A stretch of DNA of 64,000 nt from Fluviispira vulneris (lineage in GTDB: Bacteria; Bdellovibrionota_B; Oligoflexia; Silvanigrellales; Silvanigrellaceae). A model generated the notes under the pieces. That model worked only from the letters and a program-made list of their open reading frames with translations. It was not told the DNA's origin and searched no databases. Made by a program: the position numbers and the translations under genes. Shown here piece after piece: positions 1 through 64,000 of this stretch. How positions within the stretch are numbered: the first letter of the stretch is position 1; every line of letters begins with the position of its first letter. The stretch spans positions 124,001 through 188,000 of the forward strand of contig NZ_JACRSE010000004.1 in NCBI RefSeq assembly GCF_014281055.1, in the 5' to 3' direction.

Positions 1-780
1 TAAACGAATCATATGAGCCTTAGAACGCTCAGCCCAGACAGATAACTGTTCAATGGCAGCAGCACGAAATGTATCGGCAGCACCAATAACAACTTTTTGT
101 CCTCTTAAATGTGCTTTATACGCAAGTTTTCCAGTTGTTGTCGTCTTTCCAACGCCATTCACCCCTACCATCAAAACAATATGTGGTAATTTATTTTCCG
201 AAAGACTGAGCATAGGTTTTTCAATTTCACCTTTAGGATTAGCTTTCGTAGATGATAAAATATTAAATATTTCTTCCTTTAAAATACTTTTAAACTTACT
301 TGGGTCAGAATAATCTTCTTTAGTTAATCTACTTTTAACTTTTTCAACTAAAAGATCGGAAGTTTTTACACCAATATCTGCCTGTATAAGAATTTCAAAA
401 AGATGTTCAAGAGTTTGATCTCGTGTTACCTTATCACTTTTCGAAGTAAAAAATTCATCTAGACCATTTACAATTTGAGAATGAGTTTTTCTTAATCCAC
501 CCTTTAAACGATCAAACCATTTCTTTTCATCAACAACAACTTTAATAGGTTGTTCAGGCACGACTGCCTGAGTTTGTTCTTGAGATTTTTGGGCTAAGGG
601 AACTTCTTGCTTTTTCCGTTCTGTTAGCTCAATTAGACTTTCCCGAATAGATTCTTTCGGAAGTGATTTTGGTGAAGATTTTTTACGATTTAAAATTAAA
701 TTTGTAATAAATAAAATAGCAAGTATAGTGACAACTACACTTGCAGCAATCATAAAATGATCGCCTGACATATCATTCAT
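1..780 (-). CDS. ftsY: FtsY, SRP receptor GTPase (3' end outside window)
   Basis: Receptor for the signal recognition particle at the inner membrane; it docks SRP-ribosome complexes for co-translational insertion. The visible 260 residues show an N-terminal membrane segment (about residues 8-31, hydrophobic run ending before NRKK), a charged linker, the helical N domain (about 85-170), then the G domain with GVNGVGKTTTTGKLA near 196-210 and DTFRAAA near 226. The reading frame runs off the left edge. The start is ATG at 780, with AGGA about 9 nt upstream, and it overlaps the 3' end of the upstream VOC gene by 8 bp; an in-frame ATG also lies three codons later. The membrane anchor differs from the acidic A domain of E. 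coli FtsY. Identification is secure. Confidence 0.96.
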   Translation of the reverse strand, partial: MNDMSGDHFMIAASVVVTILAILFITNLILNRKKSSPKSLPKESIRESLIELTERKKQEVPLAQKSQEQTQAVVPEQPIKVVVDEKKWFDRLKGGLRKTHSQIVNGLDEFFTSKSDKVTRDQTLEHLFEILIQADIGVKTSDLLVEKVKSRLTKEDYSDPSKFKSILKEEIFNILSSTKANPKGEIEKPMLSLSENKLPHIVLMVGVNGVGKTTTTGKLAYKAHLRGQKVVIGAADTFRAAAIEQLSVWAERSKAHMIRL

Positions 781-1201
781 GTTCTTTTTTCCTATTATAC
801 CAAAAATACTCTACAAGATTCCCAAAAGGATCTCGGAAATAAAATGCACGACCATCAAAACGATCGTGTGGTTCTCGAACTATTTCCAATTGAAAACTTT
901 GTATTCTCTGACAAAATGCATCGACTTGTAATGGTGAATCTGCTTGGAAACCATAGTGATCGAGAACTTGTTTTCCAAATTGCCCCACTTGTCTTGTCTT
1001 GTCTACCGCATCTTTTGCAAGTTTAGCAACGAAAACAGATGATCCCATTTCAACCATAATCTGTTCACCTTTATACATATAGAAGCTCGATTGCAAAACC
1101 TCACCAAAAAACCACTTACCTTTCTCAAGGTCATCTATAATGATAGCGAGATGACCAATTCCTTTTATCCACGGAGTATTAACTGACATATTTAAGACCA
1201 C
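773..1201 (-). CDS. VOC-superfamily (glyoxalase/dioxygenase-like) protein
   Basis: A 142-residue single VOC module pair. It has the opening beta-alpha-beta pattern GIGHLAIIIDDLEKGKWFF and the closing FYFRDPFGNLVEYFW pattern typical of glyoxalase/bleomycin-resistance folds. His in GIGHLA and Glu in LVEYF are the usual positions for metal ligands, so metal binding is plausible; the substrate cannot be told. It overlaps the upstream HEAT-like gene by 10 bp and ftsY by 8 bp, so the three are almost certainly translated from one message. Confidence 0.8.
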   Translation of the reverse strand: MVLNMSVNTPWIKGIGHLAIIIDDLEKGKWFFGEVLQSSFYMYKGEQIMVEMGSSVFVAKLAKDAVDKTRQVGQFGKQVLDHYGFQADSPLQVDAFCQRIQSFQLEIVREPHDRFDGRAFYFRDPFGNLVEYFWYNRKKEHE

Positions 1202-1851
1202 TTATGTGTTTGAATAATAGAGTTAACTACTCCAATAAATCTAGAATTTTCATCCGTAATGGCTTGATGAGATAAATTTAAAATTATTTCTTTTGCTTTT
1301 TCATTTTGTTTAGCTTGTTCCTCTAAACATTCAAGAGCCGCCATTTTTAAATTTTCATCCCGGCTATTTAAGAATTCAGTTACTTTATTAACGATTAATT
1401 CTTCTTTACCTTTTACTTCTTTAAGTGCAAGCATAATTTCTTCATTTCGTTCAAGAACAGATTCATCAAAAACCGCTATATCTGTTGCTAAATTTTTAAT
1501 TAAAAGATCTACATATTCATCATGTGAGAAAATTTTCTCAGCAATTTTAATCGGCCATGAGATCCTTCTTTGAGTCTCTATAGTTTTTTTAACGAATTCC
1601 TTTGCTTTTTCTCCATGACTTACAATGATATTTAGACATTTTTCTTTTTCACGATTGTCTATAATGCCAGAATCAACAGAAAGTTCAAACCGCTTTAACA
1701 GTTGCGGAACGGATTGTTCAGGAGCAATATTTTCGAGAGCTTCTATTGCCTCTAAACGTTGCTCTTTTGTTGTCATTGCTTTTTTAAGGACATCACCATA
1801 TTTATCATATGATTTTGGTTGTGAAGAAAAAAACTTGTCAAAAATACCCAC
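1192..1851 (-). CDS. HEAT-repeat-like helical protein
   Basis: A 219-residue soluble, all-helical protein. Segments such as RLEAIEALENIAPEQSVPQLL and ENLKMAALECLEEQAKQ look like degenerate HEAT/armadillo helical pairs, and no catalytic motif is visible. No signal peptide is seen. It sits in the ftsY operon between a 45-residue membrane protein upstream and a VOC protein downstream, overlapping the latter. HEAT-type scaffolds usually mediate protein-protein contacts; the partner here is unknown. The family assignment rests only on helix pattern. Confidence 0.6.
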   Translation of the reverse strand: MGIFDKFFSSQPKSYDKYGDVLKKAMTTKEQRLEAIEALENIAPEQSVPQLLKRFELSVDSGIIDNREKEKCLNIIVSHGEKAKEFVKKTIETQRRISWPIKIAEKIFSHDEYVDLLIKNLATDIAVFDESVLERNEEIMLALKEVKGKEELIVNKVTEFLNSRDENLKMAALECLEEQAKQNEKAKEIILNLSHQAITDENSRFIGVVNSIIQTHKWS

Positions 1852-1861
1852 TTTAAACCTC

Positions 1862-1999
1862 TTAATTTATCTTCTTGGAGCTATAGATTATAAACACCAA
1901 ACCTAAAATAGTAAAAAATAAACCTGCAATAATTCCTCCATCAATATAAATAGATGGAATTTGTGCAGCATTATGTATCTTGATCATTTGCTCTGTCAT
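1862..1999 (-). CDS. Small single-pass membrane protein (45 aa)
   Basis: A complete short gene. The ATG at 1999 overlaps the stop of the preceding DUF1573 gene in the ATGA arrangement, AAGGA lies about 7 nt upstream, and the TAA stop is at 1862-1864. The product is 45 residues: a polar N-terminus of about 20, one hydrophobic helix (IIAGLFFTILGLVFIIYS) and a basic tail SKKIN. Translational coupling, a good ribosome site and a coherent membrane helix support a real gene. It sits inside the DUF1573-HEAT-VOC-ftsY operon, 10 bp before the HEAT-like gene. Function unknown. Confidence 0.7.
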   Translation of the reverse strand: MTEQMIKIHNAAQIPSIYIDGGIIAGLFFTILGLVFIIYSSKKIN

Positions 2000-3270
2000 G
2001 GCTCTTTCCTTAGCACGCCAAAAAACGGCACAGTAATCTCTTTGTAATCGGGATCATTGGTTTTGACAACAAAAAATCCAGAAACATTGACCCCAGGAGA
2101 CCCATCGACTTCATTAAATTCATCGCGCTTTTTTGGATAATGAAGCTTAAATGAAACGACGAAAGACGAGTGATTGCTCCCATCACTCGCTGCACTTGTT
2201 GGTGAGAGTTTGTCTTTTCTTATTTCAAATAACTCTGAATCTTTTAAACTTTTCAATTCTGGGAGTTTTTTTAACTCCACCTTGACACCTGTGACTGTAA
2301 AGTTTTTATCTAAAGATTTAAAGGTAATAACACGCTCTGAGGGTCTCAATTCATTTACAACTCCAAATTCAACATATTTTGCTGAAACTTGTACATGGCC
2401 TACAGATTCGCCAATAACTGGAATTTCATAATCTTTATAATAGAACGAATTATTCCAAACTTTTATTTTTGCACTTATGGGGCCAATTGGGATTGATTTG
2501 TCATCAATTTGCACTGAAATTTGCGCAGTGTGTGCAGATGTTTGAGGCAGTAATTTAACCTTTATAAAAGGAGCACTGGATTCAACAGCAATGATTTTGA
2601 ATGGTTCATTATCGGCTAAAATATTTTCTTTTACTTGACTCGAAAAAGATGTTGCTTCTACATCTGATTTTGCTGTGTCTATATAATTCATACCTTCTTT
2701 TGCAGTATAAGGTTTTCCACGTGATATTAAATTCATATTTAATAAAAATGATTTAGGAATATCTCCTTGAATTTTTCCGACATATAAAAGTGTTGGAACA
2801 GCGGTTAATTCTTGTAAAACATTTGCAGTAATGGTTAAAGTAACTGTGGGAGAAGATGATCCCATATTCGTTTCCAGAGTTATCGTTCTCACTATATTAC
2901 CTGAAAAATCTCTTGAGTTAAATTCAGCATTAACGTAACCGCTCTCACCAGATTTAAAAACATTTTTTATTGTGCTTCCATCTTTTGAATATATTTTAGT
3001 ATTTATACAACCGCATGCTGCATGTACACTGCTAAAAACAAGCGTTCCATTTCCTGTGTTTTGAAAACGATACATATGACTCACTTTTTGCCCTCGATAA
3101 ATTTCACCGAAGTCAAAGCGTGTCGAGTCGAACTCAACGCGAGGAACTTGTCCTTGTAAGTTGAGGTCGATCGTTGGTTCTATTGCATTTGCAGAAAAGG
3201 AAACTTGATAAAAAATAAAGACACAAAAAATTCTCAATAAGAAAAATCTGACTCTTTTAGAAAAACACAT
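1996..3270 (-). CDS. Secreted DUF1573-domain protein
   Basis: An exported protein of 424 residues with a signal peptide MCFSKRVRFFLLRIFCVFIF and a likely cleavage after SANA. The mature N-terminus carries a clear DUF1573 module (FDFGEIYRGQKVSHMYRFQN, then ACGCI), an immunoglobulin/ASPM-SPD2-Hydin-like beta-sandwich. The rest is beta-rich and probably holds further degenerate copies. The frame is open upstream to 3408, but ATG 3270 is chosen because the signal peptide starts there and the upstream 46 codons overlap the divergent lnt promoter and start. It is the first gene of the operon leading to ftsY. Likely periplasmic or surface located; role unknown. Confidence 0.8.
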   Translation of the reverse strand: MCFSKRVRFFLLRIFCVFIFYQVSFSANAIEPTIDLNLQGQVPRVEFDSTRFDFGEIYRGQKVSHMYRFQNTGNGTLVFSSVHAACGCINTKIYSKDGSTIKNVFKSGESGYVNAEFNSRDFSGNIVRTITLETNMGSSSPTVTLTITANVLQELTAVPTLLYVGKIQGDIPKSFLLNMNLISRGKPYTAKEGMNYIDTAKSDVEATSFSSQVKENILADNEPFKIIAVESSAPFIKVKLLPQTSAHTAQISVQIDDKSIPIGPISAKIKVWNNSFYYKDYEIPVIGESVGHVQVSAKYVEFGVVNELRPSERVITFKSLDKNFTVTGVKVELKKLPELKSLKDSELFEIRKDKLSPTSAASDGSNHSSFVVSFKLHYPKKRDEFNEVDGSPGVNVSGFFVVKTNDPDYKEITVPFFGVLRKEP

Positions 3271-3364
3271 GTTGTGATCCCTATTTTCACATGTTATCTT
3301 GCCACCCGCTTTGGTATAATCTTTTTTACAGCTCAAGTCCAAACCCCTAAAATAAGAAGTGTTC

Positions 3365-5068
3365 ATGGTATCAATAAAATCAAGTTTTCTAAAGTATTTT
3401 GCCCTCATTTTAAGCGCAATTCTCGTTTCTATGGGATTTCCTGGTTATGACTTCCCAGTGCTCGGAATTGGAGCAATTATTCCTTTTGCACTGATTCCAC
3501 TCATACTTTCTATAAAAACACTCCCAAGAAAATATTCAGAACACTCAAATTTAAAAAAACATTTTGCCCAAATCAGTCCAAGAAAACGTGCTTTCAGCGC
3601 ATTTTTTGCCATTTGGTTTTTTGGCTTTGTTTTACAGCTTATTGCATTTTTCTGGATTTCACAGCCCATAATATATTTTAGCACTTTAAAACCTTATTTT
3701 GCATACCCGCTCTATATTGCCATTTCTGTATTCACTTCACTTTATTTTCCATTTTTATTTTCACCACTTATTTTGCAAACATGGCTTGAATCCAAATATA
3801 GTAATAAAAAACTTCCAATTATTGCAATCGCGATGACGATGACACTTTTTGAAATCATAGCACCTAGATTCTTTAATTGGACTTTTGGCAGTTTAATGCA
3901 CTCTGAAACACAAATAAATCAAATATCCAGCGTCTTCGGATTTAATATTATTTCATTTTTTATTTTTTATACAAGCCTTACCTTATCCGATGCGCTGCTA
4001 AAGTTTTCTAAAAATAAAAGTTTACTTATCTCTACAACATGTATTAATTTATTGATATGGGGAATTATTTTTACTTTTGGATATTTCCGCATAAATAATA
4101 TAAACGAGTCGTTAGTAAATGCAAAATCAACCCGTATTGCTTTTGTTCAACCAAATTTTACATTTAACTCTATTGCTTCTGCTCCACTTCCCTCTTTAAC
4201 TTCACAACAGCAAAGCTTATCAAGATTACTTGAAATGAGCCGTGAAGCAGTGCAAAAATCAATTGCAAAAGATGGAAGAAAACCCGACCTTATTATTTGG
4301 CCTGAGAGTGGAACACATAGTTTCTATACTTTAGATAATGCTGAAATTACAGCAACAAAACAATTTTCAGCATCAGTTCAAGTGCCAATTTTAGTGCAAG
4401 CTACAAAGTGGGATAAAGCGGATCTTAAAAAAGTTGGTTATGAAAAAGCTCGGGTTTGGTCTTCATCTTTTCTTATTCGTCCTGATGGTTCAAAGAGCAA
4501 AGACTTTGACAAATGGGTACCCATGCCTTTTGGCGAGTCAGTTCCTTTCGAAAAATATTTTCCAAAACTTGGTATTTATTATAGAAATATTTTTGAAAAT
4601 GCGAGTAAAGTTGAAATTGGGACAAGCTATGATGCATTAGCTTATACAGAAAAAGATTTCGTAGCACCTCTCATTTGCTTTGACTCTATTGATCCAAATC
4701 TTCCTCGCCTCGAAACCTTAAAAGGCAAGGCAAGCATTTTTGTCAATCAAGCCAATTTTGTTTGGATGGTAAAAAGCAATGCAGGGCTTGAATTTAGTAT
4801 ACTCAATAAGTTTAGATCCATTGAAAATGCACGCAGTCTTGTGATGGTTTCAAACACAGGACCTACAATGGCTTTCGATCCTTTAGGTCGAGTTATCTTA
4901 CAGCCAACTCCACTTTTAACACAAGAAACTGGATTTGTAGATGTTCCTATTTCAAATGAAATGACAGTTTATACAATGTTTTCTAATTGGCCACTCATTA
5001 TATTAGGACTTATATCACTTATTTGGCTTTTTATAGCAGCAAACAAGAGCGCATATGATAATCGCTGA
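3365..5068 (+). CDS. lnt: Apolipoprotein N-acyltransferase
   Basis: Inner-membrane enzyme that adds the third acyl chain to diacylglyceryl-cysteine of lipoproteins. The first about 245 residues contain several membrane helices, followed by a periplasmic nitrilase-fold domain and a final hydrophobic helix (NWPLIILGLISLIWLFIA). The nitrilase triad is visible: Glu about 314 in IIWPESGTHS, Lys about 383 in FDKWVPMPFGE and Cys about 438 in APLICFDSID, with spacing close to E. coli E267/K335/C387. ATG 3365 is taken as start; an in-frame GTG lies 6 nt earlier. The last 14 bp overlap rarA. Consistent with the lipoboxes seen elsewhere in the window. Confidence 0.95.
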   Translation: MVSIKSSFLKYFALILSAILVSMGFPGYDFPVLGIGAIIPFALIPLILSIKTLPRKYSEHSNLKKHFAQISPRKRAFSAFFAIWFFGFVLQLIAFFWISQPIIYFSTLKPYFAYPLYIAISVFTSLYFPFLFSPLILQTWLESKYSNKKLPIIAIAMTMTLFEIIAPRFFNWTFGSLMHSETQINQISSVFGFNIISFFIFYTSLTLSDALLKFSKNKSLLISTTCINLLIWGIIFTFGYFRINNINESLVNAKSTRIAFVQPNFTFNSIASAPLPSLTSQQQSLSRLLEMSREAVQKSIAKDGRKPDLIIWPESGTHSFYTLDNAEITATKQFSASVQVPILVQATKWDKADLKKVGYEKARVWSSSFLIRPDGSKSKDFDKWVPMPFGESVPFEKYFPKLGIYYRNIFENASKVEIGTSYDALAYTEKDFVAPLICFDSIDPNLPRLETLKGKASIFVNQANFVWMVKSNAGLEFSILNKFRSIENARSLVMVSNTGPTMAFDPLGRVILQPTPLLTQETGFVDVPISNEMTVYTMFSNWPLIILGLISLIWLFIAANKSAYDNR

Positions 5069-6338
5069 TAAAAAAGAAAAAGGACTTTTGTCTGAAAGAT
5101 TAAGACCATCATTAGCAAAACAAAATTATTTATTAGGTTCTGCAAAAAAAATTTGGGAGCGAGATCTTCAGCAATGGCGTAATTCACACAAATTCCATAT
5201 TATATTATGGGGACCTCCTGGCTCTGGAAAGACCACTTTAGCTCGTATGCTTGGTGAAGATTCTGGCATTCCCTTTGTTACCTTATCAGCCGTGCGTGAT
5301 GGGGTAAAAGAGATAAAAAATGCTGTTGAAAAACACCCAGGTGCTCTTATTTTTATAGATGAAATACATCGCCTCAGTCGAAATCAACAAGATATTCTTC
5401 TCCCTATTCTTGAATATTCTGAAGCTTGGATCATCGGAGCGACTACAGAATCCCCTACAACGGAACTTTCTCCGCCTATTTTAAGCCGGGTAAGAAGTAT
5501 TTATATCTCACCATTAAACGAACAAGAAATCTCTCAAGGTTTATTGCATGGATACGATTTCCTAAAAAATAATGATAACGATTTTCAGAATAAATTTGTT
5601 GATGAAATTAAAGTAAAGGAACAATTTATCCCAAAAATTTCGCAAATGAGCGGGGGTGATTTGCGCTTTGCCTTAAACTTATTTGAGAATATTATATATT
5701 GTAATAATGAAGAAGAAGAAAATGATATATTTAAAAACTCTTTAAAAGCATTTACGAATAAAAATCATTACGATTTTATCAGCGCTATGATTAAAAGTAT
5801 GCGCGGAAGTGATCCTGACGCAGCTCTATTTTATGCTATTACAGCACTTGATAAAGGAGAAGATCCTATTTTTATCGCCAGACGCTGTGTGATTTTTGCC
5901 AGTGAAGATGTTGGCAATGCAGATCCACAGGCACTTTCTTTAGCAGTAAATGCATACAAAGCTATTGAATGTGTAGGCATGCCTGAAGGCAGAATTCCTT
6001 TGGCTCAAGTTGTTACTTATTTAGCAAGTACAATGAAAAGTAACAAAGCATATCTTGCAATCGAAAGAGTGAGAAAATGGCGTATTCAAGCAGAAGAAAA
6101 TGGTTATTCATTGCAACCACCCAATGAAATAACAATAAAAGGTAAAAATCAATACAAATACCCTCACAATTTCGAAAATTCTTTTGTTTACTTCGATTAT
6201 TTGCCAAAAGAAATTTCTAGGATAAAACAAAAGGAGAGAGTTGCTGCATATTTACCTTCTGATTATGGAACAGAATTAAGGCTTAAAAATCGCTTGGCAG
6301 AGCTCTGGAAAAAACCAAGTAAAATAGACAATTTTTAA
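5055..6338 (+). CDS. rarA: Replication-associated recombination protein A (AAA+ ATPase)
   Basis: RarA/MgsA, relative of eukaryotic WRNIP1, an AAA+ ATPase acting at stalled replication forks. Walker A GPPGSGKT is at residues 53-60, Walker B LIFIDEIHR around 98-106, sensor 1 in IIGATTESP and an arginine-finger region in LSRVRSI. The C-terminal part matches the RarA tetramerisation region (DPDAALFYAITALDKGEDP, ASEDVGNADPQAL, YKYPHNF). At 427 residues it is family-typical. It overlaps lnt by 14 bp, indicating co-transcription. ATG 5055 gives the expected N-terminus before the LRP motif (RLRPSL). Confidence 0.95.
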   Translation: MIIADKKEKGLLSERLRPSLAKQNYLLGSAKKIWERDLQQWRNSHKFHIILWGPPGSGKTTLARMLGEDSGIPFVTLSAVRDGVKEIKNAVEKHPGALIFIDEIHRLSRNQQDILLPILEYSEAWIIGATTESPTTELSPPILSRVRSIYISPLNEQEISQGLLHGYDFLKNNDNDFQNKFVDEIKVKEQFIPKISQMSGGDLRFALNLFENIIYCNNEEEENDIFKNSLKAFTNKNHYDFISAMIKSMRGSDPDAALFYAITALDKGEDPIFIARRCVIFASEDVGNADPQALSLAVNAYKAIECVGMPEGRIPLAQVVTYLASTMKSNKAYLAIERVRKWRIQAEENGYSLQPPNEITIKGKNQYKYPHNFENSFVYFDYLPKEISRIKQKERVAAYLPSDYGTELRLKNRLAELWKKPSKIDNF

Positions 6339-6383
6339 AACAAATAAAATCTAAAGTAATTATATGGACAAAATACAAAATAA

Positions 6384-7175
6384 TTAAGCAGCAGTATTTG
6401 TTTTATTATTGCTGCGATCAAAATCAGTAGCTTTTCCTCTTGGAACATAACTCACAGTATCGATATAACTTAGAACAAGTCTAACAAAATGTCTTCTTGC
6501 CCGTATCACACTATTTCCCCTAGAAATATCGAAATTAAGAAGAGCCTCTCGTGTTGATTTCGAATAAACAATCATACGTAAATAGTCCGTATTTAAGTTT
6601 GTATCATATTCAATAACGACTGAACCCATTTGCTCCCATGTGTAGGATATTTTCTTAACCCCATAAAAAACATGAATTCCAGCTAGGCCTACCAATATTT
6701 TCTTTACACCTTTAAAATTCAAAGACAATAAAACTATCCAAGGTAACAATACCAACGTAACAAAAGATAGAGCAAGTCCTAGTGAAGATCCTGGACTATC
6801 AAAATATGTTGGACTTGTAATTAGAAATAAAAAACACCCCATCAATCCAAATAAGGAAACAAGCATTTGCAGGGGTGAGAATTGAAAATACCATCTGCCC
6901 TCAGGCGTAAGGCGACTGTAAATAAGAGATTCACGCTCTTCTTCCATTCGTCTATCTAAATCTTCAAAAGGTTCATCCTCAGAAGCCATTTTTCCTAAAG
7001 AATGCAGGATAGCTAAGGACTCATCAAACCTCCCCCAAGAATCAAGAATAAAAGATTTCATTCTCAACGCTTCCATGTTCCTAGGAGAAAGAGCAAGAAG
7101 ATTTTCAATAATCTCCATCGCCGCTCCTGAATCACCTTGCTCCAATAGATTTCGTGCATCTTTTAAATGTTTCAT
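6384..7175 (-). CDS. TPR-like membrane protein of unknown function
   Basis: A 263-residue protein. The N-terminal about 60 residues form a pair of TPR-like helices (ARNLLEQGDSGAAMEIIENLL, then alternating NMEALRMKSFILDSWG). Two membrane helices follow around residues 105-160 (LVSLFGLMGCFLFLI; ALSFVTLVLLPWIVLL). The C-terminal about 100 residues look PH/YdbS-like (VFYGVKKISYTWEQMGSVVIEYD), a pattern seen in small membrane-anchored domains. No enzyme motif is recognised. It faces rarA convergently with a 45-bp gap and lies downstream of the rplI terminator. Confidence 0.55.
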   Translation of the reverse strand: MKHLKDARNLLEQGDSGAAMEIIENLLALSPRNMEALRMKSFILDSWGRFDESLAILHSLGKMASEDEPFEDLDRRMEEERESLIYSRLTPEGRWYFQFSPLQMLVSLFGLMGCFLFLITSPTYFDSPGSSLGLALSFVTLVLLPWIVLLSLNFKGVKKILVGLAGIHVFYGVKKISYTWEQMGSVVIEYDTNLNTDYLRMIVYSKSTREALLNFDISRGNSVIRARRHFVRLVLSYIDTVSYVPRGKATDFDRSNNKTNTAA

Positions 7176-7223
7176 AAAAGGAAAATCGGAAACTATTCAT
7201 CAGAACTTAAAAATAAAAACTGA

Positions 7224-7255
7224 CAAAAAAAAACAGATGAGAGATTCTCACCTGT
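7224..7255 (-). terminator. Rho-independent terminator after rplI
   Basis: On the minus strand a 10-bp stem ACAGGTGAGA/TCTCATCTGT (one G-U pair, 3-nt loop) is followed by a run of eight T. It sits about 40 bp past the rplI stop and ends the rpsF-rplI operon. Confidence 0.88.
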
Positions 7256-7295
7256 CTTTAAAAAAAATAACCAATTGATAACAAAAGGATAAATT

Positions 7296-7742
7296 TTAGT
7301 TTTGCGCAACAACCCAAATATTGAATTGAGCAGAAACTTCTGGATGAAGCTTAACAGAGCCTTTATAAACACCTACAAGCTTGATTTCATCGATGATTGT
7401 AATCATACGGCGATCAATTTCATGGCCCGCAGCGCGGAATGCATCTGCAAGTTCTTGAGTTGTAACTGTTCCAAAGATTTTATCTTCTTCACCAACTGGT
7501 TTTTGAATAGTTAAAGAAAGAGCACTGATTGTTGCAGCAAGTTCAGTTGCAGCAGCAAGTTCTTTTTGCTTCTTCATTTCAGCTTGGCGACGTTGGTGCT
7601 CAAGCAATTTTTTATTTCTTTCATCCGCTAAAACAGCGAGTTCACGTGGAAAAAGAAAATTTCTAGCATATCCTGACTTTACTTTAACAAGGTCACCAAT
7701 ATGACCTAAGTTTGGTACATTTGCTTGCAAAAGTACGAGCAT
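7296..7742 (-). CDS. rplI: 50S ribosomal protein L9
   Basis: Primary 23S-binding protein at the base of the L1 stalk. The N-terminal domain has the diagnostic start MLVLLQANVPNLGHIGDLV and the sequence GYARNFLFPRELAV. The long connecting helix and a C-terminal domain (EEDKIFGTVTTQELADAF) complete the normal 148 residues. It is the last gene of the rpsF-membrane protein-rplI operon, followed by a strong terminator. The expected rpsR (S18) gene is absent from this operon. Confidence 0.98.
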   Translation of the reverse strand: MLVLLQANVPNLGHIGDLVKVKSGYARNFLFPRELAVLADERNKKLLEHQRRQAEMKKQKELAAATELAATISALSLTIQKPVGEEDKIFGTVTTQELADAFRAAGHEIDRRMITIIDEIKLVGVYKGSVKLHPEVSAQFNIWVVAQN

Positions 7743-7800
7743 AATAATAACCCTCTTGTATATTAAAAACCAAATTCATTTAGAAAAACACAGAATGAAC

Positions 7801-9156
7801 TTAAGATTTAAGCTTTCTTCCGCGCCAATCATACACATAATCAAACAATCCAACAGCACCAAATACTGCTAGAATTGCATAAGGTCCAAAAAATATTTTT
7901 GAACTCAGAATAAAAAACACAGACACTAAAATGAGAATCAACAGAGTTGATAATCTTTTGTAGACTGTAAACATCCCTTGCAATGCTACAATAGTCAAAA
8001 TGACAAATGATAAAGCACTGAGGACTGCGAGCACGGGGGCATAGCTCCCTTGCCCAAAGGATGCAATGATAGAATCAAGGTTTCCATACCAAAACGCTAT
8101 AGTTCCAATAAAAGCGACAGCAAAAAGTGCAAGTGGCAGTGGTAAAGAAAAGTTTCTTAGATCCCACGCGCTTTTGCCCTCATATTGAAAGGCATATCCT
8201 TGCCATAGAATTGTGTTTTTTGGCTTCAAAGGTTTCCAAAGTGTTCGCAGAAACGAATTTTTTTGCCCATCCGTTTCCATCTGCACACTTTGTGAAGAAT
8301 GATGATTGATATAAATTGGTGTTTCCAGTCTATTTGCTCTAACCATAGGCATAGAAAAAAGGACAGAAACGATTTGAGACGAAAAAGATGATGGATTTCT
8401 ACGGATATAATTTACCACAGATCGCAATCTTTCTATTTGCTCATAACCAAAATCAACAAAAACAACATTAGCAAAGGAAGTCAACAATCCAATTAAGAAA
8501 GTGGACGCCATTGCTCCATAAACAAAATAAGCTATTCTTTGCCAAGAGTTATATTCAATAAATTTTTTCACTTCTGGCATAGAAATGATTTGAGTGATTT
8601 GTTCTGAGAGTTGATCGTATTTTGCACTCAGTTGAATCTCACCAGCAGTTGGTTTTCTACCAGCGATCTCCGCTTGCAGCTCTTCTTTCTTTTGCTCGAT
8701 ACTCATCTGCAATTCGCTTTTTATTTCTCCATTTTGTTCAATCAGCTTGACAGGTGTAAAACAAATACAGCCAAAGAACAGAACTGCTGGGAGAAATAAA
8801 ACAGAGGCCGCATAGAGCCAATGTTTTCTTTTTTCACGAAAACAGATGGCTGCCATGAAAAAAGGTATCGCAAGAATAACAAAAAACCCCATAGCTATTA
8901 TATTTATATTTGAAAATAAATAACCAAAGAGAAAAAAAGAACCAGCAACAGCTGTCATTAAGAAAAGAGCAATTCTTTTGCCTAACATGGCTGCTACCTG
9001 TGCAACATTAAAGAGAGCAAGAGGAATCAGCATAACGATAAAGCTAATAGCTACAAAGATCCCAGAAAAAAACAAAGCTGGCGTAATTTTTTTTACAGGA
9101 GCATTGTTGTTTTGACTTGAACTTGACCCTTGTGGGTTGCTAAACTTTTGCGCCAT
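7801..9156 (-). CDS. Polytopic membrane protein, DUF2232-like
   Basis: A 451-residue integral membrane protein with about nine hydrophobic helices: four or five before residue 140, one near 205-225 and four after about 335. A coiled-coil-like charged segment (SELQMSIEQKKEELQAEI) lies near 145-185. The final helix and tail (GAVGLFDYVYDWRGRKL) resemble the end of DUF2232/YybS proteins, which commonly sit between rpsF/rpsR and rplI. Position and tail support that call; sequence similarity alone is weak. No catalytic residues are recognised. Confidence 0.55.
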   Translation of the reverse strand: MAQKFSNPQGSSSSQNNNAPVKKITPALFFSGIFVAISFIVMLIPLALFNVAQVAAMLGKRIALFLMTAVAGSFFLFGYLFSNINIIAMGFFVILAIPFFMAAICFREKRKHWLYAASVLFLPAVLFFGCICFTPVKLIEQNGEIKSELQMSIEQKKEELQAEIAGRKPTAGEIQLSAKYDQLSEQITQIISMPEVKKFIEYNSWQRIAYFVYGAMASTFLIGLLTSFANVVFVDFGYEQIERLRSVVNYIRRNPSSFSSQIVSVLFSMPMVRANRLETPIYINHHSSQSVQMETDGQKNSFLRTLWKPLKPKNTILWQGYAFQYEGKSAWDLRNFSLPLPLALFAVAFIGTIAFWYGNLDSIIASFGQGSYAPVLAVLSALSFVILTIVALQGMFTVYKRLSTLLILILVSVFFILSSKIFFGPYAILAVFGAVGLFDYVYDWRGRKLKS

Positions 9157-9212
9157 GAAAACCTCTCATTTCGGCTAAAAAAGCCTTGAAAACGAAACAT
9201 ATCTCGCAATAA

Positions 9213-9632
9213 TTATTCGTCGTCACGGCCTCTACGAGCACCTAATGATTCAGATTCAGCTTTTTCACGAGCAGCTTCTGCAGCTCTTTGTGCAGCAGCT
9301 TCTGCTTGTTGCTGAAGCTCTAAACGACGATTTTCAACATTTACATTGTCTGCAAGTTTGATAACCATGGAACGAAGAACATTTTCTTCGAGTTTTAAAA
9401 CACGTTCAAGCTCGTGGATATTTGCTTGATTGGTCGCTACGTCATAAACGAAGTAGTTTCCACGATTTTGCTTATTAATTGGATAAGCAAGGCGGCGTAC
9501 ACCCCAAGTGTCTTTTTTGACAACTTGTCCACCGTCAGTTCCAATAATAGCCTCCCATTTGGAAACCATCTTGGATAGTTCAGCTTCAGGCAAATCAGCC
9601 TTTGCAATGATCATTGCTTCATATTCACGCAT
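9213..9632 (-). CDS. rpsF: 30S ribosomal protein S6
   Basis: S6 binds 16S rRNA with S18 in the platform. The 139-residue product starts MREYEAMIIAKADLPEAEL and carries WGVRRLAYPINKQNRGNYFVYDV and VLRSMVIKL, all classic S6. The start is ATG 9632, set by AAGGAG five bases upstream; the open frame continues 35 codons further back but has no family match there. The C-terminal tail is Ala/Glu/Arg-rich (QQQAEAAAQRAAEAAREKA), longer than minimal S6. First gene of the operon ending at rplI. Confidence 0.97.
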   Translation of the reverse strand: MREYEAMIIAKADLPEAELSKMVSKWEAIIGTDGGQVVKKDTWGVRRLAYPINKQNRGNYFVYDVATNQANIHELERVLKLEENVLRSMVIKLADNVNVENRRLELQQQAEAAAQRAAEAAREKAESESLGARRGRDDE

Positions 9633-9737
9633 AGAATTCTCCTTATGGATCGCGCAACTAAAACTTGAGCCCCAGACATGAGGAGCAAGGAGTTTGGTCG
9701 AAGTATCTCCCCTAACTTTATTTCTTACTTTTTTCAA

Positions 9738-10535
9738 GTCTATTTTGAATAGAGCATTATGTTTTGGATTTATTTCGACTTGATTTTATTTTAGCAATCT
9801 GGAAGTAGAAGCAAGTATTCGTGATATCATATCGTATCTAACTGAAGATATTCGTATTTTTCCTGATTTTGCTCAACGAACGAAAACGCTCCGTCTTGGA
9901 CTCATTGAAAGTAAAATTAATTTTAAAAATTGCGCCATGCTTTTTATATAGAAGAAAATTTACTAAATATATCAATATATTAAACAAATGAATAGCTGCG
10001 CTCTTGAACAAAACGAGGACACACTCTCGCTCCTTTTGGGACGAGTATTCATCACTCTAAACACCTACATTAAAAATCGTGTTCAACAACAGCATCTAGT
10101 GTATAGAGACAAAAATCGGTCTTGGCTTTTGGAAACTGAATGACTCTCGCAAACCTAATTCTCCCCCTTGAATACAAACTTCAATGTTTAGATATATGAA
10201 ATGTAAGGATTATATTTCTCAATCATAAGCTTTCATTTTTCATTTCCACGATTTGATTTTTGTTTTGTTACTTTTTAAACTCAATGAGCCTCTATAAGCT
10301 CAAATTAATGAAAGGATTTCCGAATGGTAACTATAAAATCAGAATTTATTAGAAAGCCAGTGGAAGAAAGAAAATTGGTATTAGAAAAAAATAACAAAAT
10401 TACATGTTGTGGTATCGACTTATGCCTTCATATGAAATGATATAGTATTCTTTTCTTAATATAACTCATCACAAGTAATATATAAATCATATATTCTATT
10501 ATCTTGACACGTTTATTATTTATTTAGAGATTAAA
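9738..10535. other. Gene-poor 800-bp region with ORF remnants
   Basis: No intact gene is recognised. A stop-bounded stretch at about 9795-9951 (+) reads IRDIISYLTEDIRIFPDFAQ and looks like part of a lost gene. A 51-codon frame at 9988-10143 (+, ATG start) spans the IS605-like end described separately. A 38-codon frame at 10324-10440 (+) has AAAGGA upstream of its ATG and could be a small gene or a truncation. The rest is AT-rich filler before the next gene. It reads as a decayed insertion site. Confidence 0.5.
10004..10045 (+). repeat. Solitary IS605-like end (42 bp)
   Basis: Matches the left-end region of the IS200/IS605 element at 44084-44125 in 34 of 42 positions without gaps, starting TTGAACA and ending in the hairpin CTCGCTCC-TTTT-GGGACGAG. 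No transposase gene is nearby, so it is probably the relic of a lost copy. Confidence 0.6.
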
Positions 10536-11000
10536 ATGTTAAAAAATATTAATTACAAAAGGAAAAGCCTTTCTGAAGTTTTAAAATATTATAATAAAAA
10601 AATAATTGAAAGATTCATCCAAGAAAATCCAAGCATAAGCTTTAAAGAATCTGAAGAAATTTTTACTGAAACATTAAAATGGCTTTCGCTTTACAATGAA
10701 TCTATTATTGATGAGAAAATAAATTTTAATCTATTTATATACTCAGACTCAATTATAATAGACGAAAAGTGGCATAATTTTATTTTATTTACTAAATATT
10801 ATCATTCCTTTTGTGAGGAATATTTTGGAAGATACATTCATCATATCCCCGTAATAGATAATGATAACAAAGATTCTGATATTGAAACAAAACTTTCTGA
10901 ATTATATGGCTATATATATGATAAACTAGGAGAAGAAACTCTAAACCTTTGGTTTAGAGAATTCCCAGAAAAATATAATCATAAAATCATCACTCATTAA
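10536..11000 (+). CDS. Small GRDP/DUF1399-like protein
   Basis: A 154-residue soluble protein. The central segment IIDEKWHNFILFTKYYHSFCEEYFGRYIHHIP matches the pattern of bacterial proteins related to glycine-rich-domain (GRDP, DUF1399) proteins, in which D-E-x-WH-x-FI and F-C-x-x-FG-x-x-HH-x-P are conserved (shown here in two parts: IIDEKWHNFILFT and FCEEYFGRYIHHIP). The His and Trp residues suggest a small ligand or metal site, but no activity is established. It is more AT-rich than the nuo genes beside it and stands alone after a decayed region, pointing to an accessory gene. Confidence 0.5.
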   Translation: MLKNINYKRKSLSEVLKYYNKKIIERFIQENPSISFKESEEIFTETLKWLSLYNESIIDEKINFNLFIYSDSIIIDEKWHNFILFTKYYHSFCEEYFGRYIHHIPVIDNDNKDSDIETKLSELYGYIYDKLGEETLNLWFREFPEKYNHKIITH

Positions 11001-11052
11001 AAAAGATATTAAAATTTAGAAGTCTATTTTTTGAAGGTAAATTATTTAAAAT

Positions 11053-11097
11053 AAGTATAATTAAACACAGAATGAATTACAGTATTTAATTATACTT
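11053..11097. terminator. Bidirectional stem-loop between nuoI and the GRDP-like gene
   Basis: A 13-bp perfect inverted repeat AAGTATAATTAAA/TTTAATTATACTT with a 19-nt loop lies between the convergent genes. It ends 7 bp from the nuoI stop. AT-rich, so a weak terminator at best. Confidence 0.5.
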
Positions 11098-11103
11098 TAA
11101 ATA

Positions 11104-11694
11104 TTAATGACCATCGCCAGAATGACGATGAATATTCGGCAGAGAACTTATAACAGAAGCATCTTTGGTATTTTCTTCTTTTTTCGAAACCTGTTTAGCT
11201 CCTACTTGTTTTTTTATTTCATCTCTATTTAATAAATAATCTTTGGTGTAAACCCACTTTTGTTCAGGTAAACCTGCCATAGAATATTCTGGTCCAAGTC
11301 GAATTGCATCAACAGGACATGCTTCTTCGCAAAAACCACAAAATACACAGCGCAAAATATCTATTTCAAAACGTACTGGATATTTTTCAATACCATTGTC
11401 TTTTGCTTGTCCCGCAACAATATTTATACATTGTGCAGGGCAATTGGTGGCACATAAAAAACAAGCTGTACAACGAACTTGTCCGTCTGGCCTTTTTGTT
11501 AAAAAATGCGCACCTTTAAAACGCTCAGAATACTTATATTCGACTTCTGGCCATTGAATCGTGACAGACTCTTCTAACTTAAAAAGCTGTTTTGCAAAAA
11601 CGGAAATTGTCTGTCCAAGACCAAGCAAAGTTGTAGACAAATAACCATTTTTTAGGCTTTTTTCTGGGTCTTTTGAAACGTTAATATATCCCAT
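11104..11694 (-). CDS. nuoI: NADH-quinone oxidoreductase subunit I
   Basis: Peripheral-arm subunit of Complex I that carries clusters N6a and N6b. Two 4Fe-4S motifs are visible: CTACFLCATNCP and CVFCGFCEEACP. The end is extended and polar, finishing HRHSGDGH, longer than minimal NuoI. ATG 11694 is preferred over the upstream TTG 11700 because GAGG stands 8 nt before it. It is the last gene of the nuoCD-E-F-G-I operon; nuoH, which normally lies between nuoG and nuoI, is not here. Confidence 0.95.
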   Translation of the reverse strand: MGYINVSKDPEKSLKNGYLSTTLLGLGQTISVFAKQLFKLEESVTIQWPEVEYKYSERFKGAHFLTKRPDGQVRCTACFLCATNCPAQCINIVAGQAKDNGIEKYPVRFEIDILRCVFCGFCEEACPVDAIRLGPEYSMAGLPEQKWVYTKDYLLNRDEIKKQVGAKQVSKKEENTKDASVISSLPNIHRHSGDGH

Positions 11695-11704
11695 TGTCAA
11701 TGCC

Positions 11705-13174
11705 TCACGCTTTCATTTCTGCAAAAATGTCTTCAATTCCCTTCATAGCAGGGAAAACAAGTGGATTCGCTTTTAGCTTTTGCGGAATTCCTTTAAAGTT
11801 GACAAAGGTTCCATTTTTTTCGGCAAAAACTTTTGTAGGAATCGTCAGTGAAAACTTTTTAGCGATTGGATTTAAGGTCGTACCAAAATAAACAACATTT
11901 GCCATTTCAGCAAAGCGCGAAACTTCTGTTGCAAATTGTGAATACGCTTTTTCGATTTCCGGTCCAAAAACGATAACCAATTCTGCGCTCGCAGAGGCAA
12001 GAGGAGAAAAATCCCCACTTAAATGAACAGCTTGAGCAGCTTTCTTTTCTAGAATTTGTGCAAGACCTTTTGAATTCGCATTGCGATCACCACGCATTAA
12101 TATTCCATCAAAATCGTCAACTCGTTCATTGCTATCACGCCAAACAAAAATATTTGGTAAACCACCTAAAATAGAACTGAGTGACGACAAAATATTTTCA
12201 TATTCTTCATTGGTGTACTGAGGAGTTAATACCAATGCCACTTTTGCTGCATTACCTTTAACTTTCTCAAGCTTTTGTTTTAATTCTTTACTGATTAAAT
12301 TCCAAGATAAATGCTTCCCTTGCATGATAGGTGCTGCAAGACGATTTGTGGCATTTAAATGTTCATACATTGTTCTGCCTTCATCACACATCCAATGGCC
12401 ATTTACTTCTAAATTTTTTCTTGGTTTTAAGCGATAATATTGTCTTTGGTTTTTATGCTCATATAAAGTAACGTTACAACCAGTAGAGCAGCCAGGACAA
12501 ATTGTTTTTGTTTCGTTAAGAAACCAAACACGACATTTAAAGCGAAAATCTTTTGCAGTAAATGCGCCCACAGGACAGATATCAACAATATTATAACTAT
12601 AATTGTGTTGGATTTTTCTATTTGGAAATGTACCAATCACTGAGTGATCACCACGGTTGAAAATACCGAGAGCGCTTGTTTTGGTGACTTCATCTTCAAA
12701 GCGCACACAACGTGAGCATAAAATACAACGTTCTGTATCAAGAACAAGATTGTCCCCAACATCGAGAGCTTTGGGTTTAAGTACTTTATCTTCATCCATT
12801 TGAGAAGAATAGCGCCCAACTTTCATATAATAATTTTGTAACTCACACTCACCGGCTTGATCACAGATAGGGCAATCGAGTGGGTGATTGATAAGATGGA
12901 ATTCAAGTGCCCATTTATGCGCATCTTTGACTTCATCGCTCACTGTGATGACTTTCATGCCTTCTGTGCATGCTGTATTGCACGCAATCTGTAGCTTGGG
13001 CATACCTTCAATTTTGACCATACAAAAGCGACAAACCCCTGCCACAGAAAGGCCGGGATGCCAACAAAATCTTGGAATTTCAACTCCTAAAATTTCTGTT
13101 GCTTCAATGATAGAAGTCCCTTTTGGAACAGTGACTTCCTTGCCATCAATTGTTAGCGTAACAGTTTCTGACAT
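11705..13174 (-). CDS. nuoG: NADH-quinone oxidoreductase subunit G (short form)
   Basis: Iron-sulfur subunit of the Complex I N-module. The N-terminal 2Fe-2S ferredoxin domain (FCWHPGLSVAGVCRFC, then ACNTAC), the His/Cys ligand cluster region (CPICDQAGECELQ), the N4-type region (CILCSRCVRFEDEV, DICPVGAF) and the Cys motif CPGCSTGCNV are all visible within about 250 residues. The molybdopterin-oxidoreductase-like part that follows is short, giving 489 residues compared with 680-900 in many bacteria. It lies 5 bp after nuoF and 10 bp before nuoI. Confidence 0.94.
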   Translation of the reverse strand: MSETVTLTIDGKEVTVPKGTSIIEATEILGVEIPRFCWHPGLSVAGVCRFCMVKIEGMPKLQIACNTACTEGMKVITVSDEVKDAHKWALEFHLINHPLDCPICDQAGECELQNYYMKVGRYSSQMDEDKVLKPKALDVGDNLVLDTERCILCSRCVRFEDEVTKTSALGIFNRGDHSVIGTFPNRKIQHNYSYNIVDICPVGAFTAKDFRFKCRVWFLNETKTICPGCSTGCNVTLYEHKNQRQYYRLKPRKNLEVNGHWMCDEGRTMYEHLNATNRLAAPIMQGKHLSWNLISKELKQKLEKVKGNAAKVALVLTPQYTNEEYENILSSLSSILGGLPNIFVWRDSNERVDDFDGILMRGDRNANSKGLAQILEKKAAQAVHLSGDFSPLASASAELVIVFGPEIEKAYSQFATEVSRFAEMANVVYFGTTLNPIAKKFSLTIPTKVFAEKNGTFVNFKGIPQKLKANPLVFPAMKGIEDIFAEMKA

Positions 13175-13179
13175 TTTTT

Positions 13180-14472
13180 TTACCCTTTAAGATATGGTTC
13201 GAATTCATGTGCAAATTTAGTAACAATGGCACGAGCAGGATCGGCAGCAGCGTCGGAAAGAACACAAATTGTTTTCCCACGCATGTTATTTGCAATTGAA
13301 TACATTCGATCCATATCCGTCTTTGTCCCTTTGCCCTTTAAAATATGTTTTGAAATTTTATACAGCCAACCCGTTCCTTCACGACAAGGTGTGCATTGCC
13401 CACAGGATTCATGCGCATAAAAATCCATTAAATTCTCAAGAACAGATACCATGCTGACATCTTCAGGTATGACAATGATAGCTCCGGAGCCAAGCATGGA
13501 GCCCGCTCCTGCAATGGCTTCATAGTCAAGAGTTAAGTTTTCACATTCTTTTGCTGTCAAAGCAGGAGCTGAGGAGCCCCCCGGAATAATTGCTTTTAGT
13601 TTTTTACCGCCAATGAGCCCCCCGCAGTCTTCGTTGATAAAGCGCATAAGAGGATAGCCTAAAGGAAGTTCATAGCAACCAGGTCTTGCGATAGGTCCAC
13701 TGACATTAAATAACTTTGTCCCTGGTGATTTTTCTGTACCAAACTTTTTATACGCATCTGGGCCGTTGTTAATAATCCATGGCACTACTGCTAAAGATTC
13801 AACGTTATTCACAACAGTCGGCTTGCCAAGATAACCTTTGATAGCTGGAAAAGGAGGCTTTAATTTGGGCTGGCCTTTTTTTCCTTCTAAAGAAGAAATA
13901 AGACCCGTTTCTTCACCACAGATATAAGCTCCTGCCCCTGAATAAACATCCATATGATGGGTGAAACCCGATCCCATGATGTTTTCTCCTAAGTAGCCTG
14001 CTGCGTAAGCTTCTTTAATAGCTTCTTGGCACCAACGGATTTCATTGTGGAATTCTCCACGAATATATATGTAACTTTTCTGTGCACCAATTGCATAAGA
14101 TGCAATTATTTTTCCTTCAACAAGAGAATGAGGTGTGACTTCAGAAATATAACAATCCTTATAAGTCCCAGGCTCACCTTCATCGAAGTTTGTAATCAGA
14201 TATTTTTCCCCTGGTCCTTTTGGCACAAAACTCCACTTAAGACCCGTAGGGAATCCTGCTCCACCGCGGCCCCGTAAACCCGATGCTTTCACAGTGTTTA
14301 TAACATCTTCTGAGCTCATTCCGCCTTTGAGAACTTTCTCGAGTGCTTTATAGCCATTGCTTTTTTCAATATATGTTTTGATATTTCTTGAATCAGGATG
14401 CCCTTCAAGACCAAGCAAAATACGAAATTCATCAGGTTTACGCCCTTGATATTCGTTCTTAATAACTGGCAT
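13180..14472 (-). CDS. nuoF: NADH-quinone oxidoreductase subunit F
   Basis: NADH- and FMN-binding subunit where electrons enter Complex I. The FMN/NADH glycine-rich loops GLRGRGGAGFPTGLKW and AYICGEETGLISSLEG are intact, and the N3 cluster motif CGQCTPCREGTGW is near residue 350. The 430-residue length is normal. The gene sits 9 bp after nuoE and 5 bp before nuoG, which implies tight coupling of the N-module genes. Confidence 0.97.
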   Translation of the reverse strand: MPVIKNEYQGRKPDEFRILLGLEGHPDSRNIKTYIEKSNGYKALEKVLKGGMSSEDVINTVKASGLRGRGGAGFPTGLKWSFVPKGPGEKYLITNFDEGEPGTYKDCYISEVTPHSLVEGKIIASYAIGAQKSYIYIRGEFHNEIRWCQEAIKEAYAAGYLGENIMGSGFTHHMDVYSGAGAYICGEETGLISSLEGKKGQPKLKPPFPAIKGYLGKPTVVNNVESLAVVPWIINNGPDAYKKFGTEKSPGTKLFNVSGPIARPGCYELPLGYPLMRFINEDCGGLIGGKKLKAIIPGGSSAPALTAKECENLTLDYEAIAGAGSMLGSGAIIVIPEDVSMVSVLENLMDFYAHESCGQCTPCREGTGWLYKISKHILKGKGTKTDMDRMYSIANNMRGKTICVLSDAAADPARAIVTKFAHEFEPYLKG

Positions 14473-14481
14473 GGAGTCTCC

Positions 14482-15012
14482 TTATTTTTGCGCTTTTGCA
14501 GCTAAATTAGCAGCACAAAGAACTGCTGCTTTTGGCAATTCTTTTGCACTGTACTCTTTTAAAAGTTGCAAAGCTTTCTCAGGTGTAACGTTGTTATGGC
14601 GATCTTTATTTATTAAAGTAGACGGTGCATATCCACACTGCCCTAAACACTCTACACCATGAATTTCAAATGGCAGCGGACGTCCTTCCTTTTCTGCTTT
14701 TTCTATTTCATGGCGTAAAGTTTTAATCGTATCGTTTGCGCCCATCAGCCAGCAAGAAATACTCTTACAAACTTCAAATCGGTAAGGCTTAGGCGGAGAT
14801 TTTCTATACATAGTATAGAAGGTCAGAACTTCTCTGACATCGACGGCAGAAAGGCCAAAGTTCTTTTCAAGCGCATCGATATCTTCATCTGAAATCCAGT
14901 CTTTTTCATCTTGAATCGCATGCAAAATAGGTAAAATACTCGAACGTTTTGTTTCGTAACGAGTTAGAAAACCTTCAATGGTTTTAGTAAGTTCTGGTGA
15001 AAAAATTGGCAT
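14482..15012 (-). CDS. nuoE: NADH-quinone oxidoreductase subunit E
   Basis: Thioredoxin-fold 2Fe-2S protein (cluster N1a) that partners NuoF. The four ligands lie in CKSISC and CLGQCGYAP, the standard C-x4-C...C-x3-C arrangement. The helical N-terminus (LTKTIEGFLTRYETKRSSIL) precedes the redox domain. It is 176 residues long. The first ATG is used. Twelve bases separate it from nuoCD upstream. Confidence 0.96.
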   Translation of the reverse strand: MPIFSPELTKTIEGFLTRYETKRSSILPILHAIQDEKDWISDEDIDALEKNFGLSAVDVREVLTFYTMYRKSPPKPYRFEVCKSISCWLMGANDTIKTLRHEIEKAEKEGRPLPFEIHGVECLGQCGYAPSTLINKDRHNNVTPEKALQLLKEYSAKELPKAAVLCAANLAAKAQK

Positions 15013-15024
15013 ATAGAGTGCCCC

Positions 15025-16728
15025 TTATCTATCGAGTTCGCCTGCAATGATATTGATACTTCCTAAAGCAGCAACAGCATCGGCGAGGAAATTTCCGCGC
15101 ACCATTTCTGGAAAACCACTTAACAGCGCAAAGCAAGGTGGACGGCATTTCACTCGATAAGGAGTGCCAGAGCCATCAGATATGACATAAAATCCAAGCT
15201 CACCATTGGCAGCTTCACTGCGGTGATAAACTTCACCTTTTGGTGGCTGAACACCTTTTATAATCAGCATAAAGTGATTCATTAATCCTTCAATATTCCC
15301 GTAAACATCCTTCTTACTTGGTAGAACTATGTTTTTATCGGGAACATTGATTGGTCCTCCAGGCATATTTGCAAGACACCAACGGAGAATTTTTATACTT
15401 TGACGCACTTCTTCCATGCGTACGAGGTAACGATCGTAGGTATCCCCATGCACACCGACAGGAACATCAAATTTGACCTGATCATAAAACCAGTAAGGTT
15501 CCTCTTTTCTAATATCATATTCATAGCCTGTTGCGCGCAAACAAGGTCCTGTATAGCCATATTGAACAGCAAGATCTTTCGGTAAAATACCTGAGCCCTT
15601 TGTCCGCTGTACAAATATTCTATTTGTCGTAACAAGACTTTCTATTTCGGCATGTCGTTTTTCAATTTTATCAATTACGCGGCTGCACTCTTCAAGCCAA
15701 CCTTCTGGAACTTCAAATCCCATTCCACCGATACGCATTAAAGAAACAGTTAATCTTGCACCACATAATTTTTCAAATAATGCATAAATTAATTCACGTT
15801 CTTCAAATAAATAAAAGAAACCTGTGATAGCGCCTAAGTCAACAAGATTTGCACCAATACAGACATAATGATCCATTATGCGTGAAAGTTCATCGATAAT
15901 CATGCGCATCATTTGTGCACGTTCTGGTACTTTAATTCCGATTAATTTTTCAACAGTTTCGCAAAAAGCACTGTTATTCATAGGTGCAGAACAGTAATTT
16001 AATCGATCTGTATATGGAATAATTTGATTATAATTATGATTTTCACACATTTTTTCAAAACAACGGTGCAAATATCCAATTTCAACATCCATTTCTTTAA
16101 TACGTTCGCCACCGTCAATAACGGACATAAAACGTAAAGTACCATGTGTTGCTGGATGGGCAGGACCAATATTAATCCACATGAGATCTTCATGATTGTA
16201 TTTTTTCATAAGACGTTCACGGTCTTTTTCAAAAATATTCTCAAGACCTTCGCCTTGCATTGCTTGATTGTGATCCGCAGCGTAATCCTTCCGCAGTGGA
16301 TGACCTTTAAATTCATTATGAGTTAAAATACGGCGTAAATCAGGATGTCCTGCGAATTCAATTCCGTACATATCCCATGCTTCACGCTCAAACCAATCCG
16401 CAGTTTTCCAAACTCTCATGATAGATGGAATAGATTCTTTTTCACCTACTTCACATTTTACTCTCAAGCGTCTGTTAGATTTAGGACATAATAAATGATA
16501 AACGACATCAAATCGTTTCTCACGTTCTGGCCAATCGACACCACAGAGGTCCATCATAAATTCAAATTTATGTTTGTCACGAAGACAAAGCATGACTTCA
16601 ACAATTTTATCTTTCGCAACCATTAATGTTTGTTCGTGCTGCATATGTGCACGTTCTTCAAACTTAAATTCATTTGCTGAAACGATATTCTTCACATCTT
16701 CAATAATCGTAGCGTAAAAAGCATCCAT
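15025..16728 (-). CDS. nuoCD: Fused NADH-quinone oxidoreductase subunits C/D
   Basis: A single 567-residue protein joins NuoC (about 1-165; signature [21 protein letters not shown] cut here as [15 protein letters not shown], and HPLRKDY) to NuoD (about 178-567; [26 protein letters not shown], ending IIAGELDR). The quinone-site His of NuoD (HPATHG) is present. Fused nuoCD occurs in gamma-proteobacteria and several other groups. It is the first gene of this operon in the window; nuoA and nuoB are not upstream, where an unrelated divergent gene begins. Confidence 0.97.
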
Positions 16729-16908
16729 CGCGGATATATCCTCCCCTGACGTGCTACATTTTCGGTGCCATAAGAATGCATCCCGAACAAGATGTCAACT
16801 TGCAAAACCCAGAATGTGAAATGCCTTGCTCAAATATAAAGATCAAATGACAAATCGGTTTCTGCAATATACAAATAAATTCTCTAAATGAGAAAGAAGG
16901 CGATCCTT

Positions 16909-17583
16909 ATGACCCAATTTTTAAGCATACATCAAAAAAATCCCGAAAAAAGACATATAAAAACTGCAACCGAAATTCTTGACAGCGGAGGAATTATACT
17001 TGCTCCGAGCGAAACGGGTTATTGTTTTATCGGCGATGCATCACGTGAATCAACTCATACCCGATTTTTGCAACTCCGTCCTGGACATCCTAAAAATAAA
17101 CCTTTTAGTTTATTGTGTAGAAATATTTCACAAGTCAGTCAAATGGCTAATTTAAGCACACAAATTTTTCGGATTGCCACTCGTGTCTGGCCTGGACCTT
17201 ATACCTTTATATTACAGTGTAATAAAAATACTCCAAAAATTGCAGCAGGTCCCAAACGAAAAACTGTCGGAATTCGCATATCAAGCCATCCTGTTCTCAT
17301 AAATATTCTTGAGGAATTTAAAAATCCTTTACTCATCACTAGCGTTACAGATGAAGACGAACTGATAGCTCAAGATTATTTTTCTGAAGAGAATCAGCAT
17401 GACTCTTGGTGGATTAATGTAATAGAAATATGCAAGCAAATGACTCATGGGAAAGTGGATCTTGCTCTCGAAAATGATGAAGTTGTTCCTATACATGTGT
17501 CAGCAGTCATCGATTTTTCAGGAAATGAACCCGTGGTTGTGCGTGATGGAGGATGGGATCTTGAAATATTGGGAATTGGTTAA
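16909..17583 (+). CDS. yciO: YciO/Sua5/YrdC-family protein
   Basis: Belongs to the Sua5/YrdC fold, whose enzymes make threonylcarbamoyl-AMP for tRNA t6A. The YciO branch is indicated by the start MTQFLSIHQKNPEKR and by GGIILAPSETGYCF, KPFSLLC, RVWPGPYTFIL and KTVGIRISSHPV. YciO itself has no firmly assigned essential role, so t6A synthesis should not be assumed. ATG 16909 is chosen over an in-frame ATG at 16888 because the family starts there and AAGG lies upstream. Divergent from nuoCD; followed by a strong terminator. Confidence 0.88.
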   Translation: MTQFLSIHQKNPEKRHIKTATEILDSGGIILAPSETGYCFIGDASRESTHTRFLQLRPGHPKNKPFSLLCRNISQVSQMANLSTQIFRIATRVWPGPYTFILQCNKNTPKIAAGPKRKTVGIRISSHPVLINILEEFKNPLLITSVTDEDELIAQDYFSEENQHDSWWINVIEICKQMTHGKVDLALENDEVVPIHVSAVIDFSGNEPVVVRDGGWDLEILGIG

Positions 17584-17623
17584 AAAATTTATTCCTAATT
17601 AATTATAGAGTCAATTTTTTCTC

Positions 17624-17656
17624 ACTTTATTGAGAACAATTCTCAATAAAGTTTTC
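17624..17656 (+). terminator. Terminator after the YciO-family gene
   Basis: Perfect 13-bp arms ACTTTATTGAGAA/TTCTCAATAAAGT with a 3-nt loop, then TTTTC. Lies 40 bp past the stop codon. Confidence 0.8.
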
Positions 17657-17836
17657 TCCCCTCTAATATCTGTTCAATTGTAAAAAGCGTAACTTAAAAA
17701 TTAAATAATAAATCAATCTCTTTCCTGAGTCAGCTCAAGAGCAATTGCAACATCCGAAAACATATTCAGAAAAACAATCGCATTTTGCGCTAAAATGCAT
17801 TATTTTAAAATACATTTTACAATAAGGAAAGTATAA

Positions 17837-19216
17837 ATGTCTTTTAAAACAGCAATTCAAAATAAAATATATCATTTTCTAAATTTAAAAGAACTATTAG
17901 CAAAAGCATCGCCCGAACGATCGGGTGACGTACTTGCAGGGCTCAGTGCAAAAAATGCTGTGGAAAGAGTAGCTGCCAAAATAGCTCTTGCAGATGTTCC
18001 CTTAAAATGTTTTTTGCAAGAAGAGTTCGTCCCCTATGAAACCGATGAAATAACAAGACTTATTATTGATACACATGATAAAGAAGCTTTTAAATATATT
18101 TCACATTTGACCGTTGGAGAGTTCAGAAATTGGCTTCTATCATATGAAGTTGACACAGAGATTCTTAACAAAGTTTCGGCAGGAATCACTCCAGAAATGG
18201 CTTCAGCCGTTTCGAAGTTAATGCGCAATCAAGATCTCATCCAAGTCGCGCGCAAATGTAATGTCGTCACACGTTTCAGAAATACCATAGGACTCAAAGG
18301 ACATCTCTCAGTAAGGTTACAACCGAACCATCCAACCGATGATCCCGAAGGGATTGCTGCATCACTGCTTGATGGTCTTTTTTATGGCAGTGGCGATGCT
18401 GTAATTGGCATAAATCCTGCAAGTGATAATATTTCAACTCTTTCTAATTTAAATAATATGCTTGCAGAAATAATAAATCGCTATGAAATTCCAACACAGT
18501 CATGTATTTTAACCCACGTAACAAACACAATTAAAATGATCGAAAAAAATATTCCCATCGATCTTGTTTTTCAATCTATCGCAGGAACTGAAAAAGCAAA
18601 TCAGCATTTTGGCGTAAATTTAAATATTATTAAAGAAGCACAAGAAGCTGCACTTTCGTTAAATCGTGGAACATTGGGTAACAACGTTATGTATTTTGAG
18701 ACTGGACAGGGAAGTGCGCTCTCAGCAAATGCACATTTTAATTTAGATCAACAAACATGTGAAGTGCGATCTTATGCAGTAGCGCGCCATTTTTCTCCAT
18801 TATTGATTAATACAGTTGTTGGTTTTATTGGACCAGAATATTTATATGATGGAAAACAAATTATTCGTGCGGGACTTGAAGATCATTTTTGCGGAAAAAT
18901 TCTTGGTCTGCCTATTGGGTGTGATATCTGCTACACCAATCACGCCGAAGCCTGCCAAGATGATATGGATGTCTTGTTAACTTTGCTTGGAAATTCAGGT
19001 GTTACATTTATTATGGGCGTTCCCGGTGCAGATGACATCATGTTGAATTATCAGAGCACTTCCTTTCACGATGCTCTTTATATTAGAGATTTACTTGGTT
19101 TAAAAAGAGCGCCTGAATTTGATGCCTGGCTCAATAAAATAGGTTTACAAAATACGAAACAGCAAATGATCAATCCAACCCAAGATCATCCACTATTACT
19201 TGGAAATTTTTTATAA
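17837..19216 (+). CDS. eutB: Ethanolamine ammonia-lyase large subunit
   Basis: Adenosylcobalamin-dependent TIM-barrel subunit that splits ethanolamine to acetaldehyde and ammonia. Recognised by SPERSGDVLAGLSA, RLQPNHPTDDPEGI, SHRT-like barrel strands, FETGQGSALSANAH and CDICYTNHAEACQDDMD. The length of 459 matches the family. AAGGAAAG upstream supports ATG 17837. It is followed by eutC (10 bp gap) and a serine-hydrolase gene. No eut microcompartment shell genes, reactivase or EutR-type regulator is visible, so this looks like the simple non-compartment eutBC type. Confidence 0.95.
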   Translation: MSFKTAIQNKIYHFLNLKELLAKASPERSGDVLAGLSAKNAVERVAAKIALADVPLKCFLQEEFVPYETDEITRLIIDTHDKEAFKYISHLTVGEFRNWLLSYEVDTEILNKVSAGITPEMASAVSKLMRNQDLIQVARKCNVVTRFRNTIGLKGHLSVRLQPNHPTDDPEGIAASLLDGLFYGSGDAVIGINPASDNISTLSNLNNMLAEIINRYEIPTQSCILTHVTNTIKMIEKNIPIDLVFQSIAGTEKANQHFGVNLNIIKEAQEAALSLNRGTLGNNVMYFETGQGSALSANAHFNLDQQTCEVRSYAVARHFSPLLINTVVGFIGPEYLYDGKQIIRAGLEDHFCGKILGLPIGCDICYTNHAEACQDDMDVLLTLLGNSGVTFIMGVPGADDIMLNYQSTSFHDALYIRDLLGLKRAPEFDAWLNKIGLQNTKQQMINPTQDHPLLLGNFL

Positions 19217-19226
19217 AGAGATAAAG

Positions 19227-19988
19227 ATGAATAATATAAGCAAAAAAGATGTTTGGCATTATTTAAAAAAGCACACCAACGCAAGAATCGCCCAAGGTCG
19301 AATAGGAAATAGTTTACCAACAAATGCCTTACTCAATTTTAATCTATCCCACGCTCTTGCACGCGATGCTATTTATGAAAATTTTCAAGTTGAAACTTTA
19401 CAAAATCAATTAAAAAAATTAAATTTAGAGACTCAAATTGTTCATAGCAAAGCAAAAGACAAAGCAACTTATTTGTTAAATCCAAACTTTGGTCGAGAAT
19501 TGAGTGAAGAATGTAAAATAAAAATTCATGCATCAAACGAGAATGAAATAGATATCTGTATTATTATTTCTGATGGATTATCCGCCACAGCAGCGAACAA
19601 TCATTCTCTTTCAGTCATTCAAGCAATACAAAATGAATTTCTCAATACAGCCTATACATTTTCTAATATCGTTATTGTTAGACAAGGACGAGTTGCAATA
19701 AGCGATGAAATAGGTGAATTGATGAAATGTCGCTTTTCCGTTTTACTTATTGGTGAAAGGCCAGGTCTTTCCTCACCCGATAGTTTGGGAATTTATTTAA
19801 CGTATAATCCAAGAGTCGGACGGACAGATGCTGAGCGCAATTGTATTTCAAATATCAGACCGCAAGGCTTATCTTATAAGGAAGCGGCATACAAACTTAA
19901 GTGGCTTATACTTGAGGCTGATAAAATAAAAGCAACTGGTGTCCTTTTAAAGGATGAAAGTGCGCAAAAAAAAGAAATCCAAGAATGA
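19227..19988 (+). CDS. eutC: Ethanolamine ammonia-lyase small subunit
   Basis: EutC helps form the B12-binding interface with EutB. Diagnostic parts are TNARIAQGRIGNSLPT at the N-terminus, IIISDGLSATAANNHS, LIGERPGLSSPDSLGIYL and ERNCISNIRPQGLSY. The start is ATG 19227; a longer frame reaches back into eutB but has no family match. The stop overlaps the next gene in an ATGA arrangement at 19985-19988, so the downstream serine hydrolase was co-translated with eutBC. Confidence 0.94.
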   Translation: MNNISKKDVWHYLKKHTNARIAQGRIGNSLPTNALLNFNLSHALARDAIYENFQVETLQNQLKKLNLETQIVHSKAKDKATYLLNPNFGRELSEECKIKIHASNENEIDICIIISDGLSATAANNHSLSVIQAIQNEFLNTAYTFSNIVIVRQGRVAISDEIGELMKCRFSVLLIGERPGLSSPDSLGIYLTYNPRVGRTDAERNCISNIRPQGLSYKEAAYKLKWLILEADKIKATGVLLKDESAQKKEIQE

Positions 19989-21203
19989 AAATGCTATTTA
20001 AAAGTAATTTACGAATTGTAATATCAATAGTTTTTATTATCAGTGCAAAAAATATTTGTGCGCACAATTTAAATCAAGATTTAGAGAAATTAACACACTC
20101 AATTCAAAGAAAATACTCATTCTCTTCTGTTACTTTAAGTCTCTCCATTCCAAATCAAAATAAAGAACTGAATTTTTTCAGCGGATCTAAATCCTTATCA
20201 GATAAAGAAAAATCAAATAAAAAATCGCTCTACAAGATAGGAAGTATTACAAAAACCTATACGGCAGCACTGATATATAATCTGATTCAGCAAAATAAAT
20301 TGAGTTTAAACGATAAGATCAGCACAATTCTCCCTGAGTATTCTTTGTGGAAAAACGTGAGGATTAAAAATCTTTTAGACAATACAAGTGGAATAGAAGA
20401 TTATATCAATTCAAAAAATTGGTGGGATAATTTTTTTGATAATCCAAGCAAAGTTTGGCAAAAAGAAGAGCTCATTCAGATTGCTTATCAAGAACCCTTG
20501 TTGTTTCATCCAGGAGAAAAGTGGGGCTATGCAAATACCAATTATGTCTTACTTGGAAGTATAATTGAAAAAGTAAACAATGAGAAAAATGAAGCTTCAT
20601 TCACTCAATTATTCAGCGAAAACAATCTTAAAAATTCTTATTTTATTCCTAGCATTAAAGATCCTCTTATAGTTAAGAATGCAGTTCACGGATATGATGG
20701 TCAAAAAGATCTGAGCGAATTAAATTCTTCGTGGGGACAAACTGTCCGCAGGAATGTACGCCAATCCTATCGATAATGTAAAATGGTTTCGTGCTCTTTT
20801 AAAAAATAATTTTGCACAAGGTAACAGACAGATTACTCCTCAATTTTTTAGCTCCATTGATAATGCTGCGCAACTAAAAAGTTTTGCATTCATCGGATAC
20901 AACGCAGGATTATTTACCATGCCAACACCTTTGGGTGTTTTGTGGTTCACACCAGGTATGACACCCGGTTTTGTTTCGTTAGTGGGTATGTTTCCTTGCA
21001 ATGGTATTTTTTTTTCATATTCCGCTTCAAACTTTCCACAAAAAAAAGGATTCCATCCATTTTTTCTTGACGAAATTTTCAAGATTTTGAAAACGGATTT
21101 GTCTGTATTGACGATTGTTAAAAAGTATAAATCCCAAACGATACTCCCACAATTTTGCCAAAGTGACGCTACAGTTTCTAAGACAGAATTTCCAAAATTT
21201 TAA
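19985..21203 (+). pseudogene. Class C beta-lactamase-like serine hydrolase, frameshifted
   Basis: Two consecutive frames make one exported penicillin-binding-protein-like hydrolase. The first (19985-20776) has a signal peptide, the nucleophile motif SITK at residues 87-90 (YKIGSITKTYTA) and the YAN motif in WGYANTNYVLLG. It leaves the true frame near 20745, just after SSWGQ. The second (20754-21203) resumes with GMYANPIDNVKWF and runs to the family C-terminus. The intact paralogue next door reads straight through this point (ASWAQGMGGIYSNP). A short insertion or deletion, or a sequencing error, is the cause. Translation is coupled to eutC. Confidence 0.85.
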
Positions 21204-21361
21204 AATTGTATATAAGCATATAAATTATTCAAATATCTGCCAGTGTTATTTGTTTTAGAAAAATGCCTATATTAAAATCAAAATGCTTATCAGCTGAAAA
21301 TTAAATTGCCACAAGCGTTTTTTAAGAAATGAAAACACTCTCTTAATCATAAAGGTGAGTT

Positions 21362-22627
21362 ATGCTAAAAATTCTCTACACTGCTCTGTGTCTATTTTTA
21401 TTTTATATATATTCATTTTCATTTGCATTTTCTGCGAAGTTTTCTAAAGAAACAAATGACTCCATTCGTTGGGCAAGCGAAACATATCAAATCCCAACCA
21501 TATGGCTCAGTGTTTCCATGGCTGGACAAGATGACTATTATAATTATATTACTGGTGGATACAATAAAGGTGATGACAAAAAGTTAAGAGATGATGCCCT
21601 TTTTAAAATTGGTGGTTTAACAAAGACTTTTACAGCAGAAATAGTTTTAAATTTAATAAATGAAAAGAAAATAAAGTATGCGGATAAACTTGAAAAATGG
21701 TTCCCAGAATATCCAGTCTGGAAAAACATAACGATTCGCGATCTTCTTTATAATACAAGCGGTATCCTTGATTATACAAAATCTTTTCGTTGGGTCGATA
21801 AATTACTTAAAAACCAAACAAAAATATGGAAAAATAAGGAACTTTTAGATATCCCCTACGATGGATCTGTTGCATTTCCAGGAGGGACACAACTTGAAAA
21901 TAGTAATACTAATTATCTATTACTCGGGATAATTGCTGAAAAGGTAACAAATCAAAATCTTTCTGATCTTTATAATACATTATTTGCAAAAAATAATTTG
22001 AAAAAGACTTTCTATAACACAGAAGAAATTCCAGAAAATATTTTAAACAATCTAGTGCATGGATATTCTCGCGAACAAATTGATGCCGTTAAGCTTAATG
22101 CATCATGGGCACAAGGAATGGGAGGAATATATTCAAATCCAAATGATCTCGTCGTTTGGTTTGAAAATTTAATGCGGAATAAAATTGAAATTTTTAATAA
22201 AGGTCAATTGCCACCCGATCCTAAATTACCCAAAGCCCCTCCTTTTCAAAGTCCATTTCTCGAACTCGTAACTTTGACTCCTTTAAAAAATTTTTCTTTC
22301 ACAGGCTTTACTCCTGCATTATATTCAATGACAACAAGCAATGGCATCTTGTGGCTCAGTGCAGGATATTTTCCAGGATATTTATCCTTTGCCGGGATGT
22401 TCCCCTGCAGTGGTGTTGTTTTCGCATACTCCACTTCAAAACTACCTAGAAAAGTGAAATTTCAAGAAGTCATGCTGCAGAAATTTTTAAAATCGTTAGA
22501 AGATGATGAAATAATAAATGATAAAATGAATAAATATAAATCAACGCAGAAACTGCCTAAGTTCTGTAAAAATGAAGACAAATACCCTAACTTATTATTT
22601 CCAGATGAAATCAAAGGATTGTATTAA
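21362..22627 (+). CDS. Exported serine-hydrolase paralogue lacking catalytic Ser and Tyr
   Basis: A 421-residue full-length relative of the preceding gene with signal peptide MLKILYTALCLFLFYIYSF. The fold landmarks are kept (FKIGGLTKTFTAE, NITIRDLLYNTSGI, SNTNYLLLG, ASWAQGMGGIYSNP). However, the SxxK nucleophile is Gly at residue 85 (GLTK), and the YxN tyrosine is Asn (ENSNTNY where the paralogue has WGYANTNY). Both catalytic residues are therefore gone, although the reading frame is intact. A binding or structural role at the envelope is more likely than hydrolysis. AAGGTGAG precedes the ATG. Confidence 0.8.
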   Translation: MLKILYTALCLFLFYIYSFSFAFSAKFSKETNDSIRWASETYQIPTIWLSVSMAGQDDYYNYITGGYNKGDDKKLRDDALFKIGGLTKTFTAEIVLNLINEKKIKYADKLEKWFPEYPVWKNITIRDLLYNTSGILDYTKSFRWVDKLLKNQTKIWKNKELLDIPYDGSVAFPGGTQLENSNTNYLLLGIIAEKVTNQNLSDLYNTLFAKNNLKKTFYNTEEIPENILNNLVHGYSREQIDAVKLNASWAQGMGGIYSNPNDLVVWFENLMRNKIEIFNKGQLPPDPKLPKAPPFQSPFLELVTLTPLKNFSFTGFTPALYSMTTSNGILWLSAGYFPGYLSFAGMFPCSGVVFAYSTSKLPRKVKFQEVMLQKFLKSLEDDEIINDKMNKYKSTQKLPKFCKNEDKYPNLLFPDEIKGLY

Positions 22628-22628
22628 A

Positions 22629-23612
22629 TCAAAACAAAAAACTCCCTGCGATATCTTTTCTTCCACAAGAAAGAGCGGCATTCAAGGCCATTTTATTCTT
22701 ATAATAAATATTGCCTGTTAAAAGAGAATGATCTTTCAAATCCCTTCTTTTGTCTATTTCTCTTGCAAATAAAATATAGATATATTTTCCGAGATTGGTT
22801 CCTCTATAATCGTGATCCAAAATAATTTCGACCACTGAAATAGCTTTAGAACCAAACATAGAGTCTTTTTTACCAGCTATAATTCCAACCCAATCACCCA
22901 TAAATTGAACATCAAACAAAAGACCATGGGAAAAACATTCTTTTATTTTTTCTTCACTTTCAGCACGTGGCCAATTTTTACTGGGATCATTTAAATCTTC
23001 AATATTTTTAGTATAGATATTTGTATAATTTTTATACCAATTTAAATTTTGCGATATATTCAGACAGAGTGAAGAAATCATTTTTCCTTGATTCTGTTCA
23101 ATGATATTATGAATATCACCAACGACTATGCGCTCATTTTGAAGAATTTTTAGACTTTCTATTTCAGCAGAAGGAACACTTGTATCCAAAATAATTTCTA
23201 TATGCTTGGGATTAAATTTTGCATATGCATTTAAAGCTGATTCCTTTAATTTATTTAAAAATTTTTCGTTTAACTTTAGAGAATTTACAAGTAATACTTT
23301 GACAAAAGCATTATTTAAATCTCCTCTTCTAAAAAAGATCCCACAAATAGCTTTTACATCTTCAGAAGGATAAATTAACTTATATAGATAGTCATCGGGC
23401 GTTGATCCTACTAAATAATTTTCGCTTCTTAGTTTTTCCGCATTATCGTAATCATACATTTTATTTAAAATAGACTTTACATAGCTCTTAGAATCAAAAT
23501 TACAAACTTCATTGAAATTATATTTTAGAAATTCGTTTTCAAACTCAATCTTCAAACTTTCAATATGCACACCATATTTAACATCATAATGTTCCGTTTG
23601 CTGATTTATCAT
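22629..23612 (-). CDS. GNAT-like acetyltransferase domain protein
   Basis: A 327-residue protein. The C-terminal about 100 residues resemble a GNAT fold: VVEIILDHDYRGTNLGKYIYILFA is the acetyl-CoA-binding motif A region (R-G-x-x-LG), and the end YYKNKMALNAALSCGRKDI has the usual N-x-x-A-x-x-x-x-x-x-GR ending. The N-terminal half has no recognised family and may be a second, degenerate GNAT unit (EIILDTSVPSAEIESLKIL). Substrate unknown. Convergent with the serine-hydrolase gene, 1 bp apart. Confidence 0.6.
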   Translation of the reverse strand: MINQQTEHYDVKYGVHIESLKIEFENEFLKYNFNEVCNFDSKSYVKSILNKMYDYDNAEKLRSENYLVGSTPDDYLYKLIYPSEDVKAICGIFFRRGDLNNAFVKVLLVNSLKLNEKFLNKLKESALNAYAKFNPKHIEIILDTSVPSAEIESLKILQNERIVVGDIHNIIEQNQGKMISSLCLNISQNLNWYKNYTNIYTKNIEDLNDPSKNWPRAESEEKIKECFSHGLLFDVQFMGDWVGIIAGKKDSMFGSKAISVVEIILDHDYRGTNLGKYIYILFAREIDKRRDLKDHSLLTGNIYYKNKMALNAALSCGRKDIAGSFLF

Positions 23613-23752
23613 AAATATTTCCTCAATTGTATTATTTCAATTCTTATTATTTATAAATAAAGTTAGAGAGACAATCAAGGTCTAATTTAAATAATGTCTT
23701 TAATTATGATTTGCTATGAAATTTTTCAATTTTACAATTTACTTCATTTATT

Positions 23753-25096
23753 TTATATTTTTTTCAATTCCTGCACGAGCGCATTTAATATTTTCTCAAA
23801 GTGCTCTGCTTTAGCTATAAGAGGTGGAGTTAATGAAAGAACGTCTGCACGCGGTCCTTCAGGTAATATCAGATAACCAGCTTCAAGCAATTGCTCCATT
23901 AACGGAACAGCAAAACCTTCATTTTGCTTATAAAACCAGATACCACGCATAAATCCTTTGCCACGAATTTCAAATGGAAATTTATTCATTAATTTATTTT
24001 CATTCATTGCATGTATAAATTTAGTAAAAACAGCGTCAATTTTTACTAATTCCTTTTGAAAAAGAGGAAGATTTTTCTTTATCGTTTTCACAGTTTCATA
24101 AGCGACTGCGCAAGCCATTGGGTTACCTAAAAAAGTTTGAGTCTGGCGAGCTTCCCCTTTTGACTTACCCCAAACATCAAGCACTTCGCCGATACATGCA
24201 CTGATGGGCAAGCCTCCACCCATTGCTTTTCCAACGCAGAGAAGATCAGGAATCACATTGTAATGTTCGTAAGCAAACATTTTTCCTGTTCGTCCAAAAC
24301 CCGTGTAAATTTCATCAAAAACCAACAGCGTACCATATTTTGTACAAAGCTCTTTGCACCGCTTCACAAATTCACTAGAAAATCCGCGCTTACCGCCACG
24401 TCCTTGATAAGGCTCCATGACCAATGCTGCATATTCTTTTTTCTTAAGTTGGTCTTCTAAAATCTGTAAAACTTTATCAGGATTTTCTAATTTATGCTCT
24501 TTCAGTAAAAAATCATCTGTTAAGTTATTATCAAAACAAATATCCCCTTTAAAATAAGGAAAAGGTAATGTAAAAGTTTTACCAGAAATCCACGACTCAA
24601 AACCCTGCGTAAAGTCTGTGCGATCATTTAACACAAGCGGAGCAAATTGAAGTCCATGATAGCCCCCTGAAAAACTTAAAAAGCGACTTCTCCCTGTGAC
24701 AAGCATAGATGTCTTCATAGCTGATTCAATGGCATCTCCACCGCTTTGCCCTAAAAGGGATTTCGCATTTGCATAAGGTGACAATTTAGCTAACAGTTCT
24801 AATAATTTTATTTTAGGTAGAGTGGGATGCACATCTCCCATACCATGCAATAAAGATGCGGCCTGTTTACGCATAGCATGAATTGAAGTTTTAGGCCGGT
24901 GTCCCAGCGCAAGAACAGCAAAACAAGCGGTAAAATCGAGATAGCGATTGTCATCTACATCACGCACCCACATTCCACTTCCGCGCTTCATCACAATTGG
25001 AAAACGTTCAGCAAAAAAAGTTGTGTCAGGACATTCCACTTTTTGAAGGCGTGATAAAAGTTTATCAGTCTGTTTTCTCGGATGCATTTTCATCAT
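23753..25096 (-). CDS. Class III PLP-dependent aminotransferase
   Basis: Fold-type I, class III aminotransferase of the GABA/ornithine/acetylornithine group, 447 residues. Visible features are LDFTACFAVLALGHRP near the N-terminus, GGDAIESAMK, FSGGYHGLQ, LLVFDEIYTGFGRTG (PLP-binding Asp) and the Schiff-base lysine in CVGKAMGGGLPISA. The exact amine donor cannot be assigned; a fatty or amino acid degradation role would fit its operon with icmF. It overlaps the upstream KAP NTPase gene by 32 bp. Confidence 0.85.
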   Translation of the reverse strand: MMKMHPRKQTDKLLSRLQKVECPDTTFFAERFPIVMKRGSGMWVRDVDDNRYLDFTACFAVLALGHRPKTSIHAMRKQAASLLHGMGDVHPTLPKIKLLELLAKLSPYANAKSLLGQSGGDAIESAMKTSMLVTGRSRFLSFSGGYHGLQFAPLVLNDRTDFTQGFESWISGKTFTLPFPYFKGDICFDNNLTDDFLLKEHKLENPDKVLQILEDQLKKKEYAALVMEPYQGRGGKRGFSSEFVKRCKELCTKYGTLLVFDEIYTGFGRTGKMFAYEHYNVIPDLLCVGKAMGGGLPISACIGEVLDVWGKSKGEARQTQTFLGNPMACAVAYETVKTIKKNLPLFQKELVKIDAVFTKFIHAMNENKLMNKFPFEIRGKGFMRGIWFYKQNEGFAVPLMEQLLEAGYLILPEGPRADVLSLTPPLIAKAEHFEKILNALVQELKKI

Positions 25097-26351
25097 TCTT
25101 ATTCCAATTATTTAAATTTTCATCAAAAAATTTGAGCATTTGCTCTTCACTCTCAAGAAAGATCTGCTTTCTTATTGCGAGGCTTGTCTCCTCTTGCTCA
25201 CTGTTGAATACATCATTAAACAAAAAAGTCTCAATAGATTGATAAAAAATTTTAATTATTTTTGGTGTAGTAGCATCTTCTTTGGTAATAAAATATAATT
25301 TTAGTTTATCATCAATATTTAATAGACAATGCTTATCCATATAAGAATATAAGAAAGTTCTTATCAATACACAGTTAAAAAAAACAGCTCCTGTTTCGCC
25401 ATATTTTTTGAATTTATATTGATCAAAATCATATTTAAATCTTTCAATCGTACAGATGAGTTCTCGAGGTGTAAAATTCTCCAACCATACAGGCTGATAA
25501 AAAGGATTTTTGAAATCATCATTTAATAGGAATAAAGAAGTCAAATATTCACTCATAATCTTTTCATTTAAGTGCCATGATAGATGAAATTCAATTATCT
25601 TTCCTTCAAGTTTTTCACATTTTTTTAAGAGATTAAAACGCATACTATCTAAGCTACAGTCTAAATTCATATAATTTAATAAAACTATATATGAAGTCTT
25701 TAAATTCCATAGATTGCTTAAGAAAGCCCATTTGTCATTTTCCCTTAATGTACTGCAATCTAGATCTTCGATAATAATAACTCTATGCTTATTTAAATAA
25801 CTTATATTTCTTTTTTCGAGAATTTGATAAGATAAATTCAAAATAGGCAAACCTTTTAATGCCATCACTTTGCTAAAATAACTCATATATTCTGAACATG
25901 CATAAGTTATATTAAATTTATTAACAGCAAAAATATAAAACAACAAAATACTCAGAGAAATAAATTCAAAATCGTAATATTCAATAATATTTGAAATAAT
26001 AAAAATAAAAAAAATCAAACTGAAAAAAATAATTGATCCCTTCAAATATCCTGATAAATGAAGGTAGGCTTCATTTAATCTCGATATACCTATGAAATTT
26101 TTTGTTTTAAAATAATACTCTTTATTATCACGATTTTTATAGTTTTCAATAAAGTGGGATTTACCACAGCCAGAAGGGCCAATTAAAAAAATTAATTTTT
26201 CTCTATTTGATAAATATAATTCAAGCATATTCTTGCTCTTTATATTGCTATCAATATAAATCTGATTGCTTTTCATCAAGGGAGGATCATTTAAAACTAG
26301 CCTAAAGAAGTTCTTGCGACATTCGTGCATATTAAGATCATCACTTGACAT
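25065..26351 (-). CDS. KAP-family P-loop NTPase with two membrane helices
   Basis: A 428-residue membrane-associated STAND-like NTPase. Walker A GPSGCGKS is at 58-65 and Walker B IIIEDLDC at 192-199. Between them lie two hydrophobic helices (about 104-121 and 128-144), an insertion that is the hallmark of KAP NTPases. The C-terminal half is unclassified. Known KAP members organise membrane proteins or act in defence; the role here is unknown. It lies 19 bp after icmF and overlaps the aminotransferase gene, so metabolic genes flank it on both sides. Its codons are more AT-rich than theirs. Confidence 0.7.
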   Translation of the reverse strand: MSSDDLNMHECRKNFFRLVLNDPPLMKSNQIYIDSNIKSKNMLELYLSNREKLIFLIGPSGCGKSHFIENYKNRDNKEYYFKTKNFIGISRLNEAYLHLSGYLKGSIIFFSLIFFIFIISNIIEYYDFEFISLSILLFYIFAVNKFNITYACSEYMSYFSKVMALKGLPILNLSYQILEKRNISYLNKHRVIIIEDLDCSTLRENDKWAFLSNLWNLKTSYIVLLNYMNLDCSLDSMRFNLLKKCEKLEGKIIEFHLSWHLNEKIMSEYLTSLFLLNDDFKNPFYQPVWLENFTPRELICTIERFKYDFDQYKFKKYGETGAVFFNCVLIRTFLYSYMDKHCLLNIDDKLKLYFITKEDATTPKIIKIFYQSIETFLFNDVFNSEQEETSLAIRKQIFLESEEQMLKFFDENLNNWNKNDENASEKTD

Positions 26352-26370
26352 AATAACCTCGTTTTAAAAT

Positions 26371-29300
26371 TCACATTGCTCTTCGATATTGCCCTCCAAC
26401 AGCATAAAGTGCTTGAGTGATTTCGCCAAGCGATGCGTAACGCGTTGTGTGTAGAAGTTCCTCAAAAACATTTTCACCCGCAAGAACTTTTTTCTGCAAC
26501 CTCAAAAGAGCCTCTTCTAAGCCATTTTTATTTTTATTTTTAAAGCTTTGTAATCTCTCCAACTGTTCATCCTTTTCTTCATATGTTGCACGTGAAAGTT
26601 GGATTTCAAAGGGAATATTATAACTTTCAGAATTATTTTTTAAATACGTATTGACACCAATAATAGGCAACTTTCCAGTGTGCTTTAACGTTTCATAATA
26701 TAAACTTTCTTCTTGAATTTTCCCTCTTTGATACTGCGTTTCCATTGCTCCGAGCACTCCACCACGGGTTGAAATACGTTCAAATTCGAGTAAAACAGCT
26801 TCTTCTACTGCATTTGTTAGGGCTTCTATAAAGTAACTACCTTGCTGAGGATTTTCATTTTTAAGCATACCGAATTCACGTGCCAAAATAAGTTGAATGG
26901 CCATACTGCGCCGCACACTTTCTTCAGTTGGTGTCGTAATTGCCTCATCATAAGCATTGGTGTGTAAAGAATTGCAATTATCAGACATAGCAAGCAGTGC
27001 TTGTAACGTTGTCCGAATATCATTAAAATCAATTTCCTGCGCATGCAATGAACGCCCACTTGTTTGAATATGATATTTTAATTTTTGTGATCTCTCATTT
27101 GCTTTATATTTATCACGCATTGCTATGGCCCAAATTCTGCGTGCGACCCTTCCTATTACAGAGTATTCGGGATCCATTCCGTTACTAAAAAAGAATGCAA
27201 GGTTTGGCGCGAAATCATCGATATGCATGCCACGACTTAAATAATATTCAACATAGGTAAAGCCATTTGCAAGGGTAAATGCCAACTGAGTGATTGGATT
27301 TGCCCCAGCTTCAGCTATATGATAGCCAGAAATGCTTACAGAATAATAATTTTTTACTTTTTCTCGCACAAAAAATTCTTGAATGTCTCCCATCATTTTT
27401 AGGGCAAAATCAATGGAAAATATGCAAGTATTCTGCGCTTGATCTTCTTTTAAAATATCTGCTTGTACAGTACCTCGCACAGTTTCGAGAGTAAATTTTC
27501 TAACTGCAATTATTTCATCCTCTGTTAATTTATGTCCTTTTTTCTTTTCTGCCATTTCTAATTGTTGATCGATGGCCGTATTAAAAAAATAAGCTAGAAT
27601 AATGGGAGCAGGTCCGTTGATAGTCATACTCACGCTTGTATTCGGATCACATAAATCAAATCCATTGTATAAGAGTTTCATATCCTCAAGGGTTGCTATG
27701 CTCACCCCACTTTCACCTACTTTCCCATAAATATCTGGTCTTTTTGCAGGCTCATCGCCATACAAAGTCACACTGTCAAAAGCAGTTGAAAGCCTTTTCG
27801 CATTGTCATTTTTAGTTAAAAAATGACATCGATTATTTGTTCTTGCCGGTCCACCTTCTCCGGCAAATTGTCTTTTCGGATCTTCATCTGCGCGCTTAAA
27901 TGGAAATACTCCTGCAGTGTATGGGAAGGCCCCAGGTACGTTTTCATTTCGTAAATATTTAATTATTTCACCAAAACTTTCACATTGAGGTAAATATATT
28001 TTTTTAATTTTTAAACCAGATAAAGAAACAGTATTTGTATCTACAGAATATTGTTTACCTCTCACTTCATATTTAAATGCATCACCCAAATAATTCGCTT
28101 TTAGATATTCAAAATTCTGCAAATCATTTTTTAAATTTTTAGGGAAATTTTCCCATGATTTTTTTATTTCATTATCAATTTTTTCATGTAATTCATGATC
28201 TTTTATAATATTTTTAGTTCTTTCAAGAGAAAAAATATCGTTTGCAATTTTTGCAAAACTAATTGTTTCTTTATGATAAGTACGTATTGTACTAGCAATT
28301 TCACTTAAATAATTTGTCCTATTTTGCGCAATTATTGGTGCAACATTTGATGATTTCCTCGAGGCCTTAAGATCGAGTCTTGTCTGCCAAGAAACCTGTT
28401 GCGATTTCTCTTCCATAATTTTTAATAGTTCACGATAGAGTGCGTTGACCCCATCGTCATTAAATTTAGAGGCAATTGTACCAAAGACAGGATATCTTTC
28501 TTCTTTAATATTTTTATTACCTGCATAGCGACTGCGTCGAATGGTTGTTTTTACATCACGATAGGCATCTTCTGAACCTCTCCGATCAAATTTATTGATC
28601 GCAATAAGATCGGCAAAATCAAGCATATCTATTTTTTCAAGCTGTGTCGCTGCCCCAAATTCACTCGTCATCACATAAAGTGATAAATCAGACACATCGA
28701 GAATTCCTGTGTCACCCTGACCAATTCCACTTGTTTCGACGATAATAAGATCAAAACCTGCACTGCGCGCTAAACAAATTGCTTCCCGAGTAATTGATGA
28801 TAATTCACTTTTACTTCCACGCGTAGCAAAACTATGCATAAAAACATTTGCATGATTGATTGCATTCATGCGAATGCGATCCCCTAACAGAGCTCCACCT
28901 GTTTTGCGTTTAGAAGGATCCACACTAAAAATACAGATTTTTCTCTCTGGAAATTCTAAAATAAAGCGTCGGATGAGCTCATCTGTCAAACTGCTTTTAC
29001 CTGCTCCGCCCGTTCCTGTAACCCCTAAAACAAGTGGTGGTGTTTTATTATGACTGTCTTCTTTTTTTCTTTTGCCGTTCTCAATTTGCGCTAAAATTTT
29101 TGATGGCAATCCGTGAAAATTATTTTCAATAACACTTAATGCACGCGCCAACCGTAAATGATCACCCTCAGTAATATCACGATTCTCCATTTCTTCAGGC
29201 CAACTCTCTAGAGAATAATCCGATTTTTCAAGCATATCGCAAATCATGCCCTCAAGACCCATTTTCAAACCATCGTCGGGTGAATAGATGCGCGTGATTC

Positions 29301-29649
29301 CGAATTTATGCAGTTCTTCGATTTCTTTTGCGATGATAACCCCACCACCACCACCAAAAATTTTCATATCGGGACGCCCCATTTTGTCGAGCATTTCTCG
29401 CATATATTTAAAATATTCGACGTGGCCACCTTGATAAGAGCTGACTGAAATCGAGTGAGCATCTTCTTCAATTGCAGCATTGACCACCTCGCTGACACTG
29501 CGGTTGTGGCCCAAATGAATCACTTCTGCTCCACCTTGTTGCAAAAGTCTCCGAATGATATTGATACTGGCATCATGTCCATCAAATAGGGCTGTTGCAG
29601 TCACGAATCTTACTTTGTTCTTAAGTCGATAGCTAAAGCTTGTTTCCAT
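26371..29649 (-). CDS. icmF: Fused isobutyryl-CoA mutase (IcmF)
   Basis: One 1092-residue chain combines an adenosylcobalamin-binding domain (1-150; base-off motif DGHDAS with His25), a MeaB-type G-protein chaperone (about 200-420; Walker A GTGGAGKS near 212-219, NKFDRRG) and the acyl-CoA mutase barrel (about 540-1092; FPYTAGVFPFKRADEDPKRQF, SISGYHIAEAGANP, LHTNAYDEA). The order B12 domain, GTPase, mutase defines IcmF rather than methylmalonyl-CoA mutase. IcmF proteins interconvert isobutyryl- and butyryl-CoA, or isovaleryl- and pivalyl-CoA. A second B12 enzyme besides EutBC in this window. Confidence 0.95.
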   Translation of the reverse strand: METSFSYRLKNKVRFVTATALFDGHDASINIIRRLLQQGGAEVIHLGHNRSVSEVVNAAIEEDAHSISVSSYQGGHVEYFKYMREMLDKMGRPDMKIFGGGGGVIIAKEIEELHKFGITRIYSPDDGLKMGLEGMICDMLEKSDYSLESWPEEMENRDITEGDHLRLARALSVIENNFHGLPSKILAQIENGKRKKEDSHNKTPPLVLGVTGTGGAGKSSLTDELIRRFILEFPERKICIFSVDPSKRKTGGALLGDRIRMNAINHANVFMHSFATRGSKSELSSITREAICLARSAGFDLIIVETSGIGQGDTGILDVSDLSLYVMTSEFGAATQLEKIDMLDFADLIAINKFDRRGSEDAYRDVKTTIRRSRYAGNKNIKEERYPVFGTIASKFNDDGVNALYRELLKIMEEKSQQVSWQTRLDLKASRKSSNVAPIIAQNRTNYLSEIASTIRTYHKETISFAKIANDIFSLERTKNIIKDHELHEKIDNEIKKSWENFPKNLKNDLQNFEYLKANYLGDAFKYEVRGKQYSVDTNTVSLSGLKIKKIYLPQCESFGEIIKYLRNENVPGAFPYTAGVFPFKRADEDPKRQFAGEGGPARTNNRCHFLTKNDNAKRLSTAFDSVTLYGDEPAKRPDIYGKVGESGVSIATLEDMKLLYNGFDLCDPNTSVSMTINGPAPIILAYFFNTAIDQQLEMAEKKKGHKLTEDEIIAVRKFTLETVRGTVQADILKEDQAQNTCIFSIDFALKMMGDIQEFFVREKVKNYYSVSISGYHIAEAGANPITQLAFTLANGFTYVEYYLSRGMHIDDFAPNLAFFFSNGMDPEYSVIGRVARRIWAIAMRDKYKANERSQKLKYHIQTSGRSLHAQEIDFNDIRTTLQALLAMSDNCNSLHTNAYDEAITTPTEESVRRSMAIQLILAREFGMLKNENPQQGSYFIEALTNAVEEAVLLEFERISTRGGVLGAMETQYQRGKIQEESLYYETLKHTGKLPIIGVNTYLKNNSESYNIPFEIQLSRATYEEKDEQLERLQSFKNKNKNGLEEALLRLQKKVLAGENVFEELLHTTRYASLGEITQALYAVGGQYRRAM

Positions 29650-29757
29650 CGCTTTTATTCCTCTATGATAACGCGATATCGCATCGCTGCTTTGGGGATT
29701 GAATCTGAAGTCGGTCGTTTGAGATTATATCTATTATAAAATTGGAGAATATACAAA

Positions 29758-31320
29758 ATGTGGCCGTTGACAGGAAAAGAAATATACCAGGCTATTTTAG
29801 AAGAACCTTGTCCGTTTGAATCTTTAGAAAAGATTTCATTGACAGGAGTTTGTACAGACAGCCGTAAATTGAAACCGCAACAGTTTTTTGTTGCCTTGCA
29901 GGGAGAAAATTTTGATGGACATTCATATTTACAAGAATGTTTTGAGAAAGAATTACCTTTGGCATTGGTCAGTAAAGATTCTAAGTTTTTAAATGAATTA
30001 AAACCAGAATTTCGAGAAAAATGTATAGAAGTAGAAAATGTATTAAATTCCTTTCGTCAATTTGCTCAATTTATGCGCCATCGCTTTCCATTTCCGGTGA
30101 TAGGAATTGGTGGGAGCAATGGAAAAACCACAACAAAAGAAATGTTGGCAAGTTTATTGAGTGGACCAAATTATAAAGTAACTAAAACACAAAAAAGTGA
30201 AAATGGATTTTTAGGTATCGCTATTACTTTGTGTCAAGAAGAGCATAATATAAAAGAACAACCCCATGCGCTTGTGCTTGAAATTGGGATCGATGAAATG
30301 GGAGCTATGCAGCAGCATGTCGATTTAAGCGAACCTGATATTTCTGTTTTAACTGCTCTTGGCCCTGAGCACTTAGAAAGATTAAAAAATTGGGAAAGTG
30401 CTGCGAATGAAGAATTATTTTTATTTAGAAATCCTTATACAACAAGAATTTGGCAGCTTGCAGATGAAAGAATTTTATCTGGATTTACCCATGATATTAA
30501 TATTCAATACCGTGGTAAAGTAACGCATCATAAATATCCTTTGTCGATTGAAAAAGATTTTCTAGTCATCGAAAAATGTGAATTTGATCAAGAATACACA
30601 CAAAGGGATTTTATATTTGAAAATACGGAGCGGACTATCGTTTGGGAAATTATTAATGAAACACCGATTAAATCTGAAATTAAATTAGAAATTTTTTCAA
30701 AAGAAGGAAAATTATTTACAGAAAGTAATCACATTTATGAAATTCCGCTTCCCGGCAAACACAACGCTGCAAATTTTGCCTTAGCTTTTGCTACTGCCAT
30801 CAAAATGAAACGGACTCCTAGAGAAATATTGGAAGGCTGGAAAAATTTTGTCCCTCCACCTATGCGATCTAAAATATCTACGTTAAATAATGGAACCATT
30901 TTATTTGATGACACTTATAATGCAAGCCCAATGAGTATTGAAGCTGCATTAAATACAATTGAAAATAAAGAGTGGGCAAATAAACCTAAATTAATTATTT
31001 TAGGAGACATGCTTGATCTAGGGAGCGAGTCAAAATACTGGCATGAACTGCTTTTTCATCCTCTGAAAAATTTACAGAGCACCTACTTGTGCCTTTACGG
31101 TTCTGCGATGTATGATTGCTTTAAGCTACTAAAAGAAACTGAAGAGACCTTGATTAAAGAAAACAACACACGGATTTTCTGGCTTGCTACAGAAGAAGAT
31201 CCGGTTGCATTTCTTAATATTGAGGGCGTGGATCTTTCTCAGTTTGTAATACTTATTAAAGGCAGTCGAGGAATGAAACTCGACCGGTTGGTGAAAGTCA
31301 TTGAAGAAAAATGCTGTTGA
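29758..31320 (+). CDS. murF: UDP-MurNAc-tripeptide--D-alanyl-D-alanine ligase
   Basis: Cytoplasmic ligase completing the peptidoglycan pentapeptide precursor. It shows the N-terminal substrate domain (TGVCTDSRKLKPQQFFVALQGENFDG), the ATP loop GIGGSNGKTTTKEML near 116-130, LEIGIDEMGAM, HNAANFALAFA, and the C-terminal FDDTYNASPMSIEAAL and ILGDMLDLGSES. 520 residues is slightly long for MurF because of an insertion about 230-300. Divergent from icmF; followed by a small gene and ftsI, a partial dcw-like grouping. Confidence 0.96.
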   Translation: MWPLTGKEIYQAILEEPCPFESLEKISLTGVCTDSRKLKPQQFFVALQGENFDGHSYLQECFEKELPLALVSKDSKFLNELKPEFREKCIEVENVLNSFRQFAQFMRHRFPFPVIGIGGSNGKTTTKEMLASLLSGPNYKVTKTQKSENGFLGIAITLCQEEHNIKEQPHALVLEIGIDEMGAMQQHVDLSEPDISVLTALGPEHLERLKNWESAANEELFLFRNPYTTRIWQLADERILSGFTHDINIQYRGKVTHHKYPLSIEKDFLVIEKCEFDQEYTQRDFIFENTERTIVWEIINETPIKSEIKLEIFSKEGKLFTESNHIYEIPLPGKHNAANFALAFATAIKMKRTPREILEGWKNFVPPPMRSKISTLNNGTILFDDTYNASPMSIEAALNTIENKEWANKPKLIILGDMLDLGSESKYWHELLFHPLKNLQSTYLCLYGSAMYDCFKLLKETEETLIKENNTRIFWLATEEDPVAFLNIEGVDLSQFVILIKGSRGMKLDRLVKVIEEKCC

Positions 31321-31375
31321 TTTATTAAGATCACAGTTAGAATTGATAAATTTTGAAATTCGGGAGGTGTATTCT

Positions 31376-31660
31376 ATGCGACCTGAAGTTCTTCAAAATG
31401 AATTGCTAAAAATTCTCGAAAGTTCTTTTGTCGGAAAACCTTGTGAAGGGAGAGATGATGTCGTTTTATCATTAAATGAAGATCAAATGTTCAAATTGTG
31501 GAACATTCTTGGTGAAGAACTGGGAATTGATCTTTCTTTAGCCACAGATGATCAAAGAAAATTATTATTTGATGCCTGTGATAATGGTAAGCATATTGCC
31601 GCCCGAGATTTTAGTTCATTATTATGGCTTGTTTACTATAGTGATGCCGCCTACCAATAG
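31376..31660 (+). CDS. Small conserved-looking acidic protein
   Basis: A 94-residue soluble acidic protein, unrecognised. The start is set by a strong ribosome site GGGAGGTG six bases before ATG 31376; the frame is open back to 31301 inside murF, but that start has no such site. The sequence MRPEVLQNELLKILESSFVG opens a helical domain rich in Leu, Asp and Glu. It lies 55 bp after murF and before ftsI, so a cell-envelope or division link is possible but unproven. Confidence 0.6.
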   Translation: MRPEVLQNELLKILESSFVGKPCEGRDDVVLSLNEDQMFKLWNILGEELGIDLSLATDDQRKLLFDACDNGKHIAARDFSSLLWLVYYSDAAYQ

Positions 31661-31891
31661 TTTATTTTTATTTAAAAAAAGCAATAATTCAATATAAGTT
31701 TTATAATCTCAATTCTTTATTTTACATTTAAAATTTTGTATGCGATCCATAATTAATATGTTATGGGTCATTCGTATTTTAAGAATACGATCTCCTTATT
31801 TGTTTACAAAGTTTATTCCTTGAAAAAAACTAATAATGGATCATTTTTAACTTGTTTATTAACGAGATAGATTTCTAGAGCAGGTCAAGTT

Positions 31892-33700
31892 ATGTTGAAG
31901 AAAAGTACTTTTAGAAAATCACTTTTTCAAAAAGTTAAAGATTACTTTAATCCGCATAAAATCCATACAGTGCCAAATTTTTTGAAGCGTGCTCATACTA
32001 TGGGTATAATATTTTTTGTGCTTCTAAGTTTAATACTTATTCGCTATGCTTGGATTACCATACTACCGACCCAATTAAGAGAAAAGCTAGTAAGCACAGG
32101 GACACGTCAATTTGAAACCACTGTGACATATTCGCAGCCACGTGCAACAATCACCGATCGCAACGGCAAAGTTTTAGGTGTAAGTGTTCCAAGACCAAGT
32201 CTATTTATTTTAACCAAAAGAATGCCAGAGGATAATGAAACACTTAAAAAAGTTTCTAAACAACTCAATATTCCATTCAATGAATTGTTGAACTATAAAA
32301 GCGATAAACGAAATTTTATCTGGCTAAAAAGGCAGATGTCACAAAAAGAATTTAACACATTAGGATCTCTAAAAAAATGGCAAAACTTTATCGGTGTAGT
32401 CGATGAACCAAAAAGAATCTACCCAGAGGGAGAAACTGCGGCACAGTTGATTGGCTTTGTCGGCGCTGATGGCAATGGCTTAGAGGGAATTGAACAAGTC
32501 TATAACTCACGCCTTAAAATTAAAAAAACAAGAGTAGATGTTCTCCGTGATGCTAGAGGACGTTTAGTGATAGTAACTCCAAATGATGCTTCTAAACCTG
32601 CACAAAATGTGCCGAATTTAAAATTATCCATCGATCTCTCTATTCAACAATTTACAGAACAAGCTTTAAAAGTGGGCGCTATCAATGCAAAAGCTAAAGG
32701 TGGTAGCGCCATTGTGATGGATGTCACCACAGGTGAAGTCCTTGCTATCGCAAGTTATCCGACATACGACTTAAATAATCCTCCCAATAATAACCCTGCT
32801 GCAAGACGCTTTCGTCCTGTCATGGATGCCATTGAACTCGGTTCTGTTGCTAAACCCATGTGGATTGCTAAAGCACTTGATCTCAAACTTATCACTAAAA
32901 ATACTTTATTCGACGTTCGGGGAGGACGCTTAGCCTTGCCTGGCGGAAGAATCCGTGACGATCACCCTATGACTACTTTAGACACTCAAGGAGTGCTAAG
33001 ATACAGCAGTAATATTGGTATGTATAAAATTGTGCAGAAAATGGGACGAGAAACATTTTATAATGCACTTATGCAAGTTGGTTTTGGCCGTTCTCCCAGC
33101 ACCGGATTTCCAGGCGAATGGAAAGGTAGAATTCACAAACCCGAATCTTGGAGTGAAATGCGTTTTGCCAATATGTCTTTTGGCCAAGGCTTTGCAATTT
33201 CTCCTCTCCAACTCATTCATGGACTCTCCATAATGGTTGGCGGAGGAGTTGACAGGGGTGTTAACTTACTAGCAACTGATCCTAAAAAAGAATCTGACTT
33301 TGTTGGCCCCCCCCTAGAATATATTTCTAAAGATACAAGTCGACTCATAAGTAAAATGATGGGTAACGTAACAGAGGAAAGCAATGCTGGCAGAATTCCT
33401 GGAGTGCTCGTGGGTGGAAAAACAGGTACTGCCCAGATATGGTCTACCAAAACCAACTCCTACTCGGAACGCACAGCTGTATTTGAAGGCATTATTCCTG
33501 CAAACAATCCGAAACTCGCAATCGTTGTCGTACTTGATGAAGTTAAAGTTCGCCCCGCTTACGGAGCAAAACTTGCCGGACCTGTCTTTTCAGAAATTGG
33601 TCGCAAGACAGTGCACTATCTTAATTCCCAAGGAGTTTTTAGTGTTGAACCCTATGACAATGCTTATGCTGACAAAAAGACAGCGCATATTGCACAGTAA
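31892..33700 (+). CDS. ftsI: Peptidoglycan D,D-transpeptidase FtsI/PBP3-type
   Basis: Class B penicillin-binding protein of septal peptidoglycan synthesis. A membrane anchor lies at about residues 37-58 (MGIIFFVLLSLILIRYAWI). The pedestal domain contains RATITDRNGKVLGVS and RIYPEGETAAQLIGFV. The transpeptidase motifs are all intact: S318-V-A-K321, S372-S-N374 and K510-T-G512. 602 residues. The SxxK context (ELGSVAKP) differs a little from the common EPGSTFK. AGGTCAAGTT stands just upstream of ATG 31892. Confidence 0.94.
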   Translation: MLKKSTFRKSLFQKVKDYFNPHKIHTVPNFLKRAHTMGIIFFVLLSLILIRYAWITILPTQLREKLVSTGTRQFETTVTYSQPRATITDRNGKVLGVSVPRPSLFILTKRMPEDNETLKKVSKQLNIPFNELLNYKSDKRNFIWLKRQMSQKEFNTLGSLKKWQNFIGVVDEPKRIYPEGETAAQLIGFVGADGNGLEGIEQVYNSRLKIKKTRVDVLRDARGRLVIVTPNDASKPAQNVPNLKLSIDLSIQQFTEQALKVGAINAKAKGGSAIVMDVTTGEVLAIASYPTYDLNNPPNNNPAARRFRPVMDAIELGSVAKPMWIAKALDLKLITKNTLFDVRGGRLALPGGRIRDDHPMTTLDTQGVLRYSSNIGMYKIVQKMGRETFYNALMQVGFGRSPSTGFPGEWKGRIHKPESWSEMRFANMSFGQGFAISPLQLIHGLSIMVGGGVDRGVNLLATDPKKESDFVGPPLEYISKDTSRLISKMMGNVTEESNAGRIPGVLVGGKTGTAQIWSTKTNSYSERTAVFEGIIPANNPKLAIVVVLDEVKVRPAYGAKLAGPVFSEIGRKTVHYLNSQGVFSVEPYDNAYADKKTAHIAQ

Positions 33701-33718
33701 AAATCTAAGAACTTGACT

Positions 33719-33747
33719 TTGACATACTTATAGTCGCAAGTTAGTCT
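33719..33747 (+). promoter_or_regulatory. Candidate promoter of tRNA-Arg
   Basis: TTGACA at 33719-33724, 17-bp spacer, then TAGTCT at 33742-33747. The -35 is consensus and the -10 is weak. It lies about 40 bp before the tRNA. Confidence 0.45.
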
Positions 33748-33750
33748 TTC

Positions 33751-33775
33751 ATCAATCAGCTCCCCGCTGATTGAT
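33751..33775 (+). terminator. Stem-loop between ftsI and tRNA-Arg
   Basis: Perfect 10-bp arms ATCAATCAGC/GCTGATTGAT, loop TCCCC, followed by TCTCTCT. It may terminate ftsI transcription or be part of the tRNA leader. The tail is only moderately T-rich. Confidence 0.55.
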
Positions 33776-33784
33776 TCTCTCTAT

Positions 33785-33859
33785 GGACCCATGGTGAAGT
33801 GGATATCACGTAGGCCTCCGAAGCCTGAAGCGCAAGTTCGATTCTTGCTGGGTCCGCCA
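33785..33859 (+). tRNA. tRNA-Arg (anticodon CCG)
   Basis: A full cloverleaf can be drawn: acceptor GGACCCA/TGGGTCC, D stem GTGA/TCAC, anticodon stem TAGGC/GCCTG with loop CTCCGAA (anticodon CCG), a 4-nt variable loop, T stem GCAAG/CTTGC with loop TTCGATT, discriminator G and encoded CCA. Its T-arm region (33835-33850) is repeated at 43186-43201, which marks it as the integration site of the neighbouring island. Confidence 0.95.
33835..33850 (+). repeat. attL-like core in tRNA-Arg
   Basis: AGTTCGATTCTTGCTG, covering the T loop and 3' T stem of tRNA-Arg. The identical 16-mer at 43186-43201 forms the other end of the island. Confidence 0.75.
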
Positions 33860-33919
33860 TAGAGTTATTCTTATTTTTCAAGTGTTTTTATCACCCAGTA
33901 AGATAGTCCCAAGGGTCTA

Positions 33920-34092
33920 GTCCCAATTTTTGCTTGGGACAGTCCAAATTTCTTAAATTTGAAAAAATTTGTGCATATCGAGTTCGGTTTTTTCTCGGCT
34001 TCATCGGCAAATGGCACTTTGTCTTACTCTCCGTAAGAAAAATGTGTGCCGAGAAGGTCTAAAATTTTCATCGGCACTCGCCGGCACGCCGG
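33920..34092. other. Cluster of stem-loops at the left island edge
   Basis: GTCCCAA/TTGGGAC (33920-33940); TTCTCGGC/GCCGAGAA enclosing GGCAC/GTGCC and TCTTAC/GTAAGA (33992-34055); then GCCGGC-AC-GCCGGC (34079-34092 region). The motif TTCATCGGCA occurs here twice and once more near 46199. No coding signal is seen; this could be a structured non-coding RNA or part of the recombination site. Confidence 0.35.
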
Positions 34093-34132
34093 CAAAACCT
34101 CCTCCTGACTAAGTCTGTTTTTTGAGCGTTAT

Positions 34133-34426
34133 TTAATTACATTTAAAAGTATATTGATATCTTCTAATTGGAATGGATTGTAAGTTTGCTGTTCCTGAGC
34201 CTGAATTATAAATATAAGCATATAAACCTTCAGCTGTTTCATTCATGTTAAGTAATTTAGCTTCTTTACCGCAATAATTATTTGCCTCCTTTTGATAATC
34301 ATCTATTGCCGCCCATTTTCCGCCTTGAACTGTTACTGTGTCAGCATCTTTATTAAATCCTACAATTCTTAAATGAGTACATGCTGAAAATAAAATAAAA
34401 GTACTTAAACACAATAGAATCCTCAT
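34133..34426 (-). CDS. Small lipoprotein, paralogue of 48498-48791
   Basis: A 97-residue lipoprotein: signal MRILLCLSTFILFSAC with a lipobox Cys at 16. The mature part VGFNKDADTVTVQGGKW, YCGKEAKLLNMNE and a C-terminal YQYTFKC ending match the paralogue at 48498-48791 along the whole length. Conserved Cys residues in NYCGK and FKC could form a disulfide. Family unknown. AAAGG lies about 8 nt before the ATG. It sits between tRNA-Arg and the integrase pseudogene. Confidence 0.7.
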   Translation of the reverse strand: MRILLCLSTFILFSACTHLRIVGFNKDADTVTVQGGKWAAIDDYQKEANNYCGKEAKLLNMNETAEGLYAYIYNSGSGTANLQSIPIRRYQYTFKCN

Positions 34427-34590
34427 ACAAAATGCCTTTCTTTCTCAGTTTTTGTGTACAAATTTATTTTTTAAAATTAAAATTCTTAAAGAAAGATATT
34501 TTGAATTAAAAACTCATCTTGAGAATTTTGGGAAATTTTTAAATTAATATTTATCTTAAAGAATAGAGTTGGAAATTTTAAGCCGTTTTT

Positions 34591-35748
34591 TTAAACAAGC
34601 AATTTATCAATACTAGAAGTGACTCCTGTTACAGGCAATTGCGTTGCATCAAAATAGACCGTCATCATATCTGCGGTTTTATGTCTTGCTATTTTTTGGA
34701 CTACTTGTAACGAATGCCCCGAACTCGCTAAAAATGTAATGGTTGTATGCCTTAAGCCATGCATACTGACATGGCGAATGCCTGCCTTCATAGATAAATT
34801 TGAAATTAACTTAGAAAACTCCAGTGGGTTTTTACTTGCTAAAGGAAATAAAGCAGCCGTTTTTTCAATGCTGTAACTTAAACTTTTCGATATGCTATGC
34901 AACTCAACTATTTTATTTCCAATGACATTCGACAATTCCACATGCCCATTAGAACCACATTTGGCATTGAGTTTTACCTCAAGGGTGCGATGGTTCATTG
35001 TTTTTTGGATGACAACAAATAAAGAAGCACTTCCTTGTGGATTGGTTTCTAAATACTCCAAATCACCCCATGTTAATGCGGCAACTTCTCCCATTCTCAA
35101 CCCAGTGTAAATTAAAAATTCAATAATGAACCCTGTCTGAAAGCTGGGCTCATATCCTTGCAATATGAGTTTTTTAGCTTCCTCTTTGGTTAATGCTTTC
35201 TTTTTTATGTTGGTTGAAAACTTTTGCTCTAAACGCTGGTGCTTAAAAAAACGAGCCATGTTCTGTACGACACGAGGTTCTTTGGCTGGGTTGGTTTGCA
35301 AATAATTTTTCAAACAACACCATTCAAAAAAAGTACTTAACGTACCAATGATGTTTCGGACCGTTTTAAGGGAACAAGCTTTTCCTCGGACCGTTTTTGT
35401 TTCAGCAAGCTTTATGGCAAAAGATAAAATTAAATTTTCATCAATTTCGGTAGGCTTTAAACTTCAAAACTCAGGTAATAAATATAACCTTACATTTTGT
35501 CAATAAATAAATATGGTTTGTAGAGAATAAAACCCAAATGAATTATTCAACCAACTATCAAATAACAATTCACACGTTGCAACTACAACCGAAGTTGGTT
35601 GTAACAACTGCGTTCGCCAAAAAATAGCATCGTCTTTATTTAAAAATGTTTTGGAATAATGTGAACCTTTAACAGCAGCTCTTGCTTCCCAATTGTTAAT
35701 ACGAGGGATAAAACGAATTCCAATTAAATTTGCTTGTTGTTTTGTCAT
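34591..35748 (-). pseudogene. Tyrosine recombinase (integrase), disrupted
   Basis: The C-terminal catalytic domain is complete (R in YTGLRMGEVAALTW, HGLRH, ARHKT and the nucleophile in MMTVYFD). The same frame is open upstream to about 35465 and reads as a core-binding domain (LKTVRNIIGTLSTFFEWC), with no ATG before a stop. The arm-binding N-terminus (WEARAAVKGSHYSKTFLNKDD) is in a separate frame at about 35500-35748 that ends early. The gene has therefore been broken within about 60 bp of the domain boundary. It is the relic of the enzyme that would have inserted the island at tRNA-Arg. Confidence 0.8.
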
Positions 35749-35973
35749 AATTAAAATGTCCTTTTGTTGAAAAAAAGACACCTCATTTTGAAAACAAACC
35801 TGTAAGTAAGCTTGTAATCTTGCTTACTTTATGTATTATTTAATTATCAAATAACGGCAAGTAATTTGATTTTAAGGGGAAGCACGAGCTATGTGTCTTC
35901 CTCTTTTTTTGTATCAAACCTGACGTTATTTTACATACAGGTCGGGGAAGATCAAATGGGGGAAGGAGATGGA

Positions 35974-36939
35974 ATGGAGAACTTTGTTACACCTAAAATA
36001 TTATATGATAGTATTTCAGATAAAAAATATTTAGAAAAAATTATTCAAAAAAATCAAAAAGAAGATCTTTATATAGAATATAAAGAAGCAAGTATATCAA
36101 GTGATTTAGAAAAATTAGGAAAAGCTCTAAGTGGTTTTGCAAATTCTGCGGGTGGAGTTTTAATTTTTAGAGTAAAAGAAGATAAGAAAAATAAATCATA
36201 TATTCTTGATCCTATTTCAGACATCAATACATTTCATCAAAAAATACTAGAGAATTTGAGTAGATTAGTAGCAAGCAATGTTCCTAATGTAGAGACAAAA
36301 AAAATTGATAAAGATAATGGATATATTATTGTATTAATTCTAAAATCAGATAACTCGCCTCATCAAAGATTAGAAGATAAAAAATATTATAGAAGATCGG
36401 GTGAGTCTTTTGTCCCTATGGAGCATTATGAATTAGAAAATATGTTTGGAAGAGCCCCAAAACCAATTTTAGAGGTAGATTTTAAAATCATAGAAAATGG
36501 TTGTGCTCCAGGTATTGAGCAAAGTTATAAAATAATAGTTGGCATTAGAAATAAAGGTAGAATAGCAGCGACTTTTCCTTATATTGGATTAAATATAAAT
36601 TCAAATTATAAAATTAATTCTTATGAACTAAATGGAAACGGAACTCCAGGTCTACCTAAATTAGCTTCATCTACACGCGGTATTAGTAACAATATTGAAT
36701 ATAGAGGAGACGGTAATTATATAATTTATCCTGATCTTTTTTTAGAAGTAACCGCATTTGATTTGAAAAAGAATTTAAAGAGCAATTTGTATTATCAAAA
36801 TTCTGATCTGAATGTTGATATCAAAATTGCTTCAAAAGAATCAAGATTGATATTAAATAATTTTAACTTGTCACATTCAGACTTTGAGAAAATGTTACAT
36901 GAAAATAAGTTTTATAGTAAAGCTCTTAATTTAGGATGA
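35974..36939 (+). CDS. AlbA_2/Schlafen-like domain protein of the ABC-3C operon
   Basis: A 321-residue protein. The AlbA_2 (Schlafen-type) domain lies in the first half: DLYIEYKEASISSDLEKLGKALSGFANSAGG, seen as YIEYKEA, GKALSGFANSAGG and VLIFRVKED, then KKYYRRSGESFVPM. The C-terminal half is beta-rich and unclassified. ATG 35974 is chosen because AAGGAG stands five bases before it; the frame is open further upstream with another ATG at 35956. Only 4 bp separate it from the next gene. Such domains occur as regulators or RNA-cleaving effectors in conflict systems; which applies here is not known. Confidence 0.75.
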   Translation: MENFVTPKILYDSISDKKYLEKIIQKNQKEDLYIEYKEASISSDLEKLGKALSGFANSAGGVLIFRVKEDKKNKSYILDPISDINTFHQKILENLSRLVASNVPNVETKKIDKDNGYIIVLILKSDNSPHQRLEDKKYYRRSGESFVPMEHYELENMFGRAPKPILEVDFKIIENGCAPGIEQSYKIIVGIRNKGRIAATFPYIGLNINSNYKINSYELNGNGTPGLPKLASSTRGISNNIEYRGDGNYIIYPDLFLEVTAFDLKKNLKSNLYYQNSDLNVDIKIASKESRLILNNFNLSHSDFEKMLHENKFYSKALNLG

Positions 36940-36943
36940 TAAA

Positions 36944-38050
36944 ATGAATAAAATTATTAATGATGCTTCGGCTTCAATGAAGGGAACAATATATCAATTT
37001 TATGTCGCATTAGAAAGATGTTTTTTGCTAGAAAGTGGACAAAAATTGTGGATAGAAAAATTTGGTGATGTTACTGTTTCAGGGGAAATTCAAATTGAAA
37101 CCAAGCATTACAAAGGTTATCTTAACGATCTTCATAGAAATTTTTGGAATACACTAGCAAATTGGATGGATAAATCGTTCAATCACATACCATATAAAGA
37201 ATTAGTGTTGTACACTACACAAGATATAAATAAAAAAAGTAAATTATATAATTGGAATAAATCAAGCGCTGAAGAAAAATTATGTATAATAAAAGAAATA
37301 ATTAATACTTTTCAAAAAAATGATTTAGAAATTACCAAAAGTAATGAAGAGAGACAAAAAATTTTACTACATGGAGATGACTTTCTTTTAAATATTTTAA
37401 AAAAAGTATATATATCATATAATTCACCTGATATTATTAAAATTGAGAAAAAAATAATAGAGGTTCATGCTAAATTTATTTCTGAATCAAAAAAAATAGA
37501 TTTTATTCATGGATTGATAGGTTTTATTATAAATTCATGTAGATATGATAATAACTGGGAAATTACATTTGATAAATTTGAAGAAAAAGTAAGATCATTA
37601 GCAAACCATTTTAGCAAAAATATAATCAAGATACCAGAAATTAAAAGTTATATTCCTAAAGATGTAGAATACTGTGAGGATAAATTATTTATAAAAAAAA
37701 TAACTGAAATTAAGTATGAGGATGTTAAAGCAGAAGCTTTCAGAGATTATTCATGTCTTAAAAATTTTATATACATTGAATTTAAAAATTGTGAAATTGA
37801 AATGGAAGAATTTAAAATTTATTATAATAATTTGAAACGTATTTTTATATCAAAGCATCGTGGGTGTGCCTTGGATCTTAGTAATGATGTGATAAAAGAT
37901 TCACAAAGATTTTTTAATAAAATTACTGAGTCGGAACCAGAAAGATTAAGTAATTTTGGTATAGTACCAATCGAAATTAGAAATGGTATTTTTCATGATT
38001 TGCTAGATATTGAAAAAAATAATTTAAAATGGAAGTTAAAAGATGAATGA
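36944..38050 (+). CDS. ABC-3C effector-type protein with nuclease-like N-terminus
   Basis: A 368-residue protein. The N-terminus GTIYQFYVALERCFLLE, IEKFGDVTVSGEIQIETKHY and NFWNTLANWM match the DUF4297/Cap4-like restriction-endonuclease fold, with candidate active-site residues E38, D42, E52 and K54. The C-terminal part fits the ABC-three-component C-terminal domain (ending FGIVPIEIRNGIFHDLLD). In described ABC-3C systems such a protein is the effector linked to a middle component and an ABC ATPase, exactly the genes that follow. It overlaps the next gene by 8 bp. Nuclease activity is inferred from motifs only. Confidence 0.7.
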   Translation: MNKIINDASASMKGTIYQFYVALERCFLLESGQKLWIEKFGDVTVSGEIQIETKHYKGYLNDLHRNFWNTLANWMDKSFNHIPYKELVLYTTQDINKKSKLYNWNKSSAEEKLCIIKEIINTFQKNDLEITKSNEERQKILLHGDDFLLNILKKVYISYNSPDIIKIEKKIIEVHAKFISESKKIDFIHGLIGFIINSCRYDNNWEITFDKFEEKVRSLANHFSKNIIKIPEIKSYIPKDVEYCEDKLFIKKITEIKYEDVKAEAFRDYSCLKNFIYIEFKNCEIEMEEFKIYYNNLKRIFISKHRGCALDLSNDVIKDSQRFFNKITESEPERLSNFGIVPIEIRNGIFHDLLDIEKNNLKWKLKDE

Positions 38051-38510
38051 TTTTTTACTATTAAAAAATTTAGATATTTTATCAAAAAATCCAATATTAT
38101 TATCACTCGTTATAGATAATTTCTATAAATTTTCTATAAGGAAAGAAAAAAATATTTTATTAGTATATCTAATTATTCCCTTGGTATTAAGTGAAAATAC
38201 AAGATTATCTCTTTGTAATTCAAAAGCAACTAGTTCTTTATTTACTTTTTGTGGAAATAATAATAATATAAGTATGCTTCAAAATAAAATATTAAATCAA
38301 AAAAATTTATCAATTAAATCTTTGTATGTATCTTTGAGTTCAAAAAGATTAAAACTAAATGATGACTTATCTATTGATTTCATAAAAGAAAATGAACAAA
38401 TTAATAATATATATTTGGAAGAAAAAAAAGCTGCTAAAAAATTAGCTTTTTTACTTAATTCTTTTGATGTTAATACTATATATAGAATATTTGGAGTCAA
38501 ATTTATATGA
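38043..38510 (+). CDS. ABC-3C middle component
   Basis: A 155-residue protein with the pattern of the three-component ABC system middle component: LSKNPILLSLVIDNFYKFS at the start, a central LLVYLIIPLVLSENTRLSL and a C-terminal KLAFLLNSFDVNTIYRIFGV. It presumably bridges the nuclease-like effector and the ATPase. It overlaps both neighbours (8 bp and 4 bp), so the three are translationally coupled. Very AT-rich. Confidence 0.72.
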   Translation: MNDFLLLKNLDILSKNPILLSLVIDNFYKFSIRKEKNILLVYLIIPLVLSENTRLSLCNSKATSSLFTFCGNNNNISMLQNKILNQKNLSIKSLYVSLSSKRLKLNDDLSIDFIKENEQINNIYLEEKKAAKKLAFLLNSFDVNTIYRIFGVKFI

Positions 38511-40504
38511 TATGTTTTATAAAATATATTGGTATATTAGATAATAATGATAAAAAGCATTATGTAGAATTAAAGCAAGGTTTAAATATTATAACAGGCA
38601 AGTCATCTACAGGAAAAAGTGCGATTTTAGAAATTTTTGATTACTGTTTTGGAAGTAATTCGTTTACGATCCCTGAAGGAATTATTAGAGAAAAAGCAAA
38701 CTATTACTTTTTAATATTGCAATTTTCTTCATTTTATCTTGTGATAGGAAGAAATGAGTATGAAAAAAGCTGTTATATCATAGAATTCAATATTAAGTCA
38801 TGCGATAATATAATTCATATGATAAGTAAAAATTTATTTGATAAAAAAAATAAATTATCAATTGATAATTTTAAAAAAGAACTTGGTAAATATTTTGGAA
38901 TTAATTATACTATTGTTGAAGAAGATTATGCTGATTATTTATTTAGAAAACGTAAAAAACCCACACCTTCTGTAAGAAGTTTTTCGTCATTTATTTTACA
39001 ACATCAAAATTTAGTAGCAAATAAACACGCTCTTTTTTTTCGTTTCGATGAAAAAGAAAAAAAAGAGCAAGTGATAGATCACTTTAAAATATTTTTAGGA
39101 ATAGTAGATCAAGAATATTTTATTTATTTAATGAAAATTGAAGAAATAAAAAAGGATATTAAATCAATTAATTATGAAATGAATAAAAATAAGTTAATCT
39201 TTGAAAAGAATAAGATGAAGCTTAAAGAACTAACTGATAATTATACATCAATAACAGGAACGAAACTATTTAATGCTTCTAACGATGAAATTGCAAATAA
39301 TCCAAATAAATATCTAGAAAATATTGACATAATTAGTATTACTTTAAAACCATCAGAAACTAATTATGCTAAGGAAGTTGAACAATTAGAACAGGAAATT
39401 ACATCCTTGCATTTTAGAATTAGAAAATTAGGAAATCAGAAAATTAAAATAGAATCTTCTGTAAGAAATTCAAAGAATTTTACAGAAAATATATATAATT
39501 CACCTATAAATCAACCATTAGAGCATGAATCGAGTTCGTATGCATGTCCATTTTGTTTTAAGGAATCAAACATTATAGAAAATGAAAGTAATAAATTAAT
39601 AGATGCTATTAATTGGCTAAATAATGATCTAAAATATTCATATTATATGCAAACTGCTTTTAATGAGGAAATATATAAAATAGAAAATCAAATCAAAGAA
39701 TTAAAAAAAAATTTAATAGTTAAAGAAAATTGTTTGGATGAAATTAAAAAACAAGATGAAAAATTAGAAAAGAATGTATCAATTTCAAATATTGCTTTAA
39801 AATATAAGCTAAAAATAGAAATTATTTTAGAAAGTTTTATGATAAATGATAATATATATCTTTTAACTAAAAAAGAAAAATTAGAAAATAATTTAAAAAC
39901 ATTAGAAAATAATTTAAAAAAATATAGTATTGATAAAGAAGTTTATGAAATAACAAGAAATATTGAGAATTATATGAAAGAAATTGGAGAAAATTTTGAG
40001 TTTGAATCATATTTTAAACCAATTAATCTTAAGTTTTCTTTAGATAATTTTGATCTTTATCATGAAGGAAAAAATGGGCGAACTTATCTTAGGTCAATGG
40101 GTAGCGGTGCAAATTGGTTGTACTGTCATCTTACTTTATTTTTAGCTTTACAACGTTTGTTCTGTGAAAGAAGTAATAGAGGATGTTTAATTCCTCCTAT
40201 TCTTTTTTTAGATCAGCCTACTCAAGTTTATTTTCCTACAACAATTGAAGATCAAAATTCTGAATTTAATCCAAATATTATAGCTGAAAAAATTGGAAGA
40301 AAAGATAGATTAGATGAAGACATAAAATCTGTTACTAATTTATTTAAACAATTAATTTATTTTTGCAAAAAAACTGAAAAAATAACAAAAGTTATGCCTC
40401 AAATTATTGTAACAGATCATGCTGATAATTTAGATTTGGGAGAATCTTTGGATTTTAATTCATACGTTCGAGCTAGATGGAGGTCAAACGGGTTTATTAA
40501 TTAA
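38507..40504 (+). CDS. ABC-3C ATPase, DUF3732/SMC-like
   Basis: A 665-residue SMC/Rad50-like ATPase with DUF3732. Walker A GKSSTGKS is at 31-38. Long coiled coils around 205-330 and 370-490 flank a zinc-hook-like CPFC at 347-350. The C-terminal half contains YLRSMGSGANWLYCHL (signature region), the Walker B variant ILFLDQPTQVYFP with Gln after Asp, and a final IIVTDHADNLDL. This is the sensor/motor type found in ABC-3C anti-phage-like operons. Starts ATGA-overlapped with the middle component; last gene of the operon. Confidence 0.82.
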   Translation: MICFIKYIGILDNNDKKHYVELKQGLNIITGKSSTGKSAILEIFDYCFGSNSFTIPEGIIREKANYYFLILQFSSFYLVIGRNEYEKSCYIIEFNIKSCDNIIHMISKNLFDKKNKLSIDNFKKELGKYFGINYTIVEEDYADYLFRKRKKPTPSVRSFSSFILQHQNLVANKHALFFRFDEKEKKEQVIDHFKIFLGIVDQEYFIYLMKIEEIKKDIKSINYEMNKNKLIFEKNKMKLKELTDNYTSITGTKLFNASNDEIANNPNKYLENIDIISITLKPSETNYAKEVEQLEQEITSLHFRIRKLGNQKIKIESSVRNSKNFTENIYNSPINQPLEHESSSYACPFCFKESNIIENESNKLIDAINWLNNDLKYSYYMQTAFNEEIYKIENQIKELKKNLIVKENCLDEIKKQDEKLEKNVSISNIALKYKLKIEIILESFMINDNIYLLTKKEKLENNLKTLENNLKKYSIDKEVYEITRNIENYMKEIGENFEFESYFKPINLKFSLDNFDLYHEGKNGRTYLRSMGSGANWLYCHLTLFLALQRLFCERSNRGCLIPPILFLDQPTQVYFPTTIEDQNSEFNPNIIAEKIGRKDRLDEDIKSVTNLFKQLIYFCKKTEKITKVMPQIIVTDHADNLDLGESLDFNSYVRARWRSNGFIN

Positions 40505-41016
40505 ATTATAAGATCAGGTTAAATGCAAAATTCTGATAGACTAAAAATTTTAAAAATTGAATATAATGCTAGTTATGATTTGATAAAAGTAAAGCGAGGT
40601 TTGAAGAAATAGCTTCAATTTGTTAAATAATTTTTGCGAAAAAAAGTAACAAAGGAGATACCAATGTATTGTCAGAACCAACTTATAACCGCTTGCATTA
40701 CTTCCTGAAATTTCTTTTCTCAACTTTCTCCCTATATTTTTTTAAAATATGTCCAAACTCAAATCCCTCGTTTACTGATAAAGAAACTTTCACAATTTAC
40801 TTCTTTGGAAATTTAAATGTAAGCGCAACAATCAAACCATCTAATCAAAAAAATAAGATTGAGTTAAAACTTCTTTTTTAAATTGATCATAACCCCCATT
40901 TCAAGTTGACACTTTTTCACTAAGAAAAAGGGGGTTTATGATCAAATACTTGTAATTATGAATTTAAAATAAAATTATTTTAAATATTTAAATTCTAAAA
41001 TTTTAGGATTACTCTC
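40505..41016. other. Intergenic region with a large inverted repeat
   Basis: No convincing gene. A 29-codon frame at 40523-40612 (+) follows AGG and could be a small peptide gene. AAAGGAGAT before ATG 40663 leads only to a 14-codon frame. An inverted repeat at 40883-40945 has arms TTGATCATAACCCCC and GGGGGTTTATGATCAA (one unpaired base) with a 32-nt loop; it stands between the convergent ABC-3C and AbiE operons and may act as a terminator or be an IS relic. Confidence 0.5.
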
Positions 41017-41949
41017 TTATTTTTCAAGCTCGCTTTTTAATTTTAGTAAATATTTACTATATTTCTCTTTTTTCATTGCTTGTATATTTTTTAATTTCCA
41101 TTTGATAGCAGGAAAATTTTCTAAATTTTTGAAAGGTAATAAATTCCAATTAGGCTCTAAAGTGTAAAATGAATAAATAAAATCCCTATGGATATTGCTT
41201 AAATTATTATTTATTTCTTTTATTAATTTTTCCCTTGTTTCATTTAATTGATTCCAAGTTATGTTTTCTTCCGAAATTCCCGAAAATTCATTTGCAAATA
41301 ATTGTTCCTGATTTAGTTTGGTAGGGTTTAAAAGTTCATCAGGAGGTCTATTGTGTTGCATTAATATAACTACAAAGCAATCTATTAGTAATTTCGAAAT
41401 CTTTTCATTTTCTAAAAAAATTTTAACATCAAAAAGGTCCCTAGGGTGTTGTCTATCAAGAGCTGCGCAAAATTTTCCAGCATATATTTCTTCTAAAGAT
41501 AACAATCTCATTTCTGCGTCCATTCCAAAATTTTCACTAGCTTTTTTACATATTCTATGATCTTGATATGGCAATAAATTTCCACGTATAATTTCATTCG
41601 GTTCTATTTTTATGGCTGCTTTATTTGAATAGACATTTAGCTTTCTGTATCTGTTATCTTTAGAAATAATTGGATTAACTCTTATAACATCAGCATTATT
41701 TAATAATCTATTCTCTATATTTTTTAAACTATTGCTTATCCCTTCTAATGATGATTCTCTATCGCCTATTTGTAGCCAGGTTAAATCAATATCTACTGAC
41801 AATCTTGGTAAGTTTCTAATAAAGAGATTTATTGCAGTTCCTCCTTTTAGAGCAAAATTATTTTCTTTATAAATAATTGGAAGACATTTAATTAGAAGTT
41901 TAACCTGCTCTTCAAAAATGAAACTATTCATAGTTAACCTCTTGATCAA
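41017..41949 (-). CDS. AbiEii-type nucleotidyltransferase toxin
   Basis: Type IV/VII-like toxin of the AbiE system, 310 residues. The nucleotidyltransferase core is clear: ALKGGTAINLFIRNL followed by RLSVDIDLTW, giving the GG and DxD metal-site signature. AEMRLLSLEEIYAGKFCAALDRQHPRDLFD corresponds to the second conserved block (LSLEEIYAGKFCAALDR). AbiEii-like enzymes act on tRNA or nucleotides to arrest growth and abort phage infection. The gene overlaps the antitoxin gene by 26 bp, so the two are coupled. Confidence 0.88.
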   Translation of the reverse strand: MIKRLTMNSFIFEEQVKLLIKCLPIIYKENNFALKGGTAINLFIRNLPRLSVDIDLTWLQIGDRESSLEGISNSLKNIENRLLNNADVIRVNPIISKDNRYRKLNVYSNKAAIKIEPNEIIRGNLLPYQDHRICKKASENFGMDAEMRLLSLEEIYAGKFCAALDRQHPRDLFDVKIFLENEKISKLLIDCFVVILMQHNRPPDELLNPTKLNQEQLFANEFSGISEENITWNQLNETREKLIKEINNNLSNIHRDFIYSFYTLEPNWNLLPFKNLENFPAIKWKLKNIQAMKKEKYSKYLLKLKSELEK

Positions 41950-42730
41950 TTAATTCCTTAGGCACTGTAATTAGATATTTAGAATTAAAAATTCCATTTT
42001 TTTCGATTACTCTTTTTCCTTTTCCAAGTTCTACTTTGCTAGTATTAATTTTAGAAAACCATTTATGATTATTGAGTTCTGCTAAAAAAAGGAAAATTCT
42101 TTTTGCTTTAATTGAAGTACAATTTTCTAAAAGATTTTGTACTAATTCAGGCCTTAGAGTTGTTAAAGATGTAAATATTTCTGCGGTTTCTTGGAATGAA
42201 TATTGCGAAGGTATTCTATACATCATTTCAATAATTGCTCTTTCTGGTGTAGATAAAATGAGTTCTAAGTTGTTAATTTTAATTTTGGTAAGGCTACTTA
42301 CCTCAGTTTTTTTAAAAATATTTGTAGAATAAGTTTTTATTGTCGAGTTAAATTTAAGTTTAAATATCCATTTAGGTAAAAAATTATTCTCTGGGACTAT
42401 AATTGATATTGTCTGTTTATTTAAAGGCAAATAATGAGCGTATCCAAGCAACTCAAGAGCGCTTTTGCTGCCAACATGGATCATTAAATTTAGTTGAGAT
42501 TGTAAAGCCCAAGTAGCCCCTTGCCATGTAATTTCATCTTGATAGCGTAAAAATATCCCTTTTGCAGGTGATTTTAGCCATTTAGAATTTATATACTTTT
42601 GAATAAGTTCATACGGATAACCATTTTCAGTAAGCCATGATGAAACATATAGAGCATTTGCTGGCCAGTTTAAAAGAAGCTTTTGCAATGAGCTTTTGTT
42701 TTCCTCTGTTTCTAAGGATTTTGAAGTCAT
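41924..42730 (-). CDS. AbiEi-type antitoxin and autorepressor
   Basis: Antitoxin of the AbiE pair, 268 residues. The N-terminus is a winged-helix region (LYVSSWLTENGYPYELIQKY, WLKSPAKGIFLRYQDE), followed by the AbiEi domain (HVGSKSALELLGYAHYLPL, STPERAIIEMMYRIP). ATG 42730 is preferred because GAGGG lies five bases before it; a TTG four codons upstream is possible. Known AbiEi proteins bind inverted repeats to repress their own promoter, and two large perfect dyads lie just upstream here. Confidence 0.85.
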   Translation of the reverse strand: MTSKSLETEENKSSLQKLLLNWPANALYVSSWLTENGYPYELIQKYINSKWLKSPAKGIFLRYQDEITWQGATWALQSQLNLMIHVGSKSALELLGYAHYLPLNKQTISIIVPENNFLPKWIFKLKFNSTIKTYSTNIFKKTEVSSLTKIKINNLELILSTPERAIIEMMYRIPSQYSFQETAEIFTSLTTLRPELVQNLLENCTSIKAKRIFLFLAELNNHKWFSKINTSKVELGKGKRVIEKNGIFNSKYLITVPKELIDQEVNYE

Positions 42731-42755
42731 AAAGTCCCTCAAAGTAGGTAAGTTA

Positions 42756-42814
42756 AGTTTAACTTTTAAGCTATAACTATACTTATGGTATAGTTATAGC
42801 TTAAAAGTTAAACT
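42756..42814. promoter_or_regulatory. 59-bp perfect dyad 1 upstream of abiEi
   Basis: Arms of 27 bp (42756-42782 and 42788-42814), with no mismatch, around the 5-nt centre TTATG. The outer part begins AGTTTAACTTTTAAG. It ends 25 bp before the abiEi start codon. Probable operator of the AbiEi repressor; as RNA it would also form a long hairpin in the leader. Confidence 0.75.
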
Positions 42815-42897
42815 ATTGATAGAAAGTTCTCTAATTTTTAGCTATTTAATATAATACTCTGAGATAATTGATTAGTTAAAGACTGGAAGGAAAATTA

Positions 42898-42956
42898 GGT
42901 TTAAGTTTTTAGCTATATCTATACCATGAGTATAGATATAGCTAAAAACTTAAACC
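42898..42956. promoter_or_regulatory. 59-bp perfect dyad 2 upstream of abiEi
   Basis: Arms of 27 bp (42898-42924 and 42930-42956), no mismatch, centre CATGA. The arm matches dyad 1 at 23 of 27 positions, and all four differences are compensated in the opposite arm. Its centre is 142 bp from that of dyad 1. Confidence 0.75.
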
Positions 42957-43185
42957 AGTATAAACGCATAATGATTTATACAAATACCCCTCTTCTCCCC
43001 CCCAACCATCTACCGATCATGCCGAGAAGAATTGCTATACTCACAAAAAAATTTTTTTTCCAGTCCCAATTCCATTGCTTTACGTTTGTGCAGATCTGTT
43101 ACAAGTAAGAGGTGTTGTTGTTGATAATAAAAGATATTTATTTTTAAGGTTTTTTACCATCTTAAGGAACGCTTAAGCTAAGGCC

Positions 43186-43201
43186 AGTTCGATTCTTGCT
43201 G
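43186..43201 (+). repeat. attR-like core
   Basis: AGTTCGATTCTTGCTG, identical to 33835-33850 in tRNA-Arg. The flanking bases (GGCC before, AATT after) do not continue the tRNA, as expected for the far end of an inserted element. The 42957-43358 stretch around it holds no recognisable gene. Confidence 0.75.
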
Positions 43202-43358
43202 AATTAACTTTTTCATTATTGTTGTTTTTTTATTTGGGAACGTTACTGCAACAGAATTTACGAACAGGGAATAATGAAGAATTTTGGTAGAATTTTATAG
43301 CATCTAGACAAAGCATCTTCACGCCCGTAAACTTTAAGAAAATAGGAGGCACGTAACC

Positions 43359-43838
43359 ATGTCCAAAATATATGCTTGCATCTGGTCAAATGACAAAGCT
43401 GCGGAAATGGCCAAATTCTACAAGTCTGTCTTCAAAGGAACAAAGATCGGTAAGACTTCTTACTGGGGCAGCAACCCCATGGGAGTCAAAGAGGGTTCCG
43501 TACTGACCATACATCTCACCCTTCTAGGCCAAAAAATTATGCTCCTGAACGGATACACCGAGATGAATTTCAACGAGTCCATTTCGTTCGTCGTGCCCTG
43601 CAAGACTCAGCGGGAGATCGACACGTACTGGAAAAAGCTGACAAGTGATGGAGGCCAACCTGTGCAATGCGGTTGGCTGATCGACAAGTACGGAATTCGG
43701 TGGCAGATCACACCAGCAGAATTCGACAAGTGGAACACAAGCAAGAACAAGAAGAAGAAGGAAGCAGTCATGCACGCGATGTGGAAGATGGTCAAACTAG
43801 ACAGAAATAAACTGAAGGAAGCTTTTGATCGCACTTAA
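43359..43838 (+). CDS. PhnB-like VOC protein, GC-richer than surroundings
   Basis: A 159-residue protein of the 3-demethylubiquinone methyltransferase-like (PhnB) VOC group: IYACIWSNDKAAEMAKFYKSVF at the start (shown as MAKFYKSVFKGTKIG), LNGYTEMNFNESISFVVPC, then GGQPVQCGWLIDKYGIRWQITP. The C-terminus is Lys-rich. Codons use many C/G third positions, unlike any neighbour, so a recent transfer from a higher-GC genome is likely. AGGAGG lies 9 nt before ATG. It sits just outside the right island repeat. Substrate unknown. Confidence 0.8.
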   Translation: MSKIYACIWSNDKAAEMAKFYKSVFKGTKIGKTSYWGSNPMGVKEGSVLTIHLTLLGQKIMLLNGYTEMNFNESISFVVPCKTQREIDTYWKKLTSDGGQPVQCGWLIDKYGIRWQITPAEFDKWNTSKNKKKKEAVMHAMWKMVKLDRNKLKEAFDRT

Positions 43839-44083
43839 CTTAGGCATGCAAAGTAACTATCTTATACTTAGAAATGTTTCTTGATTCATTTTTAAATTAA
43901 GCATCGTGAGCAAGGACATGAATTATAAAGTAATTTTACACAAAATAGAAAAAAATGTAATGAATTATTCTTAAAAGATTTCATGAAAAGAGTTTAAGGG
44001 TAGGCATTAGAAGAAAGTCATATAACAGACTCTATTGGTATTTAACAGATCACAAGATATCCATAAAAACTTTTTAATTTTCT
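43839..44083. other. Non-coding stretch before the IS element
   Basis: No open frame, promoter or repeat of note was found between the VOC gene and the IS605 left end. Confidence 0.5.
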
Positions 44084-44096
44084 TTGAACAGAGCAA

Positions 44097-44134
44097 GGCC
44101 GCATTCTCGCTCCTTTAGGGGCGAGAATGCGGCC
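44097..44134. repeat. IS605 left-end hairpin
   Basis: 17-bp arms (44097-44113 and 44118-44134) with one mismatch, G-T in one orientation, and loop TTTA. Inner part CTCGCTCC-TTTA-GGGGCGAG matches the right end. Subterminal hairpins of this sort are recognised by Y1 transposases. Confidence 0.7.
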
Positions 44135-44164
44135 GATTGATCCATTGTCGGCGAAGAGGACGAG

Positions 44165-44199
44165 GAATTAAAAAAACACGTGAGTGGCTTTTTTAATTC
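44165..44199 (-). terminator. Terminator of tnpA
   Basis: Stem GAATTAAAAAA/TTTTTTAATTC with inner CAC/GTG, just beyond the tnpA stop. On the minus strand the CAC-GTG core is followed by seven T. Confidence 0.6.
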
Positions 44200-44201
44200 T
44201 A

Positions 44202-44678
44202 TTAGTCCGCTCGCAACCGTACTTTTCTTTCACGAATAGATTGAGCAACGCCTTTTTCAGTAAATGGTTTTCTTTGGTCATCAATATATTTTTTTATAAT
44301 TTCTAGCGGTGCTCCTCCACAAGTTACAGAACAATAACTTGGACTCCAAAAATTGTCACCCCATAATTTTTTCTTAATAAGTTCCCAAAATTCTCTTCTT
44401 ATAAAATAAGAAGATTTTCCTTTTAATTTACTGGCAACAATTGCAACAGAGTGTTTTGGGGGAATGCTAACAAGTATGAGCACGTGATCATCTTCGCCAT
44501 TAAATTCGATTAATTCGCAGTCTATTTGCTCGCAATTTTCTTTAAAAATAAGTCTAGTACATTCAAGAATTTCCTTTGTAAAAATTCCCCGTATATATTA
44601 AGTAACGAATACTAAATGATAATAATGTTTATATAGTTGACTTCTTCCTGTTCTCCACTCATATTTATTATGATCCAT
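44202..44678 (-). pseudogene. tnpA: IS200/IS605 transposase TnpA (Y1), inactivated
   Basis: A 158-codon frame starting at ATG 44678 reads MDHNKYEWRTGRSQLYKHYY, then HLVFVT, a TAA stop (44598-44600) where the family has Lys, then YIRGIFTKEILECTRLIFKE and on to the family C-terminus. The HUH motif normally written HVHL is HVLI (in GEDDHVLILVS), so the second metal-binding His is lost too. The catalytic Tyr region IIKKYIDDQ is kept. The two independent lesions argue for a dead gene rather than a sequencing error. Confidence 0.85.
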
Positions 44679-44725
44679 ATTGATTCCAAAATAAACAAAT
44701 GCTAGAGAAACATGATGAAGAATTT

Positions 44726-46090
44726 ATGGCAAGTTGTGTTGTAAAATTTAGAGCATATCCAACTATTGAGCAAGCAAATATACTTTCTCGATGGATAGGT
44801 TGTGCTCGAGTTATTTATAATTGCAAAGTGTCAGAAGATAATCAAAATTATAGCGTATTTAAAAGCACAGGCGAAAAATCCTCGGTTCATCAGGCTTATT
44901 CACATTTTAAAACTGAAGAAAGAGATTGGCTAAATCAATGCCCGTCGCAAATTCTGCGCAATGCATCTTCAATTTGGTATACGGCAAAACAACGTTTCTT
45001 TAAAGGTATAGCTAAAAACCCTCGTAAAAAGAAAAAAGGAATAAAAGATACCGTCTTGCTTACGAATGAATTATTTAAATTCAATGATGAAATAAGCAAA
45101 GAAGGAGTTGTTTTAAAAAAACTAATAATTGGCACTAAATCAAAAGAATTAGGTGTTTTAAAATTCAAGGCTCATAGAGAGTTTGGAATTCCGCAACAAA
45201 TTGTTATTGGAAAAAAGAATAATAAGTGGTTTGTCTCGTTTTGCTATGAAGTAGAAGATATTGGAAAATCAGAACAAGATCTGTTGGATGAATATTCTCT
45301 TTTGGATGCAGAATCATTAAATGAACTCACCGTAGGGATTGATCGTGGCATTGTAATTCCATTTCAAACAAGCAATAAACTAAGTTATGATTTTGATGAT
45401 AAATCAAAAAATAAAATCAAGCTTAAACAAAGAAAGTTCAAAAAATATCAAAGAAAGTTATCACGGCAAAAAAAAGGTTCAAATTGTAGAAATAAAACTA
45501 AAATTAAAATTGCAAAAATTCATTCTAAAATAAGTAACATCAGGCATGATTTTTGCCACAAATTTTCTCATTCAATTGTTAATTCAGACGCAAAAATATT
45601 TGCAGTAGAAGATTTAAAACTAAAAAATATGACTAAATCTCCTAAGCCAAAGCAAGATGTAAATGGCAAATATTTGCCAAACATGCGAAAAGCCAAAGCA
45701 GGTTTAAATAGAGAACTGCTATCAAAAGGATTAGCAAAAACAATAGAGTTTTTAGAATATAAAGCTAAAAAATATGGTAAATTAGTCGTTAAAGTTTCAC
45801 CTCATTATTCTAGTCAGGAATGTGCCAATTGTGGCCACACTCACGCCGAAAATAGAAAAACACAAGATAATTTCTTATGTTTATTATGCGGAAATCATGA
45901 CAATGCTGATATAAATGCAGCAAAAATAATTGCTAAAAGAGGTGTGCAATTTCTTTTGTCAAAGCCAAAAGCTAAGACAAGAACTAGGCTAGGGACTAGC
46001 CGAAGTAAAGCTGGACGAGGAATAAGTAAGACGAAATTAGAGCAATCTAATCCGCTGATTCCTATAACTTCAGAAGCTTGCTCCCTTTAG
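44726..46090 (+). CDS. tnpB: TnpB, RNA-guided nuclease of the IS605 element
   Basis: RuvC-type nuclease ancestral to Cas12, guided by an RNA from the element's right end. About 454 residues. The RuvC acidic residues are present: Asp in TVGIDRGIVIPF, Glu in FAVEDLKLKNM and Asp in HDNADINAAKII. The zinc finger CANCGHTHAENRKT...CLLCG is intact. ATG 44726 gives the family start (CVVKFRAYPTIEQANIL); the frame is open with another ATG at 44699. The stop codon lies inside the right-end hairpin, so the guide-RNA scaffold would overlap the last codons. It appears functional although tnpA is dead. Confidence 0.88.
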   Translation: MASCVVKFRAYPTIEQANILSRWIGCARVIYNCKVSEDNQNYSVFKSTGEKSSVHQAYSHFKTEERDWLNQCPSQILRNASSIWYTAKQRFFKGIAKNPRKKKKGIKDTVLLTNELFKFNDEISKEGVVLKKLIIGTKSKELGVLKFKAHREFGIPQQIVIGKKNNKWFVSFCYEVEDIGKSEQDLLDEYSLLDAESLNELTVGIDRGIVIPFQTSNKLSYDFDDKSKNKIKLKQRKFKKYQRKLSRQKKGSNCRNKTKIKIAKIHSKISNIRHDFCHKFSHSIVNSDAKIFAVEDLKLKNMTKSPKPKQDVNGKYLPNMRKAKAGLNRELLSKGLAKTIEFLEYKAKKYGKLVVKVSPHYSSQECANCGHTHAENRKTQDNFLCLLCGNHDNADINAAKIIAKRGVQFLLSKPKAKTRTRLGTSRSKAGRGISKTKLEQSNPLIPITSEACSL

Positions 46091-46097
46091 GGGCGAG
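46077..46097 (+). repeat. IS605 right-end hairpin
   Basis: CTTGCTCC-CTTTA-GGGGCGAG, 8-bp stem with two G-T pairs, same core as the left end. It contains the tnpB stop codon. Sequence just after it would supply the guide of the TnpB reRNA. Confidence 0.7.
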
Positions 46098-46409
46098 AAG
46101 TTCACATTCTAAAATCAACACATATAATGATTCAATCATAATCCACAGTGCCCGAAACTTTGCCAATGATGCTGAAAAATCAGATGTATTAAAAATCTTC
46201 ATCGGCACAAAAACTTTCCTCTTCCTGTCACTAAATCTCTTAAAACAAAAATGTATCGTTAAAATGTATCATAAGCGAATCAATTCATAAACTATTGACC
46301 ACCCTTCCTTAATGGGAAATTGCATCGAGAGGGATACTCCATTATTCTAAAGTGACATATTCTACATCACTTTTCACGTCTTGCGACAAGACCTTCAGGA
46401 GCAGGTATT
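46098..46409. other. Non-coding stretch after the IS element
   Basis: No gene recognised. It contains a third copy of TTCATCGGCA (about 46199) seen twice at the left island edge. AGGAG lies upstream of the next start codon. Confidence 0.5.
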
Positions 46410-47204
46410 ATGAATCAAATAAAATATATTAAATTATGCATATATTTTATTTGTTTAATTATTTGTCTAGTTACTCACTCCAAAGATTTAAAAAATATTG
46501 AAATAGTGACAGAAGAGTATCCTCCATATAATTATTCTGATAAAAATGGAAGAGTTATTGGTATAAATACTGAAATTATTCAGGCTGTTCTAAAAGAAAT
46601 TCAGATTTCAGGAAAAATATCTGTTTACCCATGGAAAAGAGCACAAAAAATAGCACAGAATAATCCAAATATATTAATATACTCAATTGTTCGAAATCCA
46701 GCTCGGGAAAAATATTATAAATGGGTTGGAAAAATAAATAAACAAAGATTTAATATTTATTCAAAAGATAAGCAAATCAAACTTTCAAGCATAGAAGATG
46801 CTAAAAAATATATAGTTGGGGTTTATAATGGAGATATATTAGAGATTTTATTTTTACGCCATGGATTTCGTGATGGAGATAACTTGTATATCGCTCAGAA
46901 AAATGAAAATCTTTATAAAATGCTTACGAGTGACCGCATCCAGCTTTGGCCAATCGATGAAGCAGCAGCCAAATTTTTGCTTAGAAAAAATAATGAAAAG
47001 ATAGACGATCTTGGCATTGCATTTAAAATACCCGCAAAAGAATTAAGCGATACAGACCTATATATGGCTTTTGGTACAAAAACGTCTGATGAAGTGGTGA
47101 ATATATTCAAAAAGGGTCTTGAAAAAATAATAAAAAATGGAACACATAAAAAAATTCTAGAGAATCAGTCATCAAGTACAACAGACGAGAAAGTAGAAAA
47201 TTGA
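46410..47204 (+). CDS. Periplasmic solute-binding protein, family 3
   Basis: A 264-residue exported binding protein of the amino-acid type (SBP_bac_3). Signal peptide IKYIKLCIYFICLIICLVTHS, cleavage around residue 24. The first lobe has IEIVTEEYPPYNYSDKNGRV, then GINTEIIQAVLKEI and a PWKRAQKIAQ segment typical of the group; the second lobe ends VNIFKKGLEKIIKNGTHKKI. No ABC permease or ATPase gene is nearby, so it may be an orphan receptor or scavenging protein. AGGAGCAGGT stands before the ATG. Confidence 0.82.
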   Translation: MNQIKYIKLCIYFICLIICLVTHSKDLKNIEIVTEEYPPYNYSDKNGRVIGINTEIIQAVLKEIQISGKISVYPWKRAQKIAQNNPNILIYSIVRNPAREKYYKWVGKINKQRFNIYSKDKQIKLSSIEDAKKYIVGVYNGDILEILFLRHGFRDGDNLYIAQKNENLYKMLTSDRIQLWPIDEAAAKFLLRKNNEKIDDLGIAFKIPAKELSDTDLYMAFGTKTSDEVVNIFKKGLEKIIKNGTHKKILENQSSSTTDEKVEN

Positions 47205-47322
47205 CTCAAAGATTCTATAAGTTTAAAGTATTTAAATTAAAATATTTTTTTTTCAAAAATTATGCGCTTGAACTCTATTTAATGATGCATTCATACCATA
47301 ATTGTTCACTGATTGATGAACA

Positions 47323-48252
47323 TCATGGAGTATAAATAGCGATAGACATTGGGTATGAAAAACCGTATCCAGTCAAATCGCAATTATCTAATGATCCATC
47401 GCTTAGAATGTTACATTTACTAACTGAGTTATCGCTACTGTTTACAATATAAGCAAAATTATTAAATATTGCTATGTCGCTAGCACTATTAAATCCATAC
47501 GCAGTTATAGCGCAGTTTGCAAGGCTTCCATCTGAAGCTACGCTACAATTACTCACAGAATTATTACCCATATTTACTATGTAAGCATTGTTTTTATTAA
47601 ATGCAATTCTTCGTGGATTATTAAATCCAGCACCGGTATAAGCACAATTGCTCAATACGCCATTATTAATTGAGCAAACTGTGACATTATTATTTCCAAG
47701 ATTTGTTATATATGCTAACTTATTGCGGATAGTAATACGCCAAGGATTAGAAAGAAATAAATTTAAAACAGAACGACATCCTCTTAATGTTCCATCCATA
47801 TTTTGTGCACACGATGATACTGAATTGTTTGCATAGTTTGTAAAAAATGCATATCCTTTAGTAAAAGCAATCCCCATAGGATTTGGGCTTATGCCAAATT
47901 GATTACAGAGTGGCAGCATGCCATTATACGTTACTGGACAAATGCTAATTGTACTTGAATTATAATTCGATAAATATGCGTTATTATTATTGTCAAAATC
48001 TATGGTATATGGGTTATTTGCACTATTTGCTGTTTGGATACAGCTGCCAAACGTACCATCGCTATTTACAACACACGATGTAACCCCGCTACCTGAATTA
48101 TAGTTTGATATAAACGCATACGTTATATTTTGACTTACAGTAAACGTCTGTGTTTCTCTCAATGTATTTACATCAACACTGTATGCGCTCATACTAAATA
48201 TTGATAATAATGTAGAATAAGCCAAGATTTTTTTAGACAATGAAAAAATCAT
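47323..48252 (-). CDS. Secreted Cys-bearing beta-propeller-like repeat protein
   Basis: A 309-residue exported protein with signal peptide KKILAYSTLLSIFSMSAYS. The mature part is about six or seven repeats of roughly 41 residues on the plan AYIxNxxNNSVSxC-x6-DGxLxNC, then TGxGFNxPxxIAI, for example AYIVNMGNNSVSNC. Each repeat carries two Cys that could pair within a blade. The plan resembles YncE/NHL-type propellers. Asn is very abundant. Likely extracellular or surface; ligand unknown. Stands alone. Confidence 0.7.
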   Translation of the reverse strand: MIFSLSKKILAYSTLLSIFSMSAYSVDVNTLRETQTFTVSQNITYAFISNYNSGSGVTSCVVNSDGTFGSCIQTANSANNPYTIDFDNNNNAYLSNYNSSTISICPVTYNGMLPLCNQFGISPNPMGIAFTKGYAFFTNYANNSVSSCAQNMDGTLRGCRSVLNLFLSNPWRITIRNKLAYITNLGNNNVTVCSINNGVLSNCAYTGAGFNNPRRIAFNKNNAYIVNMGNNSVSNCSVASDGSLANCAITAYGFNSASDIAIFNNFAYIVNSSDNSVSKCNILSDGSLDNCDLTGYGFSYPMSIAIYTP

Positions 48253-48497
48253 AGTACCTCCATAATAAAAATTTTTCTAAAGAACAATAAATGGTATTAA
48301 ATGAATATTTAAATTTCAATTTGACAAAATATTGACTTCGATTAAGAAAATTTGGAAAAATATTTCTGAATGTTTTTAATGACTCTTTTTTAAAATTGTA
48401 AAATATTTATTTTTTCAAGAACAGCGCATCTAAATAAAGTTCGTATTTTCATGGTCTATAAAAAAATATTTATTTAATAAACTGAGATTATCATTAC

Positions 48498-48791
48498 TTA
48501 ACTACACTTAAAAGTATATTGAGCTTTTTTTATCGGTTTTGTTTGCGCATTTGTCAAACCATATTTTGAATTATCAACTTTAGTTTCAGACCCTTCAACA
48601 ACTTCATTCATTTTAACTAAATTTGCCTTCTTTCCACAATATTTATCTGCCTCTTCTTGAAATTTATCTTTCGATACCCACGTTTCACCTTGCAGAGTCA
48701 CTGTATTTGCTTCTTTATCAAATCCCACTGTTTGTACAAAAACGCAACCAGTAAGCATAATAGCAGCCATTGAACATACTAAAATTTTCAT
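48498..48791 (-). CDS. Small lipoprotein, paralogue of 34133-34426
   Basis: A 97-residue lipoprotein with signal MKILVCSMAAIMLTGC (lipobox LTGC). The mature part VGFDKEANTVTLQGETW, KYCGKKANLVKMNE and AQYTFKC matches the paralogue at 34133-34426 from end to end. GGAG lies about 9 nt before the ATG. The gap to the propeller gene (48253-48497) shows no further gene. Function unknown. Confidence 0.72.
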   Translation of the reverse strand: MKILVCSMAAIMLTGCVFVQTVGFDKEANTVTLQGETWVSKDKFQEEADKYCGKKANLVKMNEVVEGSETKVDNSKYGLTNAQTKPIKKAQYTFKCS

Positions 48792-49300
48792 AAAAAAATT
48801 CTCCTTTCAGAATATTTTAAAATAATTACTTTATATTTTAACTACTAAATACTAAATATTAATACTTGATTTATCTAAAACAAATCCTTTCATTTTTTTA
48901 ATAACCGATTATTAACATAAAAGAACAATTTAATAGAAACCATCTTTTACGACATTGCTTTTTGCTATTTTACTTACAAAAAAATATTATTCAATTCCTT
49001 AGATAAATTTTTTTAAAATTCAATATGATTCGCTGATTGAAATCTTTGCTAAAAAAAGTATTTACTTAAAATTAGGGGGTTTTTATTAAATAGAAACTCC
49101 CTCTACAACATCAATCTTTTTTAAAAAATTTTCCTCAACAAGCCAAAGCGTTCTCTATAACAATATTTGATAACCTTTAAAAGGAATCAAACTTGATTCA
49201 ATATTTTTTCATTTCATAACTAAGTATTGCTTTACTTTTTTCTTATACACATATTAAATGCGAATATTAATATTTTATTCATTTTTTAAGAAAGTGTCCC
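48792..49300. other. AT-rich leader region before the helicase-topoisomerase operon
   Basis: No gene recognised. A hairpin AGGGGGTTT/AAACTCCCT (49074-49102, 11-nt loop) lies 200 bp before the operon. Promoters cannot be chosen with confidence in such AT-rich DNA. Confidence 0.45.
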
Positions 49301-52300
49301 ATGAACACAAGATCTCCTTCGGTACTAGCCTTACAATACTGGCATCAAGCGTTGATTTTTTCAAATATGACTAAACTAGCAAATGAAAACGAAGCAATTC
49401 CATTCAAAAATACTATTCACTTGAATTCTGGAAAATTTGAAAAAAAGATAATCGAGAGTGATAAATTCATGAATTTTTTCAAAGATAAATCCAAAGGAAT
49501 TGTAAAATTTATTCATCAAGATGGAAAAAGCAGCTCCTATGCTGAAACCTGGATATGCGCAGGATATAAAACTCAGAAAAAAAAGATGAATGTCATCCTT
49601 TCTGTACCCATCTTTGTAGATATCCAAGGAAATATTATTTCAAACACAAACTACCGACCTTTTCTAAACTCAAACTATTTAGAACCAGTTGACGAGATCT
49701 ACGCTACAAGTATTAAAATTGGCACACTAGCTCGATATGAGAAATTTTTAAGCAAGTATCCCTTATCTGATAATGAAAATGAATTGCAAAGCAATGAAAA
49801 ATTATCCAATGATTCTGAGACGCATGGCAAAAAACTACCAAATATCAATTGGTCGCAATGGTGGGAATATGCATATACTATGTTTTTGGAAACTTATAAT
49901 TCACCCGAAATTGAAAATTATAAAAGAATTCCATTATCAGATTTTTTAAGATCTAAAAGTTCAGATAAAGAGTGCTGGTATACACTCGTTTCTGTTCAAT
50001 TAGGTGAGAAAATGAATAAGTTACTTAGAGAGTCGTATTCCATAATTGAAAGAAAAATTCAAAACAAAAATGAAAATTTTAAGAATCAATATCCACTTTT
50101 ACATCATATATCTCAAGATCAATTTACACAAAATATTTTAGTTAGTGATGCAATAGAAGCAAACACTCTACACCACACGGGCCACATAGATTCTTTTGAC
50201 GAACAAGAGAGAATAAGAAAAAATTTCCCATTGGATCCTTCGCAGCGTGAAGCTCTTTTAACATTTTTAAGCACTCCAGATGGTTTTCCTTTAGCAATCA
50301 GTGGACCTCCGGGTACTGGAAAGACAAGTATGTTAAAAGCAGCAATTGCAACATTATGGGTAAATAAAACAATTGCAAATAATAATCCAGAGTGCCCCAT
50401 TGTGATTGCATCTTCATTTACAAATAATGCAACAAAAAATATAATTGGCAACTTTTCTGAAATTCCTGGCCGCATAGAAGAGCATTTACTTCTCCAAAGA
50501 TGGGTGTCAGGAATTTTAAGTTATGGTTGGTATTTCCCTTCTGAAGCCAAAAAAGAGGAATCACAACATTTAAATCTTTTGCATCAAAACTATTATAACT
50601 ACAATTCCATATATCTTTACCAAGCAGGAGGAGCCGCTGAGGAATTAAATCTATCAAAAAGAGAGCAGGCCAACCGGGAAAAGCGAAAATTCTTGACAAA
50701 TATAAATAATATATTTAATAAAGATTTTATATATATGGATCAATGCGTAAGATTTTTACATGACTCTTTAAAAAATCAATGTCAGAATATTCTTCCAAAA
50801 TTATATCACAGCTATAAAAACACTGTCAAAATTCTTATCAATAATGACATGAATCAACTCGAAGCCAGTTTACATAATATTGAGTTGCTGAAAAACGAGA
50901 TAGAACTTGAAGCTAAAAATAAAAATTTTTTAGAAAACTCATATATTTCTGAAATAACTGATTTAAAATACAAAAAAAATTATCTCCTCGGATTTTTTGA
51001 AAAATATATAAATAAAATTAATTACACAATAAATAGTAAATATTACAAATTTGTATTAACAAAACAATTTGTACAGTTTTATTTAAAAATAATTAAAACT
51101 GTGTTTTTTATTCTACTAATGAATAATAAAAAATTCAAGAAACTCTTATCAAATGAAAAAATCCCTTATAAATCAAGCTTTAAATTACAAGAAATCTTTA
51201 CTCAATTTGAGAATATTTTATTATTAGTGAATCTAAAAAGACTAGAATATGAAAGAGAAATTGTGAGTTTCAATTCCGAAATTACAAATATTAACAATAA
51301 TTACATACAATTTTTGGAAGAAAGACAAGATAAAATAAATGATGAAATTAGAAATTTCAAAATTCTTGAAGAATTTAACAATTCAATATTGTATATATTA
51401 GCTCAGTCTAAATTCTTTCTTCTCATTAATAAATTACCAGACCAATTTCGACTGTTTGATAACAAAATACAATCAATATATAAAATGAAAGATTCATTAG
51501 AAAAAGAAACAGCAGTGAAAAGAATCCAATTGTTTGAATCTTTTCAAGCATTACTTGATTGCACAATTAGAACCTATAATTTTCACATGACTGCACGATA
51601 CTGGGAAGGCCGTTGGCTCTGTACTAAATTTCCTGAGCAAAAAAATAGTTATAAGAAATCAAAAGACACACAGATAGACCAATTAAGATCATTTTGTATG
51701 TTAGCACCTTGTATTGTCTCTACATTTCACATCATGCCAAAACTTTTTCATGATAAAAACAACAATGTCAATTTTGGCAATGAAGCCGACCTTTTAATTA
51801 TTGATGAAGCTGGACAATGCTGTTTAGAAAATTCAATGGTGGCATTTTCATTTGCAAAAAGAGCTTTAATAGTTGGAGATGTCAAACAATTAGAACCCGT
51901 ATTCAATCTAGACAATGAAGCAGAACATTGCATAGCTAAAACTCTAAAGTTAACTGATAAAGAAAAAGAGGATATTTCTGATAGAGAAATTATGGCATCA
52001 AAAAATAATCTTATGTCGGTTCTACAAGAAAAATCATATTTTACAAAACCGTATTCAAACGGTCTGATGTTGACTAGACACTATCGCTGTGTACAAAACA
52101 TCATAGAATTCTGTAATGAATTAGTTTATGATGGTGATTTAATCCCTGTTATTAAGAATAAAAATTCCCTTTTTCCTTCTATGGGCTATGTATGCCATTC
52201 TTTCAAAGCAAGTCAAAAAAACGGAAGTTGGTACAATGAAGATGAATGTCTTGAAATTTTGGAATGGCTAAAAGAAAATGAAGATAAAATAACAAACGCA

Positions 52301-53668
52301 TATAATCCAGATGGCGTTATAAAAATTCCATTTTATAAATTAGTTGCTGTGATTACACCTTTTAAATACCAAGAAAAAATTTTAAAAGATAAAATTCATG
52401 CAGAGTGGTCTTTGCGAATAAAAAATCCTGATCAATTAGAATTATTTAAAAGACAATTTGTCATTGGAACCGTCCATTCCTTACAAGGAGCTGAATGTCC
52501 AATTGTAATATTTTCCTTAGTGAGCGATCGAGAAGATGGAAAAACAGTTTTTTGGGACAATAAAACTAATTTATTAAATGTAGCCGTTTCGCGTGCAAAG
52601 GATAGTTTTCTCGTCTTTTGCCACAGAGAATTTTTATTTCCAGAAAAAGTTTTATCAGAAAAAAGCAATATTCCAAGTGTAAAACTTGCAAAATATTTAC
52701 TTAATAATGGAAAACCTGTTTACCCCACTATTGCATTCGTTGTCGAGTCACCAAATAAAATCGAAACTATACAAAAATTGCTACCTAAAGATTATAAAGT
52801 ATTTGCCACAGGTGGCTTTTTTAGAGAATTAGATCTTGATGCACATGATACGATGGAAAAATCAATTTCATACCCTGTTTGGAAAATAAGAGAAGAAAGA
52901 CGGTTTCTCATAAATGAAATTAAAATTTTTTCCAGAGATTTTGACGAGATCATTTTAGCAACCGACAATGATAGAGAGGGAGAACTTATTGCATGGCACT
53001 TGAAAGAATATATAAGAAGTGAGTTTCCACAAAAAAGATTTATCTTTAAAAGGGTTCGATTCAATTCAATAGATAAAGTAAGTATTTTAACTGCAATTAA
53101 AAATTTTGAAGTAAAATTAAATAAAAACTTAATACAATCTGCTTTAATAAGGAATATCTATGACATTATTTATTCACAATTTATAAAATATAAGGCACTT
53201 AAATTAAAAAATTATAGCCATGAACTTCCATTTTTATCAAGAAATCATTTGTCTGTATTCAAAATCTTACAAGTGCAAAAGGAAAAAAGCAAACTCAGTG
53301 GCTACACTCTGCGAGTTAAATTCTCAATAAAATCGAGAAATAAATTTTTATTTGGAAAATCTGTAAGCTCAAATAGTCTTTTAAGTCAACAGAAGATTTT
53401 TCAAACTTTAGAAGCAGCAGAAGAATATGCTCATGCTTTAACTCAGCAAGAGTGGACACCATCACCGCTTTATTCATTAACAAAAACATTGCGCCCAAAA
53501 TCAGGAATGACAACAGCAGAAACACTAAAACGTGTTGCCCGCATGCATAAATTATCACCAGAAAAAACAATGGAAATTCTTCAAGCACTGTATGATGGCT
53601 CCGCAATGATCCAATCTTCTACCCATAATCCCAACAGTCATCGCTTTAATTTTGGAGGGGAATTTTAA
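49301..53668 (+). CDS. UPF1-like SF1 helicase fused to TOPRIM half of topoisomerase IA
   Basis: A 1455-residue protein. Residues 1-300 are unclassified. The SF1B helicase spans about 310-1110: Walker A GPPGTGKT 335-342, IIDEAGQ 833-839, VGDVKQLEP 858-866, LTRHYR 924-929, GTVHSLQGAE 1056-1065, NVAVSRAK 1093-1100; a coiled-coil insertion occupies about 450-750. From 1143 a type IA topoisomerase begins: VVESPNKIETI (E1149), ATDNDREGE (D1222, D1224, E1226) and the region up to SPEKTMEILQALYDG (1419-1433), which in TopA directly precedes the tyrosine motif. The chain stops 22 residues later. The rest of the topoisomerase is in the following genes. The stop overlaps the next ATG (TAATG). Confidence 0.85.
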   Translation: MNTRSPSVLALQYWHQALIFSNMTKLANENEAIPFKNTIHLNSGKFEKKIIESDKFMNFFKDKSKGIVKFIHQDGKSSSYAETWICAGYKTQKKKMNVILSVPIFVDIQGNIISNTNYRPFLNSNYLEPVDEIYATSIKIGTLARYEKFLSKYPLSDNENELQSNEKLSNDSETHGKKLPNINWSQWWEYAYTMFLETYNSPEIENYKRIPLSDFLRSKSSDKECWYTLVSVQLGEKMNKLLRESYSIIERKIQNKNENFKNQYPLLHHISQDQFTQNILVSDAIEANTLHHTGHIDSFDEQERIRKNFPLDPSQREALLTFLSTPDGFPLAISGPPGTGKTSMLKAAIATLWVNKTIANNNPECPIVIASSFTNNATKNIIGNFSEIPGRIEEHLLLQRWVSGILSYGWYFPSEAKKEESQHLNLLHQNYYNYNSIYLYQAGGAAEELNLSKREQANREKRKFLTNINNIFNKDFIYMDQCVRFLHDSLKNQCQNILPKLYHSYKNTVKILINNDMNQLEASLHNIELLKNEIELEAKNKNFLENSYISEITDLKYKKNYLLGFFEKYINKINYTINSKYYKFVLTKQFVQFYLKIIKTVFFILLMNNKKFKKLLSNEKIPYKSSFKLQEIFTQFENILLLVNLKRLEYEREIVSFNSEITNINNNYIQFLEERQDKINDEIRNFKILEEFNNSILYILAQSKFFLLINKLPDQFRLFDNKIQSIYKMKDSLEKETAVKRIQLFESFQALLDCTIRTYNFHMTARYWEGRWLCTKFPEQKNSYKKSKDTQIDQLRSFCMLAPCIVSTFHIMPKLFHDKNNNVNFGNEADLLIIDEAGQCCLENSMVAFSFAKRALIVGDVKQLEPVFNLDNEAEHCIAKTLKLTDKEKEDISDREIMASKNNLMSVLQEKSYFTKPYSNGLMLTRHYRCVQNIIEFCNELVYDGDLIPVIKNKNSLFPSMGYVCHSFKASQKNGSWYNEDECLEILEWLKENEDKITNAYNPDGVIKIPFYKLVAVITPFKYQEKILKDKIHAEWSLRIKNPDQLELFKRQFVIGTVHSLQGAECPIVIFSLVSDREDGKTVFWDNKTNLLNVAVSRAKDSFLVFCHREFLFPEKVLSEKSNIPSVKLAKYLLNNGKPVYPTIAFVVESPNKIETIQKLLPKDYKVFATGGFFRELDLDAHDTMEKSISYPVWKIREERRFLINEIKIFSRDFDEIILATDNDREGELIAWHLKEYIRSEFPQKRFIFKRVRFNSIDKVSILTAIKNFEVKLNKNLIQSALIRNIYDIIYSQFIKYKALKLKNYSHELPFLSRNHLSVFKILQVQKEKSKLSGYTLRVKFSIKSRNKFLFGKSVSSNSLLSQQKIFQTLEAAEEYAHALTQQEWTPSPLYSLTKTLRPKSGMTTAETLKRVARMHKLSPEKTMEILQALYDGSAMIQSSTHNPNSHRFNFGGEF

Positions 53669-54387
53669 TGCAAAATATTGAAAATGAAGTGCCACCGAAT
53701 TCAGTAATTAAATACCCAAGAACCGATGGACATCACACACCAAGTGACATTCAAGAAAGTGCAAATCCTTTTTTAAAAAGAGATCCTTTTGAAAGCATTG
53801 ATGACAATGATGTTCCAAGTTTTTTAAAATTTGCTGCACCAGAAGCTAATCCCAATTGTTTGGGTGCTGAGATTGAAACTGATGAATTTGATGAAATAAA
53901 ATCAAGAATAATAAAAGAAGCTCCATATCAAAAAGGTTGGCCCAAATTTGGCAATGATCCGAAGCATACTATGTATTTATTGAGTTACTTTTTAGGTATT
54001 CCTAAACCTGTCACCTTATCTCATGGCACAAAATTATATCGCCTCGTTGGAGCATTAGCAAATAAATTCAAAACCAATGATTACTGTGGTGAGTGGTGGG
54101 CATTGGAACCGCCACCTGCCACTGAAGAAGAATGGCGTTCTGGTTATGCAGTTTGGAATCATTGGAATGGGGATGGAGGTTATATAGAATACACAGTCGG
54201 GAAAGAAGGTTTAAATGTTTGGTTGGGCATTACTGGACCACAATCTCTAGAAAATTATGAAGTATTTTTGCGAGGTGGAAAAACTCAAATATGGGTTCCA
54301 CAAAATACCATCAACCCATTAAAAAATGGTCTGTCGAAAAAAATTATTACGAAACGCTCCCCTTGGAATTTAGAAGAGGATAATTAA
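53668..54387 (+). CDS. Topoisomerase IA tyrosine motif joined to an ART/TNT-like domain
   Basis: A 239-residue protein. Residues 13-28 (VIKYPRTDGHHTPSDI) match the topoisomerase IA active-site segment, with candidate nucleophile Y16 and R18, although the usual Ser after YPRTD is Gly. After a linker, about residues 118-215 look like an ADP-ribosyltransferase or TNT-like NAD-using domain: KLYRLVG (R125), GEWWALEPPPATEEEW, AVWNHWNGDGGYIEYTV and LRGGKTQIWVP (Q207), cf. the GGGTQ of TNT toxins. Its ATG overlaps the preceding stop, so translation is coupled. The topoisomerase reading is supported by the matching halves on either side; the ART reading is pattern-based. Confidence 0.65.
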   Translation: MQNIENEVPPNSVIKYPRTDGHHTPSDIQESANPFLKRDPFESIDDNDVPSFLKFAAPEANPNCLGAEIETDEFDEIKSRIIKEAPYQKGWPKFGNDPKHTMYLLSYFLGIPKPVTLSHGTKLYRLVGALANKFKTNDYCGEWWALEPPPATEEEWRSGYAVWNHWNGDGGYIEYTVGKEGLNVWLGITGPQSLENYEVFLRGGKTQIWVPQNTINPLKNGLSKKIITKRSPWNLEEDN

Positions 54388-54390
54388 AAA

Positions 54391-54810
54391 ATGAATGCAA
54401 TTGAATGGGTGAAGGAGTGCTTTGTTATTGCTTCAGAATTAGAAAAATTGGTGAATTTATTAACTCAAATGGAAAAAGAAGGAGAGAAAAGAGAAGAAGA
54501 AGGGTTTCAAGATATTTGTACAGGTTTTCTCCAAGTTGCAAAAAGAAATATGCATTCAGAGAAAGATGCTCTTTTAGAAGCAATAAATTTAAAAAATCCT
54601 CGAAAAGTATTTTGCTCTCTTTGCTCTATCCAAGGGACTTATAAATATTTTAGTGATGAAAATCTCTCTTGGTCACAACTGTGGAATGGAGCGACTTTAT
54701 ATCACAGCATTTTAGATAAAATTATATTACTTATTCAATATGAAAAAGTAGGACTACATAAAAAAGAATTCGCAGAAGCCCTGTTAACTTATGATCCACT
54801 CGAAAAATAG
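54391..54810 (+). CDS. Small helical protein within the topoisomerase operon
   Basis: A 139-residue soluble protein predicted all helical, with a charged stretch EKEGEKREEEGFQD and Cys residues in KVFCSLCS. No family recognised. It begins 3 bp after the ART-like gene and ends 8 bp before the topoisomerase C-terminal gene. A position right after a possible toxin domain is where an immunity or antitoxin protein is often found, which is only inference. Confidence 0.6.
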   Translation: MNAIEWVKECFVIASELEKLVNLLTQMEKEGEKREEEGFQDICTGFLQVAKRNMHSEKDALLEAINLKNPRKVFCSLCSIQGTYKYFSDENLSWSQLWNGATLYHSILDKIILLIQYEKVGLHKKEFAEALLTYDPLEK

Positions 54811-54818
54811 GAGTTCGT

Positions 54819-55577
54819 ATGAAGCAAACTCAATCGGCCCATCCACAAATAACACCGGTGAATTTTAAATACACCCCAGAATTAATGGATCAATTTCTGA
54901 TCTCCCCAAGTAAAGAAGTCTATAAAATAATCTATCAAGGTTCTTTTGCAACGTTAAAAGAGCCAGCAGTACTGAATATAAATGGTTTCATTCTAAGCGC
55001 ACAAAATAAAGATGAAATTAAGTTATTATTTACGTCTGCAGATCTCGTTTCAGAAGGTTGGCTAGAAGTCGATGAATACAAGCGGCAAGAAAATATGAGA
55101 GAATTTCCAAACCCAGATAAAATTTTGAAAGAAATATATTCAGAGGCAGTTTCTCTTGAGTTTGATGGTTGCCGCATCTATTCTGTCGAAGAACCATATA
55201 TAAAACTCGATGATTTTATCACTCAACTTGAAAAATATCATATTGGAAAACCATCAACTTATGCTTCTCTATTTGCAAAGATAGAAAAAAATGTGCTTGA
55301 TGGATTTATTGAAAAGAAAATGATCAAAGAAGGATCTGAACAAAAGGAATGTATAACATATGAAATCACTTCAAAAGGTGAAGATTTTTTACAATACTTT
55401 AGCCAATTAGATGATCCCTTTTTAAATCTAGATAATGCTCAGCTGTTTGAAACTTATCTGCAGAAAATTGCAAATGACGAAATATCTAGACAGGATTTTG
55501 AGCGTAAATTTTTTTCAATTTTTCGACAAAACTTTTTAAGTAAGATAAACATAGAATGGATTGATTCTTGTGAATAG
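54819..55577 (+). CDS. C-terminal part of topoisomerase IA as a separate protein
   Basis: A 252-residue protein with the topoisomerase IA gate region. SAHPQITP near residue 6 corresponds to the AHEAIRPT motif; KEVYKIIYQGSFATLKEPA to the LYELIWKRFLASQM helix; EEPYIKLDDFITQLEKY and HIGKPSTYASLFAKIE (141-156) to the highly conserved GIGRPSTYA segment; ITSKGEDFLQYF to the following winged-helix end. The zinc-ribbon repeats of TopA are absent. AGGAG five bases before ATG 54819. With the two earlier genes it would rebuild a whole topoisomerase core. Confidence 0.82.
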   Translation: MKQTQSAHPQITPVNFKYTPELMDQFLISPSKEVYKIIYQGSFATLKEPAVLNINGFILSAQNKDEIKLLFTSADLVSEGWLEVDEYKRQENMREFPNPDKILKEIYSEAVSLEFDGCRIYSVEEPYIKLDDFITQLEKYHIGKPSTYASLFAKIEKNVLDGFIEKKMIKEGSEQKECITYEITSKGEDFLQYFSQLDDPFLNLDNAQLFETYLQKIANDEISRQDFERKFFSIFRQNFLSKINIEWIDSCE

Positions 55578-55626
55578 AGCAATATTTTGTTAATAAAAGA
55601 AATTAACAAGTTAGCATAGGTTAAGA

Positions 55627-55875
55627 AAGTTTAAATGAGATAATACTATGGTACAAATTAGACTGTCAAGAAAATAAACTCGACATTGACAAAACCAATT
55701 TCAATTCTCTTTTCCAAGATATTTATTATTGTAAAAACACTGAAAGTAAATCTGTTCTTGCAAATATGAACGATTTAAAAAAATGTTTTTTGCTTATGCA
55801 TATTATTATCAATTTGATAAAATTCCTTGGTATGAACTTAACAAAAAAGTCAATGACACTCTCATAAGTTTTTAA
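55627..55875 (+). pseudogene. Frameshifted gene remnant
   Basis: A stop-bounded frame from 55627 reads IILWYKLDCQENKLDIDKTN and continues to MNDLKK. One frame away the sequence continues as MFFAYAYYYQFDKIPWYELN, ending at TAA 55875. The two parts look like one protein with a frameshift near 55782. No start codon with a ribosome site is seen and the family is unknown. The rest of the 55578-55957 gap is empty. Confidence 0.45.
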
Positions 55876-55957
55876 TCTGCAAAGGAAAAATATTTGTCAC
55901 CAAGAAAAAGGATGATTAAATTATTTGAAGCTAGGAATTAAATACTTTCTCTATAAT

Positions 55958-56335
55958 TTAATCCCAAGGCATAGATTCCCAACGAATAAATTCCTCTAAA
56001 CTGTTTTCGATAATACAGAATTTTTCCCCTTTATAGTTTTTCCGAGTGTATTCTACTTTTGCTTTCTTAAAAAGCAATTTAATGGCACTAAATAATTCCT
56101 CATGGGGTTCATCATTTTCATAACTTTTTTGTAAGATTTTGCCAAAAGGATTGCTTTCCTGTTTCTTTAAGTACGTTTGATCCAAAGCATAATGTAGCAT
56201 TCCAGCTACAACCACTGAAATTCGATGCGTTCGCCCATAAGGCACCAACGTTTTAATCATGTTAATCCAAACGGTGTAGACTTCATAACCAATAAGTCTA
56301 TCTAAATCGTTTACTTTTTTTTTATGAATTCCTAG
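55958..56335 (-). pseudogene. 5'-truncated hypothetical protein gene
   Basis: The frame from ATG 56260 gives 100 residues (MIKTLVPYGRTHRISVVVAG and on, ending RWESMPWD). The same frame stays open upstream to 56335 and reads VNDLDRLIGYEVYTVWIN, which looks coding but has no start codon. The gene therefore seems to have lost its beginning. No family recognised. The upstream 240 bp to the toxin-antitoxin pair hold nothing further. Confidence 0.5.
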
Positions 56336-56569
56336 TTATTAATTATTTAATCAATTCTGCATTTAATATGCATTCCATTAAAAGTGATTCACACAATACT
56401 ATCTTGACTATAAAGATTTATTGGATTTGATATTTTTATCAGTCAAAAAGTAAATCGTCATTTTGCCCTAAACGTAACCATTTGTAATAATGAAATTAAA
56501 ATATTTTATCCTAAAATAGGCTTGAAAATTGTGATTATTTGGGTTACATTGGGTTAGGAGGTATATTTT

Positions 56570-56830
56570 ATGACTACTCCCAGAAAACGTCTTCCATCGC
56601 AATCTAGTGTTCGTTGGGATGAGGATTTGCAGCCATTAGTGGCAGAGTGGTTTGAGAAAAATCCAGGTTGGACTGTTTCTCAACTTGCAAATCAAGCAAT
56701 ACGCAAATTTGTTTTATCCCCTTATTCCACAACTCCTGTTGAACTGGTTCCTCTTGATAAGGGAGAAGCTATTAAATTAGCTGATAAAATTATGCTTGAT
56801 CATTCAGATGCTTTAGAGCGTCTGAAATGA
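56570..56830 (+). CDS. Antitoxin of the Doc toxin pair
   Basis: An 86-residue small protein. The N-terminus SSVRWDEDLQPLVAEWFEK and SQLANQAIRKFVLSPY resembles a ribbon-helix-helix DNA-binding fold, and the C-terminal tail (EAIKLADKIMLDHSDALERL) could be the toxin-binding helix. It overlaps the Doc gene by 4 bp (ATGA), the usual antitoxin-first order. AGGAGG lies upstream of its ATG. Autoregulation by the antitoxin is expected for such modules. Confidence 0.78.
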   Translation: MTTPRKRLPSQSSVRWDEDLQPLVAEWFEKNPGWTVSQLANQAIRKFVLSPYSTTPVELVPLDKGEAIKLADKIMLDHSDALERLK

Positions 56831-57234
56831 AAATTAAAATGATTGATACTGAGATTGTTCTTAAAGTAAACAAAAAAATAACTTTTTCTTTTGGACAAAA
56901 GCACGTTTGCGCTCATCCTGAAAAGATAGAAAGTGCTTTGTATGCAGCAATTTATCCAGGTCAGTTTCCTTTTGTTCATGGTGGAACAGTCGATATTGCA
57001 GCAGCAATGTTTTATTATGTTATAAAAACACATGCTTTTTTTGATGGCAATAAAAGAACAGCTCTTATATGTTCTCTTATTTTTTTAGAAAGTAACGGTT
57101 GGACTTTAAAATATCCCGTCTCTGAAAAAAGTAATAAGTTTGCAGAATTAGCTGAAGACTGCGCCTCAAATGCTAAAAATTTAGACGAAATAAAAAAATG
57201 GTTTAATAATCATAAAATGAAAATTACTTTCTAA
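56827..57234 (+). CDS. doc: Doc-type toxin (Fic fold)
   Basis: A 135-residue Fic-superfamily protein of the death-on-curing type. The active motif HAFFDGNKR at 69-77 fits H-x-F-x-D-G-N-K-R. Doc kinases phosphorylate EF-Tu and stop translation; other Fic proteins transfer AMP. The start region VCAHPEKIESALYAAIYP and the length are those of Doc. Coupled to the upstream antitoxin. Confidence 0.88.
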   Translation: MKIKMIDTEIVLKVNKKITFSFGQKHVCAHPEKIESALYAAIYPGQFPFVHGGTVDIAAAMFYYVIKTHAFFDGNKRTALICSLIFLESNGWTLKYPVSEKSNKFAELAEDCASNAKNLDEIKKWFNNHKMKITF

Positions 57235-57282
57235 TTCCAAAATTTATTTGAACAACTTTAAAATTATGAAATTATAATTTTT

Positions 57283-60200
57283 TTAAACCTCCCATTCCTT
57301 ACAAAGATGTTCTGCTTGTTCTAGGATAAGATGAGTGGCTTGCTCGGAAAGATCAGGTGGGTATCCATGGAGTTTTAAAAGTCTTTTAATTGCCATTCTT
57401 ACTTTTGCACGAGACGTTTCTTTCACAGCCCAATCGGTGTCTAAATTTTCTTTGATAATTTTCACAAGTTCTGTCGCAATATGTTTTAAAATATTATCTC
57501 CTAAAACTTTAACTGCGGAATCATTGATCTCAAGCGCATCATAAAAAGCCATTTCATCTTCATTCAGCCCCAGATTTTCACCACGTTGATGTGCTTTGCG
57601 AATATCTTTGGCCATATCAATTAAATCTTCAATCACTTTTGCAGTTTCAATCGCTCTATTTCTATATTTTTGTAAAGAATTGTCGAGCATTTCTGAAAAC
57701 TGACGCTCTTGCACTTTATTGCGTCTCAGCTTTGTTTTTACCTGATCACGGATGAGACGTTCTAATAATTCAATTGCCAAGTTTCTTTGTGGGAGGCCAC
57801 GAACTTCAGCTAAAAAATCGTCCGATAAAATTGAAATATTCGGTTTTTTAAGTCCTGCTGCGCTAAAGATATCAATCACACCATCAGAAAAAACGGATTT
57901 TGATAAGAGTTGTCTAATAGCAAGTTCTTTTTCTTCAATTTTTAAAACACTACCAGGTTCTGTTTTATTTAAGGCTGCATTTAAATTTTGAAAAAAGACA
58001 AGTTCATCTCTTATTTCTTCTGTTACTTTATCTGGCACTGCTAAGGCAAATGCTTTTGACAATTGGTAAACAGCATTGGTAAAGCGCTTCTTTCCATCAT
58101 CTTGAACTAAAATATGCTCAAGAGCTGAGGGAATTATTTTCAAAGCTTCAGATGGGTTTTTTAAAGATTTTTGATAAGAGAAACCATGCATAATTCCAAG
58201 ACAGATTTCATATTTTTCTATCATTATAGCAACGGCATCTTCTTTGTTTAATGTTGGCCGACCGGAACCACCACTTTCTGTATATGTGTGCATGGTTTTC
58301 TTTAAGGCGTCAGCGATACCAATATAGTCAACGACAACTCCACCGGGTTTGTCTTTAAAGACTCGATTTACCCGTGCAATAGCTTGCATTAAACCATGCC
58401 CATGCATGGGTTTATCGATATACATAGTGTGCATGGAAGGAGCATCAAAACCAGTCAGCCACATATCACGCACAATAACAATTTTAACTGAAGAAGAATT
58501 GTCTTTAACGATATTTGCCATTTCTTCGCGACGTGCTTTACTGCGGACATGTTTTTGCCACTCTTCAAGATCGGAGGCCGAGCCCGTCATAATAACTTTT
58601 ATTGTTCCTTTATCGTCTTCATCAGAATGCCAATCTGGTCTTAATTTTATAATTTCATTATATAGACTCACACAAATTCTTCTCGACATACAGACGATCA
58701 TGGCCTTGCCATTGATTGAGACTTGCCGTGTTTCAAAATGATCGACAAAATCCTTAGCAACTTCTGCAAGACGTGATTGAACACCAACTAAAGTTTCTAG
58801 GGAAGCCCATTTTGATCGTCTTTTTTGTGCTTCAGTGGTGTCTTCTGCTTCTGTCAATTCTTCCATTTCTTCATCGAGATTCACTTGCGTATCCCTAGAA
58901 AGTCGAATCAAGCGACTTTCATAATACAAAGGAACAGTTGCACCATCTGCAATCGAGCGTTCAATATCGTAAATGGAAATATAATCACCAAATACTGCTC
59001 GTGTGTCCGCATCCGTTTTTGCTATGGGTGTTCCTGTGAATCCAACAAAACTCGCATTGGGTAACGCTGCGCGCATATTGCGAGCAAAACCATCAAGGAA
59101 GTCGTATTGACTGCGGTGTGCTTCGTCGGCAATCACAATAATATTTTTTCTCTCTGAGAGAAGTGGAAAATCATCTCCCTTACTTTCAGGCATAAATTTT
59201 TGTATTGTCGTAAAAAAAATACCGCCAGAAGCCACAATTAATTTTTCCTGCAATTCCTTGCGGCTCTCAATTTGCACAGGTGTTTGCCTTAATATTTGTA
59301 TACAACGGCTAAATTGGCCAAAGAGCTGATCATCGAGATCATTTCTATCTGTAAGTACAATGATGGTTGGGTTTTCCAATTCTTTTTTTTGCGCTGCATA
59401 TCCAGCATAGAAAACCATACTAAATGATTTTCCAGAACCAGTCGAATGCCAAACAGTCCCTATGCGCTTGTCATTTTTAATTGCAGTGATTGTTTTTTGA
59501 ATGGTATTTCTCACTGCATTAAATTGATGATAGCCTGCTATAATTTTAATTGTTTTATCATCTTTTGCTTCAAACGCTACAAAGTGTTTGATAAAATCGA
59601 TAAATCTTTCTTTGGCAAAGAGTCCTTTGATTAAAACTTCTAAAGAAAGCATCGAATTTGGCGCAAGCTCTTCGGAATCTATGGTCCGCCACACTTGATA
59701 GCGTTCTCGATCGGCTGTGAACGAGCCGACTTTTGTATATAAGCCATCGGAAATAACATTCAAAGCTGTGTAGTTAAATATACTTGGAATTTCTTTTTTA
59801 TAAGTTTGAATTTGATTATATGCTTCCCAAATATCTGTTTTTGTATCCGCAATCGTTTTTAATTCTATTAAGGCAAGTGGTAAGCCGTTAACATAAACAA
59901 GAATATCGGGACGCCGATTGTTTTTATTCTCGATAATTGTCATTTGGTTGATGACAAGAAATTCATTATTTTCTAAATTGTCAAAATCAATTAATTTGAT
60001 ATTGTCGGACTTTGTTCCATTGTTACTTTGATACTGGATATCCACACCATCCGTTAAAAATTTATGACAGTGTTTATTTTGTAAAATAGGGTTTGTTATA
60101 TCAAATAGACAAACTTGTCTCAGTGTTTCTTCAAGAGCATCTGAGGAAAGACCTGGATTTATTCTTTCAATTGCAGAACGGATTCGATTGACTAAAATCA

Positions 60201-60333
60201 CATCTGAATACGTACTACGCTCTTCATACTGTGCTTCAGGGGCAATATCAGGGCCAAAAACTGTTTCATAACCAATTTCTTCAAACCATACTTTTGCTTC
60301 TTTCTCTAGGGTATCTTCCGTGATTAATGTCAT
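57283..60333 (-). CDS. hsdR: Type I restriction enzyme R subunit
   Basis: Motor and nuclease subunit of a type I restriction system, about 1016 residues. The N-terminal nuclease domain shows [21 protein letters not shown], seen as [10 protein letters not shown] and LALIELKT (PD-ExK). The SF2 translocase has [17 protein letters not shown] (Walker A), [14 protein letters not shown] (DEAH), FVGFTGTPI and [10 protein letters not shown] (motif VI). The long helical C-terminus is typical. ATG 60333 (MTLITEDTL) is preferred; an ATG 8 codons earlier is possible. It is the last gene of the hsdM-hsdS-TIR-hsdR operon, 42 bp after the TIR gene. Confidence 0.95.
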
Positions 60334-60375
60334 TTTGAGTCCCTTTTCTGCAATCATCCTTGATTGGTGGTAGAG

Positions 60376-61548
60376 TTAACTTTTGTTCTTTTTGACTATC
60401 TCTTTTCCTTCTATACAATAAGAATGCTTTGTGTGCTTAGTTAATATATCATTTTCAAGAAATTCTCTATAGTAAGAATAGTTTTTCAATTTAGGGTGAT
60501 CTTTATGCTCTGGCTTTATGGGTGCTGAAATAATAATACTTAATTGGTTCAAATATTTTGCTTCTGCAGAAAATGCAAAAACAACTTGCTCGATTTCTTC
60601 ATCATTTAAATTAATATCGATAAGTTCATAAAACATATTTTTAGCATTTTCAAAAGAACCATTGATAGCTTTTACAAAATTATCAATAAAATAATTCTTA
60701 AACTTGTTATTTTTTTCAAAATCTTTTTTTATACAATTTATAAGATCTGGAAATCCAGCTTTAATTGCTTGAGTATCAATTTTAAATCCTTTTGGATCAG
60801 TTTTATCTACACTGAAAAGGTAAATAGGAATTCCACGCGCTAATGCAAAACCAACTTCTTGGTTTGTCCATTCACTTTTATAAAAATCATCTTTAATGTA
60901 ACAAATACAGGCATCCATTGTTAGCAATGCCTTCATAATTTCATGCTTCCAAGTACTCATAGGTTGGATAGAATCATGCGCTACAAAGCAAGAAATTCCA
61001 AAATTTTTTAATTTTTCTCCTAGTCCCTTAGCTTCACCCTTATGAATATCTCTATGAGAAATAAAAAACTTTAAGCTGTTCGGAAACCAAATATTTGCAA
61101 CTTCCTCGTCTTTAGGTACTTGAACTCTATTTGTTTCTTTAAAGGAAAATATAAAACCGCTAGCGACTTCCTTTTCAGGATATAATTCCCATCCTTCAGC
61201 TTTGAGCCAATCATTTGCAATAGAAATTATTTTACTTGCTTTCTCTTGATCAGGTCTAACAAGTGGATGCGTCATTTCGCAAATAAATCGTAAAAATGTT
61301 TCATCATCCCCTTCTAAGAGATTAAAGCGCGAATCTGTAAAAACCCAATTGAATTCGTAATCACAATTATTCTCTGTATGATTGTATATATCTCCATAAG
61401 CATCTTCAAATCTATGATCAAGGGATGGTAATTTTTTAAGATCGTATATACGTGTTAGGAAATTGAGGTCACTCATTCGTCCCGAAAATTGAATTTCCGC
61501 CATCTCAAAGTGGTCAATGATATTTCTTCTTGTTCCTTTATCAATCAA
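60376..61548 (-). CDS. AbiJ-NTD/TIR protein inside the hsd operon
   Basis: A 390-residue protein. Residues about 1-135 match the AbiJ N-terminal-type domain (FLTRIYDLKKLPSLDHRF, WVFTDSRFNLLEGDDETFL, MTHPLVRPD). Residues about 158-265 are a TIR domain: SLKFFISHRDIHK, GISCFVAHDSIQPMSTWKHEI, ACICYIKDDFYKSEW and TNQEVGFALARGIPIYLF, with the likely NAD-hydrolase glutamate E231. The last about 110 residues are unclassified. It overlaps hsdS by 8 bp, so it belongs to the restriction operon. A TIR NADase would kill or arrest the infected cell if restriction fails; that coupling is inference. Confidence 0.82.
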   Translation of the reverse strand: MIDKGTRRNIIDHFEMAEIQFSGRMSDLNFLTRIYDLKKLPSLDHRFEDAYGDIYNHTENNCDYEFNWVFTDSRFNLLEGDDETFLRFICEMTHPLVRPDQEKASKIISIANDWLKAEGWELYPEKEVASGFIFSFKETNRVQVPKDEEVANIWFPNSLKFFISHRDIHKGEAKGLGEKLKNFGISCFVAHDSIQPMSTWKHEIMKALLTMDACICYIKDDFYKSEWTNQEVGFALARGIPIYLFSVDKTDPKGFKIDTQAIKAGFPDLINCIKKDFEKNNKFKNYFIDNFVKAINGSFENAKNMFYELIDINLNDEEIEQVVFAFSAEAKYLNQLSIIISAPIKPEHKDHPKLKNYSYYREFLENDILTKHTKHSYCIEGKEIVKKNKS

Positions 61549-62797
61549 CAGTCACCTCATTCAATTCAATTTCTCCTGATATAAGTTTAGGTAGGAGAAG
61601 ATCGCGTGTATTTTTAAGCGAAAGTATTTCTTTATAGTTTGATAAATATAGTTGATCTAGAGGTAGAGTTAAGTTTAAAAATTTGTATATTATTTCGTCA
61701 GGCGGAAAAACAGATTTAATTTCAGACAAAGTATCTTTGTTTATAGATCCAAAGACGGTCCCTTCACCGTTGTACATATCAAATTTTTCTTTAAGACACT
61801 GTAGTAAGTAGTATGTATAAGTTGTACTTCCTGTTTTGTGAAGTATTCCTGCTAATCCTCGCCCGATACAGGTTTGATTTTCTGTCGAGATATTGAGGTC
61901 ACCAACTGGTGCACGAACAGAAAGAAGAACGGTTCCCTGCTTTACTATCCTAGAGGGTTCCGAACAAAATAGTCTAGGTGAGGGAAAACGACTTCCAAAT
62001 TCAGCTCGTCCTTGAAAAAAGACCATTCCGATACCATTTTCATTGTAAGTGCTTCCAGGGGGTGACTGCCCCATAAGTATTTCACATGAACCCTTGAGTG
62101 TCTTTATAGTCCACCCCTTAGGAATCAAGCCAAGCTCAGACTCTTCAAAACTATCAGGAAAAAGCGCAGCCGTTTCGTCATCCATACCGAACGGTTTTTT
62201 GCCTTCAGATTTCGCTTTAACAGGGCCAAAATCAATAAACCATTCTTTGAAAATGGCTTTTGCCATGGATTCGAGGGTTTCATTCATTTTTTGGTTTAAT
62301 TCGATTTTTGAATCCAGTGTATCGAGAATATTGATAATTTTTGACTGAACATAAATATCTGGTAATTTAATTTCTAAATTTTCTAATGCAACTTGCTGTA
62401 TTCTCTGTCGTCCAGAACTTCCAGTCATGCTACGGATTGCCTCGTTTCTAAAATTCTCAGAAATTGCTAAGTAATAAATATATTTTGCAAGTGTCATATT
62501 TTCTTTGGCAGAAAGCACAATATATTCAGTTGAACCAAATCCAACTTCATTATTCGATAAATCACTTATAAAAGCAGTTTTACCATTCTCCAAACATGGA
62601 GTAATTCTGGCTACTAATGTATCTCCATTAGCAAATTTAGCTCCACCGTTATATTCTTTTTTATAAATTGAATTTGGTCTTCGTGTAAAAGGAGTTATCG
62701 CTTCCATAGGTATAAAGGGAGCTATTTTCCCTTTTTGTAAAGCTCTATTTGGATTAAATACAATTGCTTCAGAAAGCTTTATTTTTTTAAAAGCCAT
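61541..62797 (-). CDS. hsdS: Type I restriction specificity subunit
   Basis: HsdS sets the DNA target of methylation and cleavage. 418 residues with two target-recognition domains, each followed by a conserved helix. The first TRD ends at [28 protein letters not shown] (spacer helix, here [16 protein letters not shown]), with [19 protein letters not shown] after it. The second starts [15 protein letters not shown] and ends [18 protein letters not shown]. The two TRDs recognise the halves of a bipartite site, not deducible here. It overlaps hsdM by 11 bp. Confidence 0.93.
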
Positions 62798-64000
62798 TTA
62801 AAACCTCTGTGATTTTATTCTGTAAAATAATGCTTTCTTTAAACTGAATAAATAATTTTGATTTTAGTGCAGAAATCTTCTCCTCAAAACTCTCCCCATC
62901 ATCTTCAACTTCTTCTGCTCCAACGTAACGACCTGGTGTTAAAACCCAACCATTTTTCTCAATTTCATCAATATGAACTGCTTTACAAAAGCCTGCTTTA
63001 TCTTCGTATTTACCGGCATTTTTTTCACCACGCCATGCATGATATGTTTTGGCAATGACATTTTTAATTTCATCATCAGTCAGTTCTCGTTGCACACGGG
63101 AGAGCATGACACCCATTTTTCGACAATCGATAAACAAAAATTCTTTTTGCCGATCGCGAAAACCATTTTTCTTTTTATAGCGTGCTAAAAACCAAAGGGA
63201 CGCAGGAATTTGTGTGGTATAAAATAATTGCCCTGGTAAGGAAACAATACAATCGACGATATCGCCTTCAATTAACTTTCTTCTAATCTCTCCTTCACTG
63301 GATTGATTGGAACTTAAACTCCCATTAGCGAGAACAATACCTGCATAGCCATGCGGTGAAAGGTGATGAACCATATGCTGTAACCAAGCATAGTTTGCGT
63401 TTCCTTCTGAGGGAACACCAAATTTCCAACGGATATCGTCTTTTAAGCGTTCTCCGCCCCAATCGCTTATATTAAAAGGCGGATTGGCTAAAATATAATC
63501 AGCTTTTAAATCTTTATGTTGATCATTGTGAAAAGAATCCGCGTTCATTTCACCTAAGTTTCCTTCCAGCCCGCGGATTGCTAAGTTCATTTTTGCCAAT
63601 TTCCATGTGGTTGGATTTGATTCCTGCCCAAAAATAGAAAGCTGACCCCGCTTGCCGCCGTGTGCTTCTAAGAATTTTTCCGATTGAACAAACATACCGC
63701 CAGAACCGCAGCATGGGTCATATATTCGACCTTTAGTGGGTTCAATCATTTCGACTAAAAGTTTTACAATACAGCCTGGAGTATAAAATTGCCCCCCAAG
63801 TTTTCCTTCTGCAGATGCAAACTTACCCAGAAAGTATTCGTAAACTCGACCTAAAATATCTTTCTGTTTACTTGCTTTATCGCCAAGACCAATTTTAGAG
63901 ATCAAGTCGACAAGTTCACCAAGCATTTTTTTATCGAGATCTGGGCGTGCATAGTCCTTTTGCAGAACTCCTTTTAAAGATTTATTTTCTTTTTCTATGC
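62787..64000 (-). CDS. hsdM: Type I restriction methyltransferase (5' end outside window)
   Basis: N6-adenine methyltransferase subunit of the type I system. Motif [13 protein letters not shown] and the catalytic motif [11 protein letters not shown] are present. The frame continues upstream of Met 63926 to the window edge with family-like sequence ([20 protein letters not shown]), so the true start lies beyond base 64000. [17 protein letters not shown] and the N-terminal helical region [13 protein letters not shown] are standard. The first gene of the visible operon, upstream of hsdS. Confidence 0.95.

Follow-up and report, generated by a model that had tools for sequence, protein, structure and literature searches.

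The two 59-bp dyads upstream of abiEi, D1 and D2, are very probably operators through which AbiEi represses its own abiE genes. This assignment derives from comparison with the leaders of related abiE loci and from the predicted fold of the AbiEi protein, and was made in a window of 64 kb, the whole stretch of Fluviispira vulneris DNA that was analysed (Table 1). Each dyad consists of two inverted half-sites, with an RGTTTRA sequence at the outer end and a locus-specific CTATAC core at the inner end.

Table 1. Position of the predicted operators, the abiE genes and associated signals in the window
Feature	Position	Strand	Description
Dyad D1	42756..42814	-	predicted 59-bp AbiEi operator; arms perfect over 27 bp; CATAA at the centre (gene sense)
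Dyad D2	42898..42956	+	second predicted 59-bp operator; D1 half-site altered at 4 mirrored places; CATGA at the centre
Spacer between operators D1 and D2	42815..42897	.	83 bp
Candidate abiE promoter TTAACT-17-TATTAT	42851..42879	-	consensus match; between D1 and D2
Putative Shine-Dalgarno GAGGGA	42735..42740	-	sequence; 4 nt before ATG at 42730
abiEi antitoxin/autorepressor	41924..42730	-	ATG start; 268 aa; AbiEi_3_N + AbiEi_3
abiEii nucleotidyltransferase toxin	41017..41949	-	overlaps abiEi end; PF08843, PADLOC

A sequence-only reading of this stretch had described two perfect 59-bp dyads with 27-bp arms and 5-bp centres, and the coordinates and pairing proved to be exactly as claimed. Arm complementarity is 100% (27/27) in both D1 (arms 42756-42782 and 42788-42814) and D2 (arms 42898-42924 and 42930-42956). 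The four arm differences that it had reported were located at positions 1, 8, 12 and 21; every one is mirrored by the complementary change in the partner arm, giving four mirrored and no unmirrored differences. The two centres differ by a single base and lie in opposite orientations, and the whole 201 bp therefore form a larger inverted repeat whose 57-nt arms are 88% alike. The separation of 142 bp given earlier is correct as a centre-to-centre distance, the gap itself being 83 bp.

By a simple dyad score, D1 and D2 (27 each) are by far the strongest dyads of the 64-kb window, the runner-up reaching 15. Their half-site, with up to three mismatches allowed, is present at these four places alone in the 3.6-Mb genome. 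A genome search with the pattern RGTTTRA-N45-TYAAACY returned D1, D2 and one more, asymmetric site, and the reversed control pattern gave two matches per strand; a wider AbiEi regulon is thus not indicated. Within the spacer, 11 bp of the arm (TTTTTAGCTAT) occur again, alone, at 42836-42847, and this copy may be a decayed half-site or a chance match.

The genes downstream mark the locus as a predicted AbiE type IV toxin-antitoxin system, with an antitoxin that has both expected domains and an overlapping nucleotidyltransferase gene, abiEii. AbiEi combines PF11459 and PF17194, i.e. a winged-helix N-terminal domain and the AbiEi C-terminal domain (PADLOC AbiEi, 9.6e-81), and AbiEii matches PF08843 (1.3e-34; PADLOC AbiEii, 5.7e-106). 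The TTG listed as the start of abiEi is probably incorrect, with translation beginning instead at the ATG at 42730, which would place the end of D1 25 nt before the start codon. The true start of abiEii is probably the ATG at 41931.

An AlphaFold2 model of AbiEi was generated using only window and genome-search sequences as input (mean pLDDT 88, pTM 0.84). Its significant matches in the PDB were 1ZEL (Rv2827c, the top match) and 6Y8Q (Streptococcus agalactiae AbiEi), and these only; searches of the PDB by sequence, with AbiEi or its profile as query, found nothing significant, and no close relative of the protein turned up in the scans made for one. Both fold matches are repressors shown by experiment to bind repeats of this kind, which supports the reading of the dyads as sites where AbiEi would bind and repress.

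To compare the leader with those of other abiE loci, AbiEi relatives (∼28-39% identity to the window protein) were drawn from plasmids and from 58 genomes within the same phylum. A 7-mer search for inverted GGTTTRA pairs, with one mismatch allowed, found pairs at exactly 59 bp in 6/26 discovery loci (the next commonest span occurred in 3) and in 3/16 hold-out loci, where shuffled sequences averaged 0.07 and 0.017, respectively; among the loci with such a pair, L029 and L043 are near-duplicates. With a leave-one-out matrix of nine operators, many loci gave a site at about -102 to -120 from AbiEi residue 15, and L007, L008 and L017 gave tandem sites 62 bp apart.

Because circularity had to be avoided, a matrix was also built from D1 and D2 alone and applied to 40 relatives, near-duplicates being left out, at a threshold of P<=0.05. 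Using the outer 7 bp, 19/40 relatives matched at a span of 59, compared with 1-7 at the other spans tried (53, 55, 57, 58, 60, 61, 63 and 65). Using the full arms, the corresponding figures were 15 and 5-10, with the best sites at consistent positions before abiEi. A significant 59-bp site was absent in about half of the relatives examined, and short spans dominated a motif-free span test. The count of 19/40 at this span points to 59 bp as the standard span for the operators of this AbiEi subfamily, D1 and D2 among them.

What the comparison with relatives shows is operator identity, span, half-site and position. It had been proposed beforehand as a check on the link between the dyads and AbiEi, and it supports that link: 59-bp sites with ends of the D1/D2 type precede abiEi in those 19 relatives, and the inverted half-sites upstream of abiEi share half-site, span and position with them. 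The dyads had also been called unusually long, a description that must be dropped, since 59 bp is the subfamily standard and the repeat pairs of Rv2827c also total 59 bp (PMC7319586).

The operators of the relatives have a distinctive anatomy. Their ends are nearly invariant (RGTTTRA), and the inner seven positions vary among loci yet are symmetric within each locus, at 0.65 compared with 0.36 for re-paired halves; when halves were swapped between loci, 0/2000 permutations reached the observed within-locus symmetry. The simplest reading is that the outer part of the operator would be contacted by conserved residues and that the inner part would set the specificity of each AbiEi. Within a locus the core also repeats 60-68 bp downstream (mean 12.26/19 vs 9.49 for permuted cores, P<0.0002), over the promoter or the start codon, often the start codon, and this suggests that many relatives have a second operator lying across the translation start as well. 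In L007, L008 and L017 a good promoter overlies the second operator: its -35, TTGAC(A/T), falls inside the GGTTTGAC/AGTTTGAC end and its -10 at the operator's centre. In L024, L025, L035 and L042 the core recurs around the abiEi start codon, as with ACCATGAGT in L024.

Several features set the present locus apart. D1 and D2 are identical at 50/59 positions, and the paired operators of relatives at 24-39, so that one dyad looks to be a recent copy of the other, in either direction, unless both have been kept alike. D1 lies where the operator of relatives lies, and D2 is additional, 142 bp upstream. The usual downstream core repeat is missing here (9/19, no better than the cores of other loci), and the core has an upstream copy at 16/19; in none of the 23 other loci does an upstream repeat of the core go beyond 12/19. 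Since D2 is without a counterpart in relatives, its predicted operator role derives from its similarity to D1 only.

The arms of both dyads are symmetric at 27/27 positions, compared with 12-22/27 in the predicted operators of relatives, and the origin of this perfection can be explained in two ways that are each compatible with the operator reading. The sequence-only reading held that the symmetry itself is under selection, which would mean that the AbiEi of this locus depends on both operators having identical half-sites. The mirrored changes on which it drew are confirmed, and the within-locus symmetry of inner cores in relatives points the same way. The step from mirrored changes to selection is weakened, as the dyads of relatives are imperfect and perfect symmetry therefore need not be selected. 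Moreover, template switching at quasi-palindromes makes inverted repeats more perfect and produces mirrored changes without selection (PMC7202029), accounting for them equally well. Selection is thus a tenable but tentative explanation, to which we give somewhat less than even weight. The perfect symmetry would most likely have arisen when template switching perfected a quasi-palindromic operator, whether or not selection for tight binding also played a part, and these dyads offer a natural case for separating symmetry selection from palindrome-perfecting mutation.

With regard to mechanism, we infer two-molecule occupancy, promoter position, the mode of repression and any looping. Two AbiEi molecules would presumably occupy the half-sites of each dyad through their winged-helix N-terminal domains, and AbiEi on D1, D2 or both would switch abiE transcription off, either by covering the promoter or, if the promoter lies between the dyads, by blocking elongation. 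Contact between the D1- and D2-bound complexes may aid repression, and a fall in the AbiEi level would release abiE expression. The best-scoring candidate promoter on the abiE strand is TTAACT-17-TATTAT, although the number of such matches in this AT-rich stretch is not above that in shuffles, and weak candidates lie both inside D1 and in the spacer.

A narrower version of the operator reading has AbiEi bound to both dyads and closing a repression loop that encloses a promoter between them, for which the E. coli gal operon is the comparison case. Two near-identical operators do flank the best-scoring promoter candidate, and C-terminal contacts between AbiEi monomers have been proposed for S. 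agalactiae (PMC7319586). However, a promoter match of this quality is expected by chance, the 142 bp correspond to ∼13.5 turns at 10.5 bp/turn, such that the operators may face opposite sides, the two cores of relatives are 60-68 bp apart, and a literature search for abiE together with DNA looping gave nothing. The loop is therefore considered unlikely, if worth keeping in view; if true, with near-identical, perfectly symmetric sites maintained together, it would represent AbiE autoregulation at a distance and a new arrangement.

Two further explanations would dispense with the operators. The dyads might be RNA hairpins in the abiE leader, acting in RNase III processing or translational control, and D1, if transcribed, would indeed form a 27-bp hairpin (-38.9 kcal/mol for a 121-nt stretch, z -7.1). 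A hairpin leader RNA, raised as an option in the earlier reading, is nevertheless not favoured. It is the end sequences and not full pairing that are conserved in relatives, and the non-Watson-Crick symmetric pairs there comprise 39 G-U and 36 A-C; this lack of a G-U excess is what is expected of a DNA site and not of an RNA stem. No terminator-like T run is present, which also rules out an intrinsic terminator, and on these grounds the hairpin explanation is judged improbable. That the dyads are mobile palindromes, or a small inverted-repeat element with no tie to abiE, would fit the inverted-repeat structure of the 201-bp region and the presence of IS200/IS605 genes nearby. Copies elsewhere in the genome, which the sequence-only reading had named as the result that would speak against its own interpretation, were looked for and no other copy was found. 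Against the genus, the 201-bp stretch gave short AT-rich chance matches only; the inner dyad pattern had no match in viral or GTDB collections, and a DNA search of plasmids and phages with the abiE leader had none either. Furthermore, the half-sites and spacing of D1 and D2 recur before abiEi in relatives, and a mobile origin has scarcely any probability left.

The operator-bearing leader lies in an island-like region (33785-46090) beside tRNA-Arg, where GC falls to 23% around 36-40 kb; a tRNA was the sole match of an Rfam search. The island holds, in order, tyrosine recombinase pieces, a Lamassu-like LmuB/ABC-3C gene set, abiE and IS200/IS605 genes. The gene set (36944-40504) is a candidate defence system composed of a 368-aa protein with no match in the families searched, the ABC-3C middle component MC3 and an LmuB/DUF3732 ATPase (PADLOC LmuB, 1.8e-106). 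At 44202-46090, an IS200-like transposase covering profile positions 55-121 of 121 (second half only) is divergent from a 463-aa TnpB. Two strong hairpins (44097-44134 and 44165-44199) adjoin the end of the IS200-like tnpA and may mark where an IS200/IS605 element ends.

The most useful result is the operator rule for AbiEi_3: RGTTTRA ends exactly 59 bp apart, and a symmetric, locus-specific core that recurs within the locus. It allows operators to be predicted in many abiE systems that are still uncharacterised and gives an indication of where the specificity of the repressor resides, in a large subfamily for which sequence search found no solved structure.

Among the AbiEi_3 loci themselves, L007, L008, L017, L024, L025, L029, L035 and L043 share with D1 and D2 the RGTTTRA ends, the 59-bp span and the position. 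L007, L008 and L017 carry two sites, as this locus does, but the second site or core of AbiEi_3 loci is 60-68 bp downstream, whereas here it is 142 bp upstream. The abiE locus of S. agalactiae also has inverted repeats upstream of abiEi and an abiEi-abiEii overlap (PMC3985639). The AbiEi-bound repeats there overlap the promoter and mediate autorepression, the operator being 23-N3-23 with the -35, TTGCTT, inside IR1 (PMC3985639); the overlay of promoter and operator in L007, L008 and L017 is of the same kind. In this comparison the half-site TGTTGCTTTTA resembles AGTTTAACTTTTA. S. agalactiae differs in having one 49-bp operator with four mismatches in place of two perfect 59-bp dyads. A further parallel is Mycobacterium tuberculosis Rv2827c-Rv2826c, whose antitoxin is the top structural match to the AbiEi model yet is not matched by sequence search. 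Rv2827c binds repeats and represses its own promoter through two pairs of 23-13-23 separated by a 4-bp gap (PMC7319586). Both systems thus place two 59-bp operators (23+13+23 in M. tuberculosis) upstream of an antitoxin of AbiEi fold, but the gap is 83 bp here, and the repeats are imperfect in M. tuberculosis and perfect in F. vulneris.

What the first reader, a model, noticed from the sequence alone, without database searches (positions are those of the whole stretch)
49301..55577. Type IA topoisomerase split over three genes and fused to an SF1 helicase
Seen: TOPRIM motifs and the region up to ALYDG at the end of a UPF1-like helicase; the tyrosine motif (IKYPRTD) at the start of the next gene; the AHPQITP and HIGKPSTYAS regions in the fourth gene. 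All pieces come in the order of a normal topoisomerase, and the genes are coupled or within 8 bp. Known: reverse gyrase couples an SF2 helicase to a topoisomerase IA; I know of no described system with an SF1 helicase and a topoisomerase divided this way. Inference: the polypeptides reassemble into a DNA-remodelling complex, possibly for defence or for a mobile element.
Basis: partly seen in the sequence, partly recalled or inferred. Interest (0 to 1): 0.93.

Follow-up and report, generated by a model that had tools for sequence, protein, structure and literature searches.

The report
Topoisomerase tyrosine carried by swappable toxins
A gene cluster in a bacterial defence island encodes a helicase joined to a DNA topoisomerase whose cutting tyrosine sits on a separate protein that also carries an interchangeable toxin-like end, suggesting an unreported way to arm DNA-sensing enzymes with toxins.

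Summary
In detail: gene 1 is an SF1 helicase plus the TOPRIM half of a type IA topoisomerase, gene 2 starts with the catalytic-tyrosine segment, gene 4 is the rest. The gene is not broken: a helicase motif that marks topoisomerase-fused members led to 22 loci in all (named hosts proteobacteria, plus a virus contig and a plasmid). In 22 of 22 Tyr-x-Arg lies near the start of a chain separate from TOPRIM. In 21 that chain ends in one of six unlike tips (HNH, NucA-type, four unassigned); in one the tip is missing. In three, TOPRIM and C-terminal parts are one chain without the tyrosine. TOPRIM Glu/Lys/Asp/Asp, Tyr, Arg and His are invariant. The helicase is close to Mokosh II MkoC, whose PLD nuclease is replaced. 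Best reading: a defence system in which a tyrosine-less topoisomerase borrows its tyrosine from a toxin, so that DNA cleavage joins toxin to DNA. The anatomy is firm; mechanism and anti-phage role are inferred.

The parts
49301..52711 (+). P1 residues 1-1137: SF1 UPF1-like helicase of the Mokosh II MkoC family
   Evidence: PADLOC MkoC 5e-175, residues 10-1137 against profile 8-967 of 1136; AAA_11/AAA_12
52736..53668 (+). P1 residues 1146-1455: TOPRIM and following part of a type IA topoisomerase, ending ...TMEILQALYDG just before the place of the tyrosine
   Evidence: Toprim 4e-17; topA_bact 1.6e-30; PDB TopA 2.9e-15; TOPRIM E, K, D, D invariant in 22 of 22
53668..53790 (+). P2 residues 1-41: topoisomerase tyrosine segment (IKYPRTDGHH; Tyr at residue 16, bases 53713-53715)
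   Evidence: Y-x-R-[TSA] in 22 of 22 P2 proteins; the G007 homologue matches only from residue 42
53791..54387 (+). P2 residues 42-239: toxin-like tip of unknown activity
   Evidence: Homologues: congener G007, next to an array of cassette-like gene pairs (array read by eye); a 486-aa protein in a Rahnella T6SS cluster; Tritonibacter; Acidithiobacillus member of this family (tip E 1.4e-9)
54391..54810 (+). P3: probable cognate immunity protein
   Evidence: Follows the tip here, in G006 and in G007; the same slot holds SUKH- or YezG-type genes in 8 other loci. Own Pfam hit is below cut-off only: inferred
54819..55577 (+). P4: C-terminal half of the topoisomerase, starting at the catalytic-His motif (AHPQITP, His at residue 8) and containing IGKPSTYAS
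   Evidence: Topoisom_bac 3.2e-13; PDB 2gai 1.6e-6 aligned from AHEAIRP; His 22 of 22

Best explanation
It is an anti-invader defence system. SHOWN from sequence: a Mokosh-II-like SF1 helicase is fused to the TOPRIM part of a type IA topoisomerase; P4 supplies the catalytic His and C-terminal domains; the catalytic Tyr-x-Arg is on another protein, P2, whose C-terminus is a tip of the polymorphic-toxin kind, unlike from branch to branch. INFERRED: P1 and P4 form a topoisomerase lacking its nucleophile. P2, kept harmless by P3, docks its N-terminal segment in the active site. When the helicase unwinds or meets abnormal or foreign DNA, the assembled enzyme cuts single-stranded DNA and the 5' end becomes covalently joined to the tyrosine of P2. 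As P2 is not the same chain as the rest of the enzyme, the toxin can leave with the DNA or be freed from immunity. It then acts where it was loaded, destroying that DNA (both tip groups recognised by family search are nucleases) or, if its target lies elsewhere, stopping the cell.
For: Tyr-x-Arg on a chain separate from TOPRIM in 22 of 22 loci, at residue 4-8 in 19, at 16 and 19 in the window and G006, at 53 in Massilia; no Y-x-R-[TSA] after the TOPRIM DxD in 20 of 22 P1 chains and none in the 18 separate P4 chains; the two exceptions (window, inside TOPRIM; Massilia, after the His) are out of place. TOPRIM E, K, D, D and the P4 His invariant in 22 of 22; in P4 the His is the only column that is. 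Three loci have TOPRIM and C-terminal part in one chain, the tyrosine on the next gene. Vibrio/Marinomonas/Pseudomonas Y-domains alike (E 1e-8 to 4e-14), tips not (E above 0.3). Tips with neighbours: HNH with SUKH-type, Endonuclea_NS_2 7.6e-32 with YezG-like. Tip-only matches to LXG, PAAR and T6SS-cluster proteins. dN/dS 0.14-0.26 for all four genes against G006. Island: LmuB, AbiE, type I RM; RM, OLD-like or recombinase genes near six other members.
Against: No experiment; docking and covalent attachment are inferred. The third TOPRIM acid (DxDxE) is neither E nor D in 11 of 22 loci, so the chemistry may be altered. The window's own tip has no assigned activity: no useful Pfam or PDB hit, failed fold model. 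Of six tip groups two are recognised (9 of 21 tip-bearing loci), and the HNH and SUKH scores are weak (best 7.7e-5 and 3.6e-5); in 12 of 21 the neighbour's immunity role is by position only. Outside related branches Y-domains share little beyond the motif (no hit Lysobacterales-Acidithiobacillus, E 0.34 Vibrio-Undibacterium). Azonexus has no tip. The trigger, and whether the system resists phage at all, are unknown.
Confidence: 0.5

Rival explanations
1. Docking and release: the topoisomerase pieces act as a sensor clamp that holds the P2 toxin by its tyrosine segment; on activation the toxin is released and stops the cell, as HamB frees HamA in Hachiman. No lasting covalent bond to DNA is needed.
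For: Hachiman precedent of a sensor helicase liberating a nuclease (PMC10925250, abstract and passages seen); toxin plus immunity suits abortive infection; third TOPRIM acid lost in 11 of 22; the window tip is not a recognised nuclease.
Against: It does not explain why Tyr, Arg, His and the TOPRIM E/K/D/D are all invariant in 22 of 22 loci when P4 has no other invariant column.
Confidence: 0.27
2. Ordinary split topoisomerase plus addiction: P1+P2+P4 is a working relaxing enzyme and the toxin/immunity cassette only makes the genes hard to lose.
For: Azonexus has the tyrosine segment fused straight to the C-terminal part with no tip, so the cassette may be dispensable; tips are exchanged.
Against: 21 of 22 loci keep a tip, and the tip is on the tyrosine protein even where the other two pieces are one chain. 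The genome already has an uninterrupted type IA topoisomerase elsewhere.
Confidence: 0.1
3. Offence: the tyrosine pilots a toxin-DNA conjugate out of the cell, much as relaxases lead DNA in conjugation, to poison recipients.
For: Tips are shared with proteins in a T6SS cluster, LXG effectors and a PAAR-domain protein; one member is on a plasmid typed as conjugative.
Against: I saw no secretion or coupling gene inside the clusters (not searched systematically); the helicase family and the neighbours examined point to defence.
Confidence: 0.06
4. Broken topoisomerase gene or assembly artefact.
For: Pieces in normal order in the window; gene 2 has no family match.
Against: Same separation in 22 loci with five arrangements, dN/dS 0.14-0.26 for all four genes, catalytic residues invariant.
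Confidence: 0.01

Closest known systems
Mokosh type II (MkoC)
   Same: Same SF1 helicase over about 1,130 residues (MkoC 5e-175)
   Different: Type II carries a PLD-like domain (PMC10952713, table passage), and PLD-like motifs end several of the non-fused relatives checked. Here that end is a topoisomerase whose tyrosine is on a tip-bearing protein, with further genes
Type IA topoisomerases (TopA/TopB)
   Same: TOPRIM, Tyr, Arg, His and C-terminal part recognisable
   Different: Tyrosine on a separate chain; fused helicase; third TOPRIM acid lost in 11 of 22
Reverse gyrase
   Same: Helicase fused to a type IA topoisomerase
   Different: Reverse gyrase has an SF2 helicase and an unbroken topoisomerase with its own tyrosine (recalled); no toxin
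Polymorphic toxin / CDI systems
   Same: Variable C-terminal tip with an adjacent immunity-type gene; tips homologous to parts of proteins of that kind
   Different: No secretion or trafficking domain recognised in the 14 of 22 P2 proteins scanned; the N-terminal part is a topoisomerase tyrosine segment
Hachiman (HamAB)
   Same: A sensor helicase controls a separate effector
   Different: Unrelated effector; no topoisomerase, toxin tip or immunity protein (recalled)

Membership tests
Mokosh type II | MkoC-family SF1 helicase | tested here: met
   MkoC 5e-175, profile 8-967 of 1136
Mokosh type II | PLD-like domain (from PMC10952713, table passage seen) | tested here: not met
   The C-terminal end matches Toprim and topA_bact; no PLD match at E up to 1
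Type IA topoisomerase | TOPRIM acids, Tyr-x-Arg and catalytic His present (which residues are catalytic is recalled) | tested here: met
   22 of 22 loci; third acid E or D in 11 of 22
Type IA topoisomerase | One continuous chain bearing its own tyrosine | tested here: not met
   Tyr on a chain separate from TOPRIM in 22 of 22
Type IA topoisomerase | DNA relaxation or cleavage activity | not testable with these tools
   No bench data
Reverse gyrase | SF2 helicase fused to an unbroken topoisomerase IA (recalled) | tested here: not met
   Helicase is AAA_11/AAA_12, MkoC-like; topoisomerase is split
Polymorphic toxin system | Variable C-terminal toxin tip on a constant N-terminal part | tested here: met
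   Y-domain kept and tip unlike within one branch; two recognised tip types
Polymorphic toxin system | Adjacent immunity gene | tested here: inconclusive
   SUKH-type in 7 of 8 partners of HNH tips at E up to 0.1; YezG-like in Marinomonas; by position only in the window and 11 other tip-bearing loci, and in one HNH partner
Polymorphic toxin system | Secretion or trafficking domain | tested here: not met
   None among Pfam matches of the 14 of 22 P2 proteins scanned; N-terminus is the tyrosine segment

The most novel reading that the evidence does not exclude
A new immune principle: a topoisomerase stripped of its tyrosine uses the tyrosine of an interchangeable toxin, so that each cut covalently loads a toxin onto the DNA being attacked. 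Topoisomerase chemistry is thus turned into a protein-to-DNA payload coupling step, with the payload swapped by recombination of toxin/immunity cassettes.
Probability: 0.45. Interest if true: 0.97.

Novelty: categorically new. Interest (0 to 1): 0.9.

Why it matters
If right, it links three fields that I have not seen connected: type IA topoisomerase chemistry, Mokosh-type helicase immunity and interbacterial polymorphic toxins. It predicts a directly testable protein-DNA adduct, suggests that tips of secreted toxins can be recruited as intracellular effectors together with immunity genes, and could offer a natural, modular way of joining a protein cargo to single-stranded DNA. Even under the release rival, an enzyme whose nucleophile is carried by an exchangeable toxin would be new to me and was not found in the ten paper searches.

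Tried and rejected
Broken gene: rejected. Reverse-gyrase relative: rejected. Plain Mokosh II: rejected as membership.

Fold of the window's P2: the model with only 2 sequences failed (mean pLDDT 34.3) and was not searched. A model of the HNH-type P2 of the virus contig (7 sequences) was good (pLDDT 86.1). Foldseek had no match at E 0.001 or better (best 0.24); in the second look the best Z was 4.5, with HNH proteins (Cas8-HNH, Rhs2-CT toxin, colicin E7) but also teneurins, over residues 87-203 mainly. Weak support only; the first 86 residues were barely tested.

Searches that led nowhere: alignment A1 in viral contigs and genome contigs; P2 in phages; P2 of G370 and of Psychrosphaera in plasmids; Polaromonas P4 in plasmids, only itself; PDB profile of the window tip, only chance-level hits; Pfam on six tip homologues, nothing useful; upstream genes of the Polaromonas, Vibrio and G370 loci, no Pfam match.

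Labels in the tree: 'ART?', 'TypeV', 'PDEXK' and 'HNH3' are my working labels from motifs recalled, with no family hit in the members scanned. The tree has 4 open forks and three long branches; I draw no conclusion from its deep order. Gene starts in several loci are approximate, and for Azoarcus I chose the P2 start by hand.

The helicase motif is not exclusive: 5 of the 26 genome hits are helicases in which I found no TOPRIM. PLD-like motifs were found in two of them (L025, and L023 as extended in L061), not in L024 or L033, and L030 showed neither motif by pattern.

Papers: ten searches of the held library listed no title or abstract start that describes this arrangement. Passages only were seen of PMC10952713, PMC10925250, PMC3482391 and PMC9990079; other listed papers were not opened. 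Most subscription papers are not held.
Full report
WHAT IS IN THE WINDOW. Four same-strand genes lie at 49301-53668, 53668-54387, 54391-54810 and 54819-55577, with a one-base overlap and gaps of 3 and 8 bases. Gene 1 (P1, 1455 aa) is a UPF1-like SF1 helicase followed by a TOPRIM domain and the first half of a type IA topoisomerase (AAA_11, AAA_12, Toprim; topA_bact positions 3-298 of 632; TopA structures at 2.9e-15). Gene 4 (P4) is the second half, from the catalytic-histidine motif on (topA_bact positions 350-573; T. maritima TopA 2gai aligned from AHEAIRP). The missing stretch in between, with the catalytic tyrosine, is the start of gene 2 (IKYPRTDGHH). Gene 2 itself has no Pfam or NCBIfam match.

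Gene 2 beyond about residue 41 is a toxin-like tip. In a congener (G007) a 69%-identical homologue matches from residue 42 on, without the tyrosine segment, and is followed by a gene-3 homologue. Next to them are repeated cassette-like gene pairs and a 579-aa TpsB-like gene (these names are my reading of the sequences, not a family search). Other homologues are a 486-aa protein inside a Rahnella type VI secretion cluster and a Tritonibacter protein. Gene 3 is by position the immunity gene; it has no confident family match of its own.

A FAMILY OF SUCH SYSTEMS. The helicase matches PADLOC MkoC (Mokosh type II) at 5e-175 over residues 10-1137, and the match ends where TOPRIM begins. Among three topoisomerase-fused and five non-fused relatives, a helicase motif (FHxxARYWE) was seen only in the fused ones. 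I therefore searched a DNA pattern for it in viral contigs (1 hit) and genome contigs (26 hits). Of the 26, 17 proved to be topoisomerase-fused (TOPRIM seen in the first stretch for 13, in the extended region for the other 4), 5 are helicases in which I found no TOPRIM, and 4 are unrelated. With the window, G006, the Polaromonas JS666 plasmid, the virus contig and a further genome drawn from the genus Pseudomonas this gives 22 loci. The search was thus steered towards topoisomerase fusions, but not by the tyrosine or the tips. The loci are not all independent: three Pseudomonas and three Vibrio/Psychrosphaera loci are close to each other. The family is sparse: 2 of 58 genomes of the window's class, the window's own included, and 2 of 298 genomes of the genus Pseudomonas, the query's own included, at a strict threshold.

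THE TYROSINE IS KEPT APART FROM TOPRIM. In 22 of 22 loci Y-x-R-[T/S/A] is near the start of a different protein from the TOPRIM part: residue 4-8 in 19, 16 and 19 in the window and G006, 53 in Massilia. After the TOPRIM DxD motif, 20 of 22 P1 chains hold no such motif; the window has one inside TOPRIM and Massilia one after the catalytic His, both out of place; none of the 18 separate P4 chains has it. Arrangements, read: P1-P2-P3-P4 in 6 (window, G006, Polaromonas, Lysobacterales, a gamma single-cell genome, Tatlockia); P1-P4-P2-next gene in 11; P1-[155-aa gene]-P2-P4 in 1 (Acidithiobacillus); P1 with P4 fused, then P2, in 3 (Undibacterium, Pseudomonas G370, Massilia); and P1 followed by tyrosine segment and P4 in one chain without a tip in 1 (Azonexus).

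THE CATALYTIC SET IS KEPT. Across 22 loci the TOPRIM Glu, Lys and both Asp are invariant, as are Tyr and Arg on P2 and the His on P4. The P1 part has 14 invariant columns in all; P4 has one, the His. Against a fully canonical enzyme, the third TOPRIM acid is Glu in 8, Asp in 3 and neither in 11. Which residues are catalytic is recalled from E. coli TopA. Against G006, dN/dS is 0.255, 0.139, 0.167 and 0.154 for the four genes (one pair, simple method, dS above 1, so rough).

THE TIPS DIFFER. 21 of 22 loci carry a C-terminal tip on P2, in six groups of 8, 4, 3, 3, 2 and 1 by my sorting. The eight HNH-type members: 7 match PF01844 at up to E 0.1, best 7.7e-5, and 7 of their 8 neighbours match SUKH-1, best 3.6e-5. 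The Marinomonas tip is Endonuclea_NS_2 at 7.6e-32 with a YezG-like immunity gene. Vibrio, Psychrosphaera and Massilia share another tip (Vibrio-Massilia E 2e-9) with a propeller-like gene next to it (weak matches for one; the rest by reading). The Pseudomonas, Undibacterium/G370 and window/G006/Acidithiobacillus tips have no assigned activity, and their neighbours are immunity genes by position only. Within one branch, the Vibrio, Marinomonas and Pseudomonas Y-domains are alike (E 1e-8 to 4e-14) and the tips are not (E above 0.3) (E-values for single pairs). Conversely, the window and Acidithiobacillus tips are alike (E 1.4e-9) while their Y-segments gave no hit. Between distant branches the Y-domains share little more than the motif. 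With whole P2 proteins as queries against plasmids, the 19 listed records other than Polaromonas itself (of 451) matched from residue 101 or later; 2 are annotated LXG polymorphic toxin, 1 pre-toxin TG domain protein, 15 plain HNH, 1 none. The Pseudomonas P2 hit 3 records from residue 108 or later, one a PAAR-domain protein.

CONTEXT. The window genes lie beyond a tRNA-Arg, with LmuB (Lamassu), AbiEi/AbiEii and type I RM genes matched by PADLOC. Near six other members are HsdM and specificity genes (V. thalassae), an OLD-like ATPase (V. coralliilyticus), phage integrases (Psychrosphaera, Marinomonas, P. viridiflava) and a serine recombinase (Lysobacterales) (neighbours chosen by eye, not a systematic count). 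The genome has an uninterrupted type IA topoisomerase elsewhere, so this is probably not the housekeeping enzyme.

HOW IT MOST LIKELY WORKS. A topoisomerase whose nucleophile is delivered by a toxin can cut DNA only when the toxin's N-terminus is docked; the product is then toxin covalently joined to DNA. I think this coupling is the point of the design (0.5), because the catalytic set is invariant while much else drifts. The main rival (0.27) is that the tyrosine segment is just a docking handle and activation frees the toxin, as HamB frees HamA in Hachiman (PMC10925250, abstract and passages). Both predict defence by a helicase sensor; they differ in whether a Tyr-dependent adduct exists. 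The trigger, the fate of the immunity protein and anti-phage activity itself are untested.

NOVELTY. Ten full-text searches listed no title or abstract start describing a topoisomerase with its tyrosine on a toxin, or a Mokosh helicase with a topoisomerase; listed papers other than four were not opened. The 2012 survey of polymorphic toxins does not hold the word topoisomerase in the 300,000 of 357,715 characters held. The helicase alone would be a variant of Mokosh II; the effector arrangement matches no kind I know of, hence 'categorically new'.

Noticed in passing
window 33785-63926: Defence island after a tRNA-Arg: integrase-like fragments (34591-35781, by eye), LmuB (38507-40504), AbiEi/AbiEii (41017-42742), a TnpB-like gene (44699-46090, by eye), a Fic/Doc-like gene with a small partner (56570-57234, by eye), type I RM genes (57283-63926).
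   Followed up: partly
window 34133-34426 and 48498-48791: Two similar 97-aa lipoprotein-like ORFs on the minus strand, one near the tRNA-Arg and one just upstream of this system (likeness by eye).
   Followed up: no
L009 2976-16182: Congener G007: TpsB-like gene and repeated toxin/immunity-like cassettes, with homologues of the window's tip and gene 3 among them (by eye).
   Followed up: partly
L051-L056, L058, L059, L066, directly upstream of the helicase: An extra gene of 379-735 aa directly upstream of the helicase in the Vibrio/Pseudomonas/Undibacterium-type loci; the two that were scanned have no Pfam match. Possibly a further subunit.
   Followed up: partly
L044 9009-10286: Azonexus member without a tip: tyrosine segment fused directly to the AHPMITP part, a natural test of whether the toxin is needed.
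   Followed up: partly
L046 8188-8655 (oriented): In Acidithiobacillus the 155-aa presumed immunity gene precedes the tip gene instead of following it.
   Followed up: no
L007 5616-7388: Polaromonas plasmid: 590-aa gene upstream of the helicase with no Pfam match.
   Followed up: partly
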